DNA of 64,000 nt, taken from positions 1,054,001 through 1,118,000 of the forward strand of contig NZ_CP119758.1 of NCBI RefSeq assembly GCF_029323795.1. Reading direction: 5' to 3'. This document shows, piece after piece, positions 1 through 64,000 of the stretch. The DNA comes from Zobellia alginiliquefaciens (GTDB lineage: Bacteria; Bacteroidota; Bacteroidia; Flavobacteriales; Flavobacteriaceae). The translations under genes were made by a program, and so were the position numbers. Numbering within the stretch: the first letter of the stretch is position 1; every line of letters begins with the position of its first letter. Below the pieces are notes generated by a model that made no database searches, had not been told where the DNA came from, and saw only the letters and a list, made by a program, of their open reading frames with translations.

Positions 1-546
1 CAAGGCGTTGTTGCCAATATTTCTCCCATTACTTTTTATGAACTTGAAGAACTTGTTGAGAGCGTCATAGCTGACAAGGAAGCTCCTTTATTTCTACTTC
101 TTGACCAACTTTCTGATGTTCGTAATTTTGGTGCGATTATAAGAACTGCAGAATGCACCGGAGTAGATGGTATTATTATACAGAAAAAAGGTGCTGCACC
201 CGTTACTGCCGATACAATTAAAACATCCGCGGGAGCTGCTTTTAACGTCCCTATCGCAAAGGTAGACCATATTAAAGATGCTGTTTATTACCTTCAAGCA
301 AGTGGAATAAGCGTTGTTGGCGCTACAGAAAAAACGGACACCTCAATATACGATGTTAATTTTACCGGGCCATCGGCAATAATCATGGGTTCTGAAGATA
401 GGGGTATCTCCCCTTCTACCCTAAAAGCAGCAGATTATTTGGCAAAATTACCTTTGTTGGGTGAAATTGAATCTTTAAATGTTTCAGTTGCTTGTGCAGT
501 CTTTCTATATGAAGCCGTTAGACAAAGAACGGTGGTCAAAGCTTAG
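1..546 (+). CDS. rlmB: TrmH/SpoU family RNA 2'-O-methyltransferase, RlmB-like (5' part outside window)
   Basis: The gene is cut by the left edge of the window; 181 codons read in frame from base 1 to the TAG at 544. They make up most of a SPOUT methyltransferase domain. Motif 1 is RNFGAIIRTAECTGVDG (visible residues 41-57), motif 2 is IMGSEDRGIS and motif 3 is LNVSVACAVFLYEA; in this family they form the knotted SAM pocket. The best fit is RlmB, which methylates G2251 of 23S rRNA in the cytoplasm using SAM. Another TrmH-type rRNA or tRNA methylase cannot be excluded without the N-terminal substrate-binding domain. It converges on the rhomboid gene 32 bp downstream, with no clear hairpin terminator between them. 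Confidence 0.85.
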   Translation, partial: QGVVANISPITFYELEELVESVIADKEAPLFLLLDQLSDVRNFGAIIRTAECTGVDGIIIQKKGAAPVTADTIKTSAGAAFNVPIAKVDHIKDAVYYLQASGISVVGATEKTDTSIYDVNFTGPSAIIMGSEDRGISPSTLKAADYLAKLPLLGEIESLNVSVACAVFLYEAVRQRTVVKA

Positions 547-578
547 TTTTCTAACTTAACGGTCGCCAAAAACTAATA

Positions 579-1322
579 CTACTTCAAAGAATCCCTTTCT
601 TTACTTTCCTTGAAGTGATAATTGACTTGGACTGTATCTTCAGGAATATCTTTGTCCGGTAGCTTTTCTATAAAATTACCGTTTTCATCAAATTGGCGAA
701 GAAATGCATCAGCTTCTTCATCATAATCCTCATTTTCCCAATCGTATTTTTTCACCGGCGGCATTTCGGCTTTTAACACAAATGCCAGTAAAAGTCCTGC
801 CAAAAACCCTCCTAGATGTCCTTCCCAAGAAATTCCATCTTTTACCGGAAAAATATACCAAAGCATACTTCCATATATAAAAACCACAATTAGGGATAAA
901 GCTACCAACCGATAATGTTTGGTGAAAATCCCTTTAAAAAAAATAAAACTCGCCAAGAGATAAATAACACTACTCGCTCCAATATGATATGAAGGTCTAC
1001 CTACTGCCCAAGTAAAAAAACCGGAAATTAGAACACCAATTAACAGAACACGTAGTGCTATACTTCGATAAAAATAGAACAGCGAAGCGCTTAATACGGC
1101 CAACGGAATAGTATTATTATAGAGGTGTTCTAGCGAACCATGAATAAAAGGACTCAATACGATGCCTTTTAAGCCTGTAACTCGTTGTGGGTATATACCG
1201 TATTCATTAAGATTGATTCTAAGCCTTAATTCCACCCAATACACCGTCCATATACTGAGCATTGCCAATAAAGGCACAATAATGACGCTGTTTGTAAATT
1301 TAAAATAGGTGTTTTCGGACAT
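579..1322 (-). CDS. Rhomboid family intramembrane serine protease
   Basis: A protein of 247 residues from the chosen ATG at 1322. An in-frame ATG at 1394 would add 24 residues; the shorter start puts a typical short polar N-terminus before the first membrane segment. It has about six hydrophobic helices. The HLYNN motif at 66-70 fits the first rhomboid loop, GASS at 115-118 carries the probable catalytic Ser117, and HLGGFLAG at 169-176 carries the partner His169. The C-terminal tail of about 65 residues is acidic and polar, probably cytoplasmic. Rhomboids cleave membrane proteins within the bilayer; the substrate is not shown by context. It is divergent from rarA. Confidence 0.85.
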   Translation of the reverse strand: MSENTYFKFTNSVIIVPLLAMLSIWTVYWVELRLRINLNEYGIYPQRVTGLKGIVLSPFIHGSLEHLYNNTIPLAVLSASLFYFYRSIALRVLLIGVLISGFFTWAVGRPSYHIGASSVIYLLASFIFFKGIFTKHYRLVALSLIVVFIYGSMLWYIFPVKDGISWEGHLGGFLAGLLLAFVLKAEMPPVKKYDWENEDYDEEADAFLRQFDENGNFIEKLPDKDIPEDTVQVNYHFKESKERDSLK

Positions 1323-1455
1323 ATCCACTAAAATAAGCAATAAGCTAGCCAACCTATTCTCTACTGCTAAATCGTCATTTGCTATGACATACATTCAACT
1401 TGGAAAAAAGCTCGTTTGCCTTTCTATATGAAACACGCTTCTGCCAACTTTATTA

Positions 1456-1463
1456 TACTTTTG
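1456..1463 (+). promoter_or_regulatory. Bacteroidota -7 box (TACTTTTG) of rarA
   Basis: TACTTTTG matches TAnnTTTG exactly and ends 4 bases before the rarA ATG, so transcription would start at or next to the start codon and give a leaderless or nearly leaderless message. No clear TTG element is seen at the usual distance upstream. Confidence 0.5.
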
Positions 1464-1467
1464 CATC

Positions 1468-2745
1468 ATGAACGAACCTCTAGCGGAACGCATTCGCCCA
1501 AAAACATTAGAAGATTATATAAGCCAAAGCCACTTGGTAGGTAAAGAAGGCTCACTAACAAACCAGATAAAACGGGGAATTATACCTTCCCTAATTCTTT
1601 GGGGGCCTCCCGGTACCGGTAAAACAACTTTGGCAAATATAATAGCTAATGAAAGTGAGCGCCCCTTTTATATCCTTAGTGCTATTAATAGTGGGGTTAA
1701 AGATATACGTGAGGTAATAGATAAGGCAAAAAAAAGTGGCGGTCTTTTTACGGCCAAAAACCCTATTCTATTTATTGATGAAATCCATCGTTTTAGCAAA
1801 TCACAACAAGATTCACTTCTAGCGGCTGTTGAGAAGGGTTGGGTTACCTTAATCGGCGCCACTACAGAAAACCCAAGTTTTGAGGTAATCCCAGCTTTAT
1901 TATCACGATGTCAGGTGTATATTTTAAACGCTTTTGGAAAAGATGATTTAGAAAATCTATTAAAAAGAGCAATCAAAGAGGACAAATACCTTAAATCAAA
2001 AAAAATAGACCTAAAAGAGACCGAAGCTCTTATGAGGCTATCTGGCGGTGACGGACGCAAACTCTTGAATATTTTTGAACTAGTTGTAAATTCCGAAACC
2101 GGAGACACCGTAAAAATAACAGATGAACTTGTACTGAGCAAAGTTCAAAAAAATACAGTTCTTTATGATAAAACTGGCGAACAGCACTATGACATCATAT
2201 CAGCTTTTATAAAATCCATTCGAGGGGGCGACCCCAACGGTGCCGTGTATTGGCTTGCCAGAATGATTGAAGGCGGCGAGGATATAAAATTCATAGCCCG
2301 TAGGCTCCTTATTTCGGCCTCAGAAGATATTGGTCTTGCCAACCCTACGGCTCTGGTCATTGCCAATAATGCTTTTCAGGCGGTTACCACCATTGGGTAC
2401 CCTGAAGCAAGTATAATTCTTAGCCAATGTGCCGTTTACTTGGCCACGTCACCAAAAAGTAATGCTAGCTATATGGCGATTAAAAAGGCACAGCAAAAAG
2501 TTAGGGAAACCGGTGACCTTTCCGTTCCTCTGCCCTTGCGAAACGCTCCTACTAAATTAATGAAAGATTTAGGCTATGGAGCCGAATATAAATATGCCCA
2601 CGATTATGAAAATAACTTCGTAGATGCCGAATTTTTACCTGAAGAATTAACTGGCACACCGTTTTATAAACCCGGAAATAACTCCAGAGAAAATGCCATT
2701 AAAGAATTCCTAAAAAATAGGTGGAAAGGAAAATACGACCATTAA
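1468..2745 (+). CDS. rarA: Replication-associated recombination protein A (AAA+ ATPase)
   Basis: A 425-residue AAA+ protein of the RarA/MgsA/WRNIP1 family, which acts at stalled replication forks and binds SSB and DNA ends. Walker A is GPPGTGKT at 46-53, Walker B is LFIDEIHRF at 101-109, sensor 1 follows at GATTENPS, and the C-terminal half is the tetramerisation/clamp-loader-like domain with the conserved RRLLISASEDIGLANP stretch. Length is normal for the family. The start ATG is directly preceded by a -7 box. The stop codon interlocks with that of the convergent gene (shared TTAA at 2742-2745), so there is no room for a terminator. Confidence 0.95.
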   Translation: MNEPLAERIRPKTLEDYISQSHLVGKEGSLTNQIKRGIIPSLILWGPPGTGKTTLANIIANESERPFYILSAINSGVKDIREVIDKAKKSGGLFTAKNPILFIDEIHRFSKSQQDSLLAAVEKGWVTLIGATTENPSFEVIPALLSRCQVYILNAFGKDDLENLLKRAIKEDKYLKSKKIDLKETEALMRLSGGDGRKLLNIFELVVNSETGDTVKITDELVLSKVQKNTVLYDKTGEQHYDIISAFIKSIRGGDPNGAVYWLARMIEGGEDIKFIARRLLISASEDIGLANPTALVIANNAFQAVTTIGYPEASIILSQCAVYLATSPKSNASYMAIKKAQQKVRETGDLSVPLPLRNAPTKLMKDLGYGAEYKYAHDYENNFVDAEFLPEELTGTPFYKPGNNSRENAIKEFLKNRWKGKYDH

Positions 2746-3623
2746 AATTTAACGGTCAGTTCTTCGGTTTTAAGTTTACCATCAACGTATTGTTCAAAAA
2801 ACCACTTCCCATTTTGCTGAAAGACCACACCGTTTGCACTATCTCCTTCGGCTAGAAAATAATCCGGAAGTGATGTTTTGTATATTTTTAACCGGATTTT
2901 AGGCGTGCTATCCACCAATTGAAATCCGTTAGGGATTTCTTGAGCATACAATGTGCCCATACCAGATTTTTCTGCATCTATCACAACATCAGATACACTT
3001 GGTGTTGGTGCCGACTGAACGGAACTTTTTAAATTAGAAGGCGTAGGCCGGTTATCCTTATAACTTTGAACTTCGCGCGTAGCTTCTTGTTGAACCATTG
3101 GCTGTTTATTCTTTGGCTCATAAGATTGAGCCTTTTCTTCAATCTGTTTCACATCGTTCTTAAAGCTTGCTGTTATCGGTTCTGTTTTGTCGGCTTTCCC
3201 ATTGTAGCTATAACTTATGGTATTAAAAGTCTTAAAAGCATTTCTTAACGCCTCTCCATATGCTAACTTATAATCCTTCTCTTTGCTCTTACCTACGGGT
3301 GTTGCAAAAACCTCCTGCCCACTACAATTCTCCAAAACAACACCGGCTTTGGTTGTGAACATTGATGAACCATCGACTAGTTTTGCCATCAAGCCCAGAC
3401 ACCTATTGTTATTAAGCTCATTAGGCAGTTCATCATCATAAACCGTTTGGAAACCTTCCTCGGTAAACAAGTATTTCACTAATGTACTGGTCTGATATTG
3501 GTTCACCTTCTTGAAACCATCAAACTTCTTGGGTACTATAATATACTTGTAATCATTTAGTTGTTCTTGGGCCATACCAATAAGGCTTACCATAAAAAAA
3601 CAGGTCAGGAATATATGCTTCAC
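2742..3623 (-). CDS. Secreted or envelope protein of unknown function
   Basis: A 293-residue protein with a clear Sec signal peptide (hydrophobic run then GMAQ, cleavage near residue 18). The mature N-terminal part (to about 150) looks folded; about 150-215 is a polar linker rich in Q, K, P and S; the last 75 residues resume a beta-rich pattern with tyrosines and a final charged strand. No catalytic motif is recognised. Similar proteins seem common in Flavobacteriaceae, but I assign no function. It precedes, on the same strand, an outer membrane barrel and a lipoprotein, so an envelope role is plausible (inference). Its stop overlaps that of rarA by four bases. Confidence 0.75.
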   Translation of the reverse strand: MKHIFLTCFFMVSLIGMAQEQLNDYKYIIVPKKFDGFKKVNQYQTSTLVKYLFTEEGFQTVYDDELPNELNNNRCLGLMAKLVDGSSMFTTKAGVVLENCSGQEVFATPVGKSKEKDYKLAYGEALRNAFKTFNTISYSYNGKADKTEPITASFKNDVKQIEEKAQSYEPKNKQPMVQQEATREVQSYKDNRPTPSNLKSSVQSAPTPSVSDVVIDAEKSGMGTLYAQEIPNGFQLVDSTPKIRLKIYKTSLPDYFLAEGDSANGVVFQQNGKWFFEQYVDGKLKTEELTVKF

Positions 3624-3707
3624 AATCTTTGTATTTAATATTTGTAAATAGGAAGATGAAAAAAGCGTGCCAAACCTTGGAGTTGCGCATTAATTGGCAC
3701 TACTATA

Positions 3708-5138
3708 TCATTTCTTGCCCCAAGATATGATATTTAATCCTAACTGAAAAGAAGCATAATTACTATCTGCTAAATTGCCATATGATAGTAAATTATCTGC
3801 CATTGCATAGATATTTACAGGCCCGGCCTGAACGGAAAGTCCTAAACCTATATTGGAATAGGAAAACTTATCAATAGTATACGTTGTTTTGATACTCATA
3901 AAATTACCAAAACGTCTTTGGTAAAAACCGGTTAAGGCCATCTGTGGACCTCGTGGTCTATTTATAATATACAATTGGCCACCAGCACTGTTCACGTATT
4001 TGGCCCTTGCCCTATTACTTGATGCATTGACACCACATTCACAATTTGCTCGGTTGTTTACATGTTCTCCAAAATTATATCTTAGCGAACCATATAGCTT
4101 TGTAGGCCTAAAAGCTATATAACTATCCGCATTGTCATCAAACGGAACAAAATCTTCTATATCATCAACTAAATTTTGCCAAAAATCCGCATTGGGATTA
4201 GCAGCAGCGTCGGGTAAAATAATTTCAATTCCTTCTATAGTTGCCCTCCCGTTTAAAGTGTAATTTTTTATATCTTTTGAATGATAAACAAAACCAAGGT
4301 CCAAAACACTACCTGTAAGGACAGTTTGGTCACTTAGTTGGTATGTAAACCCTAAATCTACGCCTACACCAAGATTTCCTCCAAAAAAAGCTCTTTTGGT
4401 AATGGTACTTGCCAAAGTGCCATCATCTGCAGCATCTTTTAAACCATTTAGGCCGGATGTGCGTAATTGCATATCTGCTTCAATAGTACTAGAGTAAATA
4501 TTGTTTACGCCTTCTTTAGTAATAAAAGTACCTTTGTTTTTTGTTGAGTTAAAATCGAAAATACTGGAATACAGTTTCCCTCTAACTCCTATAGTGAGAT
4601 CATTATCAACTTTTTTATTTAAACCGATATGGAATACGTTCATTAACTCACCTCTGGTTTTCAAGTGATCTAAATCAAATGGTTGATTCAACTTATCGGC
4701 ATTTCCTTCAAAAGCCAAGATGGCGTAATCTTGAAACCAATAGCCAATAGCATCACCTTCAATATACATTCCTGCAGTGTAGAAATTATCCGGGTTTTTT
4801 CCGCGGAAACCAAAGTTTAGAAATTCTATTTGAAATGTCCCGCTCAACTCATCACGAGCGTTCATACCATAAATGGCACGATCTCTTATTTTATCATTAA
4901 TATTTAACCCATCAACCGCAAAAATGTCGTTCACAGAAAGACCACTTGAACCTGCTTGGAGAGACGGTCCGGATACTAACGGAATTCCCGCATACCACTG
5001 GAAATCGGTATCCACCCCCGGATTAATCATTGCCGACTGTGGAATTTCAACAAAGTCATACAACAACTGCTTGTTCTGCCCGAACATGGCTAGACACGTC
5101 CAAAAAAGGACTAAAAAAAGTAGGTTGGAGAATCTCAT
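3708..5138 (-). CDS. DUF5723 family outer membrane beta-barrel protein
   Basis: A 476-residue protein with a signal peptide (hydrophobic 5-20, cleavage after AMFGQ). The rest shows alternating amphipathic strands with many Gly, Asn, Tyr and Phe residues, as expected for an outer membrane barrel of the PorV/FadL type. The opening PQSAMINPGVD and the strand pattern fit DUF5723, a Bacteroidota family of unknown function. The C-terminus ends in strand-like LGLNIISWGKK rather than a terminal Phe. Its start overlaps the stop of the upstream lipoprotein gene by four bases, so the two are very likely cotranscribed and may act together at the outer membrane (inference). Confidence 0.8.
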   Translation of the reverse strand: MRFSNLLFLVLFWTCLAMFGQNKQLLYDFVEIPQSAMINPGVDTDFQWYAGIPLVSGPSLQAGSSGLSVNDIFAVDGLNINDKIRDRAIYGMNARDELSGTFQIEFLNFGFRGKNPDNFYTAGMYIEGDAIGYWFQDYAILAFEGNADKLNQPFDLDHLKTRGELMNVFHIGLNKKVDNDLTIGVRGKLYSSIFDFNSTKNKGTFITKEGVNNIYSSTIEADMQLRTSGLNGLKDAADDGTLASTITKRAFFGGNLGVGVDLGFTYQLSDQTVLTGSVLDLGFVYHSKDIKNYTLNGRATIEGIEIILPDAAANPNADFWQNLVDDIEDFVPFDDNADSYIAFRPTKLYGSLRYNFGEHVNNRANCECGVNASSNRARAKYVNSAGGQLYIINRPRGPQMALTGFYQRRFGNFMSIKTTYTIDKFSYSNIGLGLSVQAGPVNIYAMADNLLSYGNLADSNYASFQLGLNIISWGKK

Positions 5139-5683
5139 TCTATTTCGACTCTGAATTTTCCGCTGGATTTTAAAACAATTTTTGGGTCGGGCTCACTAGA
5201 AGTGCTTGTAGTATCACCCAAATTGTTAGCCGTTACACGTATGCTTGAAGTATTCTTGATAATCTCTATACTTCTACCGGAACTCCCGTAAGCTATATCT
5301 CTCTGTAGCATGGCCATTGGAGTAGGTTCTACAAGAATAACCTCTGTATCCAATACATTGCCACCTGCATCAAGTAATTCTATACTAACTTCCAGTTCTT
5401 TACTACTTGTGTTTTCAACTATGTAGGTTATAGTACCATCCAGAACCCGATTAGCAAAAACGTCTGAACTAAAAGCATCGAAATTAAAATTTTCAGAAAA
5501 AACATTAACCCCAGTTGTAGCATTGACCAACGACTCTGGCGTTTCTACATAAAGAATACTGGCCTCATAAGTTGGGGTAAGCCCAATCTCATCATACTGA
5601 TTAAAATCCTGTTCCTCAATACATGACAAAAGTGTGAGGGAAGACAAAACGCAGAGTAAAGTGTATTTAAAAAATCTTATCAT
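5135..5683 (-). CDS. Probable lipoprotein of unknown function
   Basis: A protein of 182 residues from the ATG at 5683, chosen because it begins directly with a lipoprotein signal (MIRFFKYTLLCVLSSLTLLS then Cys21); an upstream in-frame start at 5716 would only add 11 residues. After the lipidated Cys the mature part is acidic and beta-rich, with one or two immunoglobulin-like strands, and ends in KFRVEIE. No enzyme motif is seen. It is translationally coupled to the DUF5723 barrel, suggesting an outer-membrane-associated lipoprotein partner. Confidence 0.75.
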   Translation of the reverse strand: MIRFFKYTLLCVLSSLTLLSCIEEQDFNQYDEIGLTPTYEASILYVETPESLVNATTGVNVFSENFNFDAFSSDVFANRVLDGTITYIVENTSSKELEVSIELLDAGGNVLDTEVILVEPTPMAMLQRDIAYGSSGRSIEIIKNTSSIRVTANNLGDTTSTSSEPDPKIVLKSSGKFRVEIE

Positions 5684-5738
5684 GGCAAAACCAAATATTC
5701 GCGTTAGTAAACGCAATTGTGGTGTTACCTATATAACT

Positions 5739-6428
5739 CTATAAAAAGGTTTTTATTTCGTGCAAATCCTCAATGATTTCACAAAAATCATGCTTAGGCT
5801 CTTTATGTGTATTAAAATGTAATACATTATAGCCCACAGCTTGGGCACCTAGTATATCGGCCTCTAGATTATCACCTATCATTAATGAGGTTTCCGCCCT
5901 GGTATTTGCTTTGTTCAAAGCCAAATTAAAAATAAAAGGGTCAGGCTTTTTCACACCTGCCATTTCAGAATCTATAACCTGATCGAAATAATCGTGTATT
6001 TTAGAATTTTTTAGCTTTTTACCTTGAACCTCTTGAAATCCGTTGGTAATGATATGGAGTTTATATTTTGGTTTGAGATAATCAAGAATTGCAATCGTAT
6101 TAGGGAATAAGTGATTGAACGAAGAAAGATGCGCAATATAATCGTCCGATAAGGTGTTGATGACCTCATCCGAAACCATATATTTTAAATCATCAAAGAC
6201 CGTTTTCAAGCGTTGATACCTTAAGGCTTCTTTGGTAATCTTACCTTCCCTATACAACTTCCAAAAAGCAAAATTTGCGGGCGTGTACACCTGCAAAAAG
6301 TCAGGAAGCTCCACCTCTATCCGGTTCTTCTGAAAAATCTTCCCAAAAGTAAGTGCAGAATTCCGTTCAAAATCCCAAAGGGTATGGTCTAAATCAAAAA
6401 ATACATCGGTAACTATGTCCTTAAACAT
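5739..6428 (-). CDS. yjjG: YjjG family noncanonical pyrimidine nucleotidase (HAD phosphatase)
   Basis: A 229-residue HAD-superfamily hydrolase. Motif I is FFDLDHT with the nucleophile Asp12 and acid Asp14; motif II is the Thr in LHIITNG; motif III is GVKKPDP; motif IV is MIGDNLEADI. A helical cap lies between motifs I and II, as in the YjjG/HAD-IA group. YjjG removes phosphate from noncanonical pyrimidine nucleotides such as 5-fluoro-UMP and dUMP, a house-cleaning role in the cytoplasm. It overlaps the upstream deacetylase-like gene by eight bases, so it is cotranscribed with it. Confidence 0.85.
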   Translation of the reverse strand: MFKDIVTDVFFDLDHTLWDFERNSALTFGKIFQKNRIEVELPDFLQVYTPANFAFWKLYREGKITKEALRYQRLKTVFDDLKYMVSDEVINTLSDDYIAHLSSFNHLFPNTIAILDYLKPKYKLHIITNGFQEVQGKKLKNSKIHDYFDQVIDSEMAGVKKPDPFIFNLALNKANTRAETSLMIGDNLEADILGAQAVGYNVLHFNTHKEPKHDFCEIIEDLHEIKTFL

Positions 6429-7716
6429 GGCATTGCTTTAAAACGGTTTCATACAATTTCATCCAATCTATCTTTTCGTCTCCACCTAATAATTCATTTG
6501 AAAAAACAGAAACGAACTCGCCATTTACAGCTTTTATAGCCTCAGCAATAGCCAAAACCTGACCCATTACCACATCCTCATTTATGGCATTAACAAAAGC
6601 ATAATCATGAAAGGCGAACGAGTGTATTCTAATAGGCTGCTGCACTTCTAAATTGATATCATAAAAATAAAACGGGGTGCACGTACTGGCGCGAAAACCA
6701 ACCTCATGCGTGTAACCCATAGTATAATCGTCCACGAACTCAGCATCTACCAAATTTCTGTAGGTATGTGGTAAATCTACCCTGTTGTAACGTAATCTAG
6801 AGGAATTTATAGGTCTATTGATAACCCCGGTCAGCTTTTTCTTTTCTTTTTTCAATAGTTCGTTATCATTGAACGAACTATACGATGCTGCTAGTGCAAC
6901 TTTAGAATAATCTGCAATTGATTTTATGAGATAACGAAACTTATTATTATTTGGGGAAACATTTTTATCATAAGTTGAGTATTCTGCAAACTGAAAAAAG
7001 AATATACTTTTGGTTTTAAACTTTCTATGTAGATCGATTAAAAAAGTGAAATTATTGTACGGGTCTTCATCCGGATTAAACCACACCTTAAAACGTTGCC
7101 CTACTCTTTTAAATTTTAACGTACCCAGATCATAAAAAAAACCGGCCACATTCCTGACAACACCTCTATGAGCAAAGCAATGTGATGTGGTTACATCTAT
7201 AGCTGAAACATAACGGTATTTCTTGGGTTTATATTCTAGATCAGGAAACTTGATTTTAAGCTCATCCAGTAACCTATACGCCCAAATATCCACAACCGGT
7301 AACTTAAGAAATTTGTTTCTATAGGCGATGCTATCCTTAACGGGAAAACGATCGTGTATATCCTTTACATGAGGTAGGTACTCCTCGTACCTACTTAACA
7401 AATAAAAACTGGCAGAAAATATATCAAAAGGTAGACTGCTTCTCTCGCCCGTTCTAAAAAAACAAGGAACACCATTCCAATCATGAACCGTTATCTGTAA
7501 ATCATTTATACCTTGTTCAAAAAGAAGGTCGTTGCTACGAACAAAGAATTCGTTCTGCAAAGGTTGTTTTGTATACGTAATCTTAGCACCTGAATGCTTA
7601 ATAAAATCTTCGACTTTAGTAGTAAAAGAAACTTCAATACCCAATATACGTGTAAAGACCTGCTTCATGGTATACCTGAAACGCGGTGTAATTTTATGGG
7701 TGTAAATAAGTAACAT
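6421..7716 (-). CDS. Polysaccharide-deacetylase-like protein
   Basis: A 431-residue protein beginning MLLIYTHKITPR, the usual opening of this Flavobacteriaceae family, so the first ATG is kept over the internal one at codon 17. It has an N-terminal domain of about 160 residues (DUF7033-like) followed by a NodB-like barrel. The metal-site motif usually TID(I/V)D appears as AIDVTTSH near residue 174, and later strands contain DLHRKF, SFFQFAEY, HEVGFRA and a C-terminal SFAFHDYAF. The family is annotated as polysaccharide deacetylase, but substrate and activity are not established, and the second Asp of the metal motif looks replaced here. It overlaps yjjG. Confidence 0.7.
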   Translation of the reverse strand: MLLIYTHKITPRFRYTMKQVFTRILGIEVSFTTKVEDFIKHSGAKITYTKQPLQNEFFVRSNDLLFEQGINDLQITVHDWNGVPCFFRTGERSSLPFDIFSASFYLLSRYEEYLPHVKDIHDRFPVKDSIAYRNKFLKLPVVDIWAYRLLDELKIKFPDLEYKPKKYRYVSAIDVTTSHCFAHRGVVRNVAGFFYDLGTLKFKRVGQRFKVWFNPDEDPYNNFTFLIDLHRKFKTKSIFFFQFAEYSTYDKNVSPNNNKFRYLIKSIADYSKVALAASYSSFNDNELLKKEKKKLTGVINRPINSSRLRYNRVDLPHTYRNLVDAEFVDDYTMGYTHEVGFRASTCTPFYFYDINLEVQQPIRIHSFAFHDYAFVNAINEDVVMGQVLAIAEAIKAVNGEFVSVFSNELLGGDEKIDWMKLYETVLKQCHV

Positions 7717-7795
7717 AATCTGCTAAGAATTCAATTTTCAACTGGTGACCGGCAATCAAACTTTCTTGATGTTCGAAAAGTTCTAAACCACAAAG

Positions 7796-8494
7796 TTAAA
7801 GAATACCTTCATCAGCAAAGCTATAATAATCCTTTTGGGTAATTATCAAATGATCCAAAACTTTTATATCAAGTGCAGCAGCCGCTCTTTTTAATTTTTG
7901 GGTCACTTTACGGTCTTCTTCACTAGGTCTTAAAGTTCCTGAAGGGTGATTATGCGATAGCACCAGCCCAACCGCACCTTGTTCCAGCGCCTGCCGCATT
8001 ACAATGCGGACGTCTACCAGTGTTCCTGTTAATCCGCCTTTGCTTAACTGTGCGCTATGAAGTACTTTATTGGCATTACTCAGGTATAATATCCAAAATT
8101 CTTCGTGTTGCAACTCTCCTATGCGCGGTTGTAGCAAATCAAAAACATCTCTACTACTGTTTATTTTGCTAATTTTCTGAGCTTCCTCACCACGTCTTCT
8201 TCTTCCCATCTCTAGCGCAGCTGCAATAGTTACCGCTTTTGCTTCGCCAATACCCTTAAAAGTCATCAGTTGTTTAATGGTAAGTTTACCCAATTCATTC
8301 AGGTTGTTATTTGCAGAGGCTAAAATACGTTTTGCCAGCTCAACCGCACTTTCATCCCTACTCCCGGAACCAATGAGAATAGCAATCAATTCGGCATCCG
8401 ATAAAACGGATCTTCCTTTCTGGACTAACTTTTCTCTAGGCTTATCATCATCTGACCAATGTTTGATTGAGAACGAGGTTGATTTTTCATGCAT
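7796..8494 (-). CDS. radC: RadC family protein (JAB/MPN domain)
   Basis: A protein of 232 residues from the ATG at 8494, which gives the family's usual opening (SIKHWSDDDKPREKL); the longer reading from 8563 adds 23 unlikely residues. A helix-hairpin-helix stretch lies around 75-95 (TFKGIGEAKAVTI). The JAMM metal motif is HNHPSGTLRPSEED at 181-194 with His181, His183, Ser185 and Asp194 intact. RadC was once called a DNA repair protein; its biochemical role is unsettled and a metalloprotease or nuclease-like activity is only inferred from the fold. It lies between mpl and the deacetylase-like gene on the same strand, with gaps too large to prove an operon. Confidence 0.9.
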   Translation of the reverse strand: MHEKSTSFSIKHWSDDDKPREKLVQKGRSVLSDAELIAILIGSGSRDESAVELAKRILASANNNLNELGKLTIKQLMTFKGIGEAKAVTIAAALEMGRRRRGEEAQKISKINSSRDVFDLLQPRIGELQHEEFWILYLSNANKVLHSAQLSKGGLTGTLVDVRIVMRQALEQGAVGLVLSHNHPSGTLRPSEEDRKVTQKLKRAAAALDIKVLDHLIITQKDYYSFADEGIL

Positions 8495-8604
8495 GTCATA
8501 AATATAGTAAACTCTATTATTAACAAGTTTTATGACCGATGAAATAAGCAAACCACTCGCCAAGAGCCATTTGAATGTATCCTTACCTCTACCCTAATAT
8601 TCTA

Positions 8605-9963
8605 TTACAAAGAAAATTTCTCTTTTAATTGAATCAGATCCAAACCACCGTAATTACCGGAACTCATTAGAAGTAAAACGGCATTATCATAATCCTGACT
8701 AAAAACAAAGTCCTTAAAACTGGCCGCGTTAGTATAAATCTTAAGGTCGTTACGTTCAAAAGCTTCCGAAATTTGTTCCGGTGTAACTTCTTTCAATTTT
8801 TTAATGGCCACAGATTCTGGTAAATAGAAAATTACCGCTTCGTCCGCTGCATCTAAAGCGCCCTTGTATTCTTTTAAAAATTCAGGATTAAAACTACTAT
8901 ACGTATGTAGTTCTAAACAAGCTATTAGTTTACGGTTTTCATATTGCTCTTTTACCGCTTTTGTTGTTGCAGCCACTTTACTTGGAGAATGCGCAAAGTC
9001 TTTATAAGCAACTGAAGATTTCCCTTCTGCAATTTTCTCCAATCGTTTAGAAGCTCCTGAAAATGTTGCAATAGCTTCGTAGAAATCATCTTCATCTACG
9101 CCCATATTCTGGCAAATCCATTTGGCGCCTGCCAAATTGCTCAAATTATGTTTTCCAAAAACTTCAATAGGCATAGGGCCTTCCGGAGTTTCCAAAAGAG
9201 TTGTGCCGTCTTCAATAGTATACTCAGGCGTTGTGTACGGTAATTTACGAATCGTATTTTCAGATGCTTCTACAACCTTTTTAACCTCAAGGTCTTCTTC
9301 ATTGTAAGTGATACTGCCTCCTTTTACTATACTGTCAACAAAAATCTGAAACTGCTCTACATAATTTTCGAAAGTAGGAAATACATTAATATGGTCCCAT
9401 GCAATACCACTTAACAGCGCTATATTAGGTTTATATAAATGAAACTTAGGTCTACGGTCTATAGGAGACGACAAGTATTCATCCCCTTCCAATATCATAA
9501 AATCATTATCATCTGTCAGGTGAACCATACGTTCAAAACCTTCCAGTTGTGCACCCACCATAAAATCAACCTCTCTATCATGGTAATTCAACACATGAAG
9601 AATCATAGAGGTAATTGTAGTTTTCCCATGGCTACCGCCAATAACCACACGTGTCTTGTCTTTGGCCTGCTCATACAAAAATTCAGGATACGAATATATT
9701 TTTAAGCCTAACTCTTGGGCTTTCAATAGTTCAGGGTTATCGGCTTTTGCATGCATACCCAAAATAACAGCATCCAGATTCTCATTTATCTTTTCTGGGA
9801 ACCAACCAAAACTCTCAGGAAGAAGCCCTTGATCTTTCAAACGGGATTTAGAGGGTTCAAAAATAACATCGTCACTTCCAGTAACAACATCACCTTTATG
9901 TGCCAAGGCCAAAGCTAAATTGTGCATGGCACTACCACCAATTGCAATAAAATGAATCTGCAT
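8605..9963 (-). CDS. mpl: UDP-N-acetylmuramate:L-Ala-gamma-D-Glu-meso-DAP ligase (murein peptide recycling)
   Basis: A protein of 452 residues from the ATG at 9963. The ATG at 10017 was rejected because a good -7 box (9981-9988) lies inside that extension and because MQIHFIAIGGSAMHNLAL is the normal family start. It has a Rossmann N-domain, the ATP loop GGSHGKTT at 109-116 and a C-terminal Mur ligase domain with ELHTYSSF. Mpl joins recycled murein tripeptide to UDP-MurNAc in the cytoplasm, bypassing MurC, MurD and MurE. MurC itself is the main alternative, but the MHNLAL opening and lack of a neighbouring dcw cluster favour Mpl. Confidence 0.88.
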   Translation of the reverse strand: MQIHFIAIGGSAMHNLALALAHKGDVVTGSDDVIFEPSKSRLKDQGLLPESFGWFPEKINENLDAVILGMHAKADNPELLKAQELGLKIYSYPEFLYEQAKDKTRVVIGGSHGKTTITSMILHVLNYHDREVDFMVGAQLEGFERMVHLTDDNDFMILEGDEYLSSPIDRRPKFHLYKPNIALLSGIAWDHINVFPTFENYVEQFQIFVDSIVKGGSITYNEEDLEVKKVVEASENTIRKLPYTTPEYTIEDGTTLLETPEGPMPIEVFGKHNLSNLAGAKWICQNMGVDEDDFYEAIATFSGASKRLEKIAEGKSSVAYKDFAHSPSKVAATTKAVKEQYENRKLIACLELHTYSSFNPEFLKEYKGALDAADEAVIFYLPESVAIKKLKEVTPEQISEAFERNDLKIYTNAASFKDFVFSQDYDNAVLLLMSSGNYGGLDLIQLKEKFSL

Positions 9964-9980
9964 AAACGCTGTATTTGCCA

Positions 9981-9988
9981 CAAATATA
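9981..9988 (-). promoter_or_regulatory. -7 box (TATATTTG on the minus strand) of mpl
   Basis: The forward bases CAAATATA read TATATTTG on the minus strand, an exact TAnnTTTG match, 17 bases upstream of the chosen mpl ATG. A CAAA (minus-strand TTTG) lies at 10015-10018, but at a spacing of 26 it is somewhat too far to be a confident -33 element. Confidence 0.5.
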
Positions 9989-10173
9989 GGCATTGATTTC
10001 TCGATAAAAAACATCAAAACCAGCTACAGTTCATCGAATAAAAAATCTGATGAAACTTCAAAAACATCGGTAAAATGCACACTTTCCAACAATGCTTGCT
10101 ACGTATTTGGTAAGATTCACCCTTCAAATAAGGGCTTTGACAACATTTATTCATGTACACCTTATCACCATCT

Positions 10174-10181
10174 TACATTTG
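10174..10181 (+). promoter_or_regulatory. -7 box (TACATTTG) upstream of the type IX operon
   Basis: TACATTTG fits TAnnTTTG and lies 40 bases before the ATG of the large secreted protein. The nearest TTTG upstream (10136-10139) is too far for a standard -33 element, so the promoter may need an activator or may be weak. Confidence 0.4.
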
Positions 10182-10221
10182 TTCTGAGCAATTTTCACAT
10201 TGCCACCCCTAACATCTAAAC

Positions 10222-13104
10222 ATGACCAACCAAACTTACAAAAGAACCTTCTTGCAATGGGTACTCCCATTTTGTTTGATTTTGTTTTCAATAGATACAT
10301 TCGCACAGTGTGCTGGTTCCGATAGTTCGGTAACCATATGTGAGAAAGATTCCGATGAGGCAAACAAAACTTTTGACCTATTTGCAGAATTAGGCGGAAC
10401 ACCTCTACCCGGAGGCACATGGTCCACTAATGACCCCGCCAACTTTTATGCTCTTGACCGAGATACCGGTATTGTAAACCTGTGGGAAGTTAAAAACTCA
10501 GGTTTACACGAGTTTACCTATACAAACACCTGTGGTTCCGAGGAATCTGCCGTTGTAACCATTACATTGGGCGGGTACCCTGGCGAGGACAATATAGATG
10601 GTTCTGCAGATGCCTGTGGGGATGACCCCTCCGTAAATTTACATGGTTTTATTGGAGATGAAACAGAAGGGAAATTTCAAGATTTCAATGGTACTTGGGA
10701 TGCTATTACACCTGAGGCGGCACCACATTTAGCATTAAATTTTTTCGATGCAGAATCTGCCGGACCTGGTATATATGAATTTACCCATACTGTACCTGCC
10801 GTAGGCAGCTGTCTTAGCAGACAAGTAACCTTATTGCTTGAAGTTCAAAGGCCTGCGAATTCAGGTATTGCTTCTAGTTTAACGGTCTGTACTACAGATG
10901 ATTTATCTAGTTATACTGATTTTGACTTAAATGATTTATTAGAAGATGAAGATATAAACGGTACTTGGTCAGAAGGTACCGATACAGACCAACTATCCGA
11001 TCTTACTGATCACAACATAGATATTGAGGCAATTAGAGACCGCCATACCTATGGCTCCTTCTCTTTTACTTATACCGTCTATCCATCACATGCGGTCTGT
11101 GACATTCATAGAACTACTGTTGAAATTAGTATTCTACCCACTTTTCGGGGTACAATGACCGCTCCTAATTTTTGTATAGACCCGGATAAATACCTAATTG
11201 AAATAAGCGATTATGAAGATACATTGATTCCACCCGGCGCTTATTCCGTAACATACCAATTGGATTCTTCGAGCGGAAATTCAGGAGAAACTACCTCACT
11301 AATTCTTAACCCAGACCGTACTGGTTCATTTGAAATTGATGCAGATTTGGTTGAAAAGAACGTAACCACAACCTTATCCATAATTTCATTAGGAGAAGAG
11401 GTTTGTGCCGATATTCAGGTATCTCCAATTCAGTTTATTGTTACAGACCCTCTAGCCAACGTAACGGACACCTGTGAGGGCGAAGATATTTCAGTAAGCT
11501 TAAGCGATATTTTTGACCCTTCTTTCACTCGGGCAGACGGCACTTATGATGTTAATTACACCATTACCGCGCCAAGTGCCACAGAAACAACACATACTGC
11601 TAGTGCCATTACATTCACTTCCGGCAGTGCAAATTTTACTATCCCTACTTCCCAAATTACGGAAACTGGAGAATACGATTTTGATTTTGAAGTGGATAAT
11701 GGATTCCCTATGGAATGTGATATTACCAATACTGCAATAATTACGGCTATACCAGAGGCTATTCAGCTAGATATAGTGGTAGATAATTCATGCAACGCTA
11801 CAGGTATTGACGTTTTAGTAACCGCACCCACCCTCACGGACGGAGCGTATATTGTTACCTATGAAGTTGTTTCACAAGAAACCAACACCATCTTAATAGA
11901 CAATACCATTAATTTCTCCGGAGGTACTGCAGATTATCAAATTGACGTGGCTACGTTAGAACAAGGCAATTATACGGTTACCGTAAAAAGTACACAAAAT
12001 GACACCACGCCTTGTAGAACAATTTTCGATTTCGAGGTGAATGAAAATTTTGCCATTGAAGGTGTTCCCGCTTTACCGGAAGCTGAACCTTTGCAAACCA
12101 TTTGTCTTGCCCAATTCCCCTCTTCATCTCCTACATTACAGGATATTGAAGTAACTGCCAATGGCGAAATCATGTTTTATGACACGGCAACGGATATGGA
12201 TATTCTTCCCATAGATACCGAGCTTGTGGATGGTGAAGATTATTTTATCTCAAACATAGACCCTAACAATAATTGTGAAGGTTCTGATAGAGTTCAGGTT
12301 TCCGTTATTCTTTCAGATCCTGAAACGCCAATGCTATTTGTTGGAAATCCTACATTTTGTGGTTCAGAAAACCCCGTAGTAAATAATTTGAATGCCAGCG
12401 TAGCCAGTAGCAATGCCATAGTGTGGTATGAAACTGAAACAGGAGGAACGGCCTTAGATACGAATACCGGTTTGATTGACGGAAAAAGCTATTATGCCGC
12501 AACTGAAGTTGATGGAAAATGCCAAAGTTCTGTACGGACCGAAGTAATCCCAACAGTTTATCAATTAGAACCGGCTAGTTTAGCATTTACCACATTGGTT
12601 CTTTGCGGATTGGACGAACCCACAATAGAAAATTTAAGTGATGCCGAAAGTAATTCTTCATATGATGTGCTGTGGTACGATACTCCTTCAAACGGCATTC
12701 CACTTGAAGAAGATGTTCTTTTAATTTCGGGAACCACGTATTATGCCGAAAGTTTCAATCCGGATACAGGTTGTATGAATCCTGAGCGAATGGCCATCAC
12801 CATTGACCTTACCAATTGTGAACCTGAAGAATACGGATTCTTTATTCCCGATGGATTTTCTCCCAACGGAGATGGTAAAAATGATACGTTCTTCATTCCA
12901 AATATTGAAATTATATTTCCTGAATTCACATTGGAAATTTTAAACCGATACGGTACTTCCCTATTTAAAGGAGACCGAAGCAGCCCGGCCTGGAATGGAA
13001 AAAATGGAAGCGGCACAGCCCCTAACGGCGTGTACTTCTACATTATAGATTATAACAAAGAAGGTCATAACCCGGTACAGGGCAGATTGTACCTTAACCG
13101 CTAA
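10222..13104 (+). CDS. Large secreted protein with type IX (type B) sorting domain
   Basis: A 960-residue protein with a Sec signal peptide (cleavage after DTFAQ, about residue 29). The body is a string of immunoglobulin-like, Cys-containing modules (each with a C-x-D/E opening, for example CEKDSDEANKTF and CTTDDLSSYTDF) and two late repeats of the type WYDTPSNGIPLEEDV / YYAESF. The last 90 or so residues are the gliding-motility-associated C-terminal domain: FSPNGDGKNDTFFIPNI, LEILNRYGT, WNGKNGSGTAPNGVYFY. This domain directs export through the type IX system. It is likely a surface adhesin or gliding-related protein. The next two genes follow at 3 and 2 bases, a tight operon typical for type B substrates. 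Confidence 0.88.
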   Translation: MTNQTYKRTFLQWVLPFCLILFSIDTFAQCAGSDSSVTICEKDSDEANKTFDLFAELGGTPLPGGTWSTNDPANFYALDRDTGIVNLWEVKNSGLHEFTYTNTCGSEESAVVTITLGGYPGEDNIDGSADACGDDPSVNLHGFIGDETEGKFQDFNGTWDAITPEAAPHLALNFFDAESAGPGIYEFTHTVPAVGSCLSRQVTLLLEVQRPANSGIASSLTVCTTDDLSSYTDFDLNDLLEDEDINGTWSEGTDTDQLSDLTDHNIDIEAIRDRHTYGSFSFTYTVYPSHAVCDIHRTTVEISILPTFRGTMTAPNFCIDPDKYLIEISDYEDTLIPPGAYSVTYQLDSSSGNSGETTSLILNPDRTGSFEIDADLVEKNVTTTLSIISLGEEVCADIQVSPIQFIVTDPLANVTDTCEGEDISVSLSDIFDPSFTRADGTYDVNYTITAPSATETTHTASAITFTSGSANFTIPTSQITETGEYDFDFEVDNGFPMECDITNTAIITAIPEAIQLDIVVDNSCNATGIDVLVTAPTLTDGAYIVTYEVVSQETNTILIDNTINFSGGTADYQIDVATLEQGNYTVTVKSTQNDTTPCRTIFDFEVNENFAIEGVPALPEAEPLQTICLAQFPSSSPTLQDIEVTANGEIMFYDTATDMDILPIDTELVDGEDYFISNIDPNNNCEGSDRVQVSVILSDPETPMLFVGNPTFCGSENPVVNNLNASVASSNAIVWYETETGGTALDTNTGLIDGKSYYAATEVDGKCQSSVRTEVIPTVYQLEPASLAFTTLVLCGLDEPTIENLSDAESNSSYDVLWYDTPSNGIPLEEDVLLISGTTYYAESFNPDTGCMNPERMAITIDLTNCEPEEYGFFIPDGFSPNGDGKNDTFFIPNIEIIFPEFTLEILNRYGTSLFKGDRSSPAWNGKNGSGTAPNGVYFYIIDYNKEGHNPVQGRLYLNR

Positions 13105-13107
13105 TCC

Positions 13108-14046
13108 ATGAAAGAAATAAAACTATATTTTATTTTTCTGATGTTCGTGTGTGCTGCGGCCCATGGGCAACAAGACCCCCAATACACCCAGTACATGTAC
13201 AACATGAACGTTGTGAACCCTGCCTACACCACCAATGAGGTGGGTATGCTCAACTTTGGCGGATTGTACCGCTCTCAATGGAAAAATGCCATAGGAAGTC
13301 CTAAAACACTTACCTTTTTTACACATGTTCCCATGAGTGATAAAGTGGAAGTGGGCCTATCTTTTATTACGGATGAAATTGGAGATGGCGCTTTAAAGGA
13401 AAATAATATCTATGCAGATTTTGCATACATTTTAAAATTAGATGACAAGAGTAACCTTTCATTAGGGCTAAAAGGTGGCTTCACCACTTTTGAGACCAAT
13501 TTTGACGGCTTTATGCTTCCTGAGTTTCAAGATGACCCTGCTTTTAACGAAAATATAAACAGTACATTTCCAAATGTAGGTATTGGTGCTTTTTACCACA
13601 GACAAAATTTTTATGCTGGCATTTCAGCTCCCAACCTGTTGACAACAAAACATCTTGAAAACAAAGACGGAATTAATCGTATTGGCTCAGAAAATATTCA
13701 CTTTTTCCTTACTTCGGGTTACGTGTATGAATTAAATCCAGATTTAAAACTTAAACCTTCGGCATTGGCTAAAATTGTAGAGGGATCTCCTTTAACTGTG
13801 GATGTTTCGCTGAACGCCCTTTTCCTAAATCGTTTTGAAGGGGGATTGTCATACCGCTTGGAAGACTCCGTAAGTGCCATGTTCAACATTGCCGCCACAC
13901 CTGCTTTGCGTATTGGTTATGCCTATGATTATACGCTATCGAACCTCAGCACCTACAGTTCTGGTTCCCATGAAATATTTGTTCTTTTTAATCTCGATTT
14001 ACTGGGCCTCGGCAAAGGATACGACAAATCACCTAGATTCTACTAA
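13108..14046 (+). CDS. PorP/SprF family type IX secretion membrane protein
   Basis: A 312-residue outer membrane protein with a signal peptide ending AAAHG and the family opening QQDPQYTQYMYNMNVVNPAY. The rest is amphipathic beta strands with aromatic girdles (GGLYRSQWKNAIGSP, RIGYAYDYTLSN). PorP/SprF proteins are needed to secrete or anchor individual type B cargo, such as SprB with SprF in Flavobacterium johnsoniae; pairing here with the preceding large protein is inferred from the 3-base gap. Only one of many paralogues expected per genome, so it should not be named sprF. Confidence 0.9.
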   Translation: MKEIKLYFIFLMFVCAAAHGQQDPQYTQYMYNMNVVNPAYTTNEVGMLNFGGLYRSQWKNAIGSPKTLTFFTHVPMSDKVEVGLSFITDEIGDGALKENNIYADFAYILKLDDKSNLSLGLKGGFTTFETNFDGFMLPEFQDDPAFNENINSTFPNVGIGAFYHRQNFYAGISAPNLLTTKHLENKDGINRIGSENIHFFLTSGYVYELNPDLKLKPSALAKIVEGSPLTVDVSLNALFLNRFEGGLSYRLEDSVSAMFNIAATPALRIGYAYDYTLSNLSTYSSGSHEIFVLFNLDLLGLGKGYDKSPRFY

Positions 14047-14048
14047 AC

Positions 14049-16193
14049 ATGAAAAAACTACTCTTCATATGGTTTGTTCTGGGTTTAACCGTACAAACCT
14101 ACGCCCAACAAGAACTGAAACGTGCCGACACATATTTTGAACGCGCGTACTACAGTGATGCTATTCCGCTTTATGAGCAGTTGCTTCCACGGAACAAAAA
14201 TTCAAAACTGATTAAAAACCTTGCGGATAGTTACTACCATACTTTTGATATGAAGGCAGCCGCCCGTTGGTATGGATATTTAATTTCCAATTATGGCGAA
14301 AACGTTGACGAAAGCTATCATTTTAAGCTAAACCAATCTTTAAAAGCGATAGGCGAATATGAAAACGCAAAAAAAGTGCTCGTTGATTTTTATACAGAGG
14401 AAGGACAAGACGATAAGGTCAGCCAAATTGAAAACAACTTCACCTATGTAGAAAATGTAAGGGCTATTGGTAATAGATTTGAAATTAAAAACCTCAACCT
14501 CAATACATCCACATCAGAATTTGGTGCCGCGCGTATAGATTCCAATTTGGTATACAGCGCTTCCAGAAAAAACTCAAGTGCCCTGCCTAAACTCTATCGT
14601 TGGAACAATGAAAACTATTTAGATATCTATTCCCATCCCATTGAAAAAATAGAACAAGGAGATAGTTTAAGCTCATCCATTAGCAGCGTAATCAACTCCA
14701 AAATGCACGAGGGCACTTTTGCCATTTCAAAAGATAGAAAAACCATTTATTTTACCAGAAACAGTAAAAAGAAAACGGAAGGTGATAAAATCAGTAACCT
14801 AAAAATTTATCGTGCAGAATATGTAGAGGATTCTTGGAGGAATATCACTCCTTTACCCTTTAACAGCGATGATTTCTCAACGGAACACCCAGCATTAAGT
14901 CCGGACGGAACAAAACTTTATTTCTCTTCTGATCGCGAAGGTGGTTTTGGTTCGTTTGACCTATACTTTGTTACCATTCAAAAGGATGGATTCTTTGGAA
15001 ATCCTATCAACCTAGGAGAGGATATCAATACGGATAAGAAGGAACAATTTCCATTTATTGATAACCAGGGCAACCTCTATTTCGCCTCAAACGGTCATCC
15101 CGGTTTTGGGCTGCTAGACCTATTCATTTCAAAAGAAAACAATGGAAGCTTTGAAAAACCTGACAACCTAGGACTGCCCGTAAATAGTGGTTATGACGAC
15201 TTCTCCTTGTCAATGGACAACGACAGTACAACAGGGTATTTTTCATCTAATCGCCCTGCTGGTAAAGGCAGTGATGATATCTATTCCTTTTCGGAAACCA
15301 AACCTCTTCTCATAGAAGATTGCAAGCAATTTATTGCAGGTGTTTTGACCGATAAAACTACAAAACTACCCCTGGCAAATGCGCATATTGAACTTGTAGA
15401 CGCCGATGGCAATTCCATAGAAAAAATTATTACCACGCCCGATGCTTCCTTTAAATTCCAGATTGAATGTAGCAGTCAATATCGCATTATGGCGAATAAA
15501 GAAGGATATGAAGACAACTCAAAAATCCTTATTTCCGACACCGAAAGAAATGTGGTAAAAGATGGTTCACTTACACTTTACTCTATTCGAGAACGTGAAG
15601 CAAAAAAAGCCGAAGCAATCCTCGCCAAAAAAGAAGCTGAGGAAAAACTGGCCTTAGCAGAAATAGAACGAAAAAAGAAGCAGGAAAAGGCAGCGGAACT
15701 GGCACAAATAGAAAAAGAGAAGCAAACAGCCATTAAACAAAAAGCAACTCAAGAAAAAGAAGAGCGCGAACGACTTAAAAAAATAGAGACCATAATTGCC
15801 AAAGAAGATGCCATTGTCAGAGAAAATGAGCGAATCGTTATTCAAACCGAAGAAATTCATTTTGACTACAGCCTTTGGTATGTGAGACGAGAAGCTAGGG
15901 AAAGGTTGGCGAAGGTAGTTGCCATTATGAAAAACAACCCTGGTATGGTCATTGAAATCGGCACGCATACGGATATAAGAGGTAACTCTGAATACAACCG
16001 TGACCTTTCTCAAAAACGAGCCGACTCCGCAAAAGAATTTATGGTTAAAAACGGAATTGCCCAAAATAGAATAATTGCAAAAGGCTATGGTGAATCACAA
16101 CCCATTGTAAAATGCGAAACAGTAGAAAGTTGTACTGAAGAAGACCATGAATGGAACAGAAGGTGTGAATTAGTAGTTGTAAAGTGGGAATAA
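14049..16193 (+). CDS. OmpA family protein with TPR-like, PD40 and peptidoglycan-binding domains
   Basis: A 714-residue envelope protein. It has a signal peptide (cleavage after TYAQ), a TPR-like helical part (about 20-140), WD40/PD40-like beta-propeller repeats (ALSPDGTKLYFSSDREGG, NLYFASNGHPGFG, STTGYFSSNRPAGKGSDD), and a carboxypeptidase-regulatory-like beta sandwich (about 425-500). A highly charged coiled coil (about 515-600) and an OmpA C-terminal domain with HTDIRGNSEYNRDLSQKRA follow. The OmpA part binds peptidoglycan. This architecture is the standard third member of substrate-PorP-OmpA operons and probably anchors the complex to the cell wall. A hairpin terminator follows 61 bases after the stop. 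Confidence 0.9.
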   Translation: MKKLLFIWFVLGLTVQTYAQQELKRADTYFERAYYSDAIPLYEQLLPRNKNSKLIKNLADSYYHTFDMKAAARWYGYLISNYGENVDESYHFKLNQSLKAIGEYENAKKVLVDFYTEEGQDDKVSQIENNFTYVENVRAIGNRFEIKNLNLNTSTSEFGAARIDSNLVYSASRKNSSALPKLYRWNNENYLDIYSHPIEKIEQGDSLSSSISSVINSKMHEGTFAISKDRKTIYFTRNSKKKTEGDKISNLKIYRAEYVEDSWRNITPLPFNSDDFSTEHPALSPDGTKLYFSSDREGGFGSFDLYFVTIQKDGFFGNPINLGEDINTDKKEQFPFIDNQGNLYFASNGHPGFGLLDLFISKENNGSFEKPDNLGLPVNSGYDDFSLSMDNDSTTGYFSSNRPAGKGSDDIYSFSETKPLLIEDCKQFIAGVLTDKTTKLPLANAHIELVDADGNSIEKIITTPDASFKFQIECSSQYRIMANKEGYEDNSKILISDTERNVVKDGSLTLYSIREREAKKAEAILAKKEAEEKLALAEIERKKKQEKAAELAQIEKEKQTAIKQKATQEKEERERLKKIETIIAKEDAIVRENERIVIQTEEIHFDYSLWYVRREARERLAKVVAIMKNNPGMVIEIGTHTDIRGNSEYNRDLSQKRADSAKEFMVKNGIAQNRIIAKGYGESQPIVKCETVESCTEEDHEWNRRCELVVVKWE

Positions 16194-16254
16194 CCCCCTC
16201 ATGAAATATAGAAAGTCAAATTTCGATAAACAATAATTACCCATCCTAAACTTG

Positions 16255-16288
16255 GCCTCAAATCATTAATTTGGTTTGGGGCTTTTTT
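16255..16288 (+). terminator. Intrinsic terminator of the type IX operon
   Basis: GCCTCAAA (16255-16262) pairs with TTTGGGGC (16275-16282), with one G-T pair, across a 12-base loop, followed by six T. It sits 61 bases after the OmpA-family stop. Confidence 0.8.
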
Positions 16289-16531
16289 CATTGCTGCTGC
16301 TATTCTTTTTATCTTCGTTGTACTTAATAAAAAATTAAATTCACAACTAACGTAGTTCGAGAAAGGTATTTGAGAGCGAGTAACCTATTGCGAAGTTTGA
16401 TTCATATAATAATGAACTAAATTTTTTAATACTACATAAAAACAAAACTCAATTCCGAATTGATATTACTGGCTAATCAATTTCTTCAATACTAATCATT
16501 GAAAAATATATACATTTAATCTAAAATTAAT
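16289..16531. other. A+T-rich intergenic region
   Basis: The rest of the 338-base gap after the OmpA-family gene. No gene is seen. The stretch TACATTTA at about 16511 resembles a -7 box with one mismatch and could serve the lipoprotein gene that starts at 16532. Confidence 0.3.
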
Positions 16532-17786
16532 ATGTTAAAAAAACTATGCGGAAAACTTTACTTAATTCCCTTATGCATCGTATTCTTTGCATGTGCACAA
16601 ATGCCTAAAAAAAATTATTATGAAAATGGGCAAATCAAAGAAGAAGGACAAATTGTTAAAAATAAAAAAGAGGGCTTATGGAAAGAGTTTTACAAAGATG
16701 GCACAATTAAATCAACTATAAATTACAAAGAAGGTAAGCGTCATGGAGACTTATTAGTTTATTACGACAATGGCAACCTAGCTAAGAAAGGTGAAATTAT
16801 TAAAGATACTATAACTATAGGTATGTGGCAATGGTTTTACAAAAACAAACAACTAAAAATAGAGGGAGCTTTTGATATACAAGGCAATCAAAAAGACATT
16901 TGGAAAACCTTTTATGAGGACGGCTCAAAAATGTCAATAGCAAATTTCCCAGATGGATCACACTTGAAATATCATAAAGATGGCACTACAATAAAAGAAA
17001 AAGGCAGTTATAAAAAAGGAGAAAGGCAAGGACAATGGAAATCATATTATAAAAGTGGAATACTCAAGTATGATTCGAAATATGAAAATGGCAGAAAATA
17101 TGGTATTCAACAAAAATTTTATGACAATGGGCAACTTGAACAAATTGCTGATTATGTAAACGGAGAACCACATGCAGAATTAAAAAACTATTCTGATGAT
17201 GGTAAATTAGAAAGTCTATTTTTTTATAATAATGGAGAAATTATTTGGAAAAAAGTTTTTTATGAAGAAGGAGGAATCAAAGAACACATTACTTATGAGA
17301 AAGTATCCAACGACTCGGTAGTTAAACTAACTAAAACTTACTACGCTAATGGTCAAATAGATGAAGAATATTTTTTTGATAATAAAAAAAAATATAATTA
17401 GTAAAGCATACTTTGAAGATGGTACATTAGCTGGAGAGACAAGTTATACTGAGAGAGGGAATATAATTTGTAATACCTATCATGAAAATGGACAATTACA
17501 TAGCTCTATAATATATGAGGACACAGAATTATCATCAAAAATAGATGGGGAATGGATAACCTATCATGCTAATGGAATTATTCAAGAAGAATATACAATA
17601 AAGAACGGATATCAAGTTGGTGTTACCAAAGAATATTACAACGACGGGATACTAAAAAGCACAACACCTTACAATGAAAAAGGCCAATACCATGGCTCTC
17701 GCAGGTTTTATTCAACAAAAAGTTCTTTAGATTTAGAGGTACAGTATGTAAATGGAGAAAAAAGCAAAGTCAATTTTGGAAATTAA
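16532..17786 (+). pseudogene. YwqK/MORN-repeat lipoprotein, frameshifted at an A9 tract
   Basis: Two overlapping frames (16532-17401 and the frame running on to the TAA before 17787) encode one protein. The start carries a lipoprotein signal (hydrophobic then FFAC, Cys21). Then come some fifteen repeats of the form YYxNGQIxxEGxxxxxxxxGxWKxYY (MORN-2 or YwqK antitoxin repeats), which continue without a break in period across the frame change. Reading the A9 run (about 17384-17392) as A8 restores one frame of 417 codons. So this is a recent one-base insertion, a sequencing error in a homopolymer, or a gene expressed by slippage. YwqK is named as an antitoxin in Bacillus, but no toxin gene lies beside it here, and a toxin-antitoxin role is not supported. 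The region is clearly more A+T-rich than its neighbours. Confidence 0.75.
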
Positions 17787-17891
17787 AATAAAGTGTTAAA
17801 TCAGAAAAGGCTTACTGTCTATTTTAATGAAGGACTAATATTCGTTAAAATTGAATGACTATAAACAAATTGATATTTAAGAATTATCCTT

Positions 17892-18203
17892 ATGAACCTA
17901 TCAAACATTCCCTCTAAAGAAATCATACCTGGTTATCACGGTAAACTGATACATTCAGAAAATATGTCCATCGCTTTTTGGACCGTGGAAGAAGGTGCAG
18001 TAGTTCCTGAACACTCACATATGAACGAACAGATTATGCATGTGCAAGAAGGCCGTTTTGAATTCACCCTTGATGGAGAAACAAAAATCTATGAAGCGGA
18101 CGATGTGGTAATTATACCACCCCATAGTTCACATAGTGGCAAGGCTCTTACACCATGTAAACTGATAGATGTTTTTAGCCCTGTGAGAGAAGAATACAAA
18201 TAG
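17892..18203 (+). CDS. Cupin domain protein
   Basis: A small single-domain cupin of 103 residues. Cupin motif 1 is EHSHMNEQIMHVQEGRFEF, with metal-ligand histidines in HSH and the following Glu; motif 2 is DDVVIIPPHSSHSG with the last ligand His. Such small cupins bind a metal and may be isomerases, dioxygenases or sensors; the substrate cannot be read from the sequence. It lies 29 bases before the SDR gene on the same strand, and small cupins are often paired with SDRs in sugar or uronate breakdown (inference). Confidence 0.8.
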   Translation: MNLSNIPSKEIIPGYHGKLIHSENMSIAFWTVEEGAVVPEHSHMNEQIMHVQEGRFEFTLDGETKIYEADDVVIIPPHSSHSGKALTPCKLIDVFSPVREEYK

Positions 18204-18232
18204 AAATTACATATCCCCATAAATCTATTACC

Positions 18233-19018
18233 ATGAATATATCATTAGAAAAAAAAAGAGCATTAGTAGGTGGCAGCTCAGGAGGAATAGGAAAAGCTAT
18301 AGCGCAACAGCTCGCTGAGAGTGGCGCCAGTGTAACACTCATGTCACACAGCGAAGAAAAACTAAAAAAAATAGTTGCTGAACTACCAACGAACGAGACT
18401 CAAAAACACGGTTACCTTGTTGTAGATTTTTCAGATTTTCATGGCTATCGAGAAACGATATTCAAGTTTTTTGAGAGCAATTCCATAGATATCTTGGTGA
18501 ACAACACCCAAGGACCAGATGCCGGAAGTTCTTTAGAAAAACAAACTCCGGATTACCAAGAGGCCTTCAACCTGCTTTTTAAGACTGTCGTCTACACCAC
18601 AGAACTTGCTTTAAAGAACATGAAAGAGAACAAATGGGGTAGAATAATAAACGTAGCTTCGGTATCGGTAAAAGAGCCTTTATCGTATTTAGCCCTCTCT
18701 AATACCATTAGGGCTGCGGTGGTCACTTGGGCCAAAACGTTGGCGACAGACGTGGGGCCGTTCAACATAACCGCAAACAGCATTCTTACGGGCTATTTTG
18801 ATACGGAGCGTATTGCACAATTGAACTCGAAAAAAGCCGAACAATTAGGTATTTCTGAAGATGAAGTTTTAGCGGATATGGAGTCCAAAGTGCCGGTGAA
18901 ACGCATAGGTGACCCCAAAGAATACGGATATCTTGTTGCTTTTTTAGCTTCGGATAACGCGGCCTACATAACAGGTACACAAATCCCGATTGACGGGGGG
19001 CTTTTAAAAAGTTTATAA
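18233..19018 (+). CDS. SDR family oxidoreductase with atypical active site
   Basis: A 261-residue short-chain dehydrogenase/reductase. The nucleotide-binding loop is GGSSGGIGKAIA at 13-24, with the leading Thr of TGxxxGxG missing. The NNTQG motif stands for NNAG at 90-94. The active-site serine is probably Ser143 or Ser145 in NVASVS. The usual Tyr-x-x-x-Lys reads Tyr152-LAL-Ser156, so the catalytic Lys is absent. This fits the BKR-like SDR subgroup that carries xLALSNxxRA at this place. The C-terminal YITGTQIPIDGG is normal. Probably NAD(P)-binding, with unknown substrate and perhaps altered chemistry. Likely cotranscribed with the cupin. Confidence 0.82.
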   Translation: MNISLEKKRALVGGSSGGIGKAIAQQLAESGASVTLMSHSEEKLKKIVAELPTNETQKHGYLVVDFSDFHGYRETIFKFFESNSIDILVNNTQGPDAGSSLEKQTPDYQEAFNLLFKTVVYTTELALKNMKENKWGRIINVASVSVKEPLSYLALSNTIRAAVVTWAKTLATDVGPFNITANSILTGYFDTERIAQLNSKKAEQLGISEDEVLADMESKVPVKRIGDPKEYGYLVAFLASDNAAYITGTQIPIDGGLLKSL

Positions 19019-19022
19019 ACCG

Positions 19023-19037
19023 GCTTCGCTACGAAGC
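19023..19037. other. Hairpin at the convergent ends of the SDR gene and the small ORF
   Basis: GCTTCG and CGAAGC pair over a three-base CTA loop, five bases after the SDR stop; the loop is also the stop codon of the small minus-strand ORF. There is no T tract on either side, so it is at best a weak terminator or processing signal. Confidence 0.35.
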
Positions 19038-19127
19038 TATAATGAGCAGGGAGATAAAAAGAAAAAGGAGTACAAAAGCGGATTTCAGGGAAGAAGCCCA
19101 AGTATCAAGAAAATTATTATCCATCAT
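19029..19127 (-). CDS. Candidate 32-residue single-span membrane protein
   Basis: A short ORF that ordinary length filters would miss. From ATG at 19127 (a second ATG follows at once) it reads a polar N-terminus MMDNNFLDTWASSLKS and then a fully hydrophobic segment FVLLFLFISLLIIAS up to TAG at 19029. A minus-strand TACTTTTG, an exact -7 box, lies 18 bases upstream (19146-19153), giving a short leader. The layout is a typical small membrane protein with the N-terminus in the cytoplasm. No homologue is recognised. It could also be chance, given the length, so confidence is modest. Confidence 0.35.
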   Translation of the reverse strand: MMDNNFLDTWASSLKSAFVLLFLFISLLIIAS

Positions 19128-19145
19128 ATAGGTTTTAATTCATAT

Positions 19146-19153
19146 CAAAAGTA
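19146..19153 (-). promoter_or_regulatory. -7 box (TACTTTTG, minus) for the small ORF
   Basis: Forward CAAAAGTA gives TACTTTTG on the minus strand, 18 bases before the ATG of the 32-residue ORF. No clear TTG partner is seen upstream. Confidence 0.35.
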
Positions 19154-19193
19154 GGCTTGTGAAAATGGCGTAATGGTTTTTAAAAACTAAAAT

Positions 19194-19225
19194 TTTGACG
19201 CATATGAAACCTAAAAGTATATTTG
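19194..19225 (+). promoter_or_regulatory. Promoter of the alpha-2-macroglobulin gene
   Basis: TTTG at 19194-19197 and TATATTTG at 19218-19225 are separated by 20 bases, a good match to the Bacteroidota -33/-7 consensus. Transcription would start near 19232, leaving a leader of roughly 108 bases before the ATG at 19340. Confidence 0.65.
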
Positions 19226-19339
19226 TAAGTTTTCTCTTATTTTAATAAAGGTTAATTACCTAACCCAACCCTACCGTTCCCTCATTCATCATTTTTATTG
19301 GCATTGATTTTGCTCAGTTTTGTTCTGTAATTTTATACT

Positions 19340-22300
19340 ATGAAAAGATTGTCCCTCGTATTAACCGTAATACTTTTTTCGCAAATGCTATCAGCCCAAG
19401 ACAGTGGAGATCCGTATACATCACTTTGGAAAAAAGTGCAGAAACTAGAGAGCGAAGACCTTACCAAGTCCGCCTTGGAGATGGTTGAAACTATTTCGGC
19501 GAAAGCGGAAAAAGAGAAAAATTCAGAACAGACCGTCAAAGCATTGCTGTTTACCTCAAAGTATATCATGACTTTAGAGGAAGATTCACAACTAACCATC
19601 ATCAACCGTTTTAAAGCGGAAATTAAAAAAGCGGAAACCCCAACCAAAAACATTCTAGAAAGTTACTTGGCCAATCTATACTGGCAATATTTCCAACAAA
19701 ACCGATATCAGTTTTACAACCGTACTTCAACGGAAACAAAAGTAGACCATGTTGACTTTCGCACTTGGGACCTCACTACACTTTTTCATGAAATCACACT
19801 TCACTTTACGGCATCCCTGGAAAACCCAAAAGAACTTCAAAATACAGATTTAAAAGGGTTTGAAGAGCTATTGAACCAACAAAAGGGTTCTGACAGCTTC
19901 CGCCCTACCCTTTACGATATTTTAGCCCACACGGCACTGCAGTTCTTCAAAAGTGATGAAAGCAATATTACCCGCCCAGCGGATAAATATGAAATTAACG
20001 ATCCGGAAACTATATGCGAGGCCTACCAGTTTGCACATCATAATTTGAGCACCCAAGACAAAACTTCGTTACAGGCAAGAGCGTTGAAAGTATACCAAGA
20101 ACTCATTCTCTTTCATTTTGGCGAACCTGACTTAAAACCTTTGGTTATGGCCGATATTGAGCGCCTAAACTTTGTCTACCAGAATGGCATTTTTAAAAAT
20201 AAGGAAACACTTTACGAGGAGACCTTAAAAAACTCTGCGGAGCAACTAAAGCACCATGAAACCTCTGCATTGTACCGTTATGAACTAGCGAAGTTATACC
20301 ATACGCAAGGGCAAGCTTATCAACCTGAAACAAACGAAGAACCGCGTTGGAAAAAGAAAGAGGCTATTGCGCTGTGCGATGAAGTAATTGCCAAGTTCCC
20401 CGATAGTATGGGCGCCGAGCAGTGTAAATCGCTTAAATCTCAAATCTTGGCTACAACGTTATCCATGATTACGGAAAAACATATTCCGGTTAACGAGCCT
20501 TCAAAATTATTGGTCAATTATAAAAACCTGACCTCCTTACAATTGTCCGCTTACGAAGTAGACAACAAACAGATTAAGAAATTAAACAGTCTATATCCGC
20601 AAAAAGAGCAATTGTCCTTCATAAAAAAGTTAAAAGAAAAAAAGAGTTGGTCCGCATCGCTTAAAAATGAAAAAGACTATCAACAACATGGTATTGAAGT
20701 GCTGCTACCGCCTTTGGAAAACGGACAATACATTATTTTGGCTACACCCGAACAGAAAAGCAAAGACAGTTTTGCTTTTAGTCAAATTCAGGTGACCAAT
20801 ATGGCTTTGATTGAAACCAATGCCCAATCGGAAAAAAAATATCAAGTAATCAATAGAAATTCTGGCAAGCCAATTTCAGGGGCTAAAATGAAGTTTACTT
20901 ATCTCAAGAATTATAACAAGCCCTATGCTACCAAAACTGAGAAAACAGATAAAATGGGATTTGTAACTCTTCCCTTAACGAATGATAACTGGAACGATGT
21001 TTCGGTAGAAATTAACAATAATGATGAGAAGGCTTACTTTGGCAATTATTATGTAAACAAAAAACCGGAAAAAAGCAGCGTTAACGAGGTAACAAACAAA
21101 ATTTTTCTCTTTACGGACCGAAGTATTTACCGCCCAGGGCAACCTGTTTACTTTAAAGGTATTCTGATAGAAACTTTTGAAGAAAAATCGAAAGTGGTAG
21201 CTAATGAAAAGGTGTCGGCAACCTTGTATGATGTTAATGACCAAGAAATAACGGAACTCGAATTTAAGACGAATGAATTCGGTTCTTTTAATGGTGAGTT
21301 TATACTTCCAAGCTCAGGCCTAACAGGAGATTTTCATATCGAAACCGATGGTATTTCCTTGGATGCCTATAACACGCATTATTTCTCCGTAGAAGAATAC
21401 AAACGCCCAAAATTTGAAACCTCTTTTGAACCTGTTACAGCGACTTATAAAGTAAATGACAGTATAAAAGTTACAGGGAGTGCTACTTCTTATGCCGGAA
21501 GTAAAATTACCGATGCCAAGGTAAGCTACCGTGTAAAACGCGCCGTGTACTTTCCACGCTGGTTTTACTGGCGTATGCCCTATTACAACAATGCTCCCCA
21601 AGAAATAGCTCATGGAGAAACTACTACAGATGCTTCAGGTAGTTTTGATTTAAAATTTAAAGCCATACCCGATAATAGTGTCTGCAAAGAGCATCTACCC
21701 ACTTTTACTTATGAAATTAGTGCAGATGTTACGGACATTAACGGAGAAACGCATAGCACCACTACTTTTGTGTCCGTTGGTTATCATGCGCTTACCGCCA
21801 ATATATCTGTTCCCGAGCAATGGAACAAGGACAAAAATGAAGATAATGTAACCATTTCTACCTCCAATCTTAATGGGCAACCTATATCTGCAAAAGGAAC
21901 CTTGAAAATGTATAAACTACAAGCTCCAAAGCAGGTGCTGCGTTCTAGGTCCTGGCCGGCCCCTGATTATAAAAATTGGAGCAAAGAAGAGTACCGCAAT
22001 CTTTTTCCACATGAGGCCTATGACAAAGAGGATCAAGCAATACATTGGGCGAAAGGTAAATTGGTGTGGCAAACTGATTTTGACACTGAGAAATCTAGTA
22101 CGTTCGACATAAAAAACCTAAAAAAATGGGTGTCGGGCAAATATGTTATCGAATTGGAGACCAAGGATAAATTTGGCCAAGTTGTAAAGGAAAAAGCCAT
22201 AACCACACTTTTCAGTGATACCGATAAACAATTGGCTGACAACCGCCTGTTCGACATTAAAATCGATAAACCTAATTATGAGATTGGTGACAAGGCTGAA

Positions 22301-25300
22301 ATTACGTTATACTCAAACTCAGAGGACCTGACCGTAACCGTTACTATTGAAAAGGAAGAAGAAATCATTGATATACGTAAGATTCAATTGAACCAAAACT
22401 CAAAATCGTTTACAGTCCCGGTTACTGAAAATGATTTAGGAGGATTTGCTATCAATTATACGTTTTCTGCCTATAATTCCTTTCAATCGGGTGCATTGTC
22501 TATTTCTGTGCCTTATCCAGAAAACCGACTTGAAATCGAGACCACTACTTTTAGAGATAAATTACAGCCGGGTATGGAAGAGACTTGGTCGTTCAAACTA
22601 AAAGGACCTCAAGGAGAAAAAGTATCTGCCGAACTTTTGGCAAGCATGTACGATGCCTCTTTAGATACTTTTAGACCACACGGATGGAATTTTAATCCGC
22701 TTGCTCGAAGCTCCTATTATTCCTCCATTTACGCTAATGCCCATACCAGCTTTGGCACGAATTCATTCCGAACCTATCTGGATACAGACAGATATAGCTA
22801 CTCACCGCAACAGTACGACTCCTTTAACTGGTTTGGGTTACATTTTGGTTATGGAAACTATAGCAGAGGTTTATTAACCAGAAAAATGGCAATGAGCGGT
22901 GCCCCTGTAGACCTTATGGAGGATAGTGCGCCATTGGAAGAAGTTGTCATTACCTCTTCAATGGCTCCAGAAGAAAATGAAATGGGGTTAACCAATCACA
23001 ATACCTCAACTAACAAAGTTGAAAAGAAAACTGATTTAGAAAAAGTACAAATCCGTACAAACCTTCAGGAAACGGCATTTTTCTTTCCTGAATTACGAAC
23101 GGATAAAGAAGGAAATGTTTCGTTCAACTTCACCACGCCAGAAGCGCTTACCAAATGGAAACTACAATTATTGGCCCATACAAAAGACCTGCACAGTTCT
23201 GTTAAGAGGTTAGAGACCGTTACGCAAAAAGAACTAATGGTGATGCCAAACGTACCGCGTTTTCTGCGTGAAGGTGATGAAATCAGCATAAGTACTAAAA
23301 TTGCGAACCTCACGGATAAAAAGCTATCTGGACAAGCGAAACTTATACTTGTTGATGTACTTTCAGGAAAAGACGTCACCGAACAATTATTGAGTACGAA
23401 AGCTCAAAATGAATTCGCGGTAGACTCGTTAGGGAACACTCAGGTTTCATGGCAACTTAAAATTCCAGAAAACCTTCAGGCCGTTCAGTATACCGTGATA
23501 GCAAAAGCGGGCGATTTTAGTGATGGCGAACAAAGTGTGCTTCCCGTTTTGACCAACCGTATGTTAGTTACGGAAACCTTACCGATGTGGGTACGTAGCA
23601 ATCAGACCAAAACCTTTGTTTTAGATAAATTGAGGGATAATACCTCAACTACAATACAACATCATAAACTTACTTTGGAAATCACTTCCAACCCAGCTTG
23701 GTATGCCGTTCAGGCACTGCCTTATTTAATGGAGTATCCGTATGATTGTAACGAGCAAACTTTTGCCCGATACTATGCCAACACACTAGCAAGCCATATT
23801 GCCAATTCAAACAAAAGAATAAAAGCGGTATTTGACCAATGGGCCAGTTCCGATGCGTTACTGAGCAACTTGGAAAAGAATGAAGAACTACAATCCCTTT
23901 TAATTCAAGAAACCCCATGGTTACGCGATGCGCAATCTGAGACCGAACGGAAAAAACGAATTGCGCTTTTATTCGACCTCAACAAAATGAAAGATGCACA
24001 GAGCCGTGCACTTGATAAATTGAAGAACAACCAAAAATCATCCGGGGCATGGCCGTGGTTTAACGGTGGTTCTGACAACCGGTTCATCACCCAACATATT
24101 ATTGCGGGAATTGGCCATTTAAACAAACTAAACGTAACCTCTGACACACCCGACAACCAGTCTAAAGCGGAAGAAATGACCCGAAAGGCCATTGGTTATT
24201 TGGATGCCGAATTTGTAGAAGAATACGAGCAAATGAAGAAATACGCTTCCAACATAAATCATGATCATTTAAGCCAGATACAAATTCACTATTTGTACAT
24301 GCGCAGCTTCTTTACCGATATTAAAACCTCAAAGGAAGTTGATAAAATTAGGGCGTATTATCTTGGGCAAGCCAAAGAATACTGGACTAAGAAAGGGCTT
24401 TATTCGAAGGGAATGTTGGCCCTCATCTTAAACAGAAATGGTCACACCACCACGGCTAATAAAATTTTAAAAGGATTAAAAGAAAACAGCATCGTGTCGG
24501 AGGAACTAGGTATGTATTGGAAAGAAAACACCCCGTCTTGGTATTGGCATCAAGCCCCTATTGAAACACAAGCGCTTTTGATAGAAGCTTTCGGAGAAAT
24601 CGAAAATGATACAGAAACTATAGATAACCTGAAAATTTGGCTTCTAAAGCACAAACAGACCAACCAATGGTCTACCACCAAAGCTACCTCCGAAGCCGTT
24701 TACGCATTGCTCCTACAGGGCAGCGACTGGCTTTCCATAACCGATGCCGTTGATGTTAGCGTTGGAGGAAAAGCTATAGATGCTGAAAGGTTAGAAAATA
24801 CTAAAGTGGAAGCAGGAACAGGCTATTTTAAAACTTCGTGGGATACTTCTGATATAGAAAAAAATATGGCTGAAGTTAACCTGACTAAAAAAGGAAACGG
24901 AATAGCTTGGGGCGCCCTGTATTGGCAGTATTTTGAAGATTTGGACAAAATAACATCCGCAGAAACACCTTTACAGCTTAAGAAAAAGTTATTCCTAAAA
25001 AAGAACACGGATACAGGTGAAAAAATCTCAGAGGTTACCGATGCAACAGTTTTAAAAGTAGGTGATTTGGTGCGTGTACGAATAGAACTTCGTTCTGATC
25101 GGGATATGGAATTCGTTCATATGAAAGACATGCGAGCGGCAGGGTTTGAACCTATTAACGTAATCTCCCGCTACAAATGGCAAGATGGTTTGGGGTACTA
25201 TGAAAGCACCAAAGATGCCAGTACCAATTTCTTTTTCGATTATTTACCGAAAGGAGTTTACGTATTTGAATACGACTTAAGGGTAAACAATGCCGGAGAT

Positions 25301-25390
25301 TTCAGCAATGGAGTTACTACAATCCAAAGCATGTACGCACCCGAATTTTCTAGTCATTCGGAAGGAGTACGGGTAGAGGTTGGTGATTAG
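19340..25390 (+). CDS. Alpha-2-macroglobulin family protein with MG2 domain and thioester motif
   Basis: A very large (2016 residues) protein with a Sec signal peptide (cleavage after MLSAQ) and no lipobox, unlike E. coli YfhM. The first 450 residues are helical; MG-type sandwiches follow, with MG2 opening FTDRSIYRPGQPVYFKGI near 590. The alpha-2-macroglobulin core is at about 1230-1330 (TDKEGNVSFNFTTPEALTKW). YDCNEQTF puts a CxEQ thioester at Cys1470 at the start of an alpha-toroid (about 1460-1850), and a receptor-binding-like domain ends the protein. Such proteins trap attacking proteases in the periplasm or at the surface. Oddities: an LEEVVITS stretch near 1200 resembles a TonB box, and the last 130 bp recur at 30046-30175. 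It has its own promoter and no obvious terminator. Confidence 0.92.
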   Translation: MKRLSLVLTVILFSQMLSAQDSGDPYTSLWKKVQKLESEDLTKSALEMVETISAKAEKEKNSEQTVKALLFTSKYIMTLEEDSQLTIINRFKAEIKKAETPTKNILESYLANLYWQYFQQNRYQFYNRTSTETKVDHVDFRTWDLTTLFHEITLHFTASLENPKELQNTDLKGFEELLNQQKGSDSFRPTLYDILAHTALQFFKSDESNITRPADKYEINDPETICEAYQFAHHNLSTQDKTSLQARALKVYQELILFHFGEPDLKPLVMADIERLNFVYQNGIFKNKETLYEETLKNSAEQLKHHETSALYRYELAKLYHTQGQAYQPETNEEPRWKKKEAIALCDEVIAKFPDSMGAEQCKSLKSQILATTLSMITEKHIPVNEPSKLLVNYKNLTSLQLSAYEVDNKQIKKLNSLYPQKEQLSFIKKLKEKKSWSASLKNEKDYQQHGIEVLLPPLENGQYIILATPEQKSKDSFAFSQIQVTNMALIETNAQSEKKYQVINRNSGKPISGAKMKFTYLKNYNKPYATKTEKTDKMGFVTLPLTNDNWNDVSVEINNNDEKAYFGNYYVNKKPEKSSVNEVTNKIFLFTDRSIYRPGQPVYFKGILIETFEEKSKVVANEKVSATLYDVNDQEITELEFKTNEFGSFNGEFILPSSGLTGDFHIETDGISLDAYNTHYFSVEEYKRPKFETSFEPVTATYKVNDSIKVTGSATSYAGSKITDAKVSYRVKRAVYFPRWFYWRMPYYNNAPQEIAHGETTTDASGSFDLKFKAIPDNSVCKEHLPTFTYEISADVTDINGETHSTTTFVSVGYHALTANISVPEQWNKDKNEDNVTISTSNLNGQPISAKGTLKMYKLQAPKQVLRSRSWPAPDYKNWSKEEYRNLFPHEAYDKEDQAIHWAKGKLVWQTDFDTEKSSTFDIKNLKKWVSGKYVIELETKDKFGQVVKEKAITTLFSDTDKQLADNRLFDIKIDKPNYEIGDKAEITLYSNSEDLTVTVTIEKEEEIIDIRKIQLNQNSKSFTVPVTENDLGGFAINYTFSAYNSFQSGALSISVPYPENRLEIETTTFRDKLQPGMEETWSFKLKGPQGEKVSAELLASMYDASLDTFRPHGWNFNPLARSSYYSSIYANAHTSFGTNSFRTYLDTDRYSYSPQQYDSFNWFGLHFGYGNYSRGLLTRKMAMSGAPVDLMEDSAPLEEVVITSSMAPEENEMGLTNHNTSTNKVEKKTDLEKVQIRTNLQETAFFFPELRTDKEGNVSFNFTTPEALTKWKLQLLAHTKDLHSSVKRLETVTQKELMVMPNVPRFLREGDEISISTKIANLTDKKLSGQAKLILVDVLSGKDVTEQLLSTKAQNEFAVDSLGNTQVSWQLKIPENLQAVQYTVIAKAGDFSDGEQSVLPVLTNRMLVTETLPMWVRSNQTKTFVLDKLRDNTSTTIQHHKLTLEITSNPAWYAVQALPYLMEYPYDCNEQTFARYYANTLASHIANSNKRIKAVFDQWASSDALLSNLEKNEELQSLLIQETPWLRDAQSETERKKRIALLFDLNKMKDAQSRALDKLKNNQKSSGAWPWFNGGSDNRFITQHIIAGIGHLNKLNVTSDTPDNQSKAEEMTRKAIGYLDAEFVEEYEQMKKYASNINHDHLSQIQIHYLYMRSFFTDIKTSKEVDKIRAYYLGQAKEYWTKKGLYSKGMLALILNRNGHTTTANKILKGLKENSIVSEELGMYWKENTPSWYWHQAPIETQALLIEAFGEIENDTETIDNLKIWLLKHKQTNQWSTTKATSEAVYALLLQGSDWLSITDAVDVSVGGKAIDAERLENTKVEAGTGYFKTSWDTSDIEKNMAEVNLTKKGNGIAWGALYWQYFEDLDKITSAETPLQLKKKLFLKKNTDTGEKISEVTDATVLKVGDLVRVRIELRSDRDMEFVHMKDMRAAGFEPINVISRYKWQDGLGYYESTKDASTNFFFDYLPKGVYVFEYDLRVNNAGDFSNGVTTIQSMYAPEFSSHSEGVRVEVGD
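25261..25390. repeat. Direct repeat copy 1 (3' end of the macroglobulin gene)
   Basis: The last 130 bases of the macroglobulin gene, repeated in the same orientation at 30046-30175. The first 102 bases are identical; the remaining 28 hold four differences (25363, 25366, 25372, 25375). A short TTGAAA match continues beyond the stop after a three-base gap. Confidence 0.95.
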
Positions 25391-25417
25391 TAGTTGAAAC
25401 TAAACTGGGAGTTGAAA

Positions 25418-26149
25418 TTACAAGCTCATCCGGTCTTTAAAAAGGTAAGACTGACGTCTGGAAACTTCAACTTCAACCCCATTTTTCATAGTAAGCTTAA
25501 GTTTACCATTGAACCACGGAACCACATCTCCTATATAGTTGGTGTTGATGATTTGTTGCCTATTCGCTCGAAAAAAGTTTTGAGTGGGTAGTTTATCCTC
25601 TACTTGATTTAGGGATTTGTAGAGCATTGGATTTTGGTCTTCAAAAAAGACTCGGGTATAGTTCCCTACAATATCAAAATGAGAAATATCCCCAATTTTG
25701 ACCAACCAGCATTTCTCTCCATCTTTAATGAATATCTGGCTGTTTTCCGTCAACCGCTCATTTTTTGGTTCTTCGATTTCTTTCGATTTCTCTAGCTTGT
25801 TTTTCACCTTCTCCATTGCCAATGCAAAACGGCTTTCACTTATAGGTTTTAGTAAGTAATCCAGTGCGTTATACTCAAAAGATTTAATTGCAAATTCGTC
25901 ATAGGCTGTAGTGAAAACCGTTATTGGAACCTCATCGAGCATTTCCAATAGCTCAAAACCATCCTTTTCTGGCATATTTATATCTAATAATAGAAGCTCG
26001 GGTTTTGTTTTTTTTATCAACTCTACCCCATTGTCAACATTTTCTGCTTCGCCTATCAACTCAATTTCAGAATAGTCTTTTAACAATTCTTTCAATTCGT
26101 TTCTTGCCAGTCTTGAATCTTCAACTATTACCGCTCTAATCTGTTTCAT
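25418..26149 (-). CDS. LytTR family response regulator
   Basis: A 243-residue regulator. The receiver domain (1-120) has the acidic pair Glu10-Asp11, phosphoacceptor Asp56 in LLLLDINMPEKDG and Lys101 in DYLLKPIS. A charged linker follows (about 115-138). The LytTR DNA-binding domain (about 140-243) contains RVFFEDQNPMLYKSLNQ and FFRANRQQIINTNYI. It should be phosphorylated by the LytS-type kinase encoded just upstream, with a four-base start/stop overlap, and control nearby or membrane-related genes. It converges on the macroglobulin gene 27 bases away, inside the block bounded by the two repeat copies. Confidence 0.93.
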   Translation of the reverse strand: MKQIRAVIVEDSRLARNELKELLKDYSEIELIGEAENVDNGVELIKKTKPELLLLDINMPEKDGFELLEMLDEVPITVFTTAYDEFAIKSFEYNALDYLLKPISESRFALAMEKVKNKLEKSKEIEEPKNERLTENSQIFIKDGEKCWLVKIGDISHFDIVGNYTRVFFEDQNPMLYKSLNQVEDKLPTQNFFRANRQQIINTNYIGDVVPWFNGKLKLTMKNGVEVEVSRRQSYLFKDRMSL

Positions 26150-27198
26150 TCTAATGGAATTTTTATGCTAGCAACAACCTCACCTTCTATCTCTTTTAAT
26201 GAAAAAGAAGCCTTTTGACCATGCAAGAGGCGCAATCGTTGCCGGATATTTTTTAACCCCAGCTGCGTAGAGTCCTTCGCTATTTTTAATTTTCCCGTAT
26301 TTGCTACGGTTATAAATAAGTTTTCGTTGTCTTTTGTAACGTTCAATGTTATAGCTCCTCCATCTTTGAGATTGGCAATCCCGTGCTTAGCGGCATTCTC
26401 TATCAACAACTGAATTATCATAGGAGGTATAGGAATCTGTAATGCTTCTTCATCTATTTCTTCAACATATTGCAACCGATCTTCCATTTGTATTTTTGAA
26501 AGCGCAATATAGTTTTCTACCATTTCCAACTCTTCACATAATGGAATAGCATCTACAGTATTTTTGGCAAATGCATATTCCAACATTTCCGATAGTTTGG
26601 AAATCATTTCTTGCGATTTACCCACATCTTCAAGCATCAATCCCCTGACATTATTTATACTATTGAATAAAAAATGTGGATTTATTTGCCCTTTTAAAGT
26701 ATTCAATTGTGCCTCTCTCAAGGTGGTATTTAATTCTAATTGTAATAGGTGATTTTTATTCGCTTCCAAGATAAATTTGAATATAAAATATACAATGGTC
26801 CATAACAGTACTATTACAGTTGTATCGAATATTCTAATTATGAAATTTACATTCTCCTTAAGCCATTCCAATTCACCGTCAGTTTTACCCCATATTTTTT
26901 CATATGCCAATTCAAATAAACTTACAAGCGAGTATATCAAGGCCGAACAGGATACAAATGCAACAAGTAATCTAATCACGTTTTTTTTACTAAAAATTTC
27001 AAAATCTACATTGTTTTTCAAATAGATTCTATAAATAGACGTAGAAATGATCGCCGATAAACCTGAAGTTAAAAAATCATATACCCTGTAGGTAAAGCTA
27101 AACTCTTTGAAAAGAAATACAGTAGAGTAAACTGCATACCATCCCAATATTTGCAAAATATAGAAAAGTAACTCTTTTCGAAGTCTAGTTATTTTCAT
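26146..27198 (-). CDS. LytS-type sensor histidine kinase (His_kinase family)
   Basis: A 350-residue membrane kinase with four hydrophobic segments (about 10-30, 42-60, 76-98, 120-143) and no separate sensor domain. The phosphoacceptor region is QINPHFLFNSINNV with His175. The ATPase region has the N-box IENAAKHG (Asn268) and the G-box QLGLKNIRQRLRLLHG (313-327). All key residues are present, so it should be an active partner of the LytTR regulator downstream, whose start overlaps its stop. The membrane helices probably sense an envelope signal. It is a paralogue of the next gene upstream, which has lost the catalytic residues. Confidence 0.92.
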   Translation of the reverse strand: MKITRLRKELLFYILQILGWYAVYSTVFLFKEFSFTYRVYDFLTSGLSAIISTSIYRIYLKNNVDFEIFSKKNVIRLLVAFVSCSALIYSLVSLFELAYEKIWGKTDGELEWLKENVNFIIRIFDTTVIVLLWTIVYFIFKFILEANKNHLLQLELNTTLREAQLNTLKGQINPHFLFNSINNVRGLMLEDVGKSQEMISKLSEMLEYAFAKNTVDAIPLCEELEMVENYIALSKIQMEDRLQYVEEIDEEALQIPIPPMIIQLLIENAAKHGIANLKDGGAITLNVTKDNENLFITVANTGKLKIAKDSTQLGLKNIRQRLRLLHGQKASFSLKEIEGEVVASIKIPLE

Positions 27199-27199
27199 T

Positions 27200-28273
27200 T
27201 TACTTTTCTTCTGTTCTGTTTTGATATCTAGGAATATAGAGCTTAATTAGTTTTTGTTCTTTAATAATACTTAAAGTACCTCCCTTACCATACAAAAGCC
27301 TCAAGCGTTGATTGACTTTTTTAAATCCAGTATCTTCTTTCAGACCCGTATTTAAAACTCCACTTGTATGTAAACCTAGTACCATATTATCATCTAAATT
27401 TTCACAATACAGCCTTAATTCTCTTTTGTTAGCTCCATTTACAACAGCATCATCCAACATTAATTCAAACATACTTATTAACAACATTGGAGGAACTGTG
27501 TTATCCAAAAATTCGGAGTTCATTTCGTTACTTAGTTTGATAGTATTGGGAGCATCAATTTGATATAGTTCTAAGTATTTCTGTACCATATCCATTTCAT
27601 GACTAATAGATATGCTCTTCACATTTTGATTTGAAAGAGAATACCTTAAAAGCTCTGACAGATCTGTAAGCATTTTTCTAGCATTTTTTGTATCCAAAGG
27701 CATTTGTTTTCTAATACTATGTAACACCTTTATTAAAAATTTACCATTTACATGACCTTGTAAAATATTTAATTGAGCATTCTTTATACTTTCACGCAAT
27801 TGCAACCTTTCTATTCTATTTTGATTATGATTACGAAGAGACTTTACAATGTAATACAGTAACGTCCATACACTTAACAAAGCCAATCCAAGAATCATTG
27901 GCCCCAATGTAATTGCTATACCTTCATGTTCCTTATGAGTTTCAGAGCCACTGCCCGCATGGTCAAGTACTATAAAGTGTTTAAATAAATATAATATCAG
28001 TACCCAAAGCATACAACATACAAATGCCAGACCAATAACCCTTGAAATATTTTTGAGATTAAATTCCAGAGTTGAATACCTCTTTAACAACCACCTATAT
28101 ATACTAGTAGTAATTACACCCGCGATAAAAATAGAGCTACTTATTAAGGTCGTGTCAAAAAGAGAATTGCCATCGATAAAAGCAGCATAACCAATAAAAA
28201 AAAATATAATTCCCCACCCCAGGATTTGAAGTACCCAGAAAAGATGTTTACCTAAAAAAGTAAATATTCTCAT
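27200..28273 (-). CDS. Degenerate LytS-type kinase paralogue (probable pseudokinase)
   Basis: A 357-residue protein with the same layout as its neighbour: opening FWVLQILGW, four membrane segments with a matching TTSIYRWLLKRY, then a kinase-like region. Where the neighbour reads INPHFLFNS, this reads VNGKFLIKV, so the phosphoacceptor His is Lys178. The N-box IENAAKHG is LDDAVVNG, with Asp275 for the ATP/Mg Asn; the first G-box residues are also changed (GFKKVNQRLRLLYG). The frame is open and the fold pattern kept, so it is not simple decay. I infer a catalytically dead sensor or allosteric partner of the active kinase. It lies one base from that gene and one base from the upstream gene. Confidence 0.85.
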   Translation of the reverse strand: MRIFTFLGKHLFWVLQILGWGIIFFFIGYAAFIDGNSLFDTTLISSSIFIAGVITTSIYRWLLKRYSTLEFNLKNISRVIGLAFVCCMLWVLILYLFKHFIVLDHAGSGSETHKEHEGIAITLGPMILGLALLSVWTLLYYIVKSLRNHNQNRIERLQLRESIKNAQLNILQGHVNGKFLIKVLHSIRKQMPLDTKNARKMLTDLSELLRYSLSNQNVKSISISHEMDMVQKYLELYQIDAPNTIKLSNEMNSEFLDNTVPPMLLISMFELMLDDAVVNGANKRELRLYCENLDDNMVLGLHTSGVLNTGLKEDTGFKKVNQRLRLLYGKGGTLSIIKEQKLIKLYIPRYQNRTEEK

Positions 28274-28651
28274 TTAATAATTAATTGATAAAGATTTTCT
28301 GGTCAGGGCATAATAAACAACATAATACCAACCAAGAAGACCGTGAAGAAGGACAAGATAAAAAACATTTCTTTTCTCCAAAGAGGCCACCAATGCAAGA
28401 AGATTACCAAAAAACAACCCACTTTGAAAATAAAAAATCACCATCATTCCAAATGAATACCCAAAAGCAACTCCTGCCTTATAAGCAGGAGAATTAACAC
28501 CGGCACTATCCGCTACACCGTGTAAAAAACCATAATGGGCAATTGCTCCAATTACAAGAAAGAATATTATTATACCCACTATTATTAGGACCGCCAAGCC
28601 AAAATTTTTATAATTTTTGGCTTGTTGGGTTTTTATTTTATCGTTTGTCAT
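28274..28651 (-). CDS. Small multi-span membrane protein, first gene of the LytTR operon
   Basis: A protein of 125 residues from ATG 28651. Longer in-frame starts (TTG 28702, ATG 28693) coincide with the promoter's -7 box or its start point, so they are unlikely. After a short charged N-terminus there are three or four hydrophobic segments (about 18-40, 60-78, 82-98, 103-118). No family is recognised. Its stop touches the start of the pseudokinase gene. Being first in an operon with two four-helix kinases suggests it helps sense or transmit a membrane signal (inference). Confidence 0.65.
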   Translation of the reverse strand: MTNDKIKTQQAKNYKNFGLAVLIIVGIIIFFLVIGAIAHYGFLHGVADSAGVNSPAYKAGVAFGYSFGMMVIFYFQSGLFFGNLLALVASLEKRNVFYLVLLHGLLGWYYVVYYALTRKSLSINY

Positions 28652-28699
28652 TTTACCATAAATTACGATTGCCTTTGCATACATATAGAGCATGAAGTT

Positions 28700-28707
28700 C
28701 AAATATA
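28700..28707 (-). promoter_or_regulatory. -7 box (TATATTTG, minus) of the LytTR operon
   Basis: Forward CAAATATA reads TATATTTG on the minus strand. Transcription from here would start near 28693 and give a leader of about 42 bases to the chosen ATG at 28651. No convincing -33 element is seen. Confidence 0.5.
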
Positions 28708-28958
28708 GGTGTTTTGAACGCTCCCCTTAAACGATGAACGTTTTATCATCTAAGAACTATCTCAGCTAGCAATTCAATTAAAAATTTTAGTACGATTAGC
28801 ATTCTCTGTTATTTTAAATTAGTGCCTTTAGCATTTCTAGAACTTTCAAAAAGATTTATAGAAACGGTGAGAAATAACACATGGAATGGTTTAGAATTAC
28901 AGTACTATACTGCAGAGATAAAAATGATGGTTTCTAACAATCACCGGAATTTATTTTT

Positions 28959-29339
28959 TTAATTAACTGCCATCTCAAAAATACGATAGACAGCCCTGCC
29001 CAACTCTAGCCCTAAAAAGCCACCTATGGCAAGGCGAAGGGCAATACTCAAAGCAGTACGAAGAAACATTTTTCGCTTATCCGAAACGCTGACAATGTTC
29101 TCTTCTTTTTGTAAAAGCCCATTTTTATATATTGATACACCTACACCTCCGATGTATAAAAAACTTAGATATGGCTTTAGTCTGTAATTATTATCTCCTA
29201 TTTTGAAAGGATGGTCTTTTCCAAACCATGAAAACCCCTCAGAGACTTTTTTACAATTCACAAGAATAGACTCCACTCCAAAAAAAGAATTATACACTTC
29301 CACATTTTTATTTTCTATACGATATTTAGCATGTTTCAT
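28959..29339 (-). CDS. Small membrane-anchored protein, paralogue of the protein at 30203-30568
   Basis: A protein of 126 residues with an N-terminal beta-rich soluble part (about 1-85) and one C-terminal hydrophobic segment (about 93-118). The soluble part aligns along its length with the protein at 30203-30568: both show Y-x-V/E-x-N-x-x-V-E-V, F-G-x-E, L-x-N-x-K-x-V-S, H-x-F-x-I-G-x-N-x-Y. The function is unknown; the pattern suggests a small beta domain held at the membrane. It lies in the accessory block between the LytTR operon and the ankyrin gene. Confidence 0.65.
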   Translation of the reverse strand: MKHAKYRIENKNVEVYNSFFGVESILVNCKKVSEGFSWFGKDHPFKIGDNNYRLKPYLSFLYIGGVGVSIYKNGLLQKEENIVSVSDKRKMFLRTALSIALRLAIGGFLGLELGRAVYRIFEMAVN

Positions 29340-29421
29340 AATATGTTTGATTTATTGATTATTTCTAGTTGAACGGATATAGAGGAGTCTCTAAAAGACT
29401 CCTATGTGTTTCACAAAAAGC

Positions 29422-29808
29422 TTATATAGATTGTAGTAATGCTACCGCATCCTCTGCGTTACTCAATTTTGCATAGTCTAATGCTGTCATACCTAATTTG
29501 GATTTTTCCGTTAAGTCCGCTCCCTTTTTAATCAATAATTGAACTAATTCTACATTGTTATATCTAGCGGCATACATTATTGGAGTCATCCCCATAGTTT
29601 TATCCTTTACCTCAACGTCAGAGCCTAGTTCCAAAAACTTTTTAACCGTTTCATAATCATTTTGAGCAACAGCCAAACTTAAAGGTGCTACGTTGGTTGT
29701 TGTTGCTTTTATTGATCGTATTGCTTTGTCCGAAGGTTTATTGTTTGCATTTGCAGTAGTAGACATTACACTAACTAGAATTCCGAAGGCGATTACTGAT
29801 TTTTTCAT
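29422..29808 (-). CDS. Secreted or periplasmic ankyrin-repeat protein
   Basis: A 128-residue protein with a signal peptide (MKKSVIAFGILVSVMSTTANA, cleavage near 22) and about two and a half ankyrin repeats from 40 on: APLSLAVAQNDYETVKKFLE, GMTPIMYAARYNNVELVQLL and GMTALDYAKLSNAEDAVALL. Ankyrin repeats bind protein partners; exported ones in bacteria often guard against oxidative stress or bind secreted enzymes, but no partner is evident here. A minus-strand TACTTTTA upstream (about 29857-29864) is a -7 box with one mismatch. It stands alone between two hypothetical membrane proteins. Confidence 0.8.
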   Translation of the reverse strand: MKKSVIAFGILVSVMSTTANANNKPSDKAIRSIKATTTNVAPLSLAVAQNDYETVKKFLELGSDVEVKDKTMGMTPIMYAARYNNVELVQLLIKKGADLTEKSKLGMTALDYAKLSNAEDAVALLQSI

Positions 29809-30045
29809 GATATTAAATTTAAATTGTTATTGATTTGTTTTTTATTTCTGATGTAAAAGTAGCTCACCCTCTTAGGATTAGAAACGAATTTATGACCAAC
29901 GGTAATTTTGACAATGCGAACGGAAGCAATAATTCACCTATTATGATGAGTGGTAAATACTACAACTTGAATGGTAATTAACCTGTATTTTGAATAGAAA
30001 AAGTGATCTTACAGTAGTCTTTTAACCACCTCAAAAGTAAATTTT
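29809..30045. other. Intergenic region before the repeat copy
   Basis: A+T-rich sequence between the ankyrin gene start and the macroglobulin fragment. No ORF of note and no clear hairpin was seen apart from the weak -7 box for the ankyrin gene. Confidence 0.3.
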
Positions 30046-30175
30046 CGTATTTGAATACGACTTAAGGGTAAACAATGCCGGAGATTTCAGCAATGGAGTT
30101 ACTACAATCCAAAGCATGTACGCACCCGAATTTTCTAGTCATTCGGAGGGTGTACGAGTGGAGGTTGGTGATTAG
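30046..30175 (+). pseudogene. 3'-end fragment of an alpha-2-macroglobulin gene (direct repeat copy 2)
   Basis: The last 43 codons of the macroglobulin gene plus its TAG, without any upstream part. Compared with 25261-25390, the first 102 bases are identical and the last 28 differ at four sites, all third codon positions and all synonymous (Glu, Gly, Arg, Val). Homology stops abruptly at 30046. After the stop, three bases are missing relative to copy 1 and a short TTGAAA match continues. There is no start and no role as a gene. It marks one edge of a rearrangement: either a former tandem paralogue that was deleted, or the 3' end left behind when the intervening block entered by recombination. 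Confidence 0.95.
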
Positions 30176-30184
30176 TTGAAAATG

Positions 30185-30201
30185 GTATGTTTAAAACATA
30201 C
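30185..30201. repeat. 17-bp perfect palindrome beside the repeat copy
   Basis: GTATGTTT, a central A, and AAACATAC form a perfect inverted repeat ten bases after the copy-2 stop and one base before the stop of the next minus-strand gene. It may be a protein-binding site or a weak hairpin; it lacks a T tract. Confidence 0.5.
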
Positions 30202-30202
30202 T

Positions 30203-30568
30203 TTACAGACTTACTGTGGGCCAAAGAAGCTTGTACACAATAACCCCAAGAATAAAACCAGAGCCTAAACCACAAAGTATAACTATCAGAAACATCTGAT
30301 TAGTCGATTTATGGGATAGAATATTTACCAATGAAATTGGAGAACCATTTTTTCGGACTTCAAACCGATTTAACTTATCCCCATAGGAAGCATCCCTTTG
30401 GGCAACCCAATATCTGTTTTCACCAATAGTAAATGTATGCTCCACTCCTGCTTCCGATATCTTTTTAGAAACAGTTTTTCCGTTCAAAAGGACTTTTTCC
30501 TTTCCAAATAGGGTGTGAACCACTTCTATCTTATGGTTATCTACATAATAAAGCGCACGCTTTAGCAT
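30203..30568 (-). CDS. Small membrane-anchored protein, paralogue of the protein at 28959-29339
   Basis: A 121-residue protein: beta-rich soluble N-terminal part (about 1-85) and one hydrophobic segment near the C-terminus (LIVILCGLGSGFILGVIVY, about 94-112). It shares spacing and key residues with the 126-residue protein at 28959, including FGxExxLxNGKxVS and HTFTIGENRY, so the two are duplicated genes on either side of the ankyrin gene and the macroglobulin fragment. Function unknown. It stands alone, with a gap of 216 bases upstream in which I see no gene. Confidence 0.65.
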   Translation of the reverse strand: MLKRALYYVDNHKIEVVHTLFGKEKVLLNGKTVSKKISEAGVEHTFTIGENRYWVAQRDASYGDKLNRFEVRKNGSPISLVNILSHKSTNQMFLIVILCGLGSGFILGVIVYKLLWPTVSL

Positions 30569-30784
30569 TAGGGACGTTGAAGTTAAGGTTCATATGGGGG
30601 TAACAATAACCTTCAAAAGACTTCATAAAGAGCTACTTATAAAAAGCAACTGTGTGAAATGTAGTTTATGAAAGGATAATCGAAAATATAAAATAATAAA
30701 TTACCTACAGCAGAAAGTTTTTAACACTACAAATTGCATAATGTTAAACATAACCCTAAGTAATTACAGGCATCCCAAACATTT

Positions 30785-31306
30785 CTATTTGGTTGGCGGA
30801 TATTTAGAAAAGACTTTTTCCACTAGAGCATGTAGTTTTTCTTCCCTAGTTTCCGGAGTCACGTTTTCTTTAAAACTACTTTGAGTTTGCCCCTGCCAAA
30901 AAAGCTCGTCCTTTTTCACATCAACAAAATCAAACCGTATTTCACGCTCCAATTTGGGCTGCCCAACAGGAATACCTACGGAAACTCCACCACCTACGCT
31001 TCTACCCGTTCCTCCTATCCCTACACCTACCGTGTTATTTCTAGGAGCCTGAAACGATTCGCTTTCTATATTAATATAAAAATCCGGGTCTTCCGAAAAG
31101 CGGATTCCTTTCAATTGCATTTCTGAATTTACAGCATGTAATAAGCGTTTGGTATCAAGCTCACTAAGACCTGTTTCCATATCAGGATAATAATTATAGG
31201 TACTATAATTAGAGAAATCGGTTGCTTTATCATAATCATAATTTACCTTGATCGCGTTACATGAGACCAAGAGTAAAATCAACAATAATGTAAAGGCATT
31301 TTTCAT
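30785..31306 (-). CDS. DUF4136 family lipoprotein
   Basis: A 173-residue protein with a lipoprotein signal (LLLILLLVSC, Cys16). The mature part follows the DUF4136 pattern: VNYDYDKATDFSNYSTYNY at the N-terminus, SEDPDFYINI in the middle, a Gly-rich loop (GVGIGGTGRSVGGGVSVGI), then DFVDVKKDELFWQG and a C-terminal helix ending KVFSKYPP. These are small envelope lipoproteins of unknown function found widely in Bacteroidota. It is 54 bases downstream of obgE on the same strand but probably has its own promoter. Confidence 0.88.
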   Translation of the reverse strand: MKNAFTLLLILLLVSCNAIKVNYDYDKATDFSNYSTYNYYPDMETGLSELDTKRLLHAVNSEMQLKGIRFSEDPDFYINIESESFQAPRNNTVGVGIGGTGRSVGGGVSVGIPVGQPKLEREIRFDFVDVKKDELFWQGQTQSSFKENVTPETREEKLHALVEKVFSKYPPTK

Positions 31307-31360
31307 AGTCCAGTTTTATTAAATATAATGAATTTTAATTGGACAAAAATTTAGCTCTTA

Positions 31361-32362
31361 CTAGCTGTTTAACATACCCCAAAGTTTATCTTTTAACTCT
31401 GTAATACCCTGTTGTGCTACGGATGAAATAAACATATATGGCACTTTCTCCAAATCTTTATCCAATTCTACGCTCATCTCTTCTATCAGTTCTTGATCGA
31501 GCATATCACTTTTAGAAATGGCTACCAAGCGCTCTTTATCCAGTAATTCCGGATTGTATCTTCGGAGTTCATCAAGAAGAATCTGATACTCTTTCCCTAT
31601 ATCCTTACTATCCGCAGGTATTAAAAATAATAAGGTAGCGTTACGCTCTATATGGCGCAGGAAATAATGCCCCAGCCCTTTTCCTTCGGCCGCACCTTCA
31701 ATAATCCCCGGTATATCTGCCATAACGAAACTTTGAAAGTCTCTATATTCTACAATTCCAAGATTGGGTTTCAGGGTCGTAAATTCGTAAGCCGCAATTT
31801 TTGGTTTAGCTGATGTTATCACTGACAACAATGTAGATTTACCGGCATTAGGAAAGCCTACAAGACCAACATCTGCTAAAACTTTAAGTTCCAGAATTAC
31901 CTCTACCTCTTGCCCGGGAATACCAGGTTGCGCATATCTTGGCGTCTGGTTGGTACTGGTTTTGAAATGCCAATTACCTCTACCGCCCATTCCGCCTTCG
32001 GCTAAAATTCTCTCTTCATCGTGTTCGGTAATTTCGAACAGTACCTCAGAGGTTTCTGGGTCTTTAACTACAGTTCCTAAAGGCACATCCAAATAGACAT
32101 CTTCACCATCTGCCCCGGTACTACGTGATTTACTACCATGCTCACCGTGACCGGACTTAAAATGTTTTTTGAACTTAAATGTAACTAACGTCCATAGGTT
32201 TTGATTCCCTCGTAAAATAACATGGCCTCCGCGACCACCATCACCTCCATCAGGACCACCTTTGGTAATGTACTTTTCTCTGTGTAAGTGCACAGATCCT
32301 TTTCCGCCTTTACCAGATTCGGCGTAAATCTTAACATAGTCTACAAAATTGCCCTCGGTCAT
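31361..32362 (-). CDS. obgE: GTPase ObgE/CgtA
   Basis: A 333-residue Obg GTPase involved in late 50S ribosome assembly, stress response and cell-cycle control. The Gly-rich Obg fold spans 1-158 ([24 protein letters not shown]). The G domain has G1 GFPNAGKS at 169-176, G3 DIPG at 216-219 and a G4 written SKSD at 283-286 instead of NKxD. There is no C-terminal OCT domain, as usual for Bacteroidota. A well-spaced promoter lies just upstream. The adenylate kinase gene lies nearby on the same strand, as commonly seen in this group, with the SIMPL gene between them. Confidence 0.96.
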
Positions 32363-32400
32363 TTCTTATACTTTCAAAAAATTATCATCAAACTAGTTTG

Positions 32401-32428
32401 CAAAAGTACGTAAATAAGAGAAGCTCAA
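32401..32428 (-). promoter_or_regulatory. Promoter of obgE
   Basis: On the minus strand TTG (forward CAA 32426-32428), a 17-base spacer and TACTTTTG (forward CAAAAGTA 32401-32408). The obgE ATG follows 38 bases further on. Confidence 0.6.
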
Positions 32429-32480
32429 GACAGAACGATTGATGTTTAAAAAGTTCCGAATGCAAAACCAAGTAAGGTTC

Positions 32481-33191
32481 TTAATCCTCAAGCTGAAAAT
32501 CTATTGTAGAAACTACTCGAACCAATTTTATCTGAGGTGTATTTTGGTCTCGGTTAGAAATAGAAAACAAGCCTTGTCTCGCCACACGAATATCACCCAC
32601 ATTTGCTTTACTATCTCTTGCAAACTTCTCAGCAACTTCCCGTGCATTTTTGGTTGATTCCTCTACCATTTCAGGCTTTAGATCGTTCAATTTTGTAAAA
32701 ATATATTCTATGGGCTGCCAGCTATTTTTAGAACCTAACAAAATACCATCTGAAATAAGTTCAGAAGATTCTGCCAGTGCTTTTTGTAATTTTTCTATAT
32801 CACCGGTACGAACCGTAATTTCAATATTGGCCAAATATCGGTATTGGCTGTACTGAGAATTTGAGTTATAAATATTTGCCCGTGCATCCGTTACATTAAT
32901 CACGCCACGAGTAAGCTCATCTTCAGCAAAACCCAATTCTTTAAAAAACTGAACAACTTTCTTGTTTTGTCCTTCAATATCTTGGCGTAGTGTAACCAAA
33001 TCGTTTCCGGTAAGCGATATATTCATGGGCCATACAGCAAGGTCTGCGGCTACCTCGCGTTCAGAAAGCCCCTTAACCTGAACATAACGGTCAGATTCTT
33101 TTCCGAGTCGGTGCATGTTTCCTATAAAATAGCCTGCCACCATAATGGCAATAGCTATAATCAGTGTCTTCAACCAACTTAGCTTTTCCAT
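32481..33191 (-). CDS. SIMPL domain (DUF541) protein
   Basis: A 236-residue protein with one N-terminal membrane helix (LKTLIIAIAIMVAGYFIG, about 8-25) and a periplasmic SIMPL domain. Typical features are VQVKGLSEREVAADLAVWP, the central VTDARANIYN, and the repeated helix NAREVAEKFARDSKANVGDI. SIMPL proteins (BP26 and YggE relatives) form ring or channel-like oligomers and are linked to oxidative stress tolerance; the precise role is not known. It is ten bases downstream of the hpt-adk gene, so the two are probably cotranscribed. Confidence 0.88.
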   Translation of the reverse strand: MEKLSWLKTLIIAIAIMVAGYFIGNMHRLGKESDRYVQVKGLSEREVAADLAVWPMNISLTGNDLVTLRQDIEGQNKKVVQFFKELGFAEDELTRGVINVTDARANIYNSNSQYSQYRYLANIEITVRTGDIEKLQKALAESSELISDGILLGSKNSWQPIEYIFTKLNDLKPEMVEESTKNAREVAEKFARDSKANVGDIRVARQGLFSISNRDQNTPQIKLVRVVSTIDFQLED

Positions 33192-33201
33192 CGTAACCTA
33201 T

Positions 33202-34308
33202 TTATAGTTCTTCAATAACCTTACCAAGGCGGTGGGTTATCTCATCTATAGCACCTATACCGTTTACACTGTGAAACTTATTTTGGGTTTCATAATAGTC
33301 TTTTAACGGTGCAGTCTTCTCATTATACTCATCAAAACGATTCCGTATTTTAGATTCATCTTGATCATCGCTACGCCCACTTACTTTCCCTCGCTCTAAC
33401 AAGCGTTGAATAAGAACCTCATCATTGGCCTCTAAGGCAATGGTGGCATCTATCTTCATGTCTTTAGAGGCTAAAAAAGTATCTAAAGCTTCGGCTTGCG
33501 CAGTTGTTCTTGGAAAACCATCAAAAATGAATCCGCTTGCTTCTGGATTTTTCTCTACTGCATCTTGCAACATTTTAATAGTTACTTCATCGGGCACCAA
33601 ATCACCACGATCAATGTATGATTTTGCAAGTTTACCCAGCTCGGTATCATTTTTCATGTTGTAACGGAAAAGGTCTCCCGTAGAAATGTGTTTCAGGTTG
33701 TACTTCTCCTTTAAAAATTCCGCTTGGGTTCCTTTTCCGGCACCCGGTTTCCCGAACAGTACGAGATTGATCATATGTTTTTGGTTTAATTGGTAAACTT
33801 CCTTAAGGTTTCGGCCTAACTCATTATAGTCCAAACCGTAACCTACAATAAATTTATCGGGTATATCAATACCTATATAGTCAATGGTGTATTCACCATT
33901 ATATATTTCTGATTTATAAAAAAGACTAGCTACTTTAAATTCTTTGACATTTGCTTTTGAGAAAAGATGTACCAGCTTTTTTAGCGTGCGGCCCGTATCT
34001 ATTATATCTTCCAGAATAATAACACTGCGGCCCTCAATATCTTCCGAAACATCTAAAAGTGTCTCCACAATACCTGTAGACGTCAGACCTTGGTATGAGC
34101 TTAGTTTTACAAACGATACCTCACACGGATGCTGATACTCCTTTAAAAAATCTGAAATAAACATAAACGCCCCGTTGAGCACCCCAACAAAAATTGGAGT
34201 TTCATCTTTGTAGTCTGCCGCAACCTGATCTGCCACGCTTTTTACAGCAGCTTTTATTTGCGCCTCGCTTAAGAACGGTTTAAAATGTTTATCGTGTAGC
34301 TTTATCAC
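33202..34308 (-). CDS. adk: Hypoxanthine phosphoribosyltransferase-adenylate kinase fusion
   Basis: One 368-residue frame with two complete enzymes. Residues 1-175 are a purine phosphoribosyltransferase with the PRPP loop EDIIDTGRT at 100-108 and DKFIVGYGLDY. From Met179 comes adenylate kinase with P-loop GKPGAGKGT at 186-194, DGFPRT at 263-268 and a short lid (GRSDD, 311-315) without zinc cysteines. The first makes IMP/GMP from base and PRPP; the second converts AMP and ATP to ADP. Fusion puts salvage and phosphate transfer on one chain and is known from annotated Flavobacteriaceae. The start is GTG; an ATG two bases upstream is out of frame. The gene is divergent from purK, also purine metabolism. 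Confidence 0.93.
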   Translation of the reverse strand: MIKLHDKHFKPFLSEAQIKAAVKSVADQVAADYKDETPIFVGVLNGAFMFISDFLKEYQHPCEVSFVKLSSYQGLTSTGIVETLLDVSEDIEGRSVIILEDIIDTGRTLKKLVHLFSKANVKEFKVASLFYKSEIYNGEYTIDYIGIDIPDKFIVGYGLDYNELGRNLKEVYQLNQKHMINLVLFGKPGAGKGTQAEFLKEKYNLKHISTGDLFRYNMKNDTELGKLAKSYIDRGDLVPDEVTIKMLQDAVEKNPEASGFIFDGFPRTTAQAEALDTFLASKDMKIDATIALEANDEVLIQRLLERGKVSGRSDDQDESKIRNRFDEYNEKTAPLKDYYETQNKFHSVNGIGAIDEITHRLGKVIEEL

Positions 34309-34368
34309 ATCAATTTTTTAAAGAACGGCTAATATAACACTTTGATTTTGCTTTTTTAAGTACACACC

Positions 34369-34397
34369 TTGCGTTTTAAGAATTCGATGTATTTTTG
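34369..34397 (+). promoter_or_regulatory. Promoter of the purKE operon
   Basis: TTG at 34369-34371, an 18-base spacer and TATTTTTG at 34390-34397. The purK ATG is 21 bases beyond. No purine riboswitch or clear PurR-like palindrome was recognised here. Confidence 0.6.
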
Positions 34398-34418
34398 CAG
34401 CAGTTATAAATCAATTGC

Positions 34419-35591
34419 ATGTCAACAGAAAAATCATCAGACTACTTTTCGTCACCATTTAAATTGGGAATCCTAGGCGGTGGCCAACTTGGAAAAATGC
34501 TACTTTACGAAACCCGTAAATTTGATATTCATACCGTAGTTATGGACTCTTCGGACGAAGCGCCTTCAAAAATAGCATGTAATGAATTTATTTTGGGCGA
34601 CCTGATGGATTTTGATGCCGTATATAATTTGGGAAAGCAGGTAGATGTACTTACCATAGAAATTGAAAACGTAAATGTTGATGCCCTGGAAAAACTTGAA
34701 GACGAAGGTTTAAAGGTTTTTCCTCCTACCAGAGCACTAAGAATTATTCAGAACAAGGCAAAACAGAAGCTTTTTTACGTGGATAATAACATACCTACAG
34801 CCAATTTTCAAAGGTTTGCGTATAAAAGTGAAATAAAAGATAGTATTTCAAACGAAGCGCTTTCATTTCCTTTTATCTGGAAAGCAGCCCAATTTGGCTA
34901 CGATGGCCAAGGCGTAAAAGTTGTTCGTAAGATTGAAGATTTAGACGGGCTGCCTTCCGGTGAGTGTATTGCCGAAGAAATGATCGACTTTAAAAATGAG
35001 CTTGCCGTTATCGTAAGCCGAAGTGCTAGTGGTGAGGTAAAAACCTATCCAGTGGTAGAAATGGAATTTCACCCGGAGGCTAATCAAGTAGAATATGTAA
35101 TCTGCCCTGCAAGAATAGACGGTACGGTTGCTGACAAAGCGCAGGAAATAGCTTTAAAAGTTTCGGAAAAAATACAGCATGTGGGGCTTTTGGCAGTAGA
35201 ACTTTTTCAAACCAAAGATGACCAAATAATGGTTAACGAAGTTGCTCCAAGACCGCATAACAGCGGGCATTATAGCATAGAGGCTAGTTACACCAATCAA
35301 TTTGAACAACACATACGTGCTATTTTAGATTTGCCTTTGGGCGATACTAAAAGTAAAGTAACGGGCATCATGGTTAATTTAGTAGGTGCAGAAGGCCATA
35401 CCGGTGAGGTTACCTATGAAAATATGTCCGAAATTTTAGGAATGGAAGGAGTTACGCCTCATATTTACGGCAAAAAAGAAACCCGTCCCTTTAGAAAAAT
35501 GGGCCACGTAACCATAGTAAACGAATCTATTTCCGAAGCACGTAAAATTGCGCAACAAGTAAAGGAAACTATTAAAGTGATAAGCAAATAA
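34419..35591 (+). CDS. purK: 5-(carboxyamino)imidazole ribonucleotide synthase
   Basis: A 390-residue ATP-grasp enzyme that makes N5-CAIR from AIR, bicarbonate and ATP in de novo purine synthesis. The pre-ATP-grasp domain carries LGILGGGQLGKML near 18-30. The ATP-grasp core shows FIWKAAQFGYDGQGVKVV, CIAEEMIDFKNELAVIVSR and NEVAPRPHNSGHYSIEA. Length is normal, with a slight N-terminal extension (MSTEKSSDYFSSPF). The gene is followed after 3 bases by purE, the next enzyme, in a clear operon. Confidence 0.96.
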   Translation: MSTEKSSDYFSSPFKLGILGGGQLGKMLLYETRKFDIHTVVMDSSDEAPSKIACNEFILGDLMDFDAVYNLGKQVDVLTIEIENVNVDALEKLEDEGLKVFPPTRALRIIQNKAKQKLFYVDNNIPTANFQRFAYKSEIKDSISNEALSFPFIWKAAQFGYDGQGVKVVRKIEDLDGLPSGECIAEEMIDFKNELAVIVSRSASGEVKTYPVVEMEFHPEANQVEYVICPARIDGTVADKAQEIALKVSEKIQHVGLLAVELFQTKDDQIMVNEVAPRPHNSGHYSIEASYTNQFEQHIRAILDLPLGDTKSKVTGIMVNLVGAEGHTGEVTYENMSEILGMEGVTPHIYGKKETRPFRKMGHVTIVNESISEARKIAQQVKETIKVISK

Positions 35592-35594
35592 ATT

Positions 35595-36086
35595 ATGAGT
35601 AAAGTAGCCGTAGTAATGGGCAGCACCAGCGATTTGCCTGTAATGCAAGACGCCATAGATATATTAAAAGGTTTTGATATTGAGGTTGACGTAGATATTG
35701 TATCTGCCCACAGAACCCCCGAAAAACTTTTTGATTTCAGTAAAAATGCACATACTAACGGTTATACGGTTATTATTGCCGGCGCCGGTGGGGCGGCCCA
35801 CCTTCCCGGTATGGTGGCATCTATGTCTCCATTGCCAGTAATTGGAGTACCTGTAAAAAGCAGTAATTCCATTGATGGTTGGGATTCTGTTTTATCTATC
35901 CTTCAAATGCCAGGTGGCGTTCCTGTGGCTACCGTAGCACTTAATGGAGCTAAAAATGCCGGTATTTTGGCCGCTCAAATCATAGGTAGTTCGGACAAAT
36001 GTGTTCTTGACAAAATTATCCTCTACAAAGAAGGCCTTAAGCAAAAGGTAATAGAAGGCGCTAAATCCGTTAGTGCCAAGAAATAA
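35595..36086 (+). CDS. purE: N5-carboxyaminoimidazole ribonucleotide mutase
   Basis: A 163-residue class I PurE that converts N5-CAIR to CAIR. It has MGSTSDLPVM near 8-17, the catalytic-region SAHRTPEKLF and the GAGGAAHLPGM loop with the active-site His. It follows purK with a gap of three bases and precedes a small EF-hand membrane protein and an M3 peptidase in the same direction. Length and motifs are normal. Confidence 0.96.
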   Translation: MSKVAVVMGSTSDLPVMQDAIDILKGFDIEVDVDIVSAHRTPEKLFDFSKNAHTNGYTVIIAGAGGAAHLPGMVASMSPLPVIGVPVKSSNSIDGWDSVLSILQMPGGVPVATVALNGAKNAGILAAQIIGSSDKCVLDKIILYKEGLKQKVIEGAKSVSAKK

Positions 36087-36114
36087 AAGTATAGGTCATC
36101 AAAAATTATCTTTT

Positions 36115-36516
36115 ATGAATTACCCGTCACTTATTGGTTTTATACTCGGTGTAACTGCTATTATTATTTTGGCAATTATTGAGAAAAAAATCACGAACGG
36201 ATACCTAAGAAGTATTTGGAGAAGTTCGTTATTTTTCTTTTCTATGTATGTTTTGATTCTTATTTTGGTTTTTATCCGTTGGAAGTATTACGAAATGCAG
36301 TTAGTCCATTTTGACCTTAATGGAGATGGAAGCATAGGGCTCACGGAATACACGGACCAATATAGGTTTGTAAGAGATAAAGTATTGACCGGGGCGGACC
36401 GCAATTTTGCCTTTGTCACCGGAGCCGCTTTATCTGCTCTCCTAGCGGGTCTTGCCCTTATTTTAGACCTAGTAAATACTAAGATACAGTTAAAGAACAA
36501 TCCCATAAAATCTTAA
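36115..36516 (+). CDS. Small membrane protein with one EF-hand
   Basis: A protein of 133 residues from the ATG at 36115; the overlapping earlier start inside purE adds only 14 unlikely residues. It has three hydrophobic segments (about 5-21, 38-55 and 102-122). Between the second and third lies DLNGDGSIGLTEY at 67-79, a textbook EF-hand loop with Asp67, Asn69, Asp71, Ser73 and Glu78 as calcium ligands. No larger family is recognised. It may sense calcium at the membrane (inference). The gap to the M3 peptidase is 22 bases, so cotranscription with it is likely. Confidence 0.75.
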   Translation: MNYPSLIGFILGVTAIIILAIIEKKITNGYLRSIWRSSLFFFSMYVLILILVFIRWKYYEMQLVHFDLNGDGSIGLTEYTDQYRFVRDKVLTGADRNFAFVTGAALSALLAGLALILDLVNTKIQLKNNPIKS

Positions 36517-36538
36517 AACCCACAAAATCTTACGTCAT

Positions 36539-38557
36539 ATGAATCCTTTATTGACTCCTTTTGATACAGCCCCATTCTCTAAAATTGAAAATTCTCATTT
36601 TCAGCCTGCCTTTTTACAGGCAATGAAAGATGCAAGGGCGGAAATAGACCAAATAACGGCTAATTCAGCTGAACCTTCTTTTGAAAATACTATAGAAGCT
36701 TTGGAATTCGCAGGTCAGCAATTAGACCGTATTTCCAGCGTATTCTTTAATTTGAATTCTGCCGAGACCAATGAAGAAATTCAAAAGATAGCTCAAGAAA
36801 TTTCTCCCTTACTTTCGGAATTCAGCAATGACATTACTCTGAACGAAGCGTTGTTTAAACGTATTAAAAGCGTTTATGACCAAAAAGAAACGCTAGAGCT
36901 AACTATAGAGCAACAAACGCTACTTGATAAAAAATACAAGAGTTTCAGTAGAAACGGGGCCAATCTAAACGATGACAAAAAGAAACGTCTTCGTGAAATT
37001 GATGCCGAGCTTTCTAAGTTGAAGTTGAAATTTGGTGAGAATGTACTTGCTGAAACCAACAAATATGAAAAGCACCTTACCAATGAAAATGACTTAGACG
37101 GTCTGCCTGAAGGCGAAAAAGAGGCTGCGTCGCAAATGGCAAAATCAAAAGATAAAGACGGTTGGCTGGTAACATTAGATTACCCAAGCTACATTCCTTT
37201 TATGAAATATGCAAAAAACCGTGAGCTCCGCAAAGAGCTGGCATTGGCTTTTGGCAGTAAGGCTTTTCACAACGATGAGCTTGACAATCAGGAAAACGTG
37301 CTCAAAATTGCTAAGCTAAGGTTTGAACGCGCCAATTTATTGGGTTACAAAACGCATGCAGACTTTGTTCTAGAAGAACGTATGGCAGAAAAACCTGAGA
37401 AAGTGCATGAGTTTCTAAACGAACTCTTGGTAAAAGCCAAACCTGCTGCAGAGAAGGAGTTCTCCCAACTTGAAGATTTTGCAAAAGAACTAGACCATAT
37501 AGACGGATTGGAAAAATGGGATGGCAGTTATTACTCTGAGAAGTTGAAACAAAAGCTCTTCAACTTAGATGATGAGAAATTGAAGCCTTATTTTAAATTA
37601 GAAAATGTCATTTCAGGAGTTTTTAAAGTAGCCGAAAAATTATTCGACCTCCGATTTGAAGAAGTTTCCGATATTGATAAATATCACGAAGAAGTAAAAA
37701 CATATAGAGTTTACGATACTTCCAATAACTTTATATCTGTTTTCTATGCCGATTTTCACCCCAGAAAGGGAAAACGTGGTGGTGCTTGGATGACCAGCTA
37801 CAAACCGCAATACCAACGAAACGGAGAAAACGTACGTCCGCATATTTCCAACGTTTGTAATTTCACGCGCTCCACCCCTAGTAAGCCCTCTCTCCTAACA
37901 TTTAATGAAGTAACCACTTTATTTCATGAATTTGGTCATGGGTTACACGGTATGCTAGCAAACACAACGTACCCCAGTCTTTCGGGAACTTCAGTTTTTT
38001 GGGATTTTGTAGAACTGCCAAGTCAGGTGATGGAAAACTGGTGTTACGAAAAAGAAGCACTAGAACTTTTTGCCACGCATTACGAAACCGGGGAAGTTAT
38101 TCCTATGGAATTAGTTCAAAAAATAAAAGAATCCTCAACTTTCCAAGAAGGGATGCAAACCTTGCGTCAACTTAGCTTTGGATTGTTGGATATGTCATGG
38201 CACGGCGTCGACCCAACTAGCATTACTAATGTTAAAGTGCACGAGAGCGAAGCTTTTAAAGGTACAAACCTGTACCCGGAAACGGCAGAGACCTGTATGA
38301 GCACGGCATTCGCCCATATATTTCAAGGTGGCTATTCCTCAGGATATTACAGCTACAAATGGGCCGAAGTTTTAGATGCTGATGCTTTTGCATATTTTAA
38401 AGAAAATGGTATCTTTAATAAGGAAATAGCTACTAAATTTAAAGACAATGTTCTTTCTCAAGGTGGCACCGAAAACCCTATGGTCCTCTACAAACGTTTT
38501 AGAGGAGCTGAACCCAAAGTAGAAGCTTTATTGGAAAGAGCAGGTCTACTTAATTGA
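36539..38557 (+). CDS. M3 family oligopeptidase / peptidyl-dipeptidase
   Basis: A 672-residue zinc metallopeptidase of the M3 family (oligopeptidase A / Dcp type). The metal motif is HEFGH at 463-467, with the third ligand expected in the following ENWCYEKEALELF region. No signal peptide is present, so it is cytoplasmic and should clear peptides and signal peptide fragments. The N-terminal opening NPLLTPFDTAPFSKIEN and the family motif YYSYKWAEVLDADAFAYF are typical. The start is the ATG at 36539. It is the last gene of the purK-purE run; a strong hairpin terminator lies 140 bases beyond the stop. Confidence 0.93.
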   Translation: MNPLLTPFDTAPFSKIENSHFQPAFLQAMKDARAEIDQITANSAEPSFENTIEALEFAGQQLDRISSVFFNLNSAETNEEIQKIAQEISPLLSEFSNDITLNEALFKRIKSVYDQKETLELTIEQQTLLDKKYKSFSRNGANLNDDKKKRLREIDAELSKLKLKFGENVLAETNKYEKHLTNENDLDGLPEGEKEAASQMAKSKDKDGWLVTLDYPSYIPFMKYAKNRELRKELALAFGSKAFHNDELDNQENVLKIAKLRFERANLLGYKTHADFVLEERMAEKPEKVHEFLNELLVKAKPAAEKEFSQLEDFAKELDHIDGLEKWDGSYYSEKLKQKLFNLDDEKLKPYFKLENVISGVFKVAEKLFDLRFEEVSDIDKYHEEVKTYRVYDTSNNFISVFYADFHPRKGKRGGAWMTSYKPQYQRNGENVRPHISNVCNFTRSTPSKPSLLTFNEVTTLFHEFGHGLHGMLANTTYPSLSGTSVFWDFVELPSQVMENWCYEKEALELFATHYETGEVIPMELVQKIKESSTFQEGMQTLRQLSFGLLDMSWHGVDPTSITNVKVHESEAFKGTNLYPETAETCMSTAFAHIFQGGYSSGYYSYKWAEVLDADAFAYFKENGIFNKEIATKFKDNVLSQGGTENPMVLYKRFRGAEPKVEALLERAGLLN

Positions 38558-38696
38558 AAATATTCCCGTTTAATTAAAATAAAATTTAAAAAATATTATC
38601 CAAGATTATGTTTTGTAAGTTTTTTCTTATATATTTACTAAACATAAGTAGGTTGAAAAGGTTATATCAAAAGTAATTTTTTTAACGGTTTAAAAA
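38558..38696 (+). ncRNA. Possible 3'-UTR-derived or independent small RNA ahead of a terminator
   Basis: An A+T-rich, ORF-free stretch of about 140 bases that ends in a strong terminator at 38697. A TATGTTTTG at about 38607 resembles a -7 box with one base too many. It may be only a long 3' UTR of the M3 gene, or a short transcript of about 100 bases. No known RNA family is recognised, so this is a weak call. Confidence 0.2.
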
Positions 38697-38725
38697 GAGG
38701 GTGTGGGGACGCCCTCTTTTTTTTT
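38697..38725 (+). terminator. Strong intrinsic terminator
   Basis: GAGGGTG (38697-38703) pairs with CGCCCTC (38710-38716), one G-T pair, loop of six, followed by nine T; the A5 before the stem can extend the pairing. Confidence 0.85.
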
Positions 38726-38827
38726 GCACTTTGGTCAAATACTAATGATAGGTTAAATAATTACTATTTTTCTTATTTACATTAAACATCTCACTTCGTT
38801 TTTAGACCTTCGCAAAAAAAATTCCAC

Positions 38828-39349
38828 ATGATAATATTTGTTGATATGGACGAGGTGATAGCAGACACCTACGGAGCGCATATAGAAGTTTATAATAAAC
38901 AGTTTAATGAAAACCTTACTCTAGACTTCTTTCATGGTAGTGAAGCTTGGAACAAAGTACCGGTAGACAGACAGCAAAGTGTACGTGATCATGCGTGGAA
39001 CAGAGGTTTTTTTCGCAACCTGAAACCCATAGCCCATGGTCAAGATATCCTAAAACAATTAAGTGAGAAACATGAAGTGTACATAGCATCTGCCGCCATG
39101 CAATTTCCAAACTCCTTAGAGGAAAAATCTGAGTGGTTAGACGAACACTATCCCTTTATACCTTGGCAAAACCGCATACTATGCGGACATAAACACATAT
39201 TACGTGGCGATGTACTTATTGATGATCGCAGTTACAATTTAGAAACCTTTGAAGGCAGGTCCCTTTTATTTACCTCTCCCCACAATGTAAACACCACTGG
39301 TTATGAACGGGTGAACAATTGGCTTGAGGTTGGAGAAAAACTACTTTAA
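38828..39349 (+). CDS. 5'(3')-deoxyribonucleotidase family protein
   Basis: A 173-residue HAD-type enzyme of the NT5C family. Motif I is FVDMDEV with Asp6 and Asp8; then come the cap, the SAAMQFPNSLEEK segment, and motif IV LIDDRSYNLETF. The family removes 5' phosphate from deoxyribonucleotides and helps balance dNTP pools. The stop interlocks with that of the convergent rhodanese gene (TTAA shared at 39346-39349). No paired operon partner is seen. Confidence 0.88.
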   Translation: MIIFVDMDEVIADTYGAHIEVYNKQFNENLTLDFFHGSEAWNKVPVDRQQSVRDHAWNRGFFRNLKPIAHGQDILKQLSEKHEVYIASAAMQFPNSLEEKSEWLDEHYPFIPWQNRILCGHKHILRGDVLIDDRSYNLETFEGRSLLFTSPHNVNTTGYERVNNWLEVGEKLL

Positions 39350-39705
39350 TTTTTTTTATCAGAAATAAAAGCATCGTAGCCGCCCTCTAGATCAATCACT
39401 TGTTTAAAACCAAGAGAGTCTAGAACGTGAGCAGCTTTGGCACTACGGCCACCTTTTTTGCAGTAGACATAAACAGTTCTTCCCTTAGCTATCGTGTCAA
39501 TATTTTTAATAAAATCCGCATCAAAAAGATTCATGTTTACGGCCTTTTCCAAATGACCGCTAGCGTACTCATCCGGAGTACGTACATCTAATAAAATCCC
39601 GGAACCTATATCATTCTGTGAAAATTCTGTGATAGGTTTTCCCTTACTTTGAGCACAGCCCAAGTTCATAACACACAATACCAGAAGTAAGTAGTAGAAT
39701 TTCAT
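39346..39705 (-). CDS. Rhodanese-like lipoprotein
   Basis: A 119-residue protein with a lipoprotein signal (LCVMNLGC, Cys17) and a single rhodanese domain. Motifs: LLDVRTPDEYASGHLEKAVNM and the active-site loop CKKGGRSA with Cys82. Such single-domain sulfurtransferases move sulfane sulfur or act in redox stress; lipidation would place it in the periplasm at a membrane. It is divergent from the ECF sigma gene 30 bases away and interlocked with the nucleotidase gene at its 3' end. Confidence 0.87.
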   Translation of the reverse strand: MKFYYLLLVLCVMNLGCAQSKGKPITEFSQNDIGSGILLDVRTPDEYASGHLEKAVNMNLFDADFIKNIDTIAKGRTVYVYCKKGGRSAKAAHVLDSLGFKQVIDLEGGYDAFISDKKN

Positions 39706-39735
39706 AGTTTTTAAGTTTAATCAAAAATAGTAATT

Positions 39736-40380
39736 ATGGCGGCATTAAGTTATATTGATAGAGATGAAAAAAAATTGAAGGTCATTAAATCTAAATCCAT
39801 TACTTTTGATAACGACACGACACGCATGGCAGCACACCAACTAAAGCCCGATAATTGGGTAGACTTATACGCAGATTACCTTTTTAACTACGCGATAGGC
39901 CGTATTAGCGATGCTGAAGTAGCAAAAGACCTTGTTCAAGAAACTTTCATGGCCGGTTTAAAATCTGCTAAAAATTACAAGGGAGATGCTGCCGAACGTA
40001 CATGGCTAATTGCTATTTTAAAGCGAAAAGTAATTGATCATTACCGAAAAATCAATTCAAAAAAAGGAAAGGCAGAAGTACGTATGAACTACAGTTCGCA
40101 AACTGACGCTGAAGGTGATTGGCTTGAAGAACAAGTTGCGGACCCCTTTAGTTCGTTTGAAAACAGCGATATAGAGAATGAAGAATTAGGGCTTGCCATA
40201 CAATCCTGTATTTCTAAATTGCCAAAAAAACAAGCTAAGGTTTTTACAATGAAAACCATTCAAGGAGTTAGTACCGAAGATATTTGTAATGAGCTCGGTA
40301 TTAATCCGTCTAACCTCTGGGTAATGATACATAGAGCTAGAACAGCTTTAATGGGTTGCCTTAATCAAAATTGGTTTTAA
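39736..40380 (+). CDS. ECF-type sigma-70 family sigma factor
   Basis: A 214-residue sigma factor. Region 2 runs from about 40 to 105 (DLYADYLFNYAIGRI, AKDLVQETFMAGLKSA, ERTWLIAILKRKVIDHYRK). A linker of some 50 polar residues follows. Region 4 (about 155-210) contains LPKKQAKVFTMKTIQGVSTEDIC and the HTH NPSNLWVMIHRARTALMGC. A start at Met31 is possible, because the first 30 residues are not conserved-looking. The following 75-residue zinc-binding protein, 3 bases away, is its likely anti-sigma factor. Its targets are not visible here. Confidence 0.92.
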   Translation: MAALSYIDRDEKKLKVIKSKSITFDNDTTRMAAHQLKPDNWVDLYADYLFNYAIGRISDAEVAKDLVQETFMAGLKSAKNYKGDAAERTWLIAILKRKVIDHYRKINSKKGKAEVRMNYSSQTDAEGDWLEEQVADPFSSFENSDIENEELGLAIQSCISKLPKKQAKVFTMKTIQGVSTEDICNELGINPSNLWVMIHRARTALMGCLNQNWF

Positions 40381-40383
40381 ACT

Positions 40384-40611
40384 ATGATTTCTTGCGAAAA
40401 AGCCGCCATTATTTGCCAAAAATCTCAATACAAGGAGGCAAGTTTTATAGAAAAAATGAAATTACGGTTTCATGTTTTCATGTGTAAGAATTGCTCCAAA
40501 GCAACTAAGAAAAATACGCATTTAACCGCATTGTGCCAGAAAGCGGATTTACGGAGCTTAACGGAAAAAGAAAAGTTGGAAATGAAGCAACTCCTTGAAA
40601 AAAAGGATTAG
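40384..40611 (+). CDS. Small ZAS-type zinc anti-sigma factor (soluble)
   Basis: A 75-residue protein with the zinc anti-sigma motif: Cys4, then His30-x3-Cys34-x2-Cys37 (HVFMCKNC). No membrane helix follows, unlike most ZAS anti-sigmas, so it should act in the cytoplasm and could release the sigma factor on oxidation or loss of zinc, like RsrA (inference). It starts 3 bases after the sigma stop, so translation is coupled. Its stop overlaps that of the convergent UbiA-like gene (TTAG, 40608-40611). Confidence 0.8.
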   Translation: MISCEKAAIICQKSQYKEASFIEKMKLRFHVFMCKNCSKATKKNTHLTALCQKADLRSLTEKEKLEMKQLLEKKD

Positions 40612-41432
40612 AACAACTCTTTCAAAACTACCAGTAGTACCCACCAAAATATAGAAATACTTTCTACCCAGAAGGAAGCAAAATATTTATCTTGTTTCCG
40701 TTTGGTCATAAACATTGTTGCTCCCAAAATCAAAAAAATAATTCCACCAGCAATCAGTTCCGGTATAGAGGCATTATCCTTGAAAAGGATTAAAAAGAAA
40801 AAAGGCAAGGTTGCAAAAGAACCAAATATTTTAGTATTGGCAACCCCATAGCGCTGTGGTAAAGTTCTTAACTTAGGACTATCATAGGCCAAATCTCGAA
40901 TTTCAAAGGGAACCAGCAAAATTAGCACGAATAAAAAGCGCTGTACAACCTCTATCCATACATCTTTTTCCAAAGAAGCGCCTTCTGAGAGCACAGGAAG
41001 AACCACGGTTGTCCCTGCCCATACCAAAGCAACTATAAATATCTTAAGTCCACCCCAACTTCTCAGATTTTTTGCATGAGGTAATAACGGCACCGCATAA
41101 AGCCCGGTTAATGCCACCAGCATACCAACACCCATCCACACCTCTAGTTTTAAAAACCATCCGTGGTAACACGCTATTGCAAGTGCAATAAAACTAAAGA
41201 ACTGAATGTTTTTATGGTATCTATTTGCTACAAGAATATACTTCTTTGCCTCTACCCCGTACTTCACAAAATTGTAACACGCAATAGACCCCATAAATAG
41301 GAACCATGCCAAGTGATAATCCACCCCGTAACCAAGCGTTAGTTCCGTTACCAGAACAAGTGCATAAATACCTAACGCCACATGTATACTTGCGTCAAGA
41401 TAAAAATCAAAAATACGGTTTAGGAGCTTCAC
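40608..41432 (-). CDS. UbiA-like integral membrane protein
   Basis: A 274-residue protein with about eight membrane helices. The layout resembles UbiA-type prenyltransferases: the second Asp-rich motif is visible as EIRDLAYDSPKLRTLPQRYG at about 187-206. The first NDxxD motif, however, is not recognisable near NFVKYGVEAKK, so prenyl transfer is uncertain. Family members of this type occur widely in Flavobacteriaceae as hypothetical proteins. No operon partner is present; it converges on the anti-sigma gene and is divergent from gcvP. Confidence 0.65.
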   Translation of the reverse strand: MKLLNRIFDFYLDASIHVALGIYALVLVTELTLGYGVDYHLAWFLFMGSIACYNFVKYGVEAKKYILVANRYHKNIQFFSFIALAIACYHGWFLKLEVWMGVGMLVALTGLYAVPLLPHAKNLRSWGGLKIFIVALVWAGTTVVLPVLSEGASLEKDVWIEVVQRFLFVLILLVPFEIRDLAYDSPKLRTLPQRYGVANTKIFGSFATLPFFFLILFKDNASIPELIAGGIIFLILGATMFMTKRKQDKYFASFWVESISIFWWVLLVVLKELF

Positions 41433-41557
41433 CTTACTAAATTAACCAAACTGTTCATAAACTCCCCGATTAGTTAAAAACTTTCACCTAGATGAGCAAT
41501 TATGTGATTTTTTTAAGGGATTAAATGCCTAATTTTACGCCACTTTTATTTCAAGCT

Positions 41558-44410
41558 ATGAAGACAGATGTATTTGCTTTACGCCATATAGGTATTAGGG
41601 AAGAAGATCAAGAGCACATGCTCAAAACCGTAGGTACGGATACCTTGGACCAGCTCATTTACGAGACCATTCCAGATGATATTCGTTTAAAAAAACCACT
41701 GACTCTCAATAGTGCCATGAGCGAACATAAGTTCCTGGCCCATATTCAAGAACTTTCGGAGCAAAACGAAGTTTTTCGAACCTATATCGGACTTGGTTAT
41801 CACGAAAGCTTAACCCCATCCGTAATCAAAAGGAATATTCTTGAAAATCCGGGATGGTATACGGCTTACACCCCGTATCAAGCCGAAATTGCCCAAGGTA
41901 GACTCGAGGCCCTTTTAAATTTCCAGACCGTGGTATCCGACTTAACGGGTATGGAATTGGCAAACGCATCCCTTTTAGATGAGAGTACGGCTGCCGCAGA
42001 GGCAATGACCATGTTATTTGATGTTCGAAGCCGTGAACAAAAGAAAAACGGAATTCTTAAATTCTTTGTTTCGGAAGAAGTTTTACCGCAAACGTTATCC
42101 CTTTTAACAACGCGGTCAACACCACTCGGAATTGAATTGGTGGTAGGAAACCATGAAGAATTTACGTTTGACCAAGATTTTTACGGTGCTTTATTGCAGT
42201 ATCCGGGAAAACACGGTCAAGTAAATGACTATAGCACCTTTGTTTCCAATGCAAAACAAAACAACATAAAAGTTGCAGTTGCGGCGGATATACTGAGCTT
42301 GGTGCTGCTCACTCCTCCAGGCGAAATTGGCGTGGACGTTGTTGTGGGAACCACTCAAAGATTTGGCATCCCATTAGGATACGGAGGTCCGCACGCCGCA
42401 TTTTTTGCTACAAAAGAAGCTTACAAAAGAAATATACCTGGCAGAATCATAGGCGTCACCAAAGATACTGATGGCAAAACTGCCCTTAGAATGGCACTCC
42501 AAACCAGGGAACAGCATATTAAACGGGACAAGGCCACTTCCAACATTTGTACCGCTCAGGTCCTATTGGCCGTAATGGCAGGAATGTATGCCGTTTACCA
42601 TGGCCCTAAAGGATTAAAATATATAGCGAATAAAGTACATCGTACAGCGGTAACCCTTGCTGATGCGCTAGAAAAATTAGGCCTGTATCAAATAAACTCT
42701 TCGTATTTTGATACGATTACAGTTAAGGCGGATGCCAAAAGCATTCGTAAAGTAGCAGAAAGGAACGGAGTAAATTTCCTTTATATTGATGATGAAACCA
42801 TTTCCATTGCGGTAAATGAAGCTACCTCACTAAAAGATCTGAACCAAATTGTTTCTGTTTTTGGGGATGCGCTTAAAAAAGAGGTTTCCGAAACCGAAAA
42901 CCTTTCTTCAAACACCGCTATCGCTTCAAGTGTGCAGCGTCATTCTTCCTTTTTACAAAATGAAGTATTTAATACGTATCACTCCGAAACTGAACTGATG
43001 CGTTACATAAAAAAATTAGAGCGCAAAGACCTTTCCCTGAACCACTCTATGATTTCATTGGGTTCATGTACAATGAAACTGAATGCAGCTTCTGAAATGC
43101 TTCCTTTAAGTATGCCGCGCTGGGGCAATATACACCCATTTGTACCCGTTGAGCAAGCAAAAGGGTATCAATTCATATTAAAAGAATTGGCCAAAGATTT
43201 ATCTACCATAACAGGTTTTGCAGCTACATCACTTCAACCGAATTCAGGGGCTCAAGGTGAATATGCCGGCCTTATGGTTATTAGGGCATACCATGAATCC
43301 AGAAACGAGGGACACAGAGATGTGTGCCTAATACCGGCCTCTGCTCATGGTACCAATCCCGCATCAGCAGTAATGGCGGGCATGAAAGTGGTGGTTACCA
43401 AGACTGATGAAAAGGGGAATATTGATGTAGCCGACTTAGAAGAAAAAGTCTTGAAACATTCAAAAAACCTTGCTGCTTTAATGGTTACTTACCCATCTAC
43501 GCACGGTGTTTTTGAATCTTCAATAAAACAAATTACAAAACTGATACATGACCACGGTGGCCAGGTTTATATGGATGGCGCCAACATGAATGCGCAAGTT
43601 GGCCTAACCAATCCTGCCATTATTGGCGCAGACGTTTGTCACCTAAACTTACACAAAACCTTTGCTATACCTCACGGTGGTGGCGGACCGGGAGTTGGGC
43701 CTATATGCGTTGCCGAACAATTAGTACCTTTTCTTCCTGGTAATCCAGTAATTGAAACAGGAGGCAATGATGCTATTTCTGCTATTTCTGCCGCTCCTTG
43801 GGGAAGTTCATTGGTTTGCCTGATATCTTACGGCTATGTAAAAATGCTTGGAGAAAAAGGTCTTAGACACTCCACTGAAATTTCCATACTGAACGCCAAT
43901 TATATTAAACACAAATTGAGTGGAGCGTATGATGTTCTCTACACGGGAGAAAAAGGACGTGCAGCTCACGAAATGATAATTGACTGTAGACCTTTTAAAA
44001 AGAATGGTATTGAAGTTACGGATATCGCTAAACGATTAATGGATTATGGATTTCATGCTCCAACCGTTTCTTTTCCGGTGGCAGGAACTTTAATGATCGA
44101 ACCTACTGAAAGCGAAAGTTTGGCCGAACTTGATCGCTTTTCAGAAGCCATGCTTTCTATCAGAAAAGAAATAGACGAAGCATCTTCCGATAATTTTAAT
44201 AACGTGCTTAAAAATTCGCCACATACACTTGAAATGCTCACTGCCGATGAATGGAATTTTCCGTACAGCAGACAAAAAGCGGCATTCCCACTTGCGTATA
44301 TCCAAGAAAATAAATTTTGGCCATCGGTTAGACGTGTGGACGATGCCTATGGAGACCGTAATTTAATATGTACTTGCGCACCTATTGAAGCATATGCAGA
44401 GGCGGAATAA
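41558..44410 (+). CDS. gcvP: Glycine dehydrogenase (decarboxylating), P protein of the glycine cleavage system
   Basis: A protein of 950 residues from the ATG at 41558, the usual MKTDVFALRHIG opening (an ATG at 41525 adds 11 residues). It is the single-chain form: an N-terminal half to about 440 and a C-terminal half with the PLP-binding lysine in HLNLHKTFAIPHGGGGPG (Lys700). It removes CO2 from glycine and passes the aminomethyl group to the H protein. The gcvH and gcvT genes are not in the window. No glycine riboswitch was recognised in the 125-base upstream gap. A clean terminator follows. Confidence 0.96.
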   Translation: MKTDVFALRHIGIREEDQEHMLKTVGTDTLDQLIYETIPDDIRLKKPLTLNSAMSEHKFLAHIQELSEQNEVFRTYIGLGYHESLTPSVIKRNILENPGWYTAYTPYQAEIAQGRLEALLNFQTVVSDLTGMELANASLLDESTAAAEAMTMLFDVRSREQKKNGILKFFVSEEVLPQTLSLLTTRSTPLGIELVVGNHEEFTFDQDFYGALLQYPGKHGQVNDYSTFVSNAKQNNIKVAVAADILSLVLLTPPGEIGVDVVVGTTQRFGIPLGYGGPHAAFFATKEAYKRNIPGRIIGVTKDTDGKTALRMALQTREQHIKRDKATSNICTAQVLLAVMAGMYAVYHGPKGLKYIANKVHRTAVTLADALEKLGLYQINSSYFDTITVKADAKSIRKVAERNGVNFLYIDDETISIAVNEATSLKDLNQIVSVFGDALKKEVSETENLSSNTAIASSVQRHSSFLQNEVFNTYHSETELMRYIKKLERKDLSLNHSMISLGSCTMKLNAASEMLPLSMPRWGNIHPFVPVEQAKGYQFILKELAKDLSTITGFAATSLQPNSGAQGEYAGLMVIRAYHESRNEGHRDVCLIPASAHGTNPASAVMAGMKVVVTKTDEKGNIDVADLEEKVLKHSKNLAALMVTYPSTHGVFESSIKQITKLIHDHGGQVYMDGANMNAQVGLTNPAIIGADVCHLNLHKTFAIPHGGGGPGVGPICVAEQLVPFLPGNPVIETGGNDAISAISAAPWGSSLVCLISYGYVKMLGEKGLRHSTEISILNANYIKHKLSGAYDVLYTGEKGRAAHEMIIDCRPFKKNGIEVTDIAKRLMDYGFHAPTVSFPVAGTLMIEPTESESLAELDRFSEAMLSIRKEIDEASSDNFNNVLKNSPHTLEMLTADEWNFPYSRQKAAFPLAYIQENKFWPSVRRVDDAYGDRNLICTCAPIEAYAEAE

Positions 44411-44433
44411 TCTGCCTTAACCCCAATAAAGAC

Positions 44434-44466
44434 AAGCCTTTCTAAAATACCGGAAAGGCTTTTTTT
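44434..44466 (+). terminator. Intrinsic terminator of gcvP
   Basis: AAGCCTTTC (44434-44442) pairs with GAAAGGCTT (44453-44461), a perfect nine-base stem, followed by T5 after the stem. Confidence 0.85.
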
Positions 44467-44575
44467 CATTTAGGATATTTTTATAAAACGGCTTGAACGT
44501 CGTAATATTTATTATGCACGCATAGCAGTCAATCTATTCTACCCTACCTTGTAAGGTGATAAAATAAACTACTCT

Positions 44576-45631
44576 ATGTCAATTGCAATTACAGGAACAG
44601 GAAGTTACATCCCCTCATTGGTCGTTCCCAACGATAACTTTGAAGGTCATGATTTTTTAAATGCCGATGGCTCTCCATTTGCCCATGAAAATGCCGTTAT
44701 CATCCAGAAGTTTAAAGGCATTACGGGAATCAAAGAACGCCGTTATGCCGAAAACAATCTAAACACCTCCGATATAGGTTTCCTTGCCGCTGAAAAAGCC
44801 ATTACCAATTCTGGCATAGATAAAGAGACTTTAGATTATATTATTTTTGCTCATAATTTTGGAGATGTTTCACCAAACAACATTCAGAGCGATACACTAC
44901 CAAGCTTAGCCACTAGGGTCAAACAACATTTACGCATAAAAAATCCTGCTTGTGTTGCCTACGACCTCATTTTTGGCTGTCCCGGCTGGATACAGGGTGT
45001 CATCCAAGCAAATGCCTTTATAAAAAGTGGCATAGCCAAAAGATGTCTTGTCATTGGAGGAGAAACCTTGTCTCGTATAGTAGATCCGCATGACAGGGAT
45101 TCTATGATTTATTCTGATGGTGCAGGTGCAGCTGTCATTGAAGAAAAAGAAGGTTCCGGTCAAATACTGTCGCACGCTAGTGCAACTTATACACAGGAAG
45201 AAGCCTATTTTTTGTTCTTCGGAGAATCCTACAATAAACTTAAAGATGATACCAAGTACATAAAAATGTTTGGTCGTAAAATCTATGAGTTTGCTGTAAC
45301 CCACGTACCTCAAGCCATGAAAGATTGCTTGGATGAGAGTGGAGTTGCGATAGACGATCTTAAAAAAATATTCATTCACCAAGCGAACGAAAAGATGGAT
45401 GAAGCCATCATAAAGCGTTTTTATGGCTTGTACAACCGAGAAACGCCTGATAATATCATGCCCATGAGCATAGGAAAGCTTGGTAACAGTTCAGTTGCTA
45501 CGGTACCTACTCTCTTTGACTTGGTCCGTAATGGAAAAATAGAAAATCAAGAGGTTCAAAAGGGAGATGTTGTTATATTTGCCAGTGTTGGCGCAGGCAT
45601 GAATATTAATGCCATAGTATACAGGATCTGA
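44576..45631 (+). CDS. FabH-like 3-oxoacyl-ACP synthase III family protein
   Basis: A 351-residue thiolase-fold ketosynthase. The catalytic triad is complete: Cys135 in LIFGCPGW, His268 in IHQAN and Asn304 in GKLGNSSVATVP. It is longer than housekeeping FabH (about 320) and has a different active-site entrance, so it is more likely one of the KAS III relatives used for special fatty acyl, alkene or aryl-polyene-type lipids than the primary initiator of fatty acid synthesis. A methyltransferase and a glycosyltransferase follow in the same direction (46 and 51 base gaps), hinting at a small lipid or envelope-glycolipid cluster (inference). Confidence 0.85.
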   Translation: MSIAITGTGSYIPSLVVPNDNFEGHDFLNADGSPFAHENAVIIQKFKGITGIKERRYAENNLNTSDIGFLAAEKAITNSGIDKETLDYIIFAHNFGDVSPNNIQSDTLPSLATRVKQHLRIKNPACVAYDLIFGCPGWIQGVIQANAFIKSGIAKRCLVIGGETLSRIVDPHDRDSMIYSDGAGAAVIEEKEGSGQILSHASATYTQEEAYFLFFGESYNKLKDDTKYIKMFGRKIYEFAVTHVPQAMKDCLDESGVAIDDLKKIFIHQANEKMDEAIIKRFYGLYNRETPDNIMPMSIGKLGNSSVATVPTLFDLVRNGKIENQEVQKGDVVIFASVGAGMNINAIVYRI

Positions 45632-45677
45632 TCGAACCGGTAGCAGCGCAAAACATCAAACTTTGCAACCCGTTCAC

Positions 45678-46205
45678 ATGTACGAGAAGACCTATCCGAG
45701 TAAACGTTTTCAGCACACCCTAGAGTTTCTAAAGAAACATATATCTACCGAGGAAACTATTCTGGACCTTGGCGTGGAGAATCCGTTTTCAAAAATCATG
45801 AAAGAACAAGGGTATTCCGTAGAAAACACTAAAGGCGAAGATTTGGATACGGACTTTTCTTCTCTTACCGATTCGGATGCACAAGTGGTTACTGCATTTG
45901 AAATTTTTGAACACCTACTAGCTCCTTTTAATGCTCTAAGGGAGATAAAAGCAGATAAACTAGTGGCGAGCATTCCCTTAAAATTATGGTTTTCACCTGC
46001 CTACCGTAGCAAAACGGATCCGTGGGACCGTCATTACCATGAATTTGAGGATTGGCAATTTGACTGGCTTTTAGAAAAAGCTGGGTGGGAAATTAAAGAT
46101 AGTGCCAAATGGACCAATCCTGTCAAAAAACTGGGTATACGCCCCCTATTACGTAGTTTCACTCCACGGTACTATATTGTTTATGCGGTAAGAAAACAAG
46201 GGTAA
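45678..46205 (+). CDS. Class I SAM-dependent methyltransferase-like protein
   Basis: A 175-residue protein from the ATG at 45678; the reading from TTG 45663 adds five residues. The SAM motif is written ILDLGVENPFSKIM, with fewer glycines than normal; motif II follows as VVTAFEIFEHLLAPF and a VASIPLKLWF strand. The C-terminal part is tryptophan-rich. It resembles the compact methyltransferase-11 type, but the substrate is not known. It sits between the FabH-like gene and the GT2 gene. Confidence 0.75.
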   Translation: MYEKTYPSKRFQHTLEFLKKHISTEETILDLGVENPFSKIMKEQGYSVENTKGEDLDTDFSSLTDSDAQVVTAFEIFEHLLAPFNALREIKADKLVASIPLKLWFSPAYRSKTDPWDRHYHEFEDWQFDWLLEKAGWEIKDSAKWTNPVKKLGIRPLLRSFTPRYYIVYAVRKQG

Positions 46206-46256
46206 TAATCGTATTATATCATTTCAATTTCATAGCTTTTGCCCCTTAAATGCTTC

Positions 46257-47114
46257 ATGGCCATGCACTATTACGTAATCGTTCCCGCTCATAATGAAGA
46301 AGGCTTCTTGTCCGACACCTTAAATTCTATCTTAAGGCAGTCGCTACAGCCTAAAAGAGTAGTTGTAGTGAACGATAATTCCACCGACAACACAGAAGCT
46401 ATCATAGATCAATTTGTGACTCTCAGCCCTATTTTTCAAAAGCTGAACACAACATCTTCTACAGAGCACATGCCTGGCAGCAAAGTGGTGAATGCATTTA
46501 ACAAAGGTCTCCAATTACTAGATGAAGATTACGACTTTATTGTAAAACTAGATGCCGATGTTATTTTGCCGGACAATTACTTTGAAAAAATCGTTTATAT
46601 ATTTAGAGGACAACCTAAAGTAGGCATTGCCGGAGGCTTTATTTACGAACAAACCGAAGACGGACAATGGAAATTAAACCACCCAATGGACAAAAACCAT
46701 GTGCGTGGCGCTTTTAAGGCCTACACCAAAAAATGTTTTAAGGCCATAAATGGCTTACGAAATGCAATGGGATGGGATACCGTAGATGAATTGCTTGCCC
46801 AATATCACGGCCACGAGATTTACACAGACAATGCTTTGAAAGTAAAACACCTGAGACCTACTGGTAACGCTTATAATCAAAAAGCAAAACTTCTACAGGG
46901 GAAGGCTATGTACACCATGCGTTATGGTTTTCCTATAACTGTAATAGCATCTCTTAAAATGGCCCTAAAACAAAGAAAACCTCAAGCTTTTGCAGACAAC
47001 ATGTACGGTTATCTAGAAGCCAAAAAAGAGAAAAAACAATTTTTGGTTACTAAGGCAGAAGGTAATTTTATTAGAAATCTACGTTGGGGGAACATTAAGC
47101 GAAAACTTCTATAA
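46257..47114 (+). CDS. Family 2 glycosyltransferase
   Basis: A protein of 285 residues from ATG 46257 (46263 also possible; the longer TTG start is less likely). The GT-A fold is seen in YVIVPAHNEEGFLSDTLNSI, VVVNDNSTDNT and the metal motif LDADV near 96-100. The acceptor part contains NAMGWDTVDELLAQYHG, which supplies the catalytic Asp region. No membrane helices are seen; the charged C-terminus ends KRKLL. It should transfer a sugar from a nucleotide donor, substrate unknown. A bidirectional terminator separates it from the ompH gene. Confidence 0.88.
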   Translation: MAMHYYVIVPAHNEEGFLSDTLNSILRQSLQPKRVVVVNDNSTDNTEAIIDQFVTLSPIFQKLNTTSSTEHMPGSKVVNAFNKGLQLLDEDYDFIVKLDADVILPDNYFEKIVYIFRGQPKVGIAGGFIYEQTEDGQWKLNHPMDKNHVRGAFKAYTKKCFKAINGLRNAMGWDTVDELLAQYHGHEIYTDNALKVKHLRPTGNAYNQKAKLLQGKAMYTMRYGFPITVIASLKMALKQRKPQAFADNMYGYLEAKKEKKQFLVTKAEGNFIRNLRWGNIKRKLL

Positions 47115-47139
47115 CTTTATAGCACCAAACGTCATAAAC

Positions 47140-47170
47140 AAAAAATCCCGCTATTGTAGCGGGATTTTTT
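47140..47170. terminator. Bidirectional terminator between the GT2 and ompH genes
   Basis: A near-perfect hairpin: AAATCCCGCTA, loop TTG, TAGCGGGATTT, with A and T runs on both sides, so it can end transcripts from both converging genes. Confidence 0.88.
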
Positions 47171-47192
47171 ATGATATTTCGTGTAAAGTAAA

Positions 47193-47702
47193 TTATATAC
47201 CTAATTCCTTTTTAACATCAGCTAAAAGGTCTTTACCCTTTGCTACGATAAGTCCACCACCGGCTTGAGCGTCTATTACGTAATCAAAACCTTGAGCAGC
47301 GGCTACTTTTTCAATTGCAGCTTTAGCTTTATCAGAAATAGGAGCAAAAAGCTCTCCTTGCTTCTTCTGTAGCTCTCTTTGCGCAGCTTGTTGTGCTTCA
47401 CCAATATTCTTTTGAACACCTTGAAGCTCTATTGCTCTCTTTTCATTTTCTTCTTTTGACTTTGAAGGCGCTTCATTTTGGTACAAAGTGGCCTTGTTTT
47501 GAAACTCAGTCATTGAACTTTCTATATCGGCATTATAGGTTTCAGACAATTTTTTAAGTTCAGCTTCTGCAGTTTTCATCTCCGGCATTGCACTTAATAA
47601 TTGGGTAACATCAATATGTGCTACTTTGCTTTGTGCGTTAACAAAACTTGTAGCGGCTACAAACAATACTAAGGCTACTGCTATTTTCTTTAAGTGTTTC
47701 AT
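47193..47702 (-). CDS. OmpH/Skp family periplasmic chaperone
   Basis: A 169-residue protein with a signal peptide (cleavage after SFVNA), the opening KVAHIDVTQLLSAMPEMKTAEAE strand-helix and a long coiled coil (about 40-125), ending in VIDAQAGGGLIVAKGKDL. Skp trimers hold unfolded outer membrane proteins on the way to BAM. It is the last of the bamA-ompH-ompH run on the minus strand, and a second homologue lies upstream at 142 bases. Confidence 0.92.
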   Translation of the reverse strand: MKHLKKIAVALVLFVAATSFVNAQSKVAHIDVTQLLSAMPEMKTAEAELKKLSETYNADIESSMTEFQNKATLYQNEAPSKSKEENEKRAIELQGVQKNIGEAQQAAQRELQKKQGELFAPISDKAKAAIEKVAAAQGFDYVIDAQAGGGLIVAKGKDLLADVKKELGI

Positions 47703-47763
47703 GATAATTCTAGTTAAAATAATTGAGTGTTAATTTCTGGTTAATGTATATTTCTCGTTTCAC

Positions 47764-47778
47764 ATTTGCTAAGCAAAT
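47764..47778. promoter_or_regulatory. Palindrome upstream of the second ompH gene
   Basis: ATTTGCT, A, AGCAAAT: a perfect seven-base inverted repeat 62 bases upstream of the ompH start at 47702, in the gap between the two ompH genes. It may be an operator; no regulator is identified. Confidence 0.35.
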
Positions 47779-47844
47779 CGCCGCAATGTATTAAAATTAT
47801 GTCTATTTAGCAGATGATTGCGAGACTTTGTTCACTAAACAGTA

Positions 47845-48663
47845 TTACTCTTCAGTTTCTCCCTCATCTTGCCCGTCATTTTGACGTTCTTCTAACTTTT
47901 CTTTTCTCTTAGCCTCTCGCTCCTCCAACAACTTTTTTCTTCGGGCTTCATATGCTTTTTTACGCTCTTCCCTAAGTTTTAATTGCTCTGCACGTTTCTC
48001 CTCTACCGACTTCTCTCTCGCTTCCTGTGCTTTTTCAGCATTCTCTATACGCTCCTTAAGCGCATCGCTCATTTCTTCTTCTTCCTCTACATCATCAAAT
48101 TTGCTACGACTATCCTTCTTGGGCTTGCTAATCTTACGTGTCCTTGAAATACCTCTGAGCACCAAGTCACTAATATCGTGCCGATTTTCAGAGTACAACA
48201 TAACAACATCCGCAGATTTATCAAAAATAAAATCGTACTTCTTGTTCGCACCTATTTTTTGTACCTCGTTAAAAACTTGATCTTGTATGGGCTGAATTAG
48301 ACGTCGCTTCTGCAAAACTAAATCGCCCTGAGGACCAAAACGGTCTTGTTGATACTCGACCATTTCTTTTTCTAAAATTTGAATATCCTCTTCGCGCTCG
48401 GCAATTAACTCATCCGTTAAAAGCACACGTTCCGCCATCAAATCTTTTTTAACCGCCTCTAACTGACTTTCCTTTTGCTCAATATCTATTTTCCATTTCT
48501 GGACCTTATCAGCAAGTTGTTTGTTAGCATCCCTATATTCCTCTACGTTCTCTAAGATATATTCCATATCTACATAGGCAATACGAACACCACGCTGAGC
48601 AAAGGTATACGCAGAACATAAGGTCAGTACCAGTACAAAAAGAACGTTTGATTTTGTTTTCAT
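47845..48663 (-). CDS. OmpH/Skp family protein with long charged C-terminal tail
   Basis: A 272-residue relative of Skp: signal peptide (cleavage after YTFAQ), IAYVDMEYILENVEEY, a coiled coil (about 40-110) and the strand IFDKSADVVMLY. From about 185 on, the chain is an extra, highly charged coiled coil of E, K and R residues ending in a Gly/Glu-rich stretch. The first part is normal Skp length; the tail is an added element. It lies 91 bases after bamA in the same direction, consistent with chaperone-BAM cooperation. Confidence 0.9.
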   Translation of the reverse strand: MKTKSNVLFVLVLTLCSAYTFAQRGVRIAYVDMEYILENVEEYRDANKQLADKVQKWKIDIEQKESQLEAVKKDLMAERVLLTDELIAEREEDIQILEKEMVEYQQDRFGPQGDLVLQKRRLIQPIQDQVFNEVQKIGANKKYDFIFDKSADVVMLYSENRHDISDLVLRGISRTRKISKPKKDSRSKFDDVEEEEEMSDALKERIENAEKAQEAREKSVEEKRAEQLKLREERKKAYEARRKKLLEEREAKRKEKLEERQNDGQDEGETEE

Positions 48664-48754
48664 TTCTTTATCGTTTTATCCAATAGAAAATATCGTGCCA
48701 AAATTACTAAAACTTTTAAAATGAGCGTTTTAGAATATTGAACGATCCTTTAAA

Positions 48755-51370
48755 TTAAAACTGTTGGCCGATAATGAAGTGTGTTTGAAGTCCGCTAGGT
48801 CCGTTACCGATAGACTGTGGTCTAAGATCTTCATCAAACCCGTAACCAAAATCAATACCCAACAACCCGAATGCCGGCATGAATATGCGCAGCCCCACTC
48901 CGGCCGATCGTTTTATTTGAAACGGATTAAATTCCTGAAAATTGTTGAAGGCATTACCTCCTTCCATAAATGCAAGCATATAAATGGAAGCTGAAGGTTT
49001 TAAAGTTAAAGGATAACGCAGTTCTAGAGAAAATTTATTGTAGACCAAACCACCTTCTTGTTGCCCAGTAATTGGATCAATTGGTGTTAAGGACTGGTTT
49101 TCATATCCTCTTAACTGCACCACGTCACGACCATCTAAGGTAAAGTTACCCAAACCGTCACCACCTACGAAGAAACGCTCAAAAGGAACATCACCTACAT
49201 CATTATTATAATTTCCTAAGAAACCGAATTCAGCATTGGTACGCATTACCAAATCGCCCACCAAGGTTGTATACCAGTCTCCTTTGAACTTTACTTTATA
49301 ATACTCTAACCATCTAAAACGTTGTTGGTCGATATCCTCTAATTCTGCTGCATCCGCAGCATTTAACTGATTACCCTGAGCCGCTTTTAAAACAGTTAAC
49401 TCTTTACTGCGGTCCCTTAAGCTTACATAATCCTTATTACTGAAAAGAGAATAAGGAGGGGTGAATTTGGCGGTAACCTCAAAGTTAGATCCTCCTCTAG
49501 GGAAAATTCGTCCACCTGCCGTTGCATTCCTGGAAATCCCCAAGGTATAGGCAAAAGAGTTAGATTTACCATTCCCAAAGTTGAACAAACCAATATCATA
49601 ATTATTAAACTCATATAGCTGATAGCTTAAAGAGTGCGATATTGTAAAGTAATCATCTGGCCACTGAACACGCTTTGCCAAACCAGCGGATATCCCCGTA
49701 ATGGAAAATCCTGTGCTCTTATCAACTTCAATACTACTACTTGTTGAATTGTTGTAATCTACGCCAAACTGTTGCGTTCTGGAAAGATTTAAGCTAAACT
49801 GAACCGGTTTTCTACCGCCCAACCAAGGCTCTGCAAAGTTAAGACTGTATACCCTAAACGTTCTACTGGCCTGTACTCTCATGGCAAAAGTTTGTCCATC
49901 ACCCATGGGCACCGGCTTATACGCTTCACCTTTTAAAATATTCTTTATGGAGAAGTTATTAAAAGAAAGCCCCAGAGTACCAATGAAACCACCACCACCG
50001 TAGCCACCTTGTAGCTCTATCTGACTTGAACCAGACTCCACTAAATTGTACTTAATATCTACCGTACCTTCGTTAGGGTTAGGATTAAGAATGTCCGGCT
50101 TGATCTGCTCCGCATCAAAATAACCTAACTGCTGAAGTTCACGAATGGTTCTAATAATATCACTCTTATTATATTTTTGACCAGGACGTGTACGTAGTTC
50201 TCGATAGATAACGTGGTCATTGGTACGATCATTACCAACCACATCTATATGATTAAGAAAAGTCTCCTTACCTTCTATCACACGAATTTCAAAATTAATG
50301 GTGTCATTTTCTGCAGAAACCTCTACCGGGTTAATGCTTGAAAACAAGTATCCGTTATTTTGGTAAAGACTGGTAACATCGTTAGGCTCCGGTTTGGAAT
50401 CATCTGCAATACGCTCTCTTAGCAAAACACCGTTATACGTGTCTCCTTTTTTAATCCCCAACACAGACGCTAATTGGCGGTCCGTATAGACACTGTTACC
50501 AACAAAATCTATATCTCCAAAGTAATATTTGTTACCTTCTTCTATTTGATATTTTAAGATGATGTTGTTCTCATCTACCTTAATTAAAGAGTCGGAAATA
50601 ATACGTGCATCACGGTAACCGTTCTCTGCATATTTATCGGACAAGAGCCCTAAATCATTCTCATAGTCTTCTTCAATGAATTTAGATTTCTTCCAAAAAC
50701 GCCAGAAACGCTTCTCTTTCGTTTTCTTGAAAGCTCCTTTTAACTTTTTATCGGACAACTGTTCGTTACCCTCAAAAATCATTTTTTTGATTTTTACCTT
50801 ATCACCTTTATTTATATTGATAACCATCTTCTGAGCATTAGTCTCAGAGGTATCGTTGGCGACGATTATGGAAGTCTTGGTATTCAAAAACCCTTGTTTC
50901 TTGTACTTATTATCAAGATAGTTTTTGGTATTGGCAATTAAACTCTCCGTAATTTTTTTTCCTTTTTTAAGATCTGTATCCTTAAGGATATCATCTACCT
51001 TTCTGGGCTTTACACCATTTATGGTTACATCGGACAAGGTTGGCCTCTCTATAATATTCAGTTCAAGAAAAACCTTATCACCTTCTATATTGGTAATATA
51101 AAAGTCAATATTCTTAAAAAGCTCTAGCCCCCAAAGTTTATTGATTATTCCACTAATTTCATCTCCCGGAAGCGTAATAGGCTGCCCTACACGTAAGCCC
51201 GTATACGTTTTTACGGTCTGTTCATTATAACTTTGCAGACCGGTGACTTCTATCCCCCCTAAAATGTACTTTTTTCCATCCTCAAAAGAAAGTTCTTGTG
51301 CGGAGCAAAATGTAGTTGCAAAAATTAATAGGAGTGTAATAAAAGGTTCGAAGGATATGAACCTATTCAT
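48755..51370 (-). CDS. bamA: Outer membrane assembly factor BamA
   Basis: A protein of 871 residues from the ATG at 51370, which opens a signal peptide (cleavage after TFCSAQ); the in-frame ATG at 51403 would overlap uppS and spoil the signal. Five POTRA domains follow (about 25-430; for example GGIEVTGLQSYNEQTV, LNHIDVVGNDRTNDHVIYRE), then the 16-strand barrel, including the RGYENQSLTP part, the Omp85 signature loop. It inserts beta-barrel proteins in the outer membrane and should be essential. It is 4 bases from uppS and is followed by two Skp genes. Confidence 0.96.
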   Translation of the reverse strand: MNRFISFEPFITLLLIFATTFCSAQELSFEDGKKYILGGIEVTGLQSYNEQTVKTYTGLRVGQPITLPGDEISGIINKLWGLELFKNIDFYITNIEGDKVFLELNIIERPTLSDVTINGVKPRKVDDILKDTDLKKGKKITESLIANTKNYLDNKYKKQGFLNTKTSIIVANDTSETNAQKMVININKGDKVKIKKMIFEGNEQLSDKKLKGAFKKTKEKRFWRFWKKSKFIEEDYENDLGLLSDKYAENGYRDARIISDSLIKVDENNIILKYQIEEGNKYYFGDIDFVGNSVYTDRQLASVLGIKKGDTYNGVLLRERIADDSKPEPNDVTSLYQNNGYLFSSINPVEVSAENDTINFEIRVIEGKETFLNHIDVVGNDRTNDHVIYRELRTRPGQKYNKSDIIRTIRELQQLGYFDAEQIKPDILNPNPNEGTVDIKYNLVESGSSQIELQGGYGGGGFIGTLGLSFNNFSIKNILKGEAYKPVPMGDGQTFAMRVQASRTFRVYSLNFAEPWLGGRKPVQFSLNLSRTQQFGVDYNNSTSSSIEVDKSTGFSITGISAGLAKRVQWPDDYFTISHSLSYQLYEFNNYDIGLFNFGNGKSNSFAYTLGISRNATAGGRIFPRGGSNFEVTAKFTPPYSLFSNKDYVSLRDRSKELTVLKAAQGNQLNAADAAELEDIDQQRFRWLEYYKVKFKGDWYTTLVGDLVMRTNAEFGFLGNYNNDVGDVPFERFFVGGDGLGNFTLDGRDVVQLRGYENQSLTPIDPITGQQEGGLVYNKFSLELRYPLTLKPSASIYMLAFMEGGNAFNNFQEFNPFQIKRSAGVGLRIFMPAFGLLGIDFGYGFDEDLRPQSIGNGPSGLQTHFIIGQQF

Positions 51371-51374
51371 ATCG

Positions 51375-52115
51375 CTAATTGAGTTGTTCGCTGGTTTTTC
51401 CAAATCTTCGTTCTCTGTTCTGATAACTTTTTATGGCTTCTGCCAAATGTTGACTACTAAAATCGGGCCAAAATACATCGACGAAATATAATTCCGCGTA
51501 GGCTATTTGCCACAGCAAAAAATTGCTGATACGATGCTCTCCACTAGTGCGGACAAGCAAATCTACATCTGGCAAATCATGCGTGTAAAGATGGTTATTA
51601 ATAATGGTTTCGTCAATGTTTTCAATTGAAATTATATTATTTTTAACTTTGGCACTTATTTGTTTTACTGCGTTTTTCAGCTCCTCGCGAGCACCATAAC
51701 TTAAGGCCAAAGTAAGGGTCATTCCTGTATTTCCCCTTGTTTTCTCCATTACCTCCTTAAGCTCTTTATTAGCTCTTTTAGGTAATGATTCAATATCACC
51801 AATAGCATTTAATCTGATATTGTTTTCTGAAAAAGTCTTTAATTCTTTCTTAAGCGAGGACACCAAAATCTTCATTAAAGTATCTATCTCTATCTTAGGT
51901 CTATTCCAGTTTTCTGTAGAGAAAGTATATAAGGTAAGATATTCAAGTTCTAATCTAACGCAGTTTTCAACTGTCTCCCGAACGGTTTTAACACCGTTCT
52001 CATGACCAAAGACACGAAGTTTGCCCTGCTTTTTTGCCCACCTACCATTTCCATCCATAATGATGGCCAGGTGTTTTGGCATTTTATTTTTATCTAATTC
52101 GTTTAGGTCAACCAT
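51375..52115 (-). CDS. uppS: Isoprenyl transferase (undecaprenyl diphosphate synthase)
   Basis: A 246-residue cis-prenyltransferase. The catalytic Asp21 sits in IIMDGNGRWAKKQG, and later motifs are LTLYTFSTENWNRP, LSYGAREEL and the C-terminal DLLVRTSGEHRISNFLLWQ. It makes the C55 lipid carrier used for peptidoglycan and O-antigen precursors. The bamA gene follows 4 bases later, so lipid carrier and outer membrane assembly are co-expressed here. A -7 box lies about 92 bases upstream. Confidence 0.96.
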   Translation of the reverse strand: MVDLNELDKNKMPKHLAIIMDGNGRWAKKQGKLRVFGHENGVKTVRETVENCVRLELEYLTLYTFSTENWNRPKIEIDTLMKILVSSLKKELKTFSENNIRLNAIGDIESLPKRANKELKEVMEKTRGNTGMTLTLALSYGAREELKNAVKQISAKVKNNIISIENIDETIINNHLYTHDLPDVDLLVRTSGEHRISNFLLWQIAYAELYFVDVFWPDFSSQHLAEAIKSYQNRERRFGKTSEQLN

Positions 52116-52206
52116 AAGGAACTGATCATTCTACTCTAATATGCACTCTTCTAATTGGATTGTTTTTAATTCCCCAACCCCGAAACTCATTTTTTTGAGT
52201 GCACGG

Positions 52207-52214
52207 CAAAAATA
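52207..52214 (-). promoter_or_regulatory. -7 box (TATTTTTG, minus) of the uppS-bamA operon
   Basis: Forward CAAAAATA gives TATTTTTG on the minus strand. Transcription from here would start near 52200 and leave a leader of about 85 bases. No good -33 element is visible. Confidence 0.45.
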
Positions 52215-52287
52215 GCCTATAAATTTGAATTACGCCTAGTTGAGACGAAATCAAGAAAAGAAAATAGGGATTAAAAGGGAATGCGCG

Positions 52288-52986
52288 TTACTCAAAACAC
52301 TCCATACAAGGTTTTCTACCAAAGGTATAGGTTAAGGTAAACCCAGAAAACACATACCAATCATCATTAAAAACATTACCAAACCGAAGATCTCCCAACT
52401 GTTGGTTTACATTCAGCTTTTCAGGGTTACTCGCATCTAGGTTATCCGTAAAAGTATACCGAGCACCTATCTCAGCGCCTAAAATCAAAAATTGGTTTAA
52501 ACGGAGTTTGGCACCTACAGTCATTGGAATTGCAAAAGAACCATCTCTCTGAGACACATCTATAAACTGACCGGCATCAAAATAATTGTAATCGTACCTA
52601 AAATAGGTTAAACCTGTATATAGATAAGGAGTAAACGCAGGTCCCAACTTGTGTAAATTGTATTCAACGAAGTTAAACTCTAGCCCTGCTGAAGCCTCTA
52701 GCAATGAATTATCCATTTTATACCCCCTCTGCTCTCGGGAAGGATCATTTGACTTTGCGTCATCTGCAGTAAACTTTCCATATATTACACTGGCACGCCA
52801 GGCATATCGCTTAGCAATATTCCATTTAAAAATACCACCAAGAGCAATGTCCGATGGCAAAACATACGTAGTTCGCCCTACATCTCCAATCGCATTAGCG
52901 CCACCGGCAAATATACCGGCTTCATAGGTTTGTGCCCCTGCACTGCTAAAAACACACAGCAGGACCATGACAATGAATTGCTTCAT
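52288..52986 (-). CDS. DUF6089 family outer membrane beta-barrel protein
   Basis: A protein of 232 residues from the ATG at 52986, which gives a signal peptide (MKQFIVMVLLCVFSSAGAQ); the longer reading from 53112 would add 42 residues overlapping the NAD kinase gene. The mature part is a small barrel with the opening YEAGIFAGGANAIGDVG, the strand AYTGLTYFRYDY-type and a short cysteine tail, KPCMECFE. Family function is unknown; it normally lies between nadK and uppS in Flavobacteriaceae, as here. Confidence 0.88.
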   Translation of the reverse strand: MKQFIVMVLLCVFSSAGAQTYEAGIFAGGANAIGDVGRTTYVLPSDIALGGIFKWNIAKRYAWRASVIYGKFTADDAKSNDPSREQRGYKMDNSLLEASAGLEFNFVEYNLHKLGPAFTPYLYTGLTYFRYDYNYFDAGQFIDVSQRDGSFAIPMTVGAKLRLNQFLILGAEIGARYTFTDNLDASNPEKLNVNQQLGDLRFGNVFNDDWYVFSGFTLTYTFGRKPCMECFE

Positions 52987-53087
52987 AAATAGTATTAGTT
53001 TGCGAATATAATAATTGCGCTCAACTATTATATTAATGTTCTCAAATGATAAACAGGATTTGCGGTTTTTTATTGTCCGCTCAAGAC

Positions 53088-53969
53088 TCAATTGCGGCGA
53101 TCTTCTCCCCATAATAGCTTATTCCTAAGGGTTTTCAGAAAACTCTCTGAGGTATATTCTATCATTTTAATTGTGAAGCCCGCTTTTTTAATACGAATTT
53201 CCTTTCCGTTCTCCACAGATGCTATTCTAGAATCCAGTGAAATAAGGTGATTATCTTCTCTACCCGAAACTTTTAACCGTATCTCAGTGTCATCAGAAAT
53301 TACTAAAGGTCTAGCGTTTAAATTATGAGGAGCAATAGGCGTTAAAATCAAGGACTTTGCCGTTGGGGCAATTACCGGCCCACCACAGCTAAGAGAATAA
53401 CCCGTAGAGCCCGTGGGAGTAGAAACTATTAGGCCATCTGCCCAATAGGAAGTTAAGTACTCATCGTTTAGATAGGTCTCAACCGTAATCATAGAAGTGG
53501 TATCCTTTCTACTCACGGTAATTTCGTTCAAGGCAAAATGCAAGCCGTTCAATTCCGGAATATCAGCATCTTTATCAACCTCTACCAAACTACGCTCCAC
53601 TATGGTATAAGCACCTTGTTTAAATTCTTGAACCACCTTACGGACTTCTTCTTTGCTAAATGTAGAAAGAAAACCTAAACGCCCCGTATTTACACCAACA
53701 ATTGGTATACCGGTATCCTGAATAAACGCGGTAGCCCTTAAAATGGTACCATCCCCTCCAAAACTCACGAACATATCAAAAGAGTCATCTAGACCTTCTA
53801 TATCTGTAAATGTGGCATAATTTTCAGTATTGTGATTTGCGGATATAAACTCGTAAAAGTCTTTTTCAATGGCGATTTCAGCCTGTTCTTTCTCAAGCTC
53901 ATCTAGCAACTCCATTACATATTGCAAGGTGTCTTCCTGATACATTTGACTGTAAACCGCAACTTTCAT
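53088..53969 (-). CDS. nadK: NAD kinase
   Basis: A 293-residue enzyme that makes NADP from NAD and ATP. The GGDGT motif is at 71-75, the conserved Asn-Glu at 148-149 (FALNEITVSR) and the later STPTGSTGYSLSCGGP glycine-rich loop binds NAD. Length is normal. The next gene downstream (DUF6089) and the next upstream (CBS protein) are on the same strand; gaps of about 100 bases leave the operon uncertain. Confidence 0.96.
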   Translation of the reverse strand: MKVAVYSQMYQEDTLQYVMELLDELEKEQAEIAIEKDFYEFISANHNTENYATFTDIEGLDDSFDMFVSFGGDGTILRATAFIQDTGIPIVGVNTGRLGFLSTFSKEEVRKVVQEFKQGAYTIVERSLVEVDKDADIPELNGLHFALNEITVSRKDTTSMITVETYLNDEYLTSYWADGLIVSTPTGSTGYSLSCGGPVIAPTAKSLILTPIAPHNLNARPLVISDDTEIRLKVSGREDNHLISLDSRIASVENGKEIRIKKAGFTIKMIEYTSESFLKTLRNKLLWGEDRRN

Positions 53970-54073
53970 CCCTTATCTTTATCTTGATTACAAAAACCTT
54001 TTGGCCTTATGTCGCAAAAATAAGGATTGTACCTTTCACTGATTAATCTTTTCAAAGATAATCTTGAGAAATT

Positions 54074-54730
54074 CTATACGTTGAGATATTTATCCAAATA
54101 ATCTGACCGTTCCTTTAAGTCTTCCAAGAACTGGTCATCTGTATTACCGAACAATACATTGTAATTATAACGACGGAACGTCTGAAGAATATCGTTAAGA
54201 TTAGAAGATGCTATTTTTATAGTTATCTGAACCACATCATTTTTAGAATCCGTTATAAAGCCACCTATAAGCTTTGTATTATTGCTTTCAACAATTTGGG
54301 CAATTTCACTAAACGAATAATCCTTAATTCCCTTGGCCACAACAATAATTCCACCAGGCTCCGTAAAAAACGGTGTATCTATAAAAACACTTACAATATC
54401 CGTAAGATCGTAATAACCATCTATTCTCCCTTTTTCATCTAGAATAGGAACTAGGTTAGCTTCATTTCTAGCAAAGACCTCAAGAACATCCAACCAGCTA
54501 GTTTCTTTACGAACAAAGAAAGAATCCAAATCATATCGATACTGCTCTATCTTTTCGTTTATATCAAAATTCCCTAGGTCGTTCTCACTAAGCACACCTA
54601 AATACGCATCGTTTTCTGTAACAGCTACATGCGAGTGTGTGGTATCCTTAAAAAAGGCAATTACAACAGCTAATGAATCTCCTATTTTAAAAGACGGAAT
54701 GTTACTTACTATTTGGTCTTGAATATGCAT
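54074..54730 (-). CDS. CBS domain protein
   Basis: A protein of 218 residues from ATG 54730; the reading from 54772 adds 14 hydrophobic residues and is less likely. Two CBS units occupy about 1-125 (SFKIGDSLAVVIAFFKDTTHSHVAV, NLVPILDEKGRIDGYYDLTDI). The C-terminal part (about 130-205) has an ACT-like alternation, as in AcuB-type proteins. CBS pairs usually bind adenosyl nucleotides and regulate partner proteins. It lies upstream of nadK and is divergent from pdxJ, a conserved arrangement in the family. Confidence 0.88.
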   Translation of the reverse strand: MHIQDQIVSNIPSFKIGDSLAVVIAFFKDTTHSHVAVTENDAYLGVLSENDLGNFDINEKIEQYRYDLDSFFVRKETSWLDVLEVFARNEANLVPILDEKGRIDGYYDLTDIVSVFIDTPFFTEPGGIIVVAKGIKDYSFSEIAQIVESNNTKLIGGFITDSKNDVVQITIKIASSNLNDILQTFRRYNYNVLFGNTDDQFLEDLKERSDYLDKYLNV

Positions 54731-54789
54731 AATTCTATGTGTTAAACGCAAAATACTAATTAAAAATATCAAAAGGCATGCCTAATTTG

Positions 54790-54797
54790 TATTTTTG
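54790..54797 (+). promoter_or_regulatory. -7 box (TATTTTTG) of pdxJ
   Basis: An exact TAnnTTTG match 26 bases before the pdxJ ATG. No TTG at the right distance upstream. Confidence 0.45.
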
Positions 54798-54823
54798 TGC
54801 CGAATGGTAAATTCTATCGGTAA

Positions 54824-55540
54824 ATGACAAAGTTAAGCGTAAACATAAATAAGATTGCCACCCTAAGGAATGCCCGAGGTGGCAATATGCCAGACCTATT
54901 GAAGACAGCGGCAGATATTGAATCTTTTGGCGGACAAGGCATTACCATACACCCTAGACCGGACGAAAGACACATACGCTATCAAGATGCCCGTAACCTA
55001 AAAAACCTGGTCACAACAGAATATAATATAGAAGGTAATCCTGTGGAAAAATTCATAGCTCTTGTTCTTGAAGTACTACCAACCCAGGTTACCCTAGTAC
55101 CAGATGCCGTAGATGCAATTACTTCCAATGCAGGCTGGGACACCATAAAAAACAAGGGCTTTCTTAAAGAGGTTATCCAAACTTTTAAAGATGCAGGCAT
55201 ACGAACCTCTATTTTTGTTGATGCTGAAGCAAGTATGATAGAAGGCGCAGCCGAAACTGGAACGGACCGTATTGAACTTTACACAGAAAGTTATGCAGAA
55301 GAGTTTGCCAAGGGCAACCATAGCCAAGCGGTACAACCTTTTACGGAAGCTGCCAAAATTGCACACCAATGCGGTCTTGGCGTTAATGCCGGTCATGACC
55401 TAAGCTTGGACAACATCAAATATTTTAAGGAGAACGTCCCGCATTTATTAGAGGTTTCCATTGGTCACGCCCTCATTTGCGAATCACTTTACCTTGGACT
55501 TGAAAATGTTGTTAACATGTACCTGAATAAATTAAAATGA
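54824..55540 (+). CDS. pdxJ: Pyridoxine 5'-phosphate synthase
   Basis: A 238-residue TIM-barrel enzyme that joins 1-deoxyxylulose 5-phosphate and aminoacetone phosphate in vitamin B6 synthesis. The N-terminal [17 protein letters not shown], the [10 protein letters not shown] and the GHDLSLDN / VSIGHALI motifs are all present. It overlaps the following hydrolase gene by four bases (ATGA), so translation is coupled. Confidence 0.96.
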
Positions 55541-56310
55541 CAGAAACCTTACACTCACAAATACTAGGCGAAGGCACTCCCCTAATAATTTTACACGGAT
55601 TTCTAGGCATGTCCGACAACTGGAAAACCTTAGGAAACCAATATGCCGAAAAAGGTTTTGAAGTTCACCTCATAGACCAACGAAACCATGGTAAAAGTTT
55701 TTGGTCGGAAGATTTTGATTATGACCTACTATCCGAAGACTTAAAAAACTACATGGAAGGTCAGCAATTGGAAAGCGCCATGATTATAGGACATTCCATG
55801 GGCGGCAAGACCACTATGCAATTTGCTTGTAACTATCCGAACCTTGTAGAAAGAATGATTGTTGCGGACATAGGCCCTAAGTTCTACCCTCCACATCACC
55901 AACCCATTATAGATGGCCTCAATACATTGGATCTGAATACAATTAAATCCAGGAACGAAGCGGACTCCGAACTTGGCAAGCACATTACCGATTTTGGTAC
56001 GAGACAATTTTTATTAAAAAATTTATATTGGGTAGAAAAAGGCCAATTAGGCTTTCGCTTTAACTTAAAGGTCTTGAGGAATAAAATGAACGAAATAGGA
56101 GAAAACATAAGCGCTTCCGATATTTTCAACGGCCCCACCCTATTTCTTCGCGGAGACCGTTCAGAGTATATTATGCCCAATGATATTTCTGAAATCAAGA
56201 AACACTTTCCACAAGCTGAACTGGAAACAATTGACAATGCCGGCCATTGGCTCCATGCCGAAAATCCAAAGCAATTTTTTGAAAAGTCCATAGCATTCCT
56301 GAAGCCATGA
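55537..56310 (+). CDS. Alpha/beta-fold hydrolase (YbfF-like esterase)
   Basis: A 257-residue hydrolase. Nucleophile elbow GHSMGG with Ser87, oxyanion [10 protein letters not shown] near 20-29, the RNHG loop after the second strand, and the catalytic His in [11 protein letters not shown] (His237). It resembles E. coli YbfF, an esterase for acyl thioesters or short esters. The true substrate is unknown. The gene is translationally coupled to pdxJ, which is common in this group but does not prove a role in B6 metabolism. Confidence 0.9.
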
Positions 56311-56432
56311 TACATTTTTGACATCTGTCTTACCCGAGTTTTGCATTATTTAGCCCTACGACTATTAATCCAACAACAATTTTTTATCTTTAAAGAGCAG
56401 CGAAACTGTTCGCTTCATCAAAATCTTCACTT

Positions 56433-56783
56433 ATGAAACTTATTCTACGCGTTTTACTAAGCGCCCTTGCCGTTGTCATACTGTCCAAAATACTACCCAA
56501 CGTATCTGTAGACAGTTATATGACCGCTATTATTGTAGCCATAGTGCTCAGTCTTTTAAATTTTATAGTTAAACCAATTTTGGTCATTTTCACCTTGCCG
56601 GTAACCATTTTAACACTTGGACTTTTCTTACTGATTATCAATGCTATAATAATTCTCCTAGCAGATAATCTTATAGACGGGTTCAGTGTGGACGGCGTTT
56701 TATGGGCCATAATTTTCAGCCTTTTGTTATCCATTCTTCAATCTATATTGTTTTCCCTTTTGAAAGAGGACAAAAAATCGTAA
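56433..56783 (+). CDS. Phage holin family 4-like membrane protein (DUF360)
   Basis: A 116-residue protein with four hydrophobic segments, opening KLILRVLLSALAVVILSKILP, and the family middle LNFIVKPILVIFTLPVTILTLGLF. It belongs to the holin-4 superfamily, widespread as chromosomal genes; no phage gene is near, so it is not a prophage holin. Function in bacteria unknown, possibly a small envelope protein. It stands alone before tig. Confidence 0.85.
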   Translation: MKLILRVLLSALAVVILSKILPNVSVDSYMTAIIVAIVLSLLNFIVKPILVIFTLPVTILTLGLFLLIINAIIILLADNLIDGFSVDGVLWAIIFSLLLSILQSILFSLLKEDKKS

Positions 56784-56813
56784 CGATTGTTTGAATCTCA
56801 ACGATTTAAAAAC

Positions 56814-56844
56814 TTGCTAGGATGCATTAATTGTAGTACTTTTG
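56814..56844 (+). promoter_or_regulatory. Promoter of tig
   Basis: TTG at 56814-56816, a 20-base spacer and TACTTTTG at 56837-56844, an excellent match to the Bacteroidota consensus. The tig ATG is 36 bases further on. Confidence 0.65.
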
Positions 56845-56879
56845 CATCCCATTTTATGGAAACAAAAAAGAAGATTTAG

Positions 56880-58202
56880 ATGAATATTACAAAAGAGCAG
56901 ATCGACGATCTAAATGCCGTCGTTAAAGTGGCCATCACCAAAGAAGACTACCAAGATAAGGTAGACAGCATTCTTAGTGACTATAGAAAACAGGCCAATG
57001 TACCTGGTTTCAGAAAAGGCCACGTGCCAATGGGCTTGATAAAAAAGCAATACGGGAAAGCCGTTTTGGTAGACGAAGTGAACAAACTTCTACAAGACAA
57101 CCTAAACAAATACCTTACCGAAGAAAAACTAGATGTTTTAGGTAATCCGCTTCCTAAACAACAAGATAATTTTGATTGGGACGAGGAAGAACTTGCATTT
57201 GAATTTGAATTAGGTCTAGCTCCCGATTTTGAAGTTCCATTGCAAACTAAAAAACCGATTACCCATTATAAAATCGTTGCTGACGATAAAATGGTAGATG
57301 AGCAGGTGGAACGTATTCAAAAACAATACGGAAAACTTATCAGTAAAGACGCTGTTGAGAAGAACAACGAGGTAACCGGAACTTTCAAGAACGAAGAAGA
57401 AGAAATAGATAATAAAGCTACTTTAGAACTTGACAAGGTTAAGAGTAAAAAAGCTTTGGACGCTTTAAAGGGCAAAAAAGTTGGTGATGTTGTTACGTTG
57501 AAATCAAAAGGTCTTTTCAAAGAAGATTACTTGCTTTCTAGCGTATTTGGCGTTTCTCAGGAAAAAGCTGCCGATCTTAATATTGAAGCCACTTTCACTA
57601 TTGAGGAAATCAACGAAAGAGAACCTGCCGCTTTAGACCAGGAGCTTTTTGACAAACTTTTCGGTAAGGATGAAGTTAAGTCAGAAGAAGATTTAAAGGC
57701 AAGAATCAAAGATGATTCAGAAAAACAATTCGAGCAACAGTCAGACCAGAAGTTACTGAATGACATTACCGAATATTTCATTGAAAACACAAAATTTGAA
57801 CTCCCTACCGAGTTCTTGACGAAGTGGATTCAGATGACCGGTGAAAACCCATTGACCGAGGAAGAAGCCAGTGAAGAATTTGAAAAATCTGAAAAAGGGC
57901 TACGCTACCAACTTATAGAAGGTAAAGTCATTAAAGAAAATAACATTGAGCTTCAGTTTGACGAATTGAAGGAATTTGCTAAAGGTTTCATAAAAACACA
58001 AATGGCACAGTTTGGCCAATTGGACCCTCAGGAAGAAGAATTGGATAATATAGCCGCTCGTGTATTGGGCAACCAAGACGAGGTAAAACGTCTATCTGAG
58101 CAGTTAATGAGCCAAAAGTTACTTACCTTATACAAAGAGAAAGTGAACCTTAAGACCAAAGAGGTTACTTACGAAAACTTCGTGAAGGAAGTATACGGGT
58201 AA
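56880..58202 (+). CDS. tig: Trigger factor
   Basis: A 440-residue ribosome-bound chaperone. The ribosome-binding signature GFRKG is at 43-47. The middle PPIase-like part (about 160-245) is divergent from proteobacterial forms, as in other Bacteroidota, and the C-terminal arms are helical. It holds nascent chains. It is followed by its own terminator and then clpP, a widely conserved order. Confidence 0.93.
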   Translation: MNITKEQIDDLNAVVKVAITKEDYQDKVDSILSDYRKQANVPGFRKGHVPMGLIKKQYGKAVLVDEVNKLLQDNLNKYLTEEKLDVLGNPLPKQQDNFDWDEEELAFEFELGLAPDFEVPLQTKKPITHYKIVADDKMVDEQVERIQKQYGKLISKDAVEKNNEVTGTFKNEEEEIDNKATLELDKVKSKKALDALKGKKVGDVVTLKSKGLFKEDYLLSSVFGVSQEKAADLNIEATFTIEEINEREPAALDQELFDKLFGKDEVKSEEDLKARIKDDSEKQFEQQSDQKLLNDITEYFIENTKFELPTEFLTKWIQMTGENPLTEEEASEEFEKSEKGLRYQLIEGKVIKENNIELQFDELKEFAKGFIKTQMAQFGQLDPQEEELDNIAARVLGNQDEVKRLSEQLMSQKLLTLYKEKVNLKTKEVTYENFVKEVYG

Positions 58203-58231
58203 TATTTCCAAAAAATTATAAGTATCTTTAC

Positions 58232-58265
58232 GGTGCCGAAAATGATATTTTCGGCACCTTTTTTT
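58232..58265 (+). terminator. Intrinsic terminator of tig
   Basis: GGTGCCGAAAA (58232-58242) pairs with TTTTCGGCACC (58248-58258), a perfect 11-base stem with a five-base loop, followed by seven T. Confidence 0.92.
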
Positions 58266-58305
58266 ATCTTATACCCCAGGGTTACTTAAACATCGAAAGA
58301 AAATT

Positions 58306-58986
58306 ATGGATTACGGAAAAGAATTCAAGAATTACGCTATAAATCACCAAGGTATTAGCAGTACCTATTATGATTCGATCTTAACAAGCATGTATCCCGT
58401 TGGTCTTACACCCAACATTATTGAAGAACGCCAGATGAACGCTGTTGCCATGGACGTATTTTCAAGATTAATGATGGACCGTATTATCTTCTTAGGAACA
58501 GGTATCAATGATCAAGTAGCGAATATTGTACAAGCGCAATTGTTGTTTTTAGCCAGTACAGATGCTAAAAAAGACATTCAAATATATATTAACTCACCAG
58601 GAGGAAGTGTTTACGCCGGCTTGGGTATCTATGACACCATGCAATTCATTGCTCCGGACGTTGCTACTATTTGCACAGGAATGGCTGCCTCAATGGGTGC
58701 TGTACTTCTTTGTGCAGGAGAAAAGGGTAAACGTAGCGGATTAACGCATTCTAGAGTAATGATACACCAACCTATGGGTGGAGCGCAAGGTCAAGCAAGC
58801 GATATTGAAATTACCGCCCGCGAAATCCTGAAGTTGAAATCAGAACTGTATGAAATCATTGCCAAGCATTCAGACCAAACTATAGACAAGGTTAACGAAG
58901 ATAGTGACCGTGACTATTGGATGAAGGCTGAAGAAGCTAAAGCATATGGTATGATTGACGAAATTTTGGTAAGGGAGAAAGAGTAA
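58306..58986 (+). CDS. clpP: ATP-dependent Clp protease proteolytic subunit
   Basis: A 226-residue serine protease subunit. Catalytic Ser129 in GMAASMGA, His154 in MIHQPMGGAQGQ, Asp203 in SDRDYWM. The N-terminus of about 30 residues before the PVGLTPNIIEERQM stretch is a propeptide. It forms a barrel of two heptamers with ClpX. It lies between tig and clpX, 99 bases from the latter. Confidence 0.97.
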   Translation: MDYGKEFKNYAINHQGISSTYYDSILTSMYPVGLTPNIIEERQMNAVAMDVFSRLMMDRIIFLGTGINDQVANIVQAQLLFLASTDAKKDIQIYINSPGGSVYAGLGIYDTMQFIAPDVATICTGMAASMGAVLLCAGEKGKRSGLTHSRVMIHQPMGGAQGQASDIEITAREILKLKSELYEIIAKHSDQTIDKVNEDSDRDYWMKAEEAKAYGMIDEILVREKE

Positions 58987-59038
58987 TTTCGACCAAATGC
59001 GTACTATTAATTGGTTTTTCGATTAAAACGATGAACCA

Positions 59039-59065
59039 AAACGCATTTATTTGCGTTTATTTTTT
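59039..59065 (+). terminator. Weak hairpin with T tract between clpP and clpX
   Basis: AAACGCA and TGCGTTT pair over a six-base loop, followed by A and six T. It is A+T-rich, so it may only partly end transcripts and set the clpP:clpX ratio. Confidence 0.45.
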
Positions 59066-59085
59066 CAAAGAAAGTATACTTTAAT

Positions 59086-60321
59086 ATGGCTAAAGAAAAT
59101 TTAGAGTGCTCATTTTGTGGCAGAAAGAAGCCAGAGACCAATCTTTTGATTGCAGGTCTTGATGCGCACATATGTGACAGATGTATAGAGCAAGCCCATG
59201 GTATTGTTACCGAAGAATCTAGACAAACTAAAACTAACGACCTTTCTTCAGAACTCACCCTGAAGAAACCGCTAGATATCAAATCATTTTTAGACACCTA
59301 TGTTATTGGGCAGGAACGCACCAAAAAAGTAATGTCTGTTGCTGTATATAATCATTACAAAAGGTTATTGCAGCCGAAGTCCAAAGAGGACGATATAGAA
59401 ATACAAAAGAGTAACATTGTCATGGTTGGGCAGACAGGTACAGGTAAAACCCTTATTGCCAAAACCATTGCCAAAATGCTGAATGTTCCTTTAGCTATAG
59501 TAGATGCTACGGTTTTAACAGAGGCTGGTTATGTTGGTGAAGATGTAGAAAGTATTCTTACCCGTCTTTTACAAGCGGCAGATTACAACCTTGAAAAAGC
59601 AGAACGCGGTATTGTTTTTATAGATGAGATCGATAAAATAGCACGTAAGAGCGATAACCCTTCTATTACAAGAGATGTATCTGGCGAAGGTGTTCAACAA
59701 GGACTTCTTAAGTTACTTGAAGGAACGGTTGTTAATGTTCCACCAAAGGGCGGAAGAAAGCATCCGGACCAAAAGTTCATTGAGGTGAACACTGAGAACA
59801 TCCTATTTATTGCAGGAGGTGCTTTTGACGGAATTGAACGTGCCATTACCAAAAGGTTGAACATGCAAGCTATTGGGTATAGCGCAGCCAAAACCGATGA
59901 CAACCTGGACCAAGAGAATATTCTTCAGTATATAATCCCAAAGGATTTGAAGGAGTTTGGTTTAATCCCTGAAATTATAGGAAGGCTTCCGGTATTGACA
60001 CACATGAACCCGTTAGACGAGAAAACGCTAAGAGCAATCCTTACCGAGCCTAAAAATGCGATTATAAAGCAGTACGAAAAACTGTTCGCAATGGATGATA
60101 TTACTTTCACCATTACGGATCAAGCTTTAGATTATATTGTTAAAAAAGCAATTGAATACAAATTGGGCGCCAGAGGACTTCGTTCCCTATGTGAGGCAAT
60201 TTTTACCGATGCGATGTTCGAAATGCCAAGTAATGACGAATCGGAATTTAAGGTCACTAAACCTTATGCCGAAGAAAAACTATCTCATGAGACCGTTAAA
60301 AAACTTAAAGCAGTTTCATAA
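59086..60321 (+). CDS. clpX: ATP-dependent Clp protease ATP-binding subunit ClpX
   Basis: A 411-residue AAA+ unfoldase. The zinc-binding domain has Cys8, Cys11, Cys30 and Cys33. Walker A is GQTGTGKT at 115-122, Walker [11 protein letters not shown], the pore loop GYVGEDV at 148-154 and the RKH loop is in GGRKHPD. It feeds tagged substrates to ClpP. The order tig-clpP-clpX is highly conserved. A strong terminator follows. Confidence 0.97.
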
Positions 60322-60347
60322 AGTCTCCCTTGATATAAATAAACAAG

Positions 60348-60382
60348 AAAGCGGAACCACATGATGTGATTCCGCTTTTTTA
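60348..60382 (+). terminator. Intrinsic terminator of clpX
   Basis: A long hairpin of AAAGCGGAA and TTCCGCTTT, with CACAT/ATGTG in the upper stem and two single mismatches, followed by a T run; 27 bases after the clpX stop. Confidence 0.85.
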
Positions 60383-60417
60383 TTTGTTTGAGTGTTAGTT
60401 TAAAACCTCAGTGTTAT

Positions 60418-60981
60418 TTAAATAGCTTTTTGCTTATTTGCTTTCCCTCTATTTTGGGTAACCGTATTCAACAAATCAAGACATACTTTCTTGATTATTT
60501 TCTCGTCAGTATACATATCATGGCTAAAACCATTTATCAGCTCTGCTTCTACCCCAGTTTCTTTGTACCAAGATGCTTTAGGTCTATAGACGTCGCCATC
60601 TCCAAACAAAAGACGAATTGAGCACTCTGGCTTCCGTACTTCTGAACGAACCCTAGTTGAAGATACTGCATATAATGACTTCATAGGTAAACCGGAAAGC
60701 GCGGCCTTCCAAGCTATAACTCCTCCAACACTAAAACATAGATAATGTGCAGGTTCCTTCTCTTTTTTAAGAAGATGAGCTACCGCAGTTTCTATTCCTC
60801 CATTAACAAACGCCTGATGAACGTTTTCTTCTGAATTTACTTTTACATCTACATTTCCCAATTGTTGGCAATCATAAAAAGTAATATTAAAATGCTGTTG
60901 AAGATATCCGAGGTATGATGTTATCCAGAGCCCTTTTTTAGCTCCCCACATGTCGGACAAGATTACAAGTCTTTCTGCCAT
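60418..60981 (-). CDS. Alpha/beta-hydrolase-like protein with degenerate nucleophile elbow
   Basis: A 187-residue protein, short for the fold. It opens with a strand (LVILSDMWG) and has CFSVGGVIAW where GxSxG should be, so the first Gly is Cys/Phe and the Ser is kept; LLFGDGDVYRP resembles the acid strand and FSHDMYT carries a possible His. It may be a small serine hydrolase or a non-catalytic relative. It converges on clpX and lies 74 bases downstream of the GH3 gene on the same strand. Function not assigned. Confidence 0.55.
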   Translation of the reverse strand: MAERLVILSDMWGAKKGLWITSYLGYLQQHFNITFYDCQQLGNVDVKVNSEENVHQAFVNGGIETAVAHLLKKEKEPAHYLCFSVGGVIAWKAALSGLPMKSLYAVSSTRVRSEVRKPECSIRLLFGDGDVYRPKASWYKETGVEAELINGFSHDMYTDEKIIKKVCLDLLNTVTQNRGKANKQKAI

Positions 60982-61054
60982 AATATTAAATTTAATTTGC
61001 CTTTAGGTTAGTATTTGGGAATCAATTTCAATATTAAACGACTAAATCTCTCTT

Positions 61055-62569
61055 TTATTTGTTCATATGAAGTAATTCTTCGATATAGCCCCTTTTATTT
61101 GACAATCTCGGAATCTTATGCTGTCCTCCCAACTTCCCATTTTGCTTTAACCAATCATAAAAAAGGTTTTCTCTGGCCACATGAACTTTGGGTAGATTTA
61201 AAGTGATGTTGTTATAACGTTTTGCCTCATAATCGGAATTTAAAGACTTCAAGGCATTGTCCAAATATTCGGTAAATACATCAATATCACTTGGTGGGTT
61301 CCTAAACTCAATTATCCATTCATGGGCTCCTTTTTCCTTATCGACCATAAAAACAGGGCCAGCCGTATAATCTTTAATTTCTGCACCGGTTTTCAAACAA
61401 ATAGTCTTCAAAGCTTCTTCTGCATTTTCTATAATGAGCTCCTCTCCAAAAACATTAATGTGATGCTTTGTTCTTCCGGTAACTTTTATACGGTACGGAC
61501 TCGTAGAAGTGAATTTAATGGTATCTCCAATTTTGTACCGCCAAAGTCCTGAGTTGGTGGTGATAATAATGGCATAATTGGTATTCTTTTTCACTTCCCA
61601 AAGTGGAATGGCCGTTTGTGACTCCGTACCATATTCCGTCATAGGAATGAACTCGTAGAATATTCCATAGTCCAACATCAGTAATAAATCATCTGCATTG
61701 TTACGGTCCTGAATCGCAAAGAAGCCTTCCGAAGCATTATAAATCTCATAATATTTAAAGCTCTTGCGCGGCAGTAATTTTTTATACTGTTCTTCATACG
61801 GGTTAAAACTCACGCCGCCATGAAAATAGACTTCAAGGTTTTCCCACACTTGAAAAAGATGATCTTTACCTGTATCCTGTATTACATTATTCAGAAGCAC
61901 CAACATCCAAGAAGGCACACCCGCTAAGCTGGTCACATTCTCTTGTGTACTTTCTTTTATAATTGCTTTTAACTTACTTTCCCATTCGCTCATTAAAGAC
62001 ACCTTATTACTTGGCGTACTACTGAATTCCGCCCATAAAGGCATATTATCAATAAGAATGGCGGACAAATCCCCAAAATAAGAGCCATTGTCTTCATAGA
62101 GCTCTTTACTACCTCCCAAACGCAGGCTTTTACCTGTAAACAGCTGTGAGTTTTCATTATTGTTCAAATAGAGACAAAGCAAATCTTTACCTGATTTATA
62201 ATGGCAATCCTCAAGTGCTTCTTCACTTACGGGAATAAACTTACTCTTTGCATTGGTAGTACCACTACTTTTGGCAAAAAGCTTTATTGAGGTAGGCCAA
62301 AATATATTTTGCTCCCCACGGCGCGTGCGCTCAATAATAGGCTCAATTTCTTCATAAGAAGAGATAGGCACCCGTTCCCTAAAAGTTTCGTAATTATGTA
62401 TTGACTCAAAATCATACTTTCTGCCAATTTCCGTGTCTTCGGCAATTTCAATAAGCTGATGTAGCACTTCTTCTTGAACCTCTTCCGGGTATTTCAAAAA
62501 AAGTTCTATCTGATGATATCTTTTTTTTAGCAACCAAGAAGCAATGGAATTGAATAAGGTAATTGGCAT
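61055..62569 (-). CDS. GH3 auxin-responsive promoter family protein
   Basis: A 504-residue member of the ANL-related GH3 family, which in plants conjugates acyl acids such as auxin to amino acids. The chain has the early FAKSSGTTNAKSKFIPVS loop (ATP-binding A3-like), YNASEGFFAIQD and GLWRYKIGDTIKFTS, and the C-terminal GRTKHHINVFGEEL. Bacterial members are widely present in Bacteroidota with unknown substrate. The gene is divergent from the DUF2797 gene with a start gap of 77 bases. Confidence 0.9.
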   Translation of the reverse strand: MPITLFNSIASWLLKKRYHQIELFLKYPEEVQEEVLHQLIEIAEDTEIGRKYDFESIHNYETFRERVPISSYEEIEPIIERTRRGEQNIFWPTSIKLFAKSSGTTNAKSKFIPVSEEALEDCHYKSGKDLLCLYLNNNENSQLFTGKSLRLGGSKELYEDNGSYFGDLSAILIDNMPLWAEFSSTPSNKVSLMSEWESKLKAIIKESTQENVTSLAGVPSWMLVLLNNVIQDTGKDHLFQVWENLEVYFHGGVSFNPYEEQYKKLLPRKSFKYYEIYNASEGFFAIQDRNNADDLLLMLDYGIFYEFIPMTEYGTESQTAIPLWEVKKNTNYAIIITTNSGLWRYKIGDTIKFTSTSPYRIKVTGRTKHHINVFGEELIIENAEEALKTICLKTGAEIKDYTAGPVFMVDKEKGAHEWIIEFRNPPSDIDVFTEYLDNALKSLNSDYEAKRYNNITLNLPKVHVARENLFYDWLKQNGKLGGQHKIPRLSNKRGYIEELLHMNK

Positions 62570-62646
62570 TTTTGGGTATCTTTGAATTCGCTAAATTTAG
62601 CTTTAATACTTATCATTTTCAAATACATTTTAAATCTAACTTTTTT

Positions 62647-63441
62647 ATGCAGTACGAAGGCGTTCTAAGAAAAATGCAGACCGAAATAGGAAACCCTATT
62701 CAATACTACATGGTATTCGAAAACGATTTTTTGAACGTCAACCAAGTTTTGGACAAAGAGCTAGAAATCAACTTTATAAAATACCAATGTTTAAATTGTG
62801 GTCGTGACCGCCCTATTTACCGTCAAGGTTTTTGCAAGACCTGTTTCTTTGAAACCCCATCTGCCGGTGATTGGATAATGCGTCCAGAATTGAGCACGGC
62901 ACATTTAGATAAAGAAGACCGCGACTTAGAATATGAGAAAAAAGCACAATTACAGCCTCATATCGTATACTTGGCCAACTCAAGCAATATAAAAGTGGGA
63001 GTAACACGTAAATCTCAAATACCAACCAGGTGGATAGACCAAGGAGCACACGAGGCCATCGAAATTGTTGAAGTACCCAACCGTTATCTAGCCGGGATAA
63101 CAGAAGTAGCTTTAAAAGACCATATTGGTGATAAGACCAACTGGCGAAAAATGCTTACCAACAATGTAGAGGATGAAAATTTAGAGGAATGGCGCAATAA
63201 GCTAAAACAGTACATACCTGCCGAAGCATCTGAGTATTTCATCACCAACAATTCTGAAACCAATCTTGAATTTCCAGTTTTAAAATATCCAGAAAAGGTG
63301 AAGAGCCTCAATCTTTCAAAGGCACCAAACTACAAAGGTGTACTTAAAGGCATAAAAGGGCAGTATTTCATTTTTGAGGATAATACCGTTTTTAATGTTC
63401 GAGGCAACGAGGGGTATTATGTATCGCTTCAGATCAGGTAA
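62647..63441 (+). CDS. DUF2797 family zinc-ribbon protein
   Basis: A protein of 264 residues from ATG 62647; the TTG at 62563 would overlap the GH3 gene and is rejected. After about 45 residues there is a zinc-ribbon with Cys48, Cys51, Cys63 and Cys66 (CLNCGRDRPIYRQGFCKTC). The middle contains YLANSSNIKVGVTRKSQIPTRW, an endonuclease-like (GIY-YIG-related) stretch, and the C-terminal part is beta-rich. The function is unknown; the fold hints at nucleic acid binding (inference). Confidence 0.88.
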   Translation: MQYEGVLRKMQTEIGNPIQYYMVFENDFLNVNQVLDKELEINFIKYQCLNCGRDRPIYRQGFCKTCFFETPSAGDWIMRPELSTAHLDKEDRDLEYEKKAQLQPHIVYLANSSNIKVGVTRKSQIPTRWIDQGAHEAIEIVEVPNRYLAGITEVALKDHIGDKTNWRKMLTNNVEDENLEEWRNKLKQYIPAEASEYFITNNSETNLEFPVLKYPEKVKSLNLSKAPNYKGVLKGIKGQYFIFEDNTVFNVRGNEGYYVSLQIR

Positions 63442-63513
63442 ACGGACAGAGTTCTACATTCAACTTTTGGAACAAAAATAAAACGGTTAGCATCATTCTT
63501 GTGCTATGAACAA

Positions 63514-63543
63514 CGTTACCTTCAAAAAAATTTAAAGGTAACG
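63514..63543. promoter_or_regulatory. Perfect inverted repeat at the start of the oxidoreductase gene
   Basis: CGTTACCTT (63514-63522) and AAGGTAACG (63535-63543) are exact inverted repeats with a 12-base A+T-rich centre, ending two bases before the ATG at 63546. It could be a repressor operator or an mRNA hairpin hiding the start codon. No regulator gene is in the window. Confidence 0.6.
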
Positions 63544-63545
63544 AC

Positions 63546-64000
63546 ATGAATCAAGCAATATTACTTAAAAATAGGCCTGAAGGTAAACCTCAACTTTCCG
63601 ACTTCGAATTTACCAAAGAAGACCAACCAGAAGATCAAGATGGAGAAGTTCTATTAAAATCGAAATATGTCTCGGTCGACCCTTATTTACGCGGCCGTAT
63701 GCGGGATGTGGAATCTTACATAGATCCATTTAAACTGAACGAACCTTTAGAATCCAACATCGTAGCCGAGGTCATCTCTTCTAAAAACAGTAATTTCAAA
63801 GAAGGCGATTTCGTCCACGGAATGCTGAAATGGAAAGAATATCAAACATCCGATGGAAAAGGGCTGAATAAAGTAGATGAGGACAAAGCCTCTTTATCAG
63901 CATATTTAGGCATCTTAGGCCTGACCGGGTTAACCGCATATATCAGTCTTGATAAGATAGGAGATTTAAAGAAAGGAGAAACACTGTTGGTCTCCGGAGC
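63546..64000 (+). CDS. NADP-dependent oxidoreductase, zinc-free MDR family (3' part outside window)
   Basis: The first 151 codons of a medium-chain dehydrogenase/reductase, cut by the right edge. The opening ILLKNRPEGKP, SVDPYLRGRM and LGILGLTGLTAYISL match the leukotriene B4 12-hydroxydehydrogenase / CurA-like group (2-alkenal reductases), which reduce alpha,beta-unsaturated carbonyls with NADPH. The glycine-rich NADPH loop would come next (ETLLVSGA begins it). The ATG at 63546 is preceded by the inverted repeat described above. Confidence 0.88.
   Translation, partial: MNQAILLKNRPEGKPQLSDFEFTKEDQPEDQDGEVLLKSKYVSVDPYLRGRMRDVESYIDPFKLNEPLESNIVAEVISSKNSNFKEGDFVHGMLKWKEYQTSDGKGLNKVDEDKASLSAYLGILGLTGLTAYISLDKIGDLKKGETLLVSG

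Follow-up and report, generated by a model that had tools for sequence, protein, structure and literature searches.

A stranded alpha-2-macroglobulin gene end in Zobellia alginiliquefaciens probably marks a recombinational hybrid of two natural haplotypes

We analyzed a 64,000-nucleotide stretch of the chromosome of Zobellia alginiliquefaciens (the window), in which a gene for a bacterial alpha-2-macroglobulin (A2M) is followed by a block of six genes on the opposite strand. The A2M open reading frame (19340..25390, plus strand) encodes 2016 amino acids. Its MG2, bait-region, A2M, and bMG10 domains all score above cut-off, and its translation contains, by eye, CNEQ, a match to CxEQ, the thioester motif of bacterial alpha-2-macroglobulins. 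Open reading frames and domain scans identify, convergent with A2M, the response regulator LytR with a LytTR DNA-binding domain (25418..26149, minus strand), and then, on the same strand, two histidine kinases of family PF06580, LytS1 (26146..27198) and LytS2 (27200..28273). The LytTR and receiver domains and the PF06580 kinase of a LytTR/LytS two-component system are therefore all present. Two small proteins without a Pfam family come next: one that looks membrane-like by eye (28274..28702, minus strand) and p126 (28959..29339, minus strand), which is about 31% identical to the p121 protein encoded beyond the block. The last gene of the block encodes an ankyrin-repeat protein by domain scan (29422..29808, minus strand). 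This gene and its upstream bases to about 29909 are recognizable in Cellulophaga tyrosinoxydans, and sequence comparison places the right junction of the block at 29910..30041, where the ankyrin upstream region was probably joined irregularly to an A2M tail. The resident gene p121 (30203..30568, minus strand) follows; genome comparison finds it directly after A2M in six other Zobellia genomes.

The block is bracketed by a direct repeat of the A2M gene end. A sequence-only reading had reported that the last 130 bp of the gene recur in the same orientation with no upstream coding part, on the far side of a LytTR/LytS operon, a small membrane protein, and an ankyrin protein. The repeat is real and the description of its surroundings is accurate, save that p126 also lies between the copies. 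Our repeat search of the window extends the match to 135 nt at 96% identity, with the copies on the same strand at 25257..25391 and 30042..30176 (both plus strand; spacing, 4785); within 20000-33000, the runner-up family of direct repeats measures 34 nt at 71%. The first copy, the A2M gene tail, closes the A2M reading frame (19340-25390). In the second, which we call the orphan tail, a frame check finds the A2M frame preserved over 43 codons plus the stop, with a single amino acid difference (Y/F) at the tail's left edge. The five mismatches between the copies fall at 0-based offsets 3, 106, 109, 115, and 118, and the last four are silent. Upstream of the orphan tail an in-frame TAA closes the frame and no ATG, GTG, or TTG stands between that stop and the tail, so the orphan tail appears not to be a gene. 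As a query, the 130 bp match only these two places in the genome (one contig, 5,066,785 bp; E <= 0.001). The same layout occurs in two further genomes, G002 and G006, each with the locus on one contig; because these are separate assemblies, misassembly is unlikely.

To place this arrangement among relatives, we searched 60 genomes, our own (G000) included, with the 130-bp sequence. A match was found in 22 of the 60 and two matches in only three, G000, G002, and G006, all of one genus. Among the nine Zobellia genomes examined, these three have the order A2M, LytTR block, A2M tail, while the other six have the empty site that the earlier reading had proposed to look for in relatives: A2M, and then p121 within about 40 bp. 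The three carriers form one clade with ultrafast bootstrap support of 100 (19,960 aligned bases from rpoBC, gyrB, parE, and recA regions). Across the six empty genomes, each genome's best match to LytS2 by E value is 21 to 23% identical, with E no better than 1e-10, and its best match to the ankyrin protein is 38 to 46% identical. The block is thus confined to one clade among the nine Zobellia genomes, and a single gain in the carriers' ancestor is the simplest history.

Outside the genus, the operon is a recurrent neighbor of A2M. We scanned 84,980 species genomes for the A2M end and examined the best 80 of 553 candidate loci, one Zobellia and one Pseudozobellia among them. In 12 of these best 80 loci, LytR (66 to 80% identity) and an adjoining kinase lie downstream of A2M, at a distance from A2M to LytR of about 30 bp to 2.1 kb. 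The junction between A2M and LytR therefore occurs in other genera without a second tail, with a gap of about 30 bp in L091 of the best 80; across the best 80 of 553 loci no second A2M tail was found at E <= 1e-3, and 78 of the 80 have at least 5 kb of downstream sequence. In Cellulophaga tyrosinoxydans (L074), A2M is followed by two genes and then by LytR, two kinases, the ankyrin gene, an S9 peptidase, a p121-like gene, and a lipoprotein, and likeness to the window's ankyrin upstream region stops about 130 bp before the position of the orphan tail. A search for the S9 peptidase of this arrangement, run without a positive control, found it in none of the nine Zobellia genomes at E <= 1e-40. 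The other junction is also found outside Zobellia: A2M stands beside a p121-like gene without the block in Euzebyella marina (L093) and an uncultured Maribacter (L063). The likeness of p126 to p121 might suggest that an A2M-p121 unit was duplicated within Zobellia; we rejected this origin because L112 also has p126-like genes flanking the operon, which makes the pair probably old.

A second survey covered 199 family genomes drawn evenly; it is not independent of the first, as the best 80 of 553 loci include some of the 199 genomes. A LytR relative (E <= 1e-90; 14 candidates scored in most genomes) is present in 20 of the 199, and 13 of these 20 also have an A2M end (E <= 1e-50), leaving seven LytR-bearing genomes without an A2M match at that threshold. 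In nine of the 13 genomes with both, our own included, A2M and LytR are convergent within 4 kb; in the other four, LytR lies on the same strand about 6 kb from A2M (one genome), far away on the same contig (one), or on another contig (two). The block is a familiar neighbor of A2M in the family, yet it is absent from most A2M loci. It is not a foreign accessory island, and on this point the sequence-only reading needs changing.

The two tails and the A2M gene have been reshuffled since the block was joined to them. In G000, an uninterrupted stretch of 102 bases is identical in gene and orphan tail, which show five differences overall (P = 0.004, uniform placement); in G006 the stretch is 50 bases, with 13 differences (P = 0.010, uniform placement). 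G002 has no excess identical run (15 differences; P = 0.56, uniform placement), and conversion is therefore visible in two of the three carriers. The shared tracts of G000 and G006 do not occupy the same part of the tail. In addition, the G006 orphan tail is 85% identical both to the gene of G001 and to its own gene (87/82 and 80/92, respectively, when split into halves). The tails are mosaic. Homology of the G006 tail runs at least 36 bp further left against the G001 gene (0 of 5,000 shuffles), in a comparison picked after seeing the alignment. In the window, the bases to the left of the orphan tail cannot be recognized as A2M (P = 0.70 against its own gene; P = 0.059 against G001), and the original junction is thus lost there. 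At the irregular end, then, the junction has decayed, and extra A2M homology left of the tail is clear in G006 alone.

Exchange also extends between species. A2M identity between G000 and G006 is 96.2% versus 86.7% for markers, and between G000 and G002 it is 94.8% versus 92.5%. Identity between G000 and G006 climbs from 80% to 99.5% at the A2M start. Between G000 and G002, it is 84 to 93% by interval at 25401-26000, inside the block, 98 to 100% at 26001-30000, 86% and 82% in two intervals at and right of the orphan tail, and 95.5% beyond the tail at 30401-30600, before it drops again. The stretch 24401-25200 of A2M in G002 is a third allele, 77 to 89% like the other two by interval. An origin of A2M outside the genus, hinted at by a first tree, may still hold but gains no support from topology tests (approximately unbiased [AU] P for Zobellia A2M monophyly, 0.059 in a 33-sequence set and 0.156 in a 17-sequence set without G004; species-tree nesting, 0.129). 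The tails do not simply record one insertion.

We propose that the locus probably arose when two naturally occurring haplotypes of a single chromosomal interval recombined into a hybrid. The LytTR-plus form would have A2M next to LytR-LytS1-LytS2-small protein-p126-ankyrin, and the LytTR-minus form would have A2M next to p121; both junction types, A2M to LytR and A2M to p121, exist separately in nature. In the common ancestor of the three Zobellia species, DNA of one form would have joined the other in one of two ways: homologous recombination within A2M at one end, paired with an irregular join to the right of the ankyrin gene, or a single crossover with a circularized fragment that bore the A2M tail. 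Either route would have kept A2M whole and stranded the other form's tail as an orphan before p121. Later, gene conversion would have mixed the sequences of the two tails, and homologous recombination would have carried A2M alleles, along with part of the block, from one of the three species to another. The origin of the hybrid in a single event, the identity of the recipient form, and the molecular route are matters of deduction; indeed, a LytTR-minus fragment entering a LytTR-plus chromosome yields an identical structure, so the recipient form is ambiguous. Part of the homologous gene, the A2M tail, lies at both ends of the insert, and homologous recombination leaving a scar is the most likely mechanism. 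The circle with a single crossover suggested by the earlier reading fits, but not uniquely: a linear fragment joined by homology at one end and irregularly at the other would account for the structure just as well. Between the two histories which that reading had left open, insertion is favored over a deleted second copy because of the empty sites in six of nine Zobellia genomes and the lack of a second tail in the best 80 of 553 loci.

Timing and direction could also differ from this reconstruction. If the hybrid were ancestral to Zobellia, the six empty-site species would have lost the block by recombination between the tails, which would restore A2M exactly and leave precisely the empty junction seen, and the recurrence of the LytTR operon beside A2M in the family is compatible with such an early origin. 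This history is unlikely, however: it requires about three separate losses versus one gain if the tree, which has no outgroup, is rooted on the long G005/G008 branch; Euzebyella marina and the uncultured Maribacter also have A2M beside a p121-like gene with no block; and the best 80 of 553 loci hold no second tail. A former tandem A2M duplicate downstream of the block, later deleted down to its tail, would have precedents in A2M paralogues about 6 to 9 kb apart on the same contig in G063 (three copies), G207, G209, and G225. Those further copies are 54 to 67% identical in protein to the window's last 250 A2M residues, whereas the three orphan tails are 86 to 93% identical in protein to the window's A2M over 44 to 51 residues, a rough comparison given that the stretches differ in length; in DNA, the orphan tails are 76 to 96% identical to Zobellia A2M tails. 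Moreover, there is no second A2M gene at this locus in the nine Zobellia genomes or in the best 80 of 553 loci, and the orphan tail meets p121 at the same junction that the lone A2M gene forms in the empty genomes. Gene conversion between the tails could mask an older paralogue, but we regard a lost duplicate as improbable.

Islands integrate at the 3′ ends of tRNA or protein genes, and an integrative element that recognized the A2M 3′ end would likewise rebuild the end of the gene in a direct repeat and leave the gene whole, with empty sites in relatives, as found in six of nine Zobellia genomes. The recombinase that such an element would need was not found: Pfam and NCBIfam scans of the six block proteins plus A2M, p121, and the lipoprotein gave no integrase, transposase, or relaxase family (three of these nine proteins match no Pfam family, and LytR was judged on the best 25 of its 73 NCBIfam matches), which agrees, for the nine proteins scanned, with the earlier statement that no integrase is present. 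There is also no tRNA in 15000-40000, and in other genera the distance between operon and A2M varies and no second tail occurs, making such an element extremely unlikely. The orphan tail could instead be kept for a function, for example, ending p121 transcription on the minus strand. Both copies do contain a terminator-like hairpin on the minus strand (30092-30076 and 25307-25291), and these are two of seven such sites in 25200-30300 versus 2.2 expected. But the hairpin bases are, by eye, not kept in G001, and mosaic tracts account for the likeness of the tails without selection in G000 and G006; we consider this retention very unlikely.

With the hybrid of two haplotypes as the preferred reading, the structure predicts that a crossover between the tails would excise the block and leave A2M intact. 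It is tempting, if doubtful, to go further and view A2M and the LytTR operon as a conserved Flavobacteriaceae module in which paired tails serve as a reversible switch, with populations holding both states and gene conversion keeping the tails matched. That the LytTR system regulates A2M is a guess from linkage. With a general binding consensus, no paired LytTR binding repeats were found in the window's two upstream regions, and repeat pairs occur once each in four of 10 upstream regions, which is at chance level (shuffle P, 0.10 to 0.25). In the open-licence literature, our searches found nothing on alpha-2-macroglobulin with LytTR or on Zobellia with macroglobulin, and no on-point title on gene conversion with partial duplication. 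The event is of a known kind with an unusually clear record: a well-resolved case of a regulatory operon entering or leaving a chromosomal neighborhood without a visible mobile-element enzyme, in which the empty state, the operon arrangement in other genera, and later overwriting are visible together. The more useful lead is the recurrent convergent pairing of A2M with the LytTR operon, which offers a testable route to the control of this protease trap.

Among known systems, islands at gene 3′ ends resemble the locus in that a direct copy of the gene end lies beyond the insert while the gene itself remains complete. Here, in contrast, no integrase was found, the insert is a recurrent chromosomal neighbor in the family, and the window's repeat is longer than a typical att core. 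Closer parallels are homology-facilitated illegitimate recombination and single-crossover integration of a circularized fragment, both described in Escherichia coli (PMC3240628). There, DNA joins the chromosome by homology on one side and by an irregular join, or ligation of fragment ends, on the other, with no integrase; that part of the homologous gene is thereby duplicated is our own inference. The E. coli events took place in the laboratory, whereas the trace in the window is clade-wide and overwritten by later exchange, and its route is deduced. Finally, as in other LytTR/LytS two-component systems, the window has a LytTR-domain response regulator and PF06580 kinases in one gene row, but the two kinases in this row are unlike each other (about 28% identical), and the system is linked to an A2M gene in several genera.

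The two Zobellia genomes that share the layout of an alpha-2-macroglobulin (A2M) gene, LytTR block and A2M tail differ in their similarity to the window genome (G000) at the left of the A2M gene. Across 18601-19400, which covers the end of the gene upstream of A2M and the intergenic region, G000 is 97-99% identical to one of them (G002), and therefore their common A2M allele reaches left of the A2M gene. Windows of the same interval are 72-92% identical between G000 and the other (G006).

The LytR-LytS operon segment (25418-28273, minus strand) was compared with positions 6751-9583 of the comparison locus L025. Between G000 and G006, identity changes abruptly within the first kinase gene, LytS1, near position 26727: windowed DNA identity is 78-95% across the regulator and the kinase half of LytS1, and 50-56% for the LytS1 membrane half and LytS2. 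It is as if the sensor part of the operon had been swapped.

Between ObgE and the next gene lies a gene (32481-33191) provisionally labeled SIMPL-like. It was found in the window and in a Pseudozobellia genome (G018), and had no tblastn match (E ≤ 1e−4) in the corresponding loci of the eight other Zobellia genomes compared. The single ORF at 33202-34308 appears, from a by-eye reading of its translation, to fuse a hypoxanthine phosphoribosyltransferase to an adenylate kinase, and has full-length matches in all nine other loci compared.

Elsewhere in the Flavobacteriaceae, A2M paralogues occur in tandem, up to three in a row, in four genomes of other genera (G063, G207, G209, and G225).
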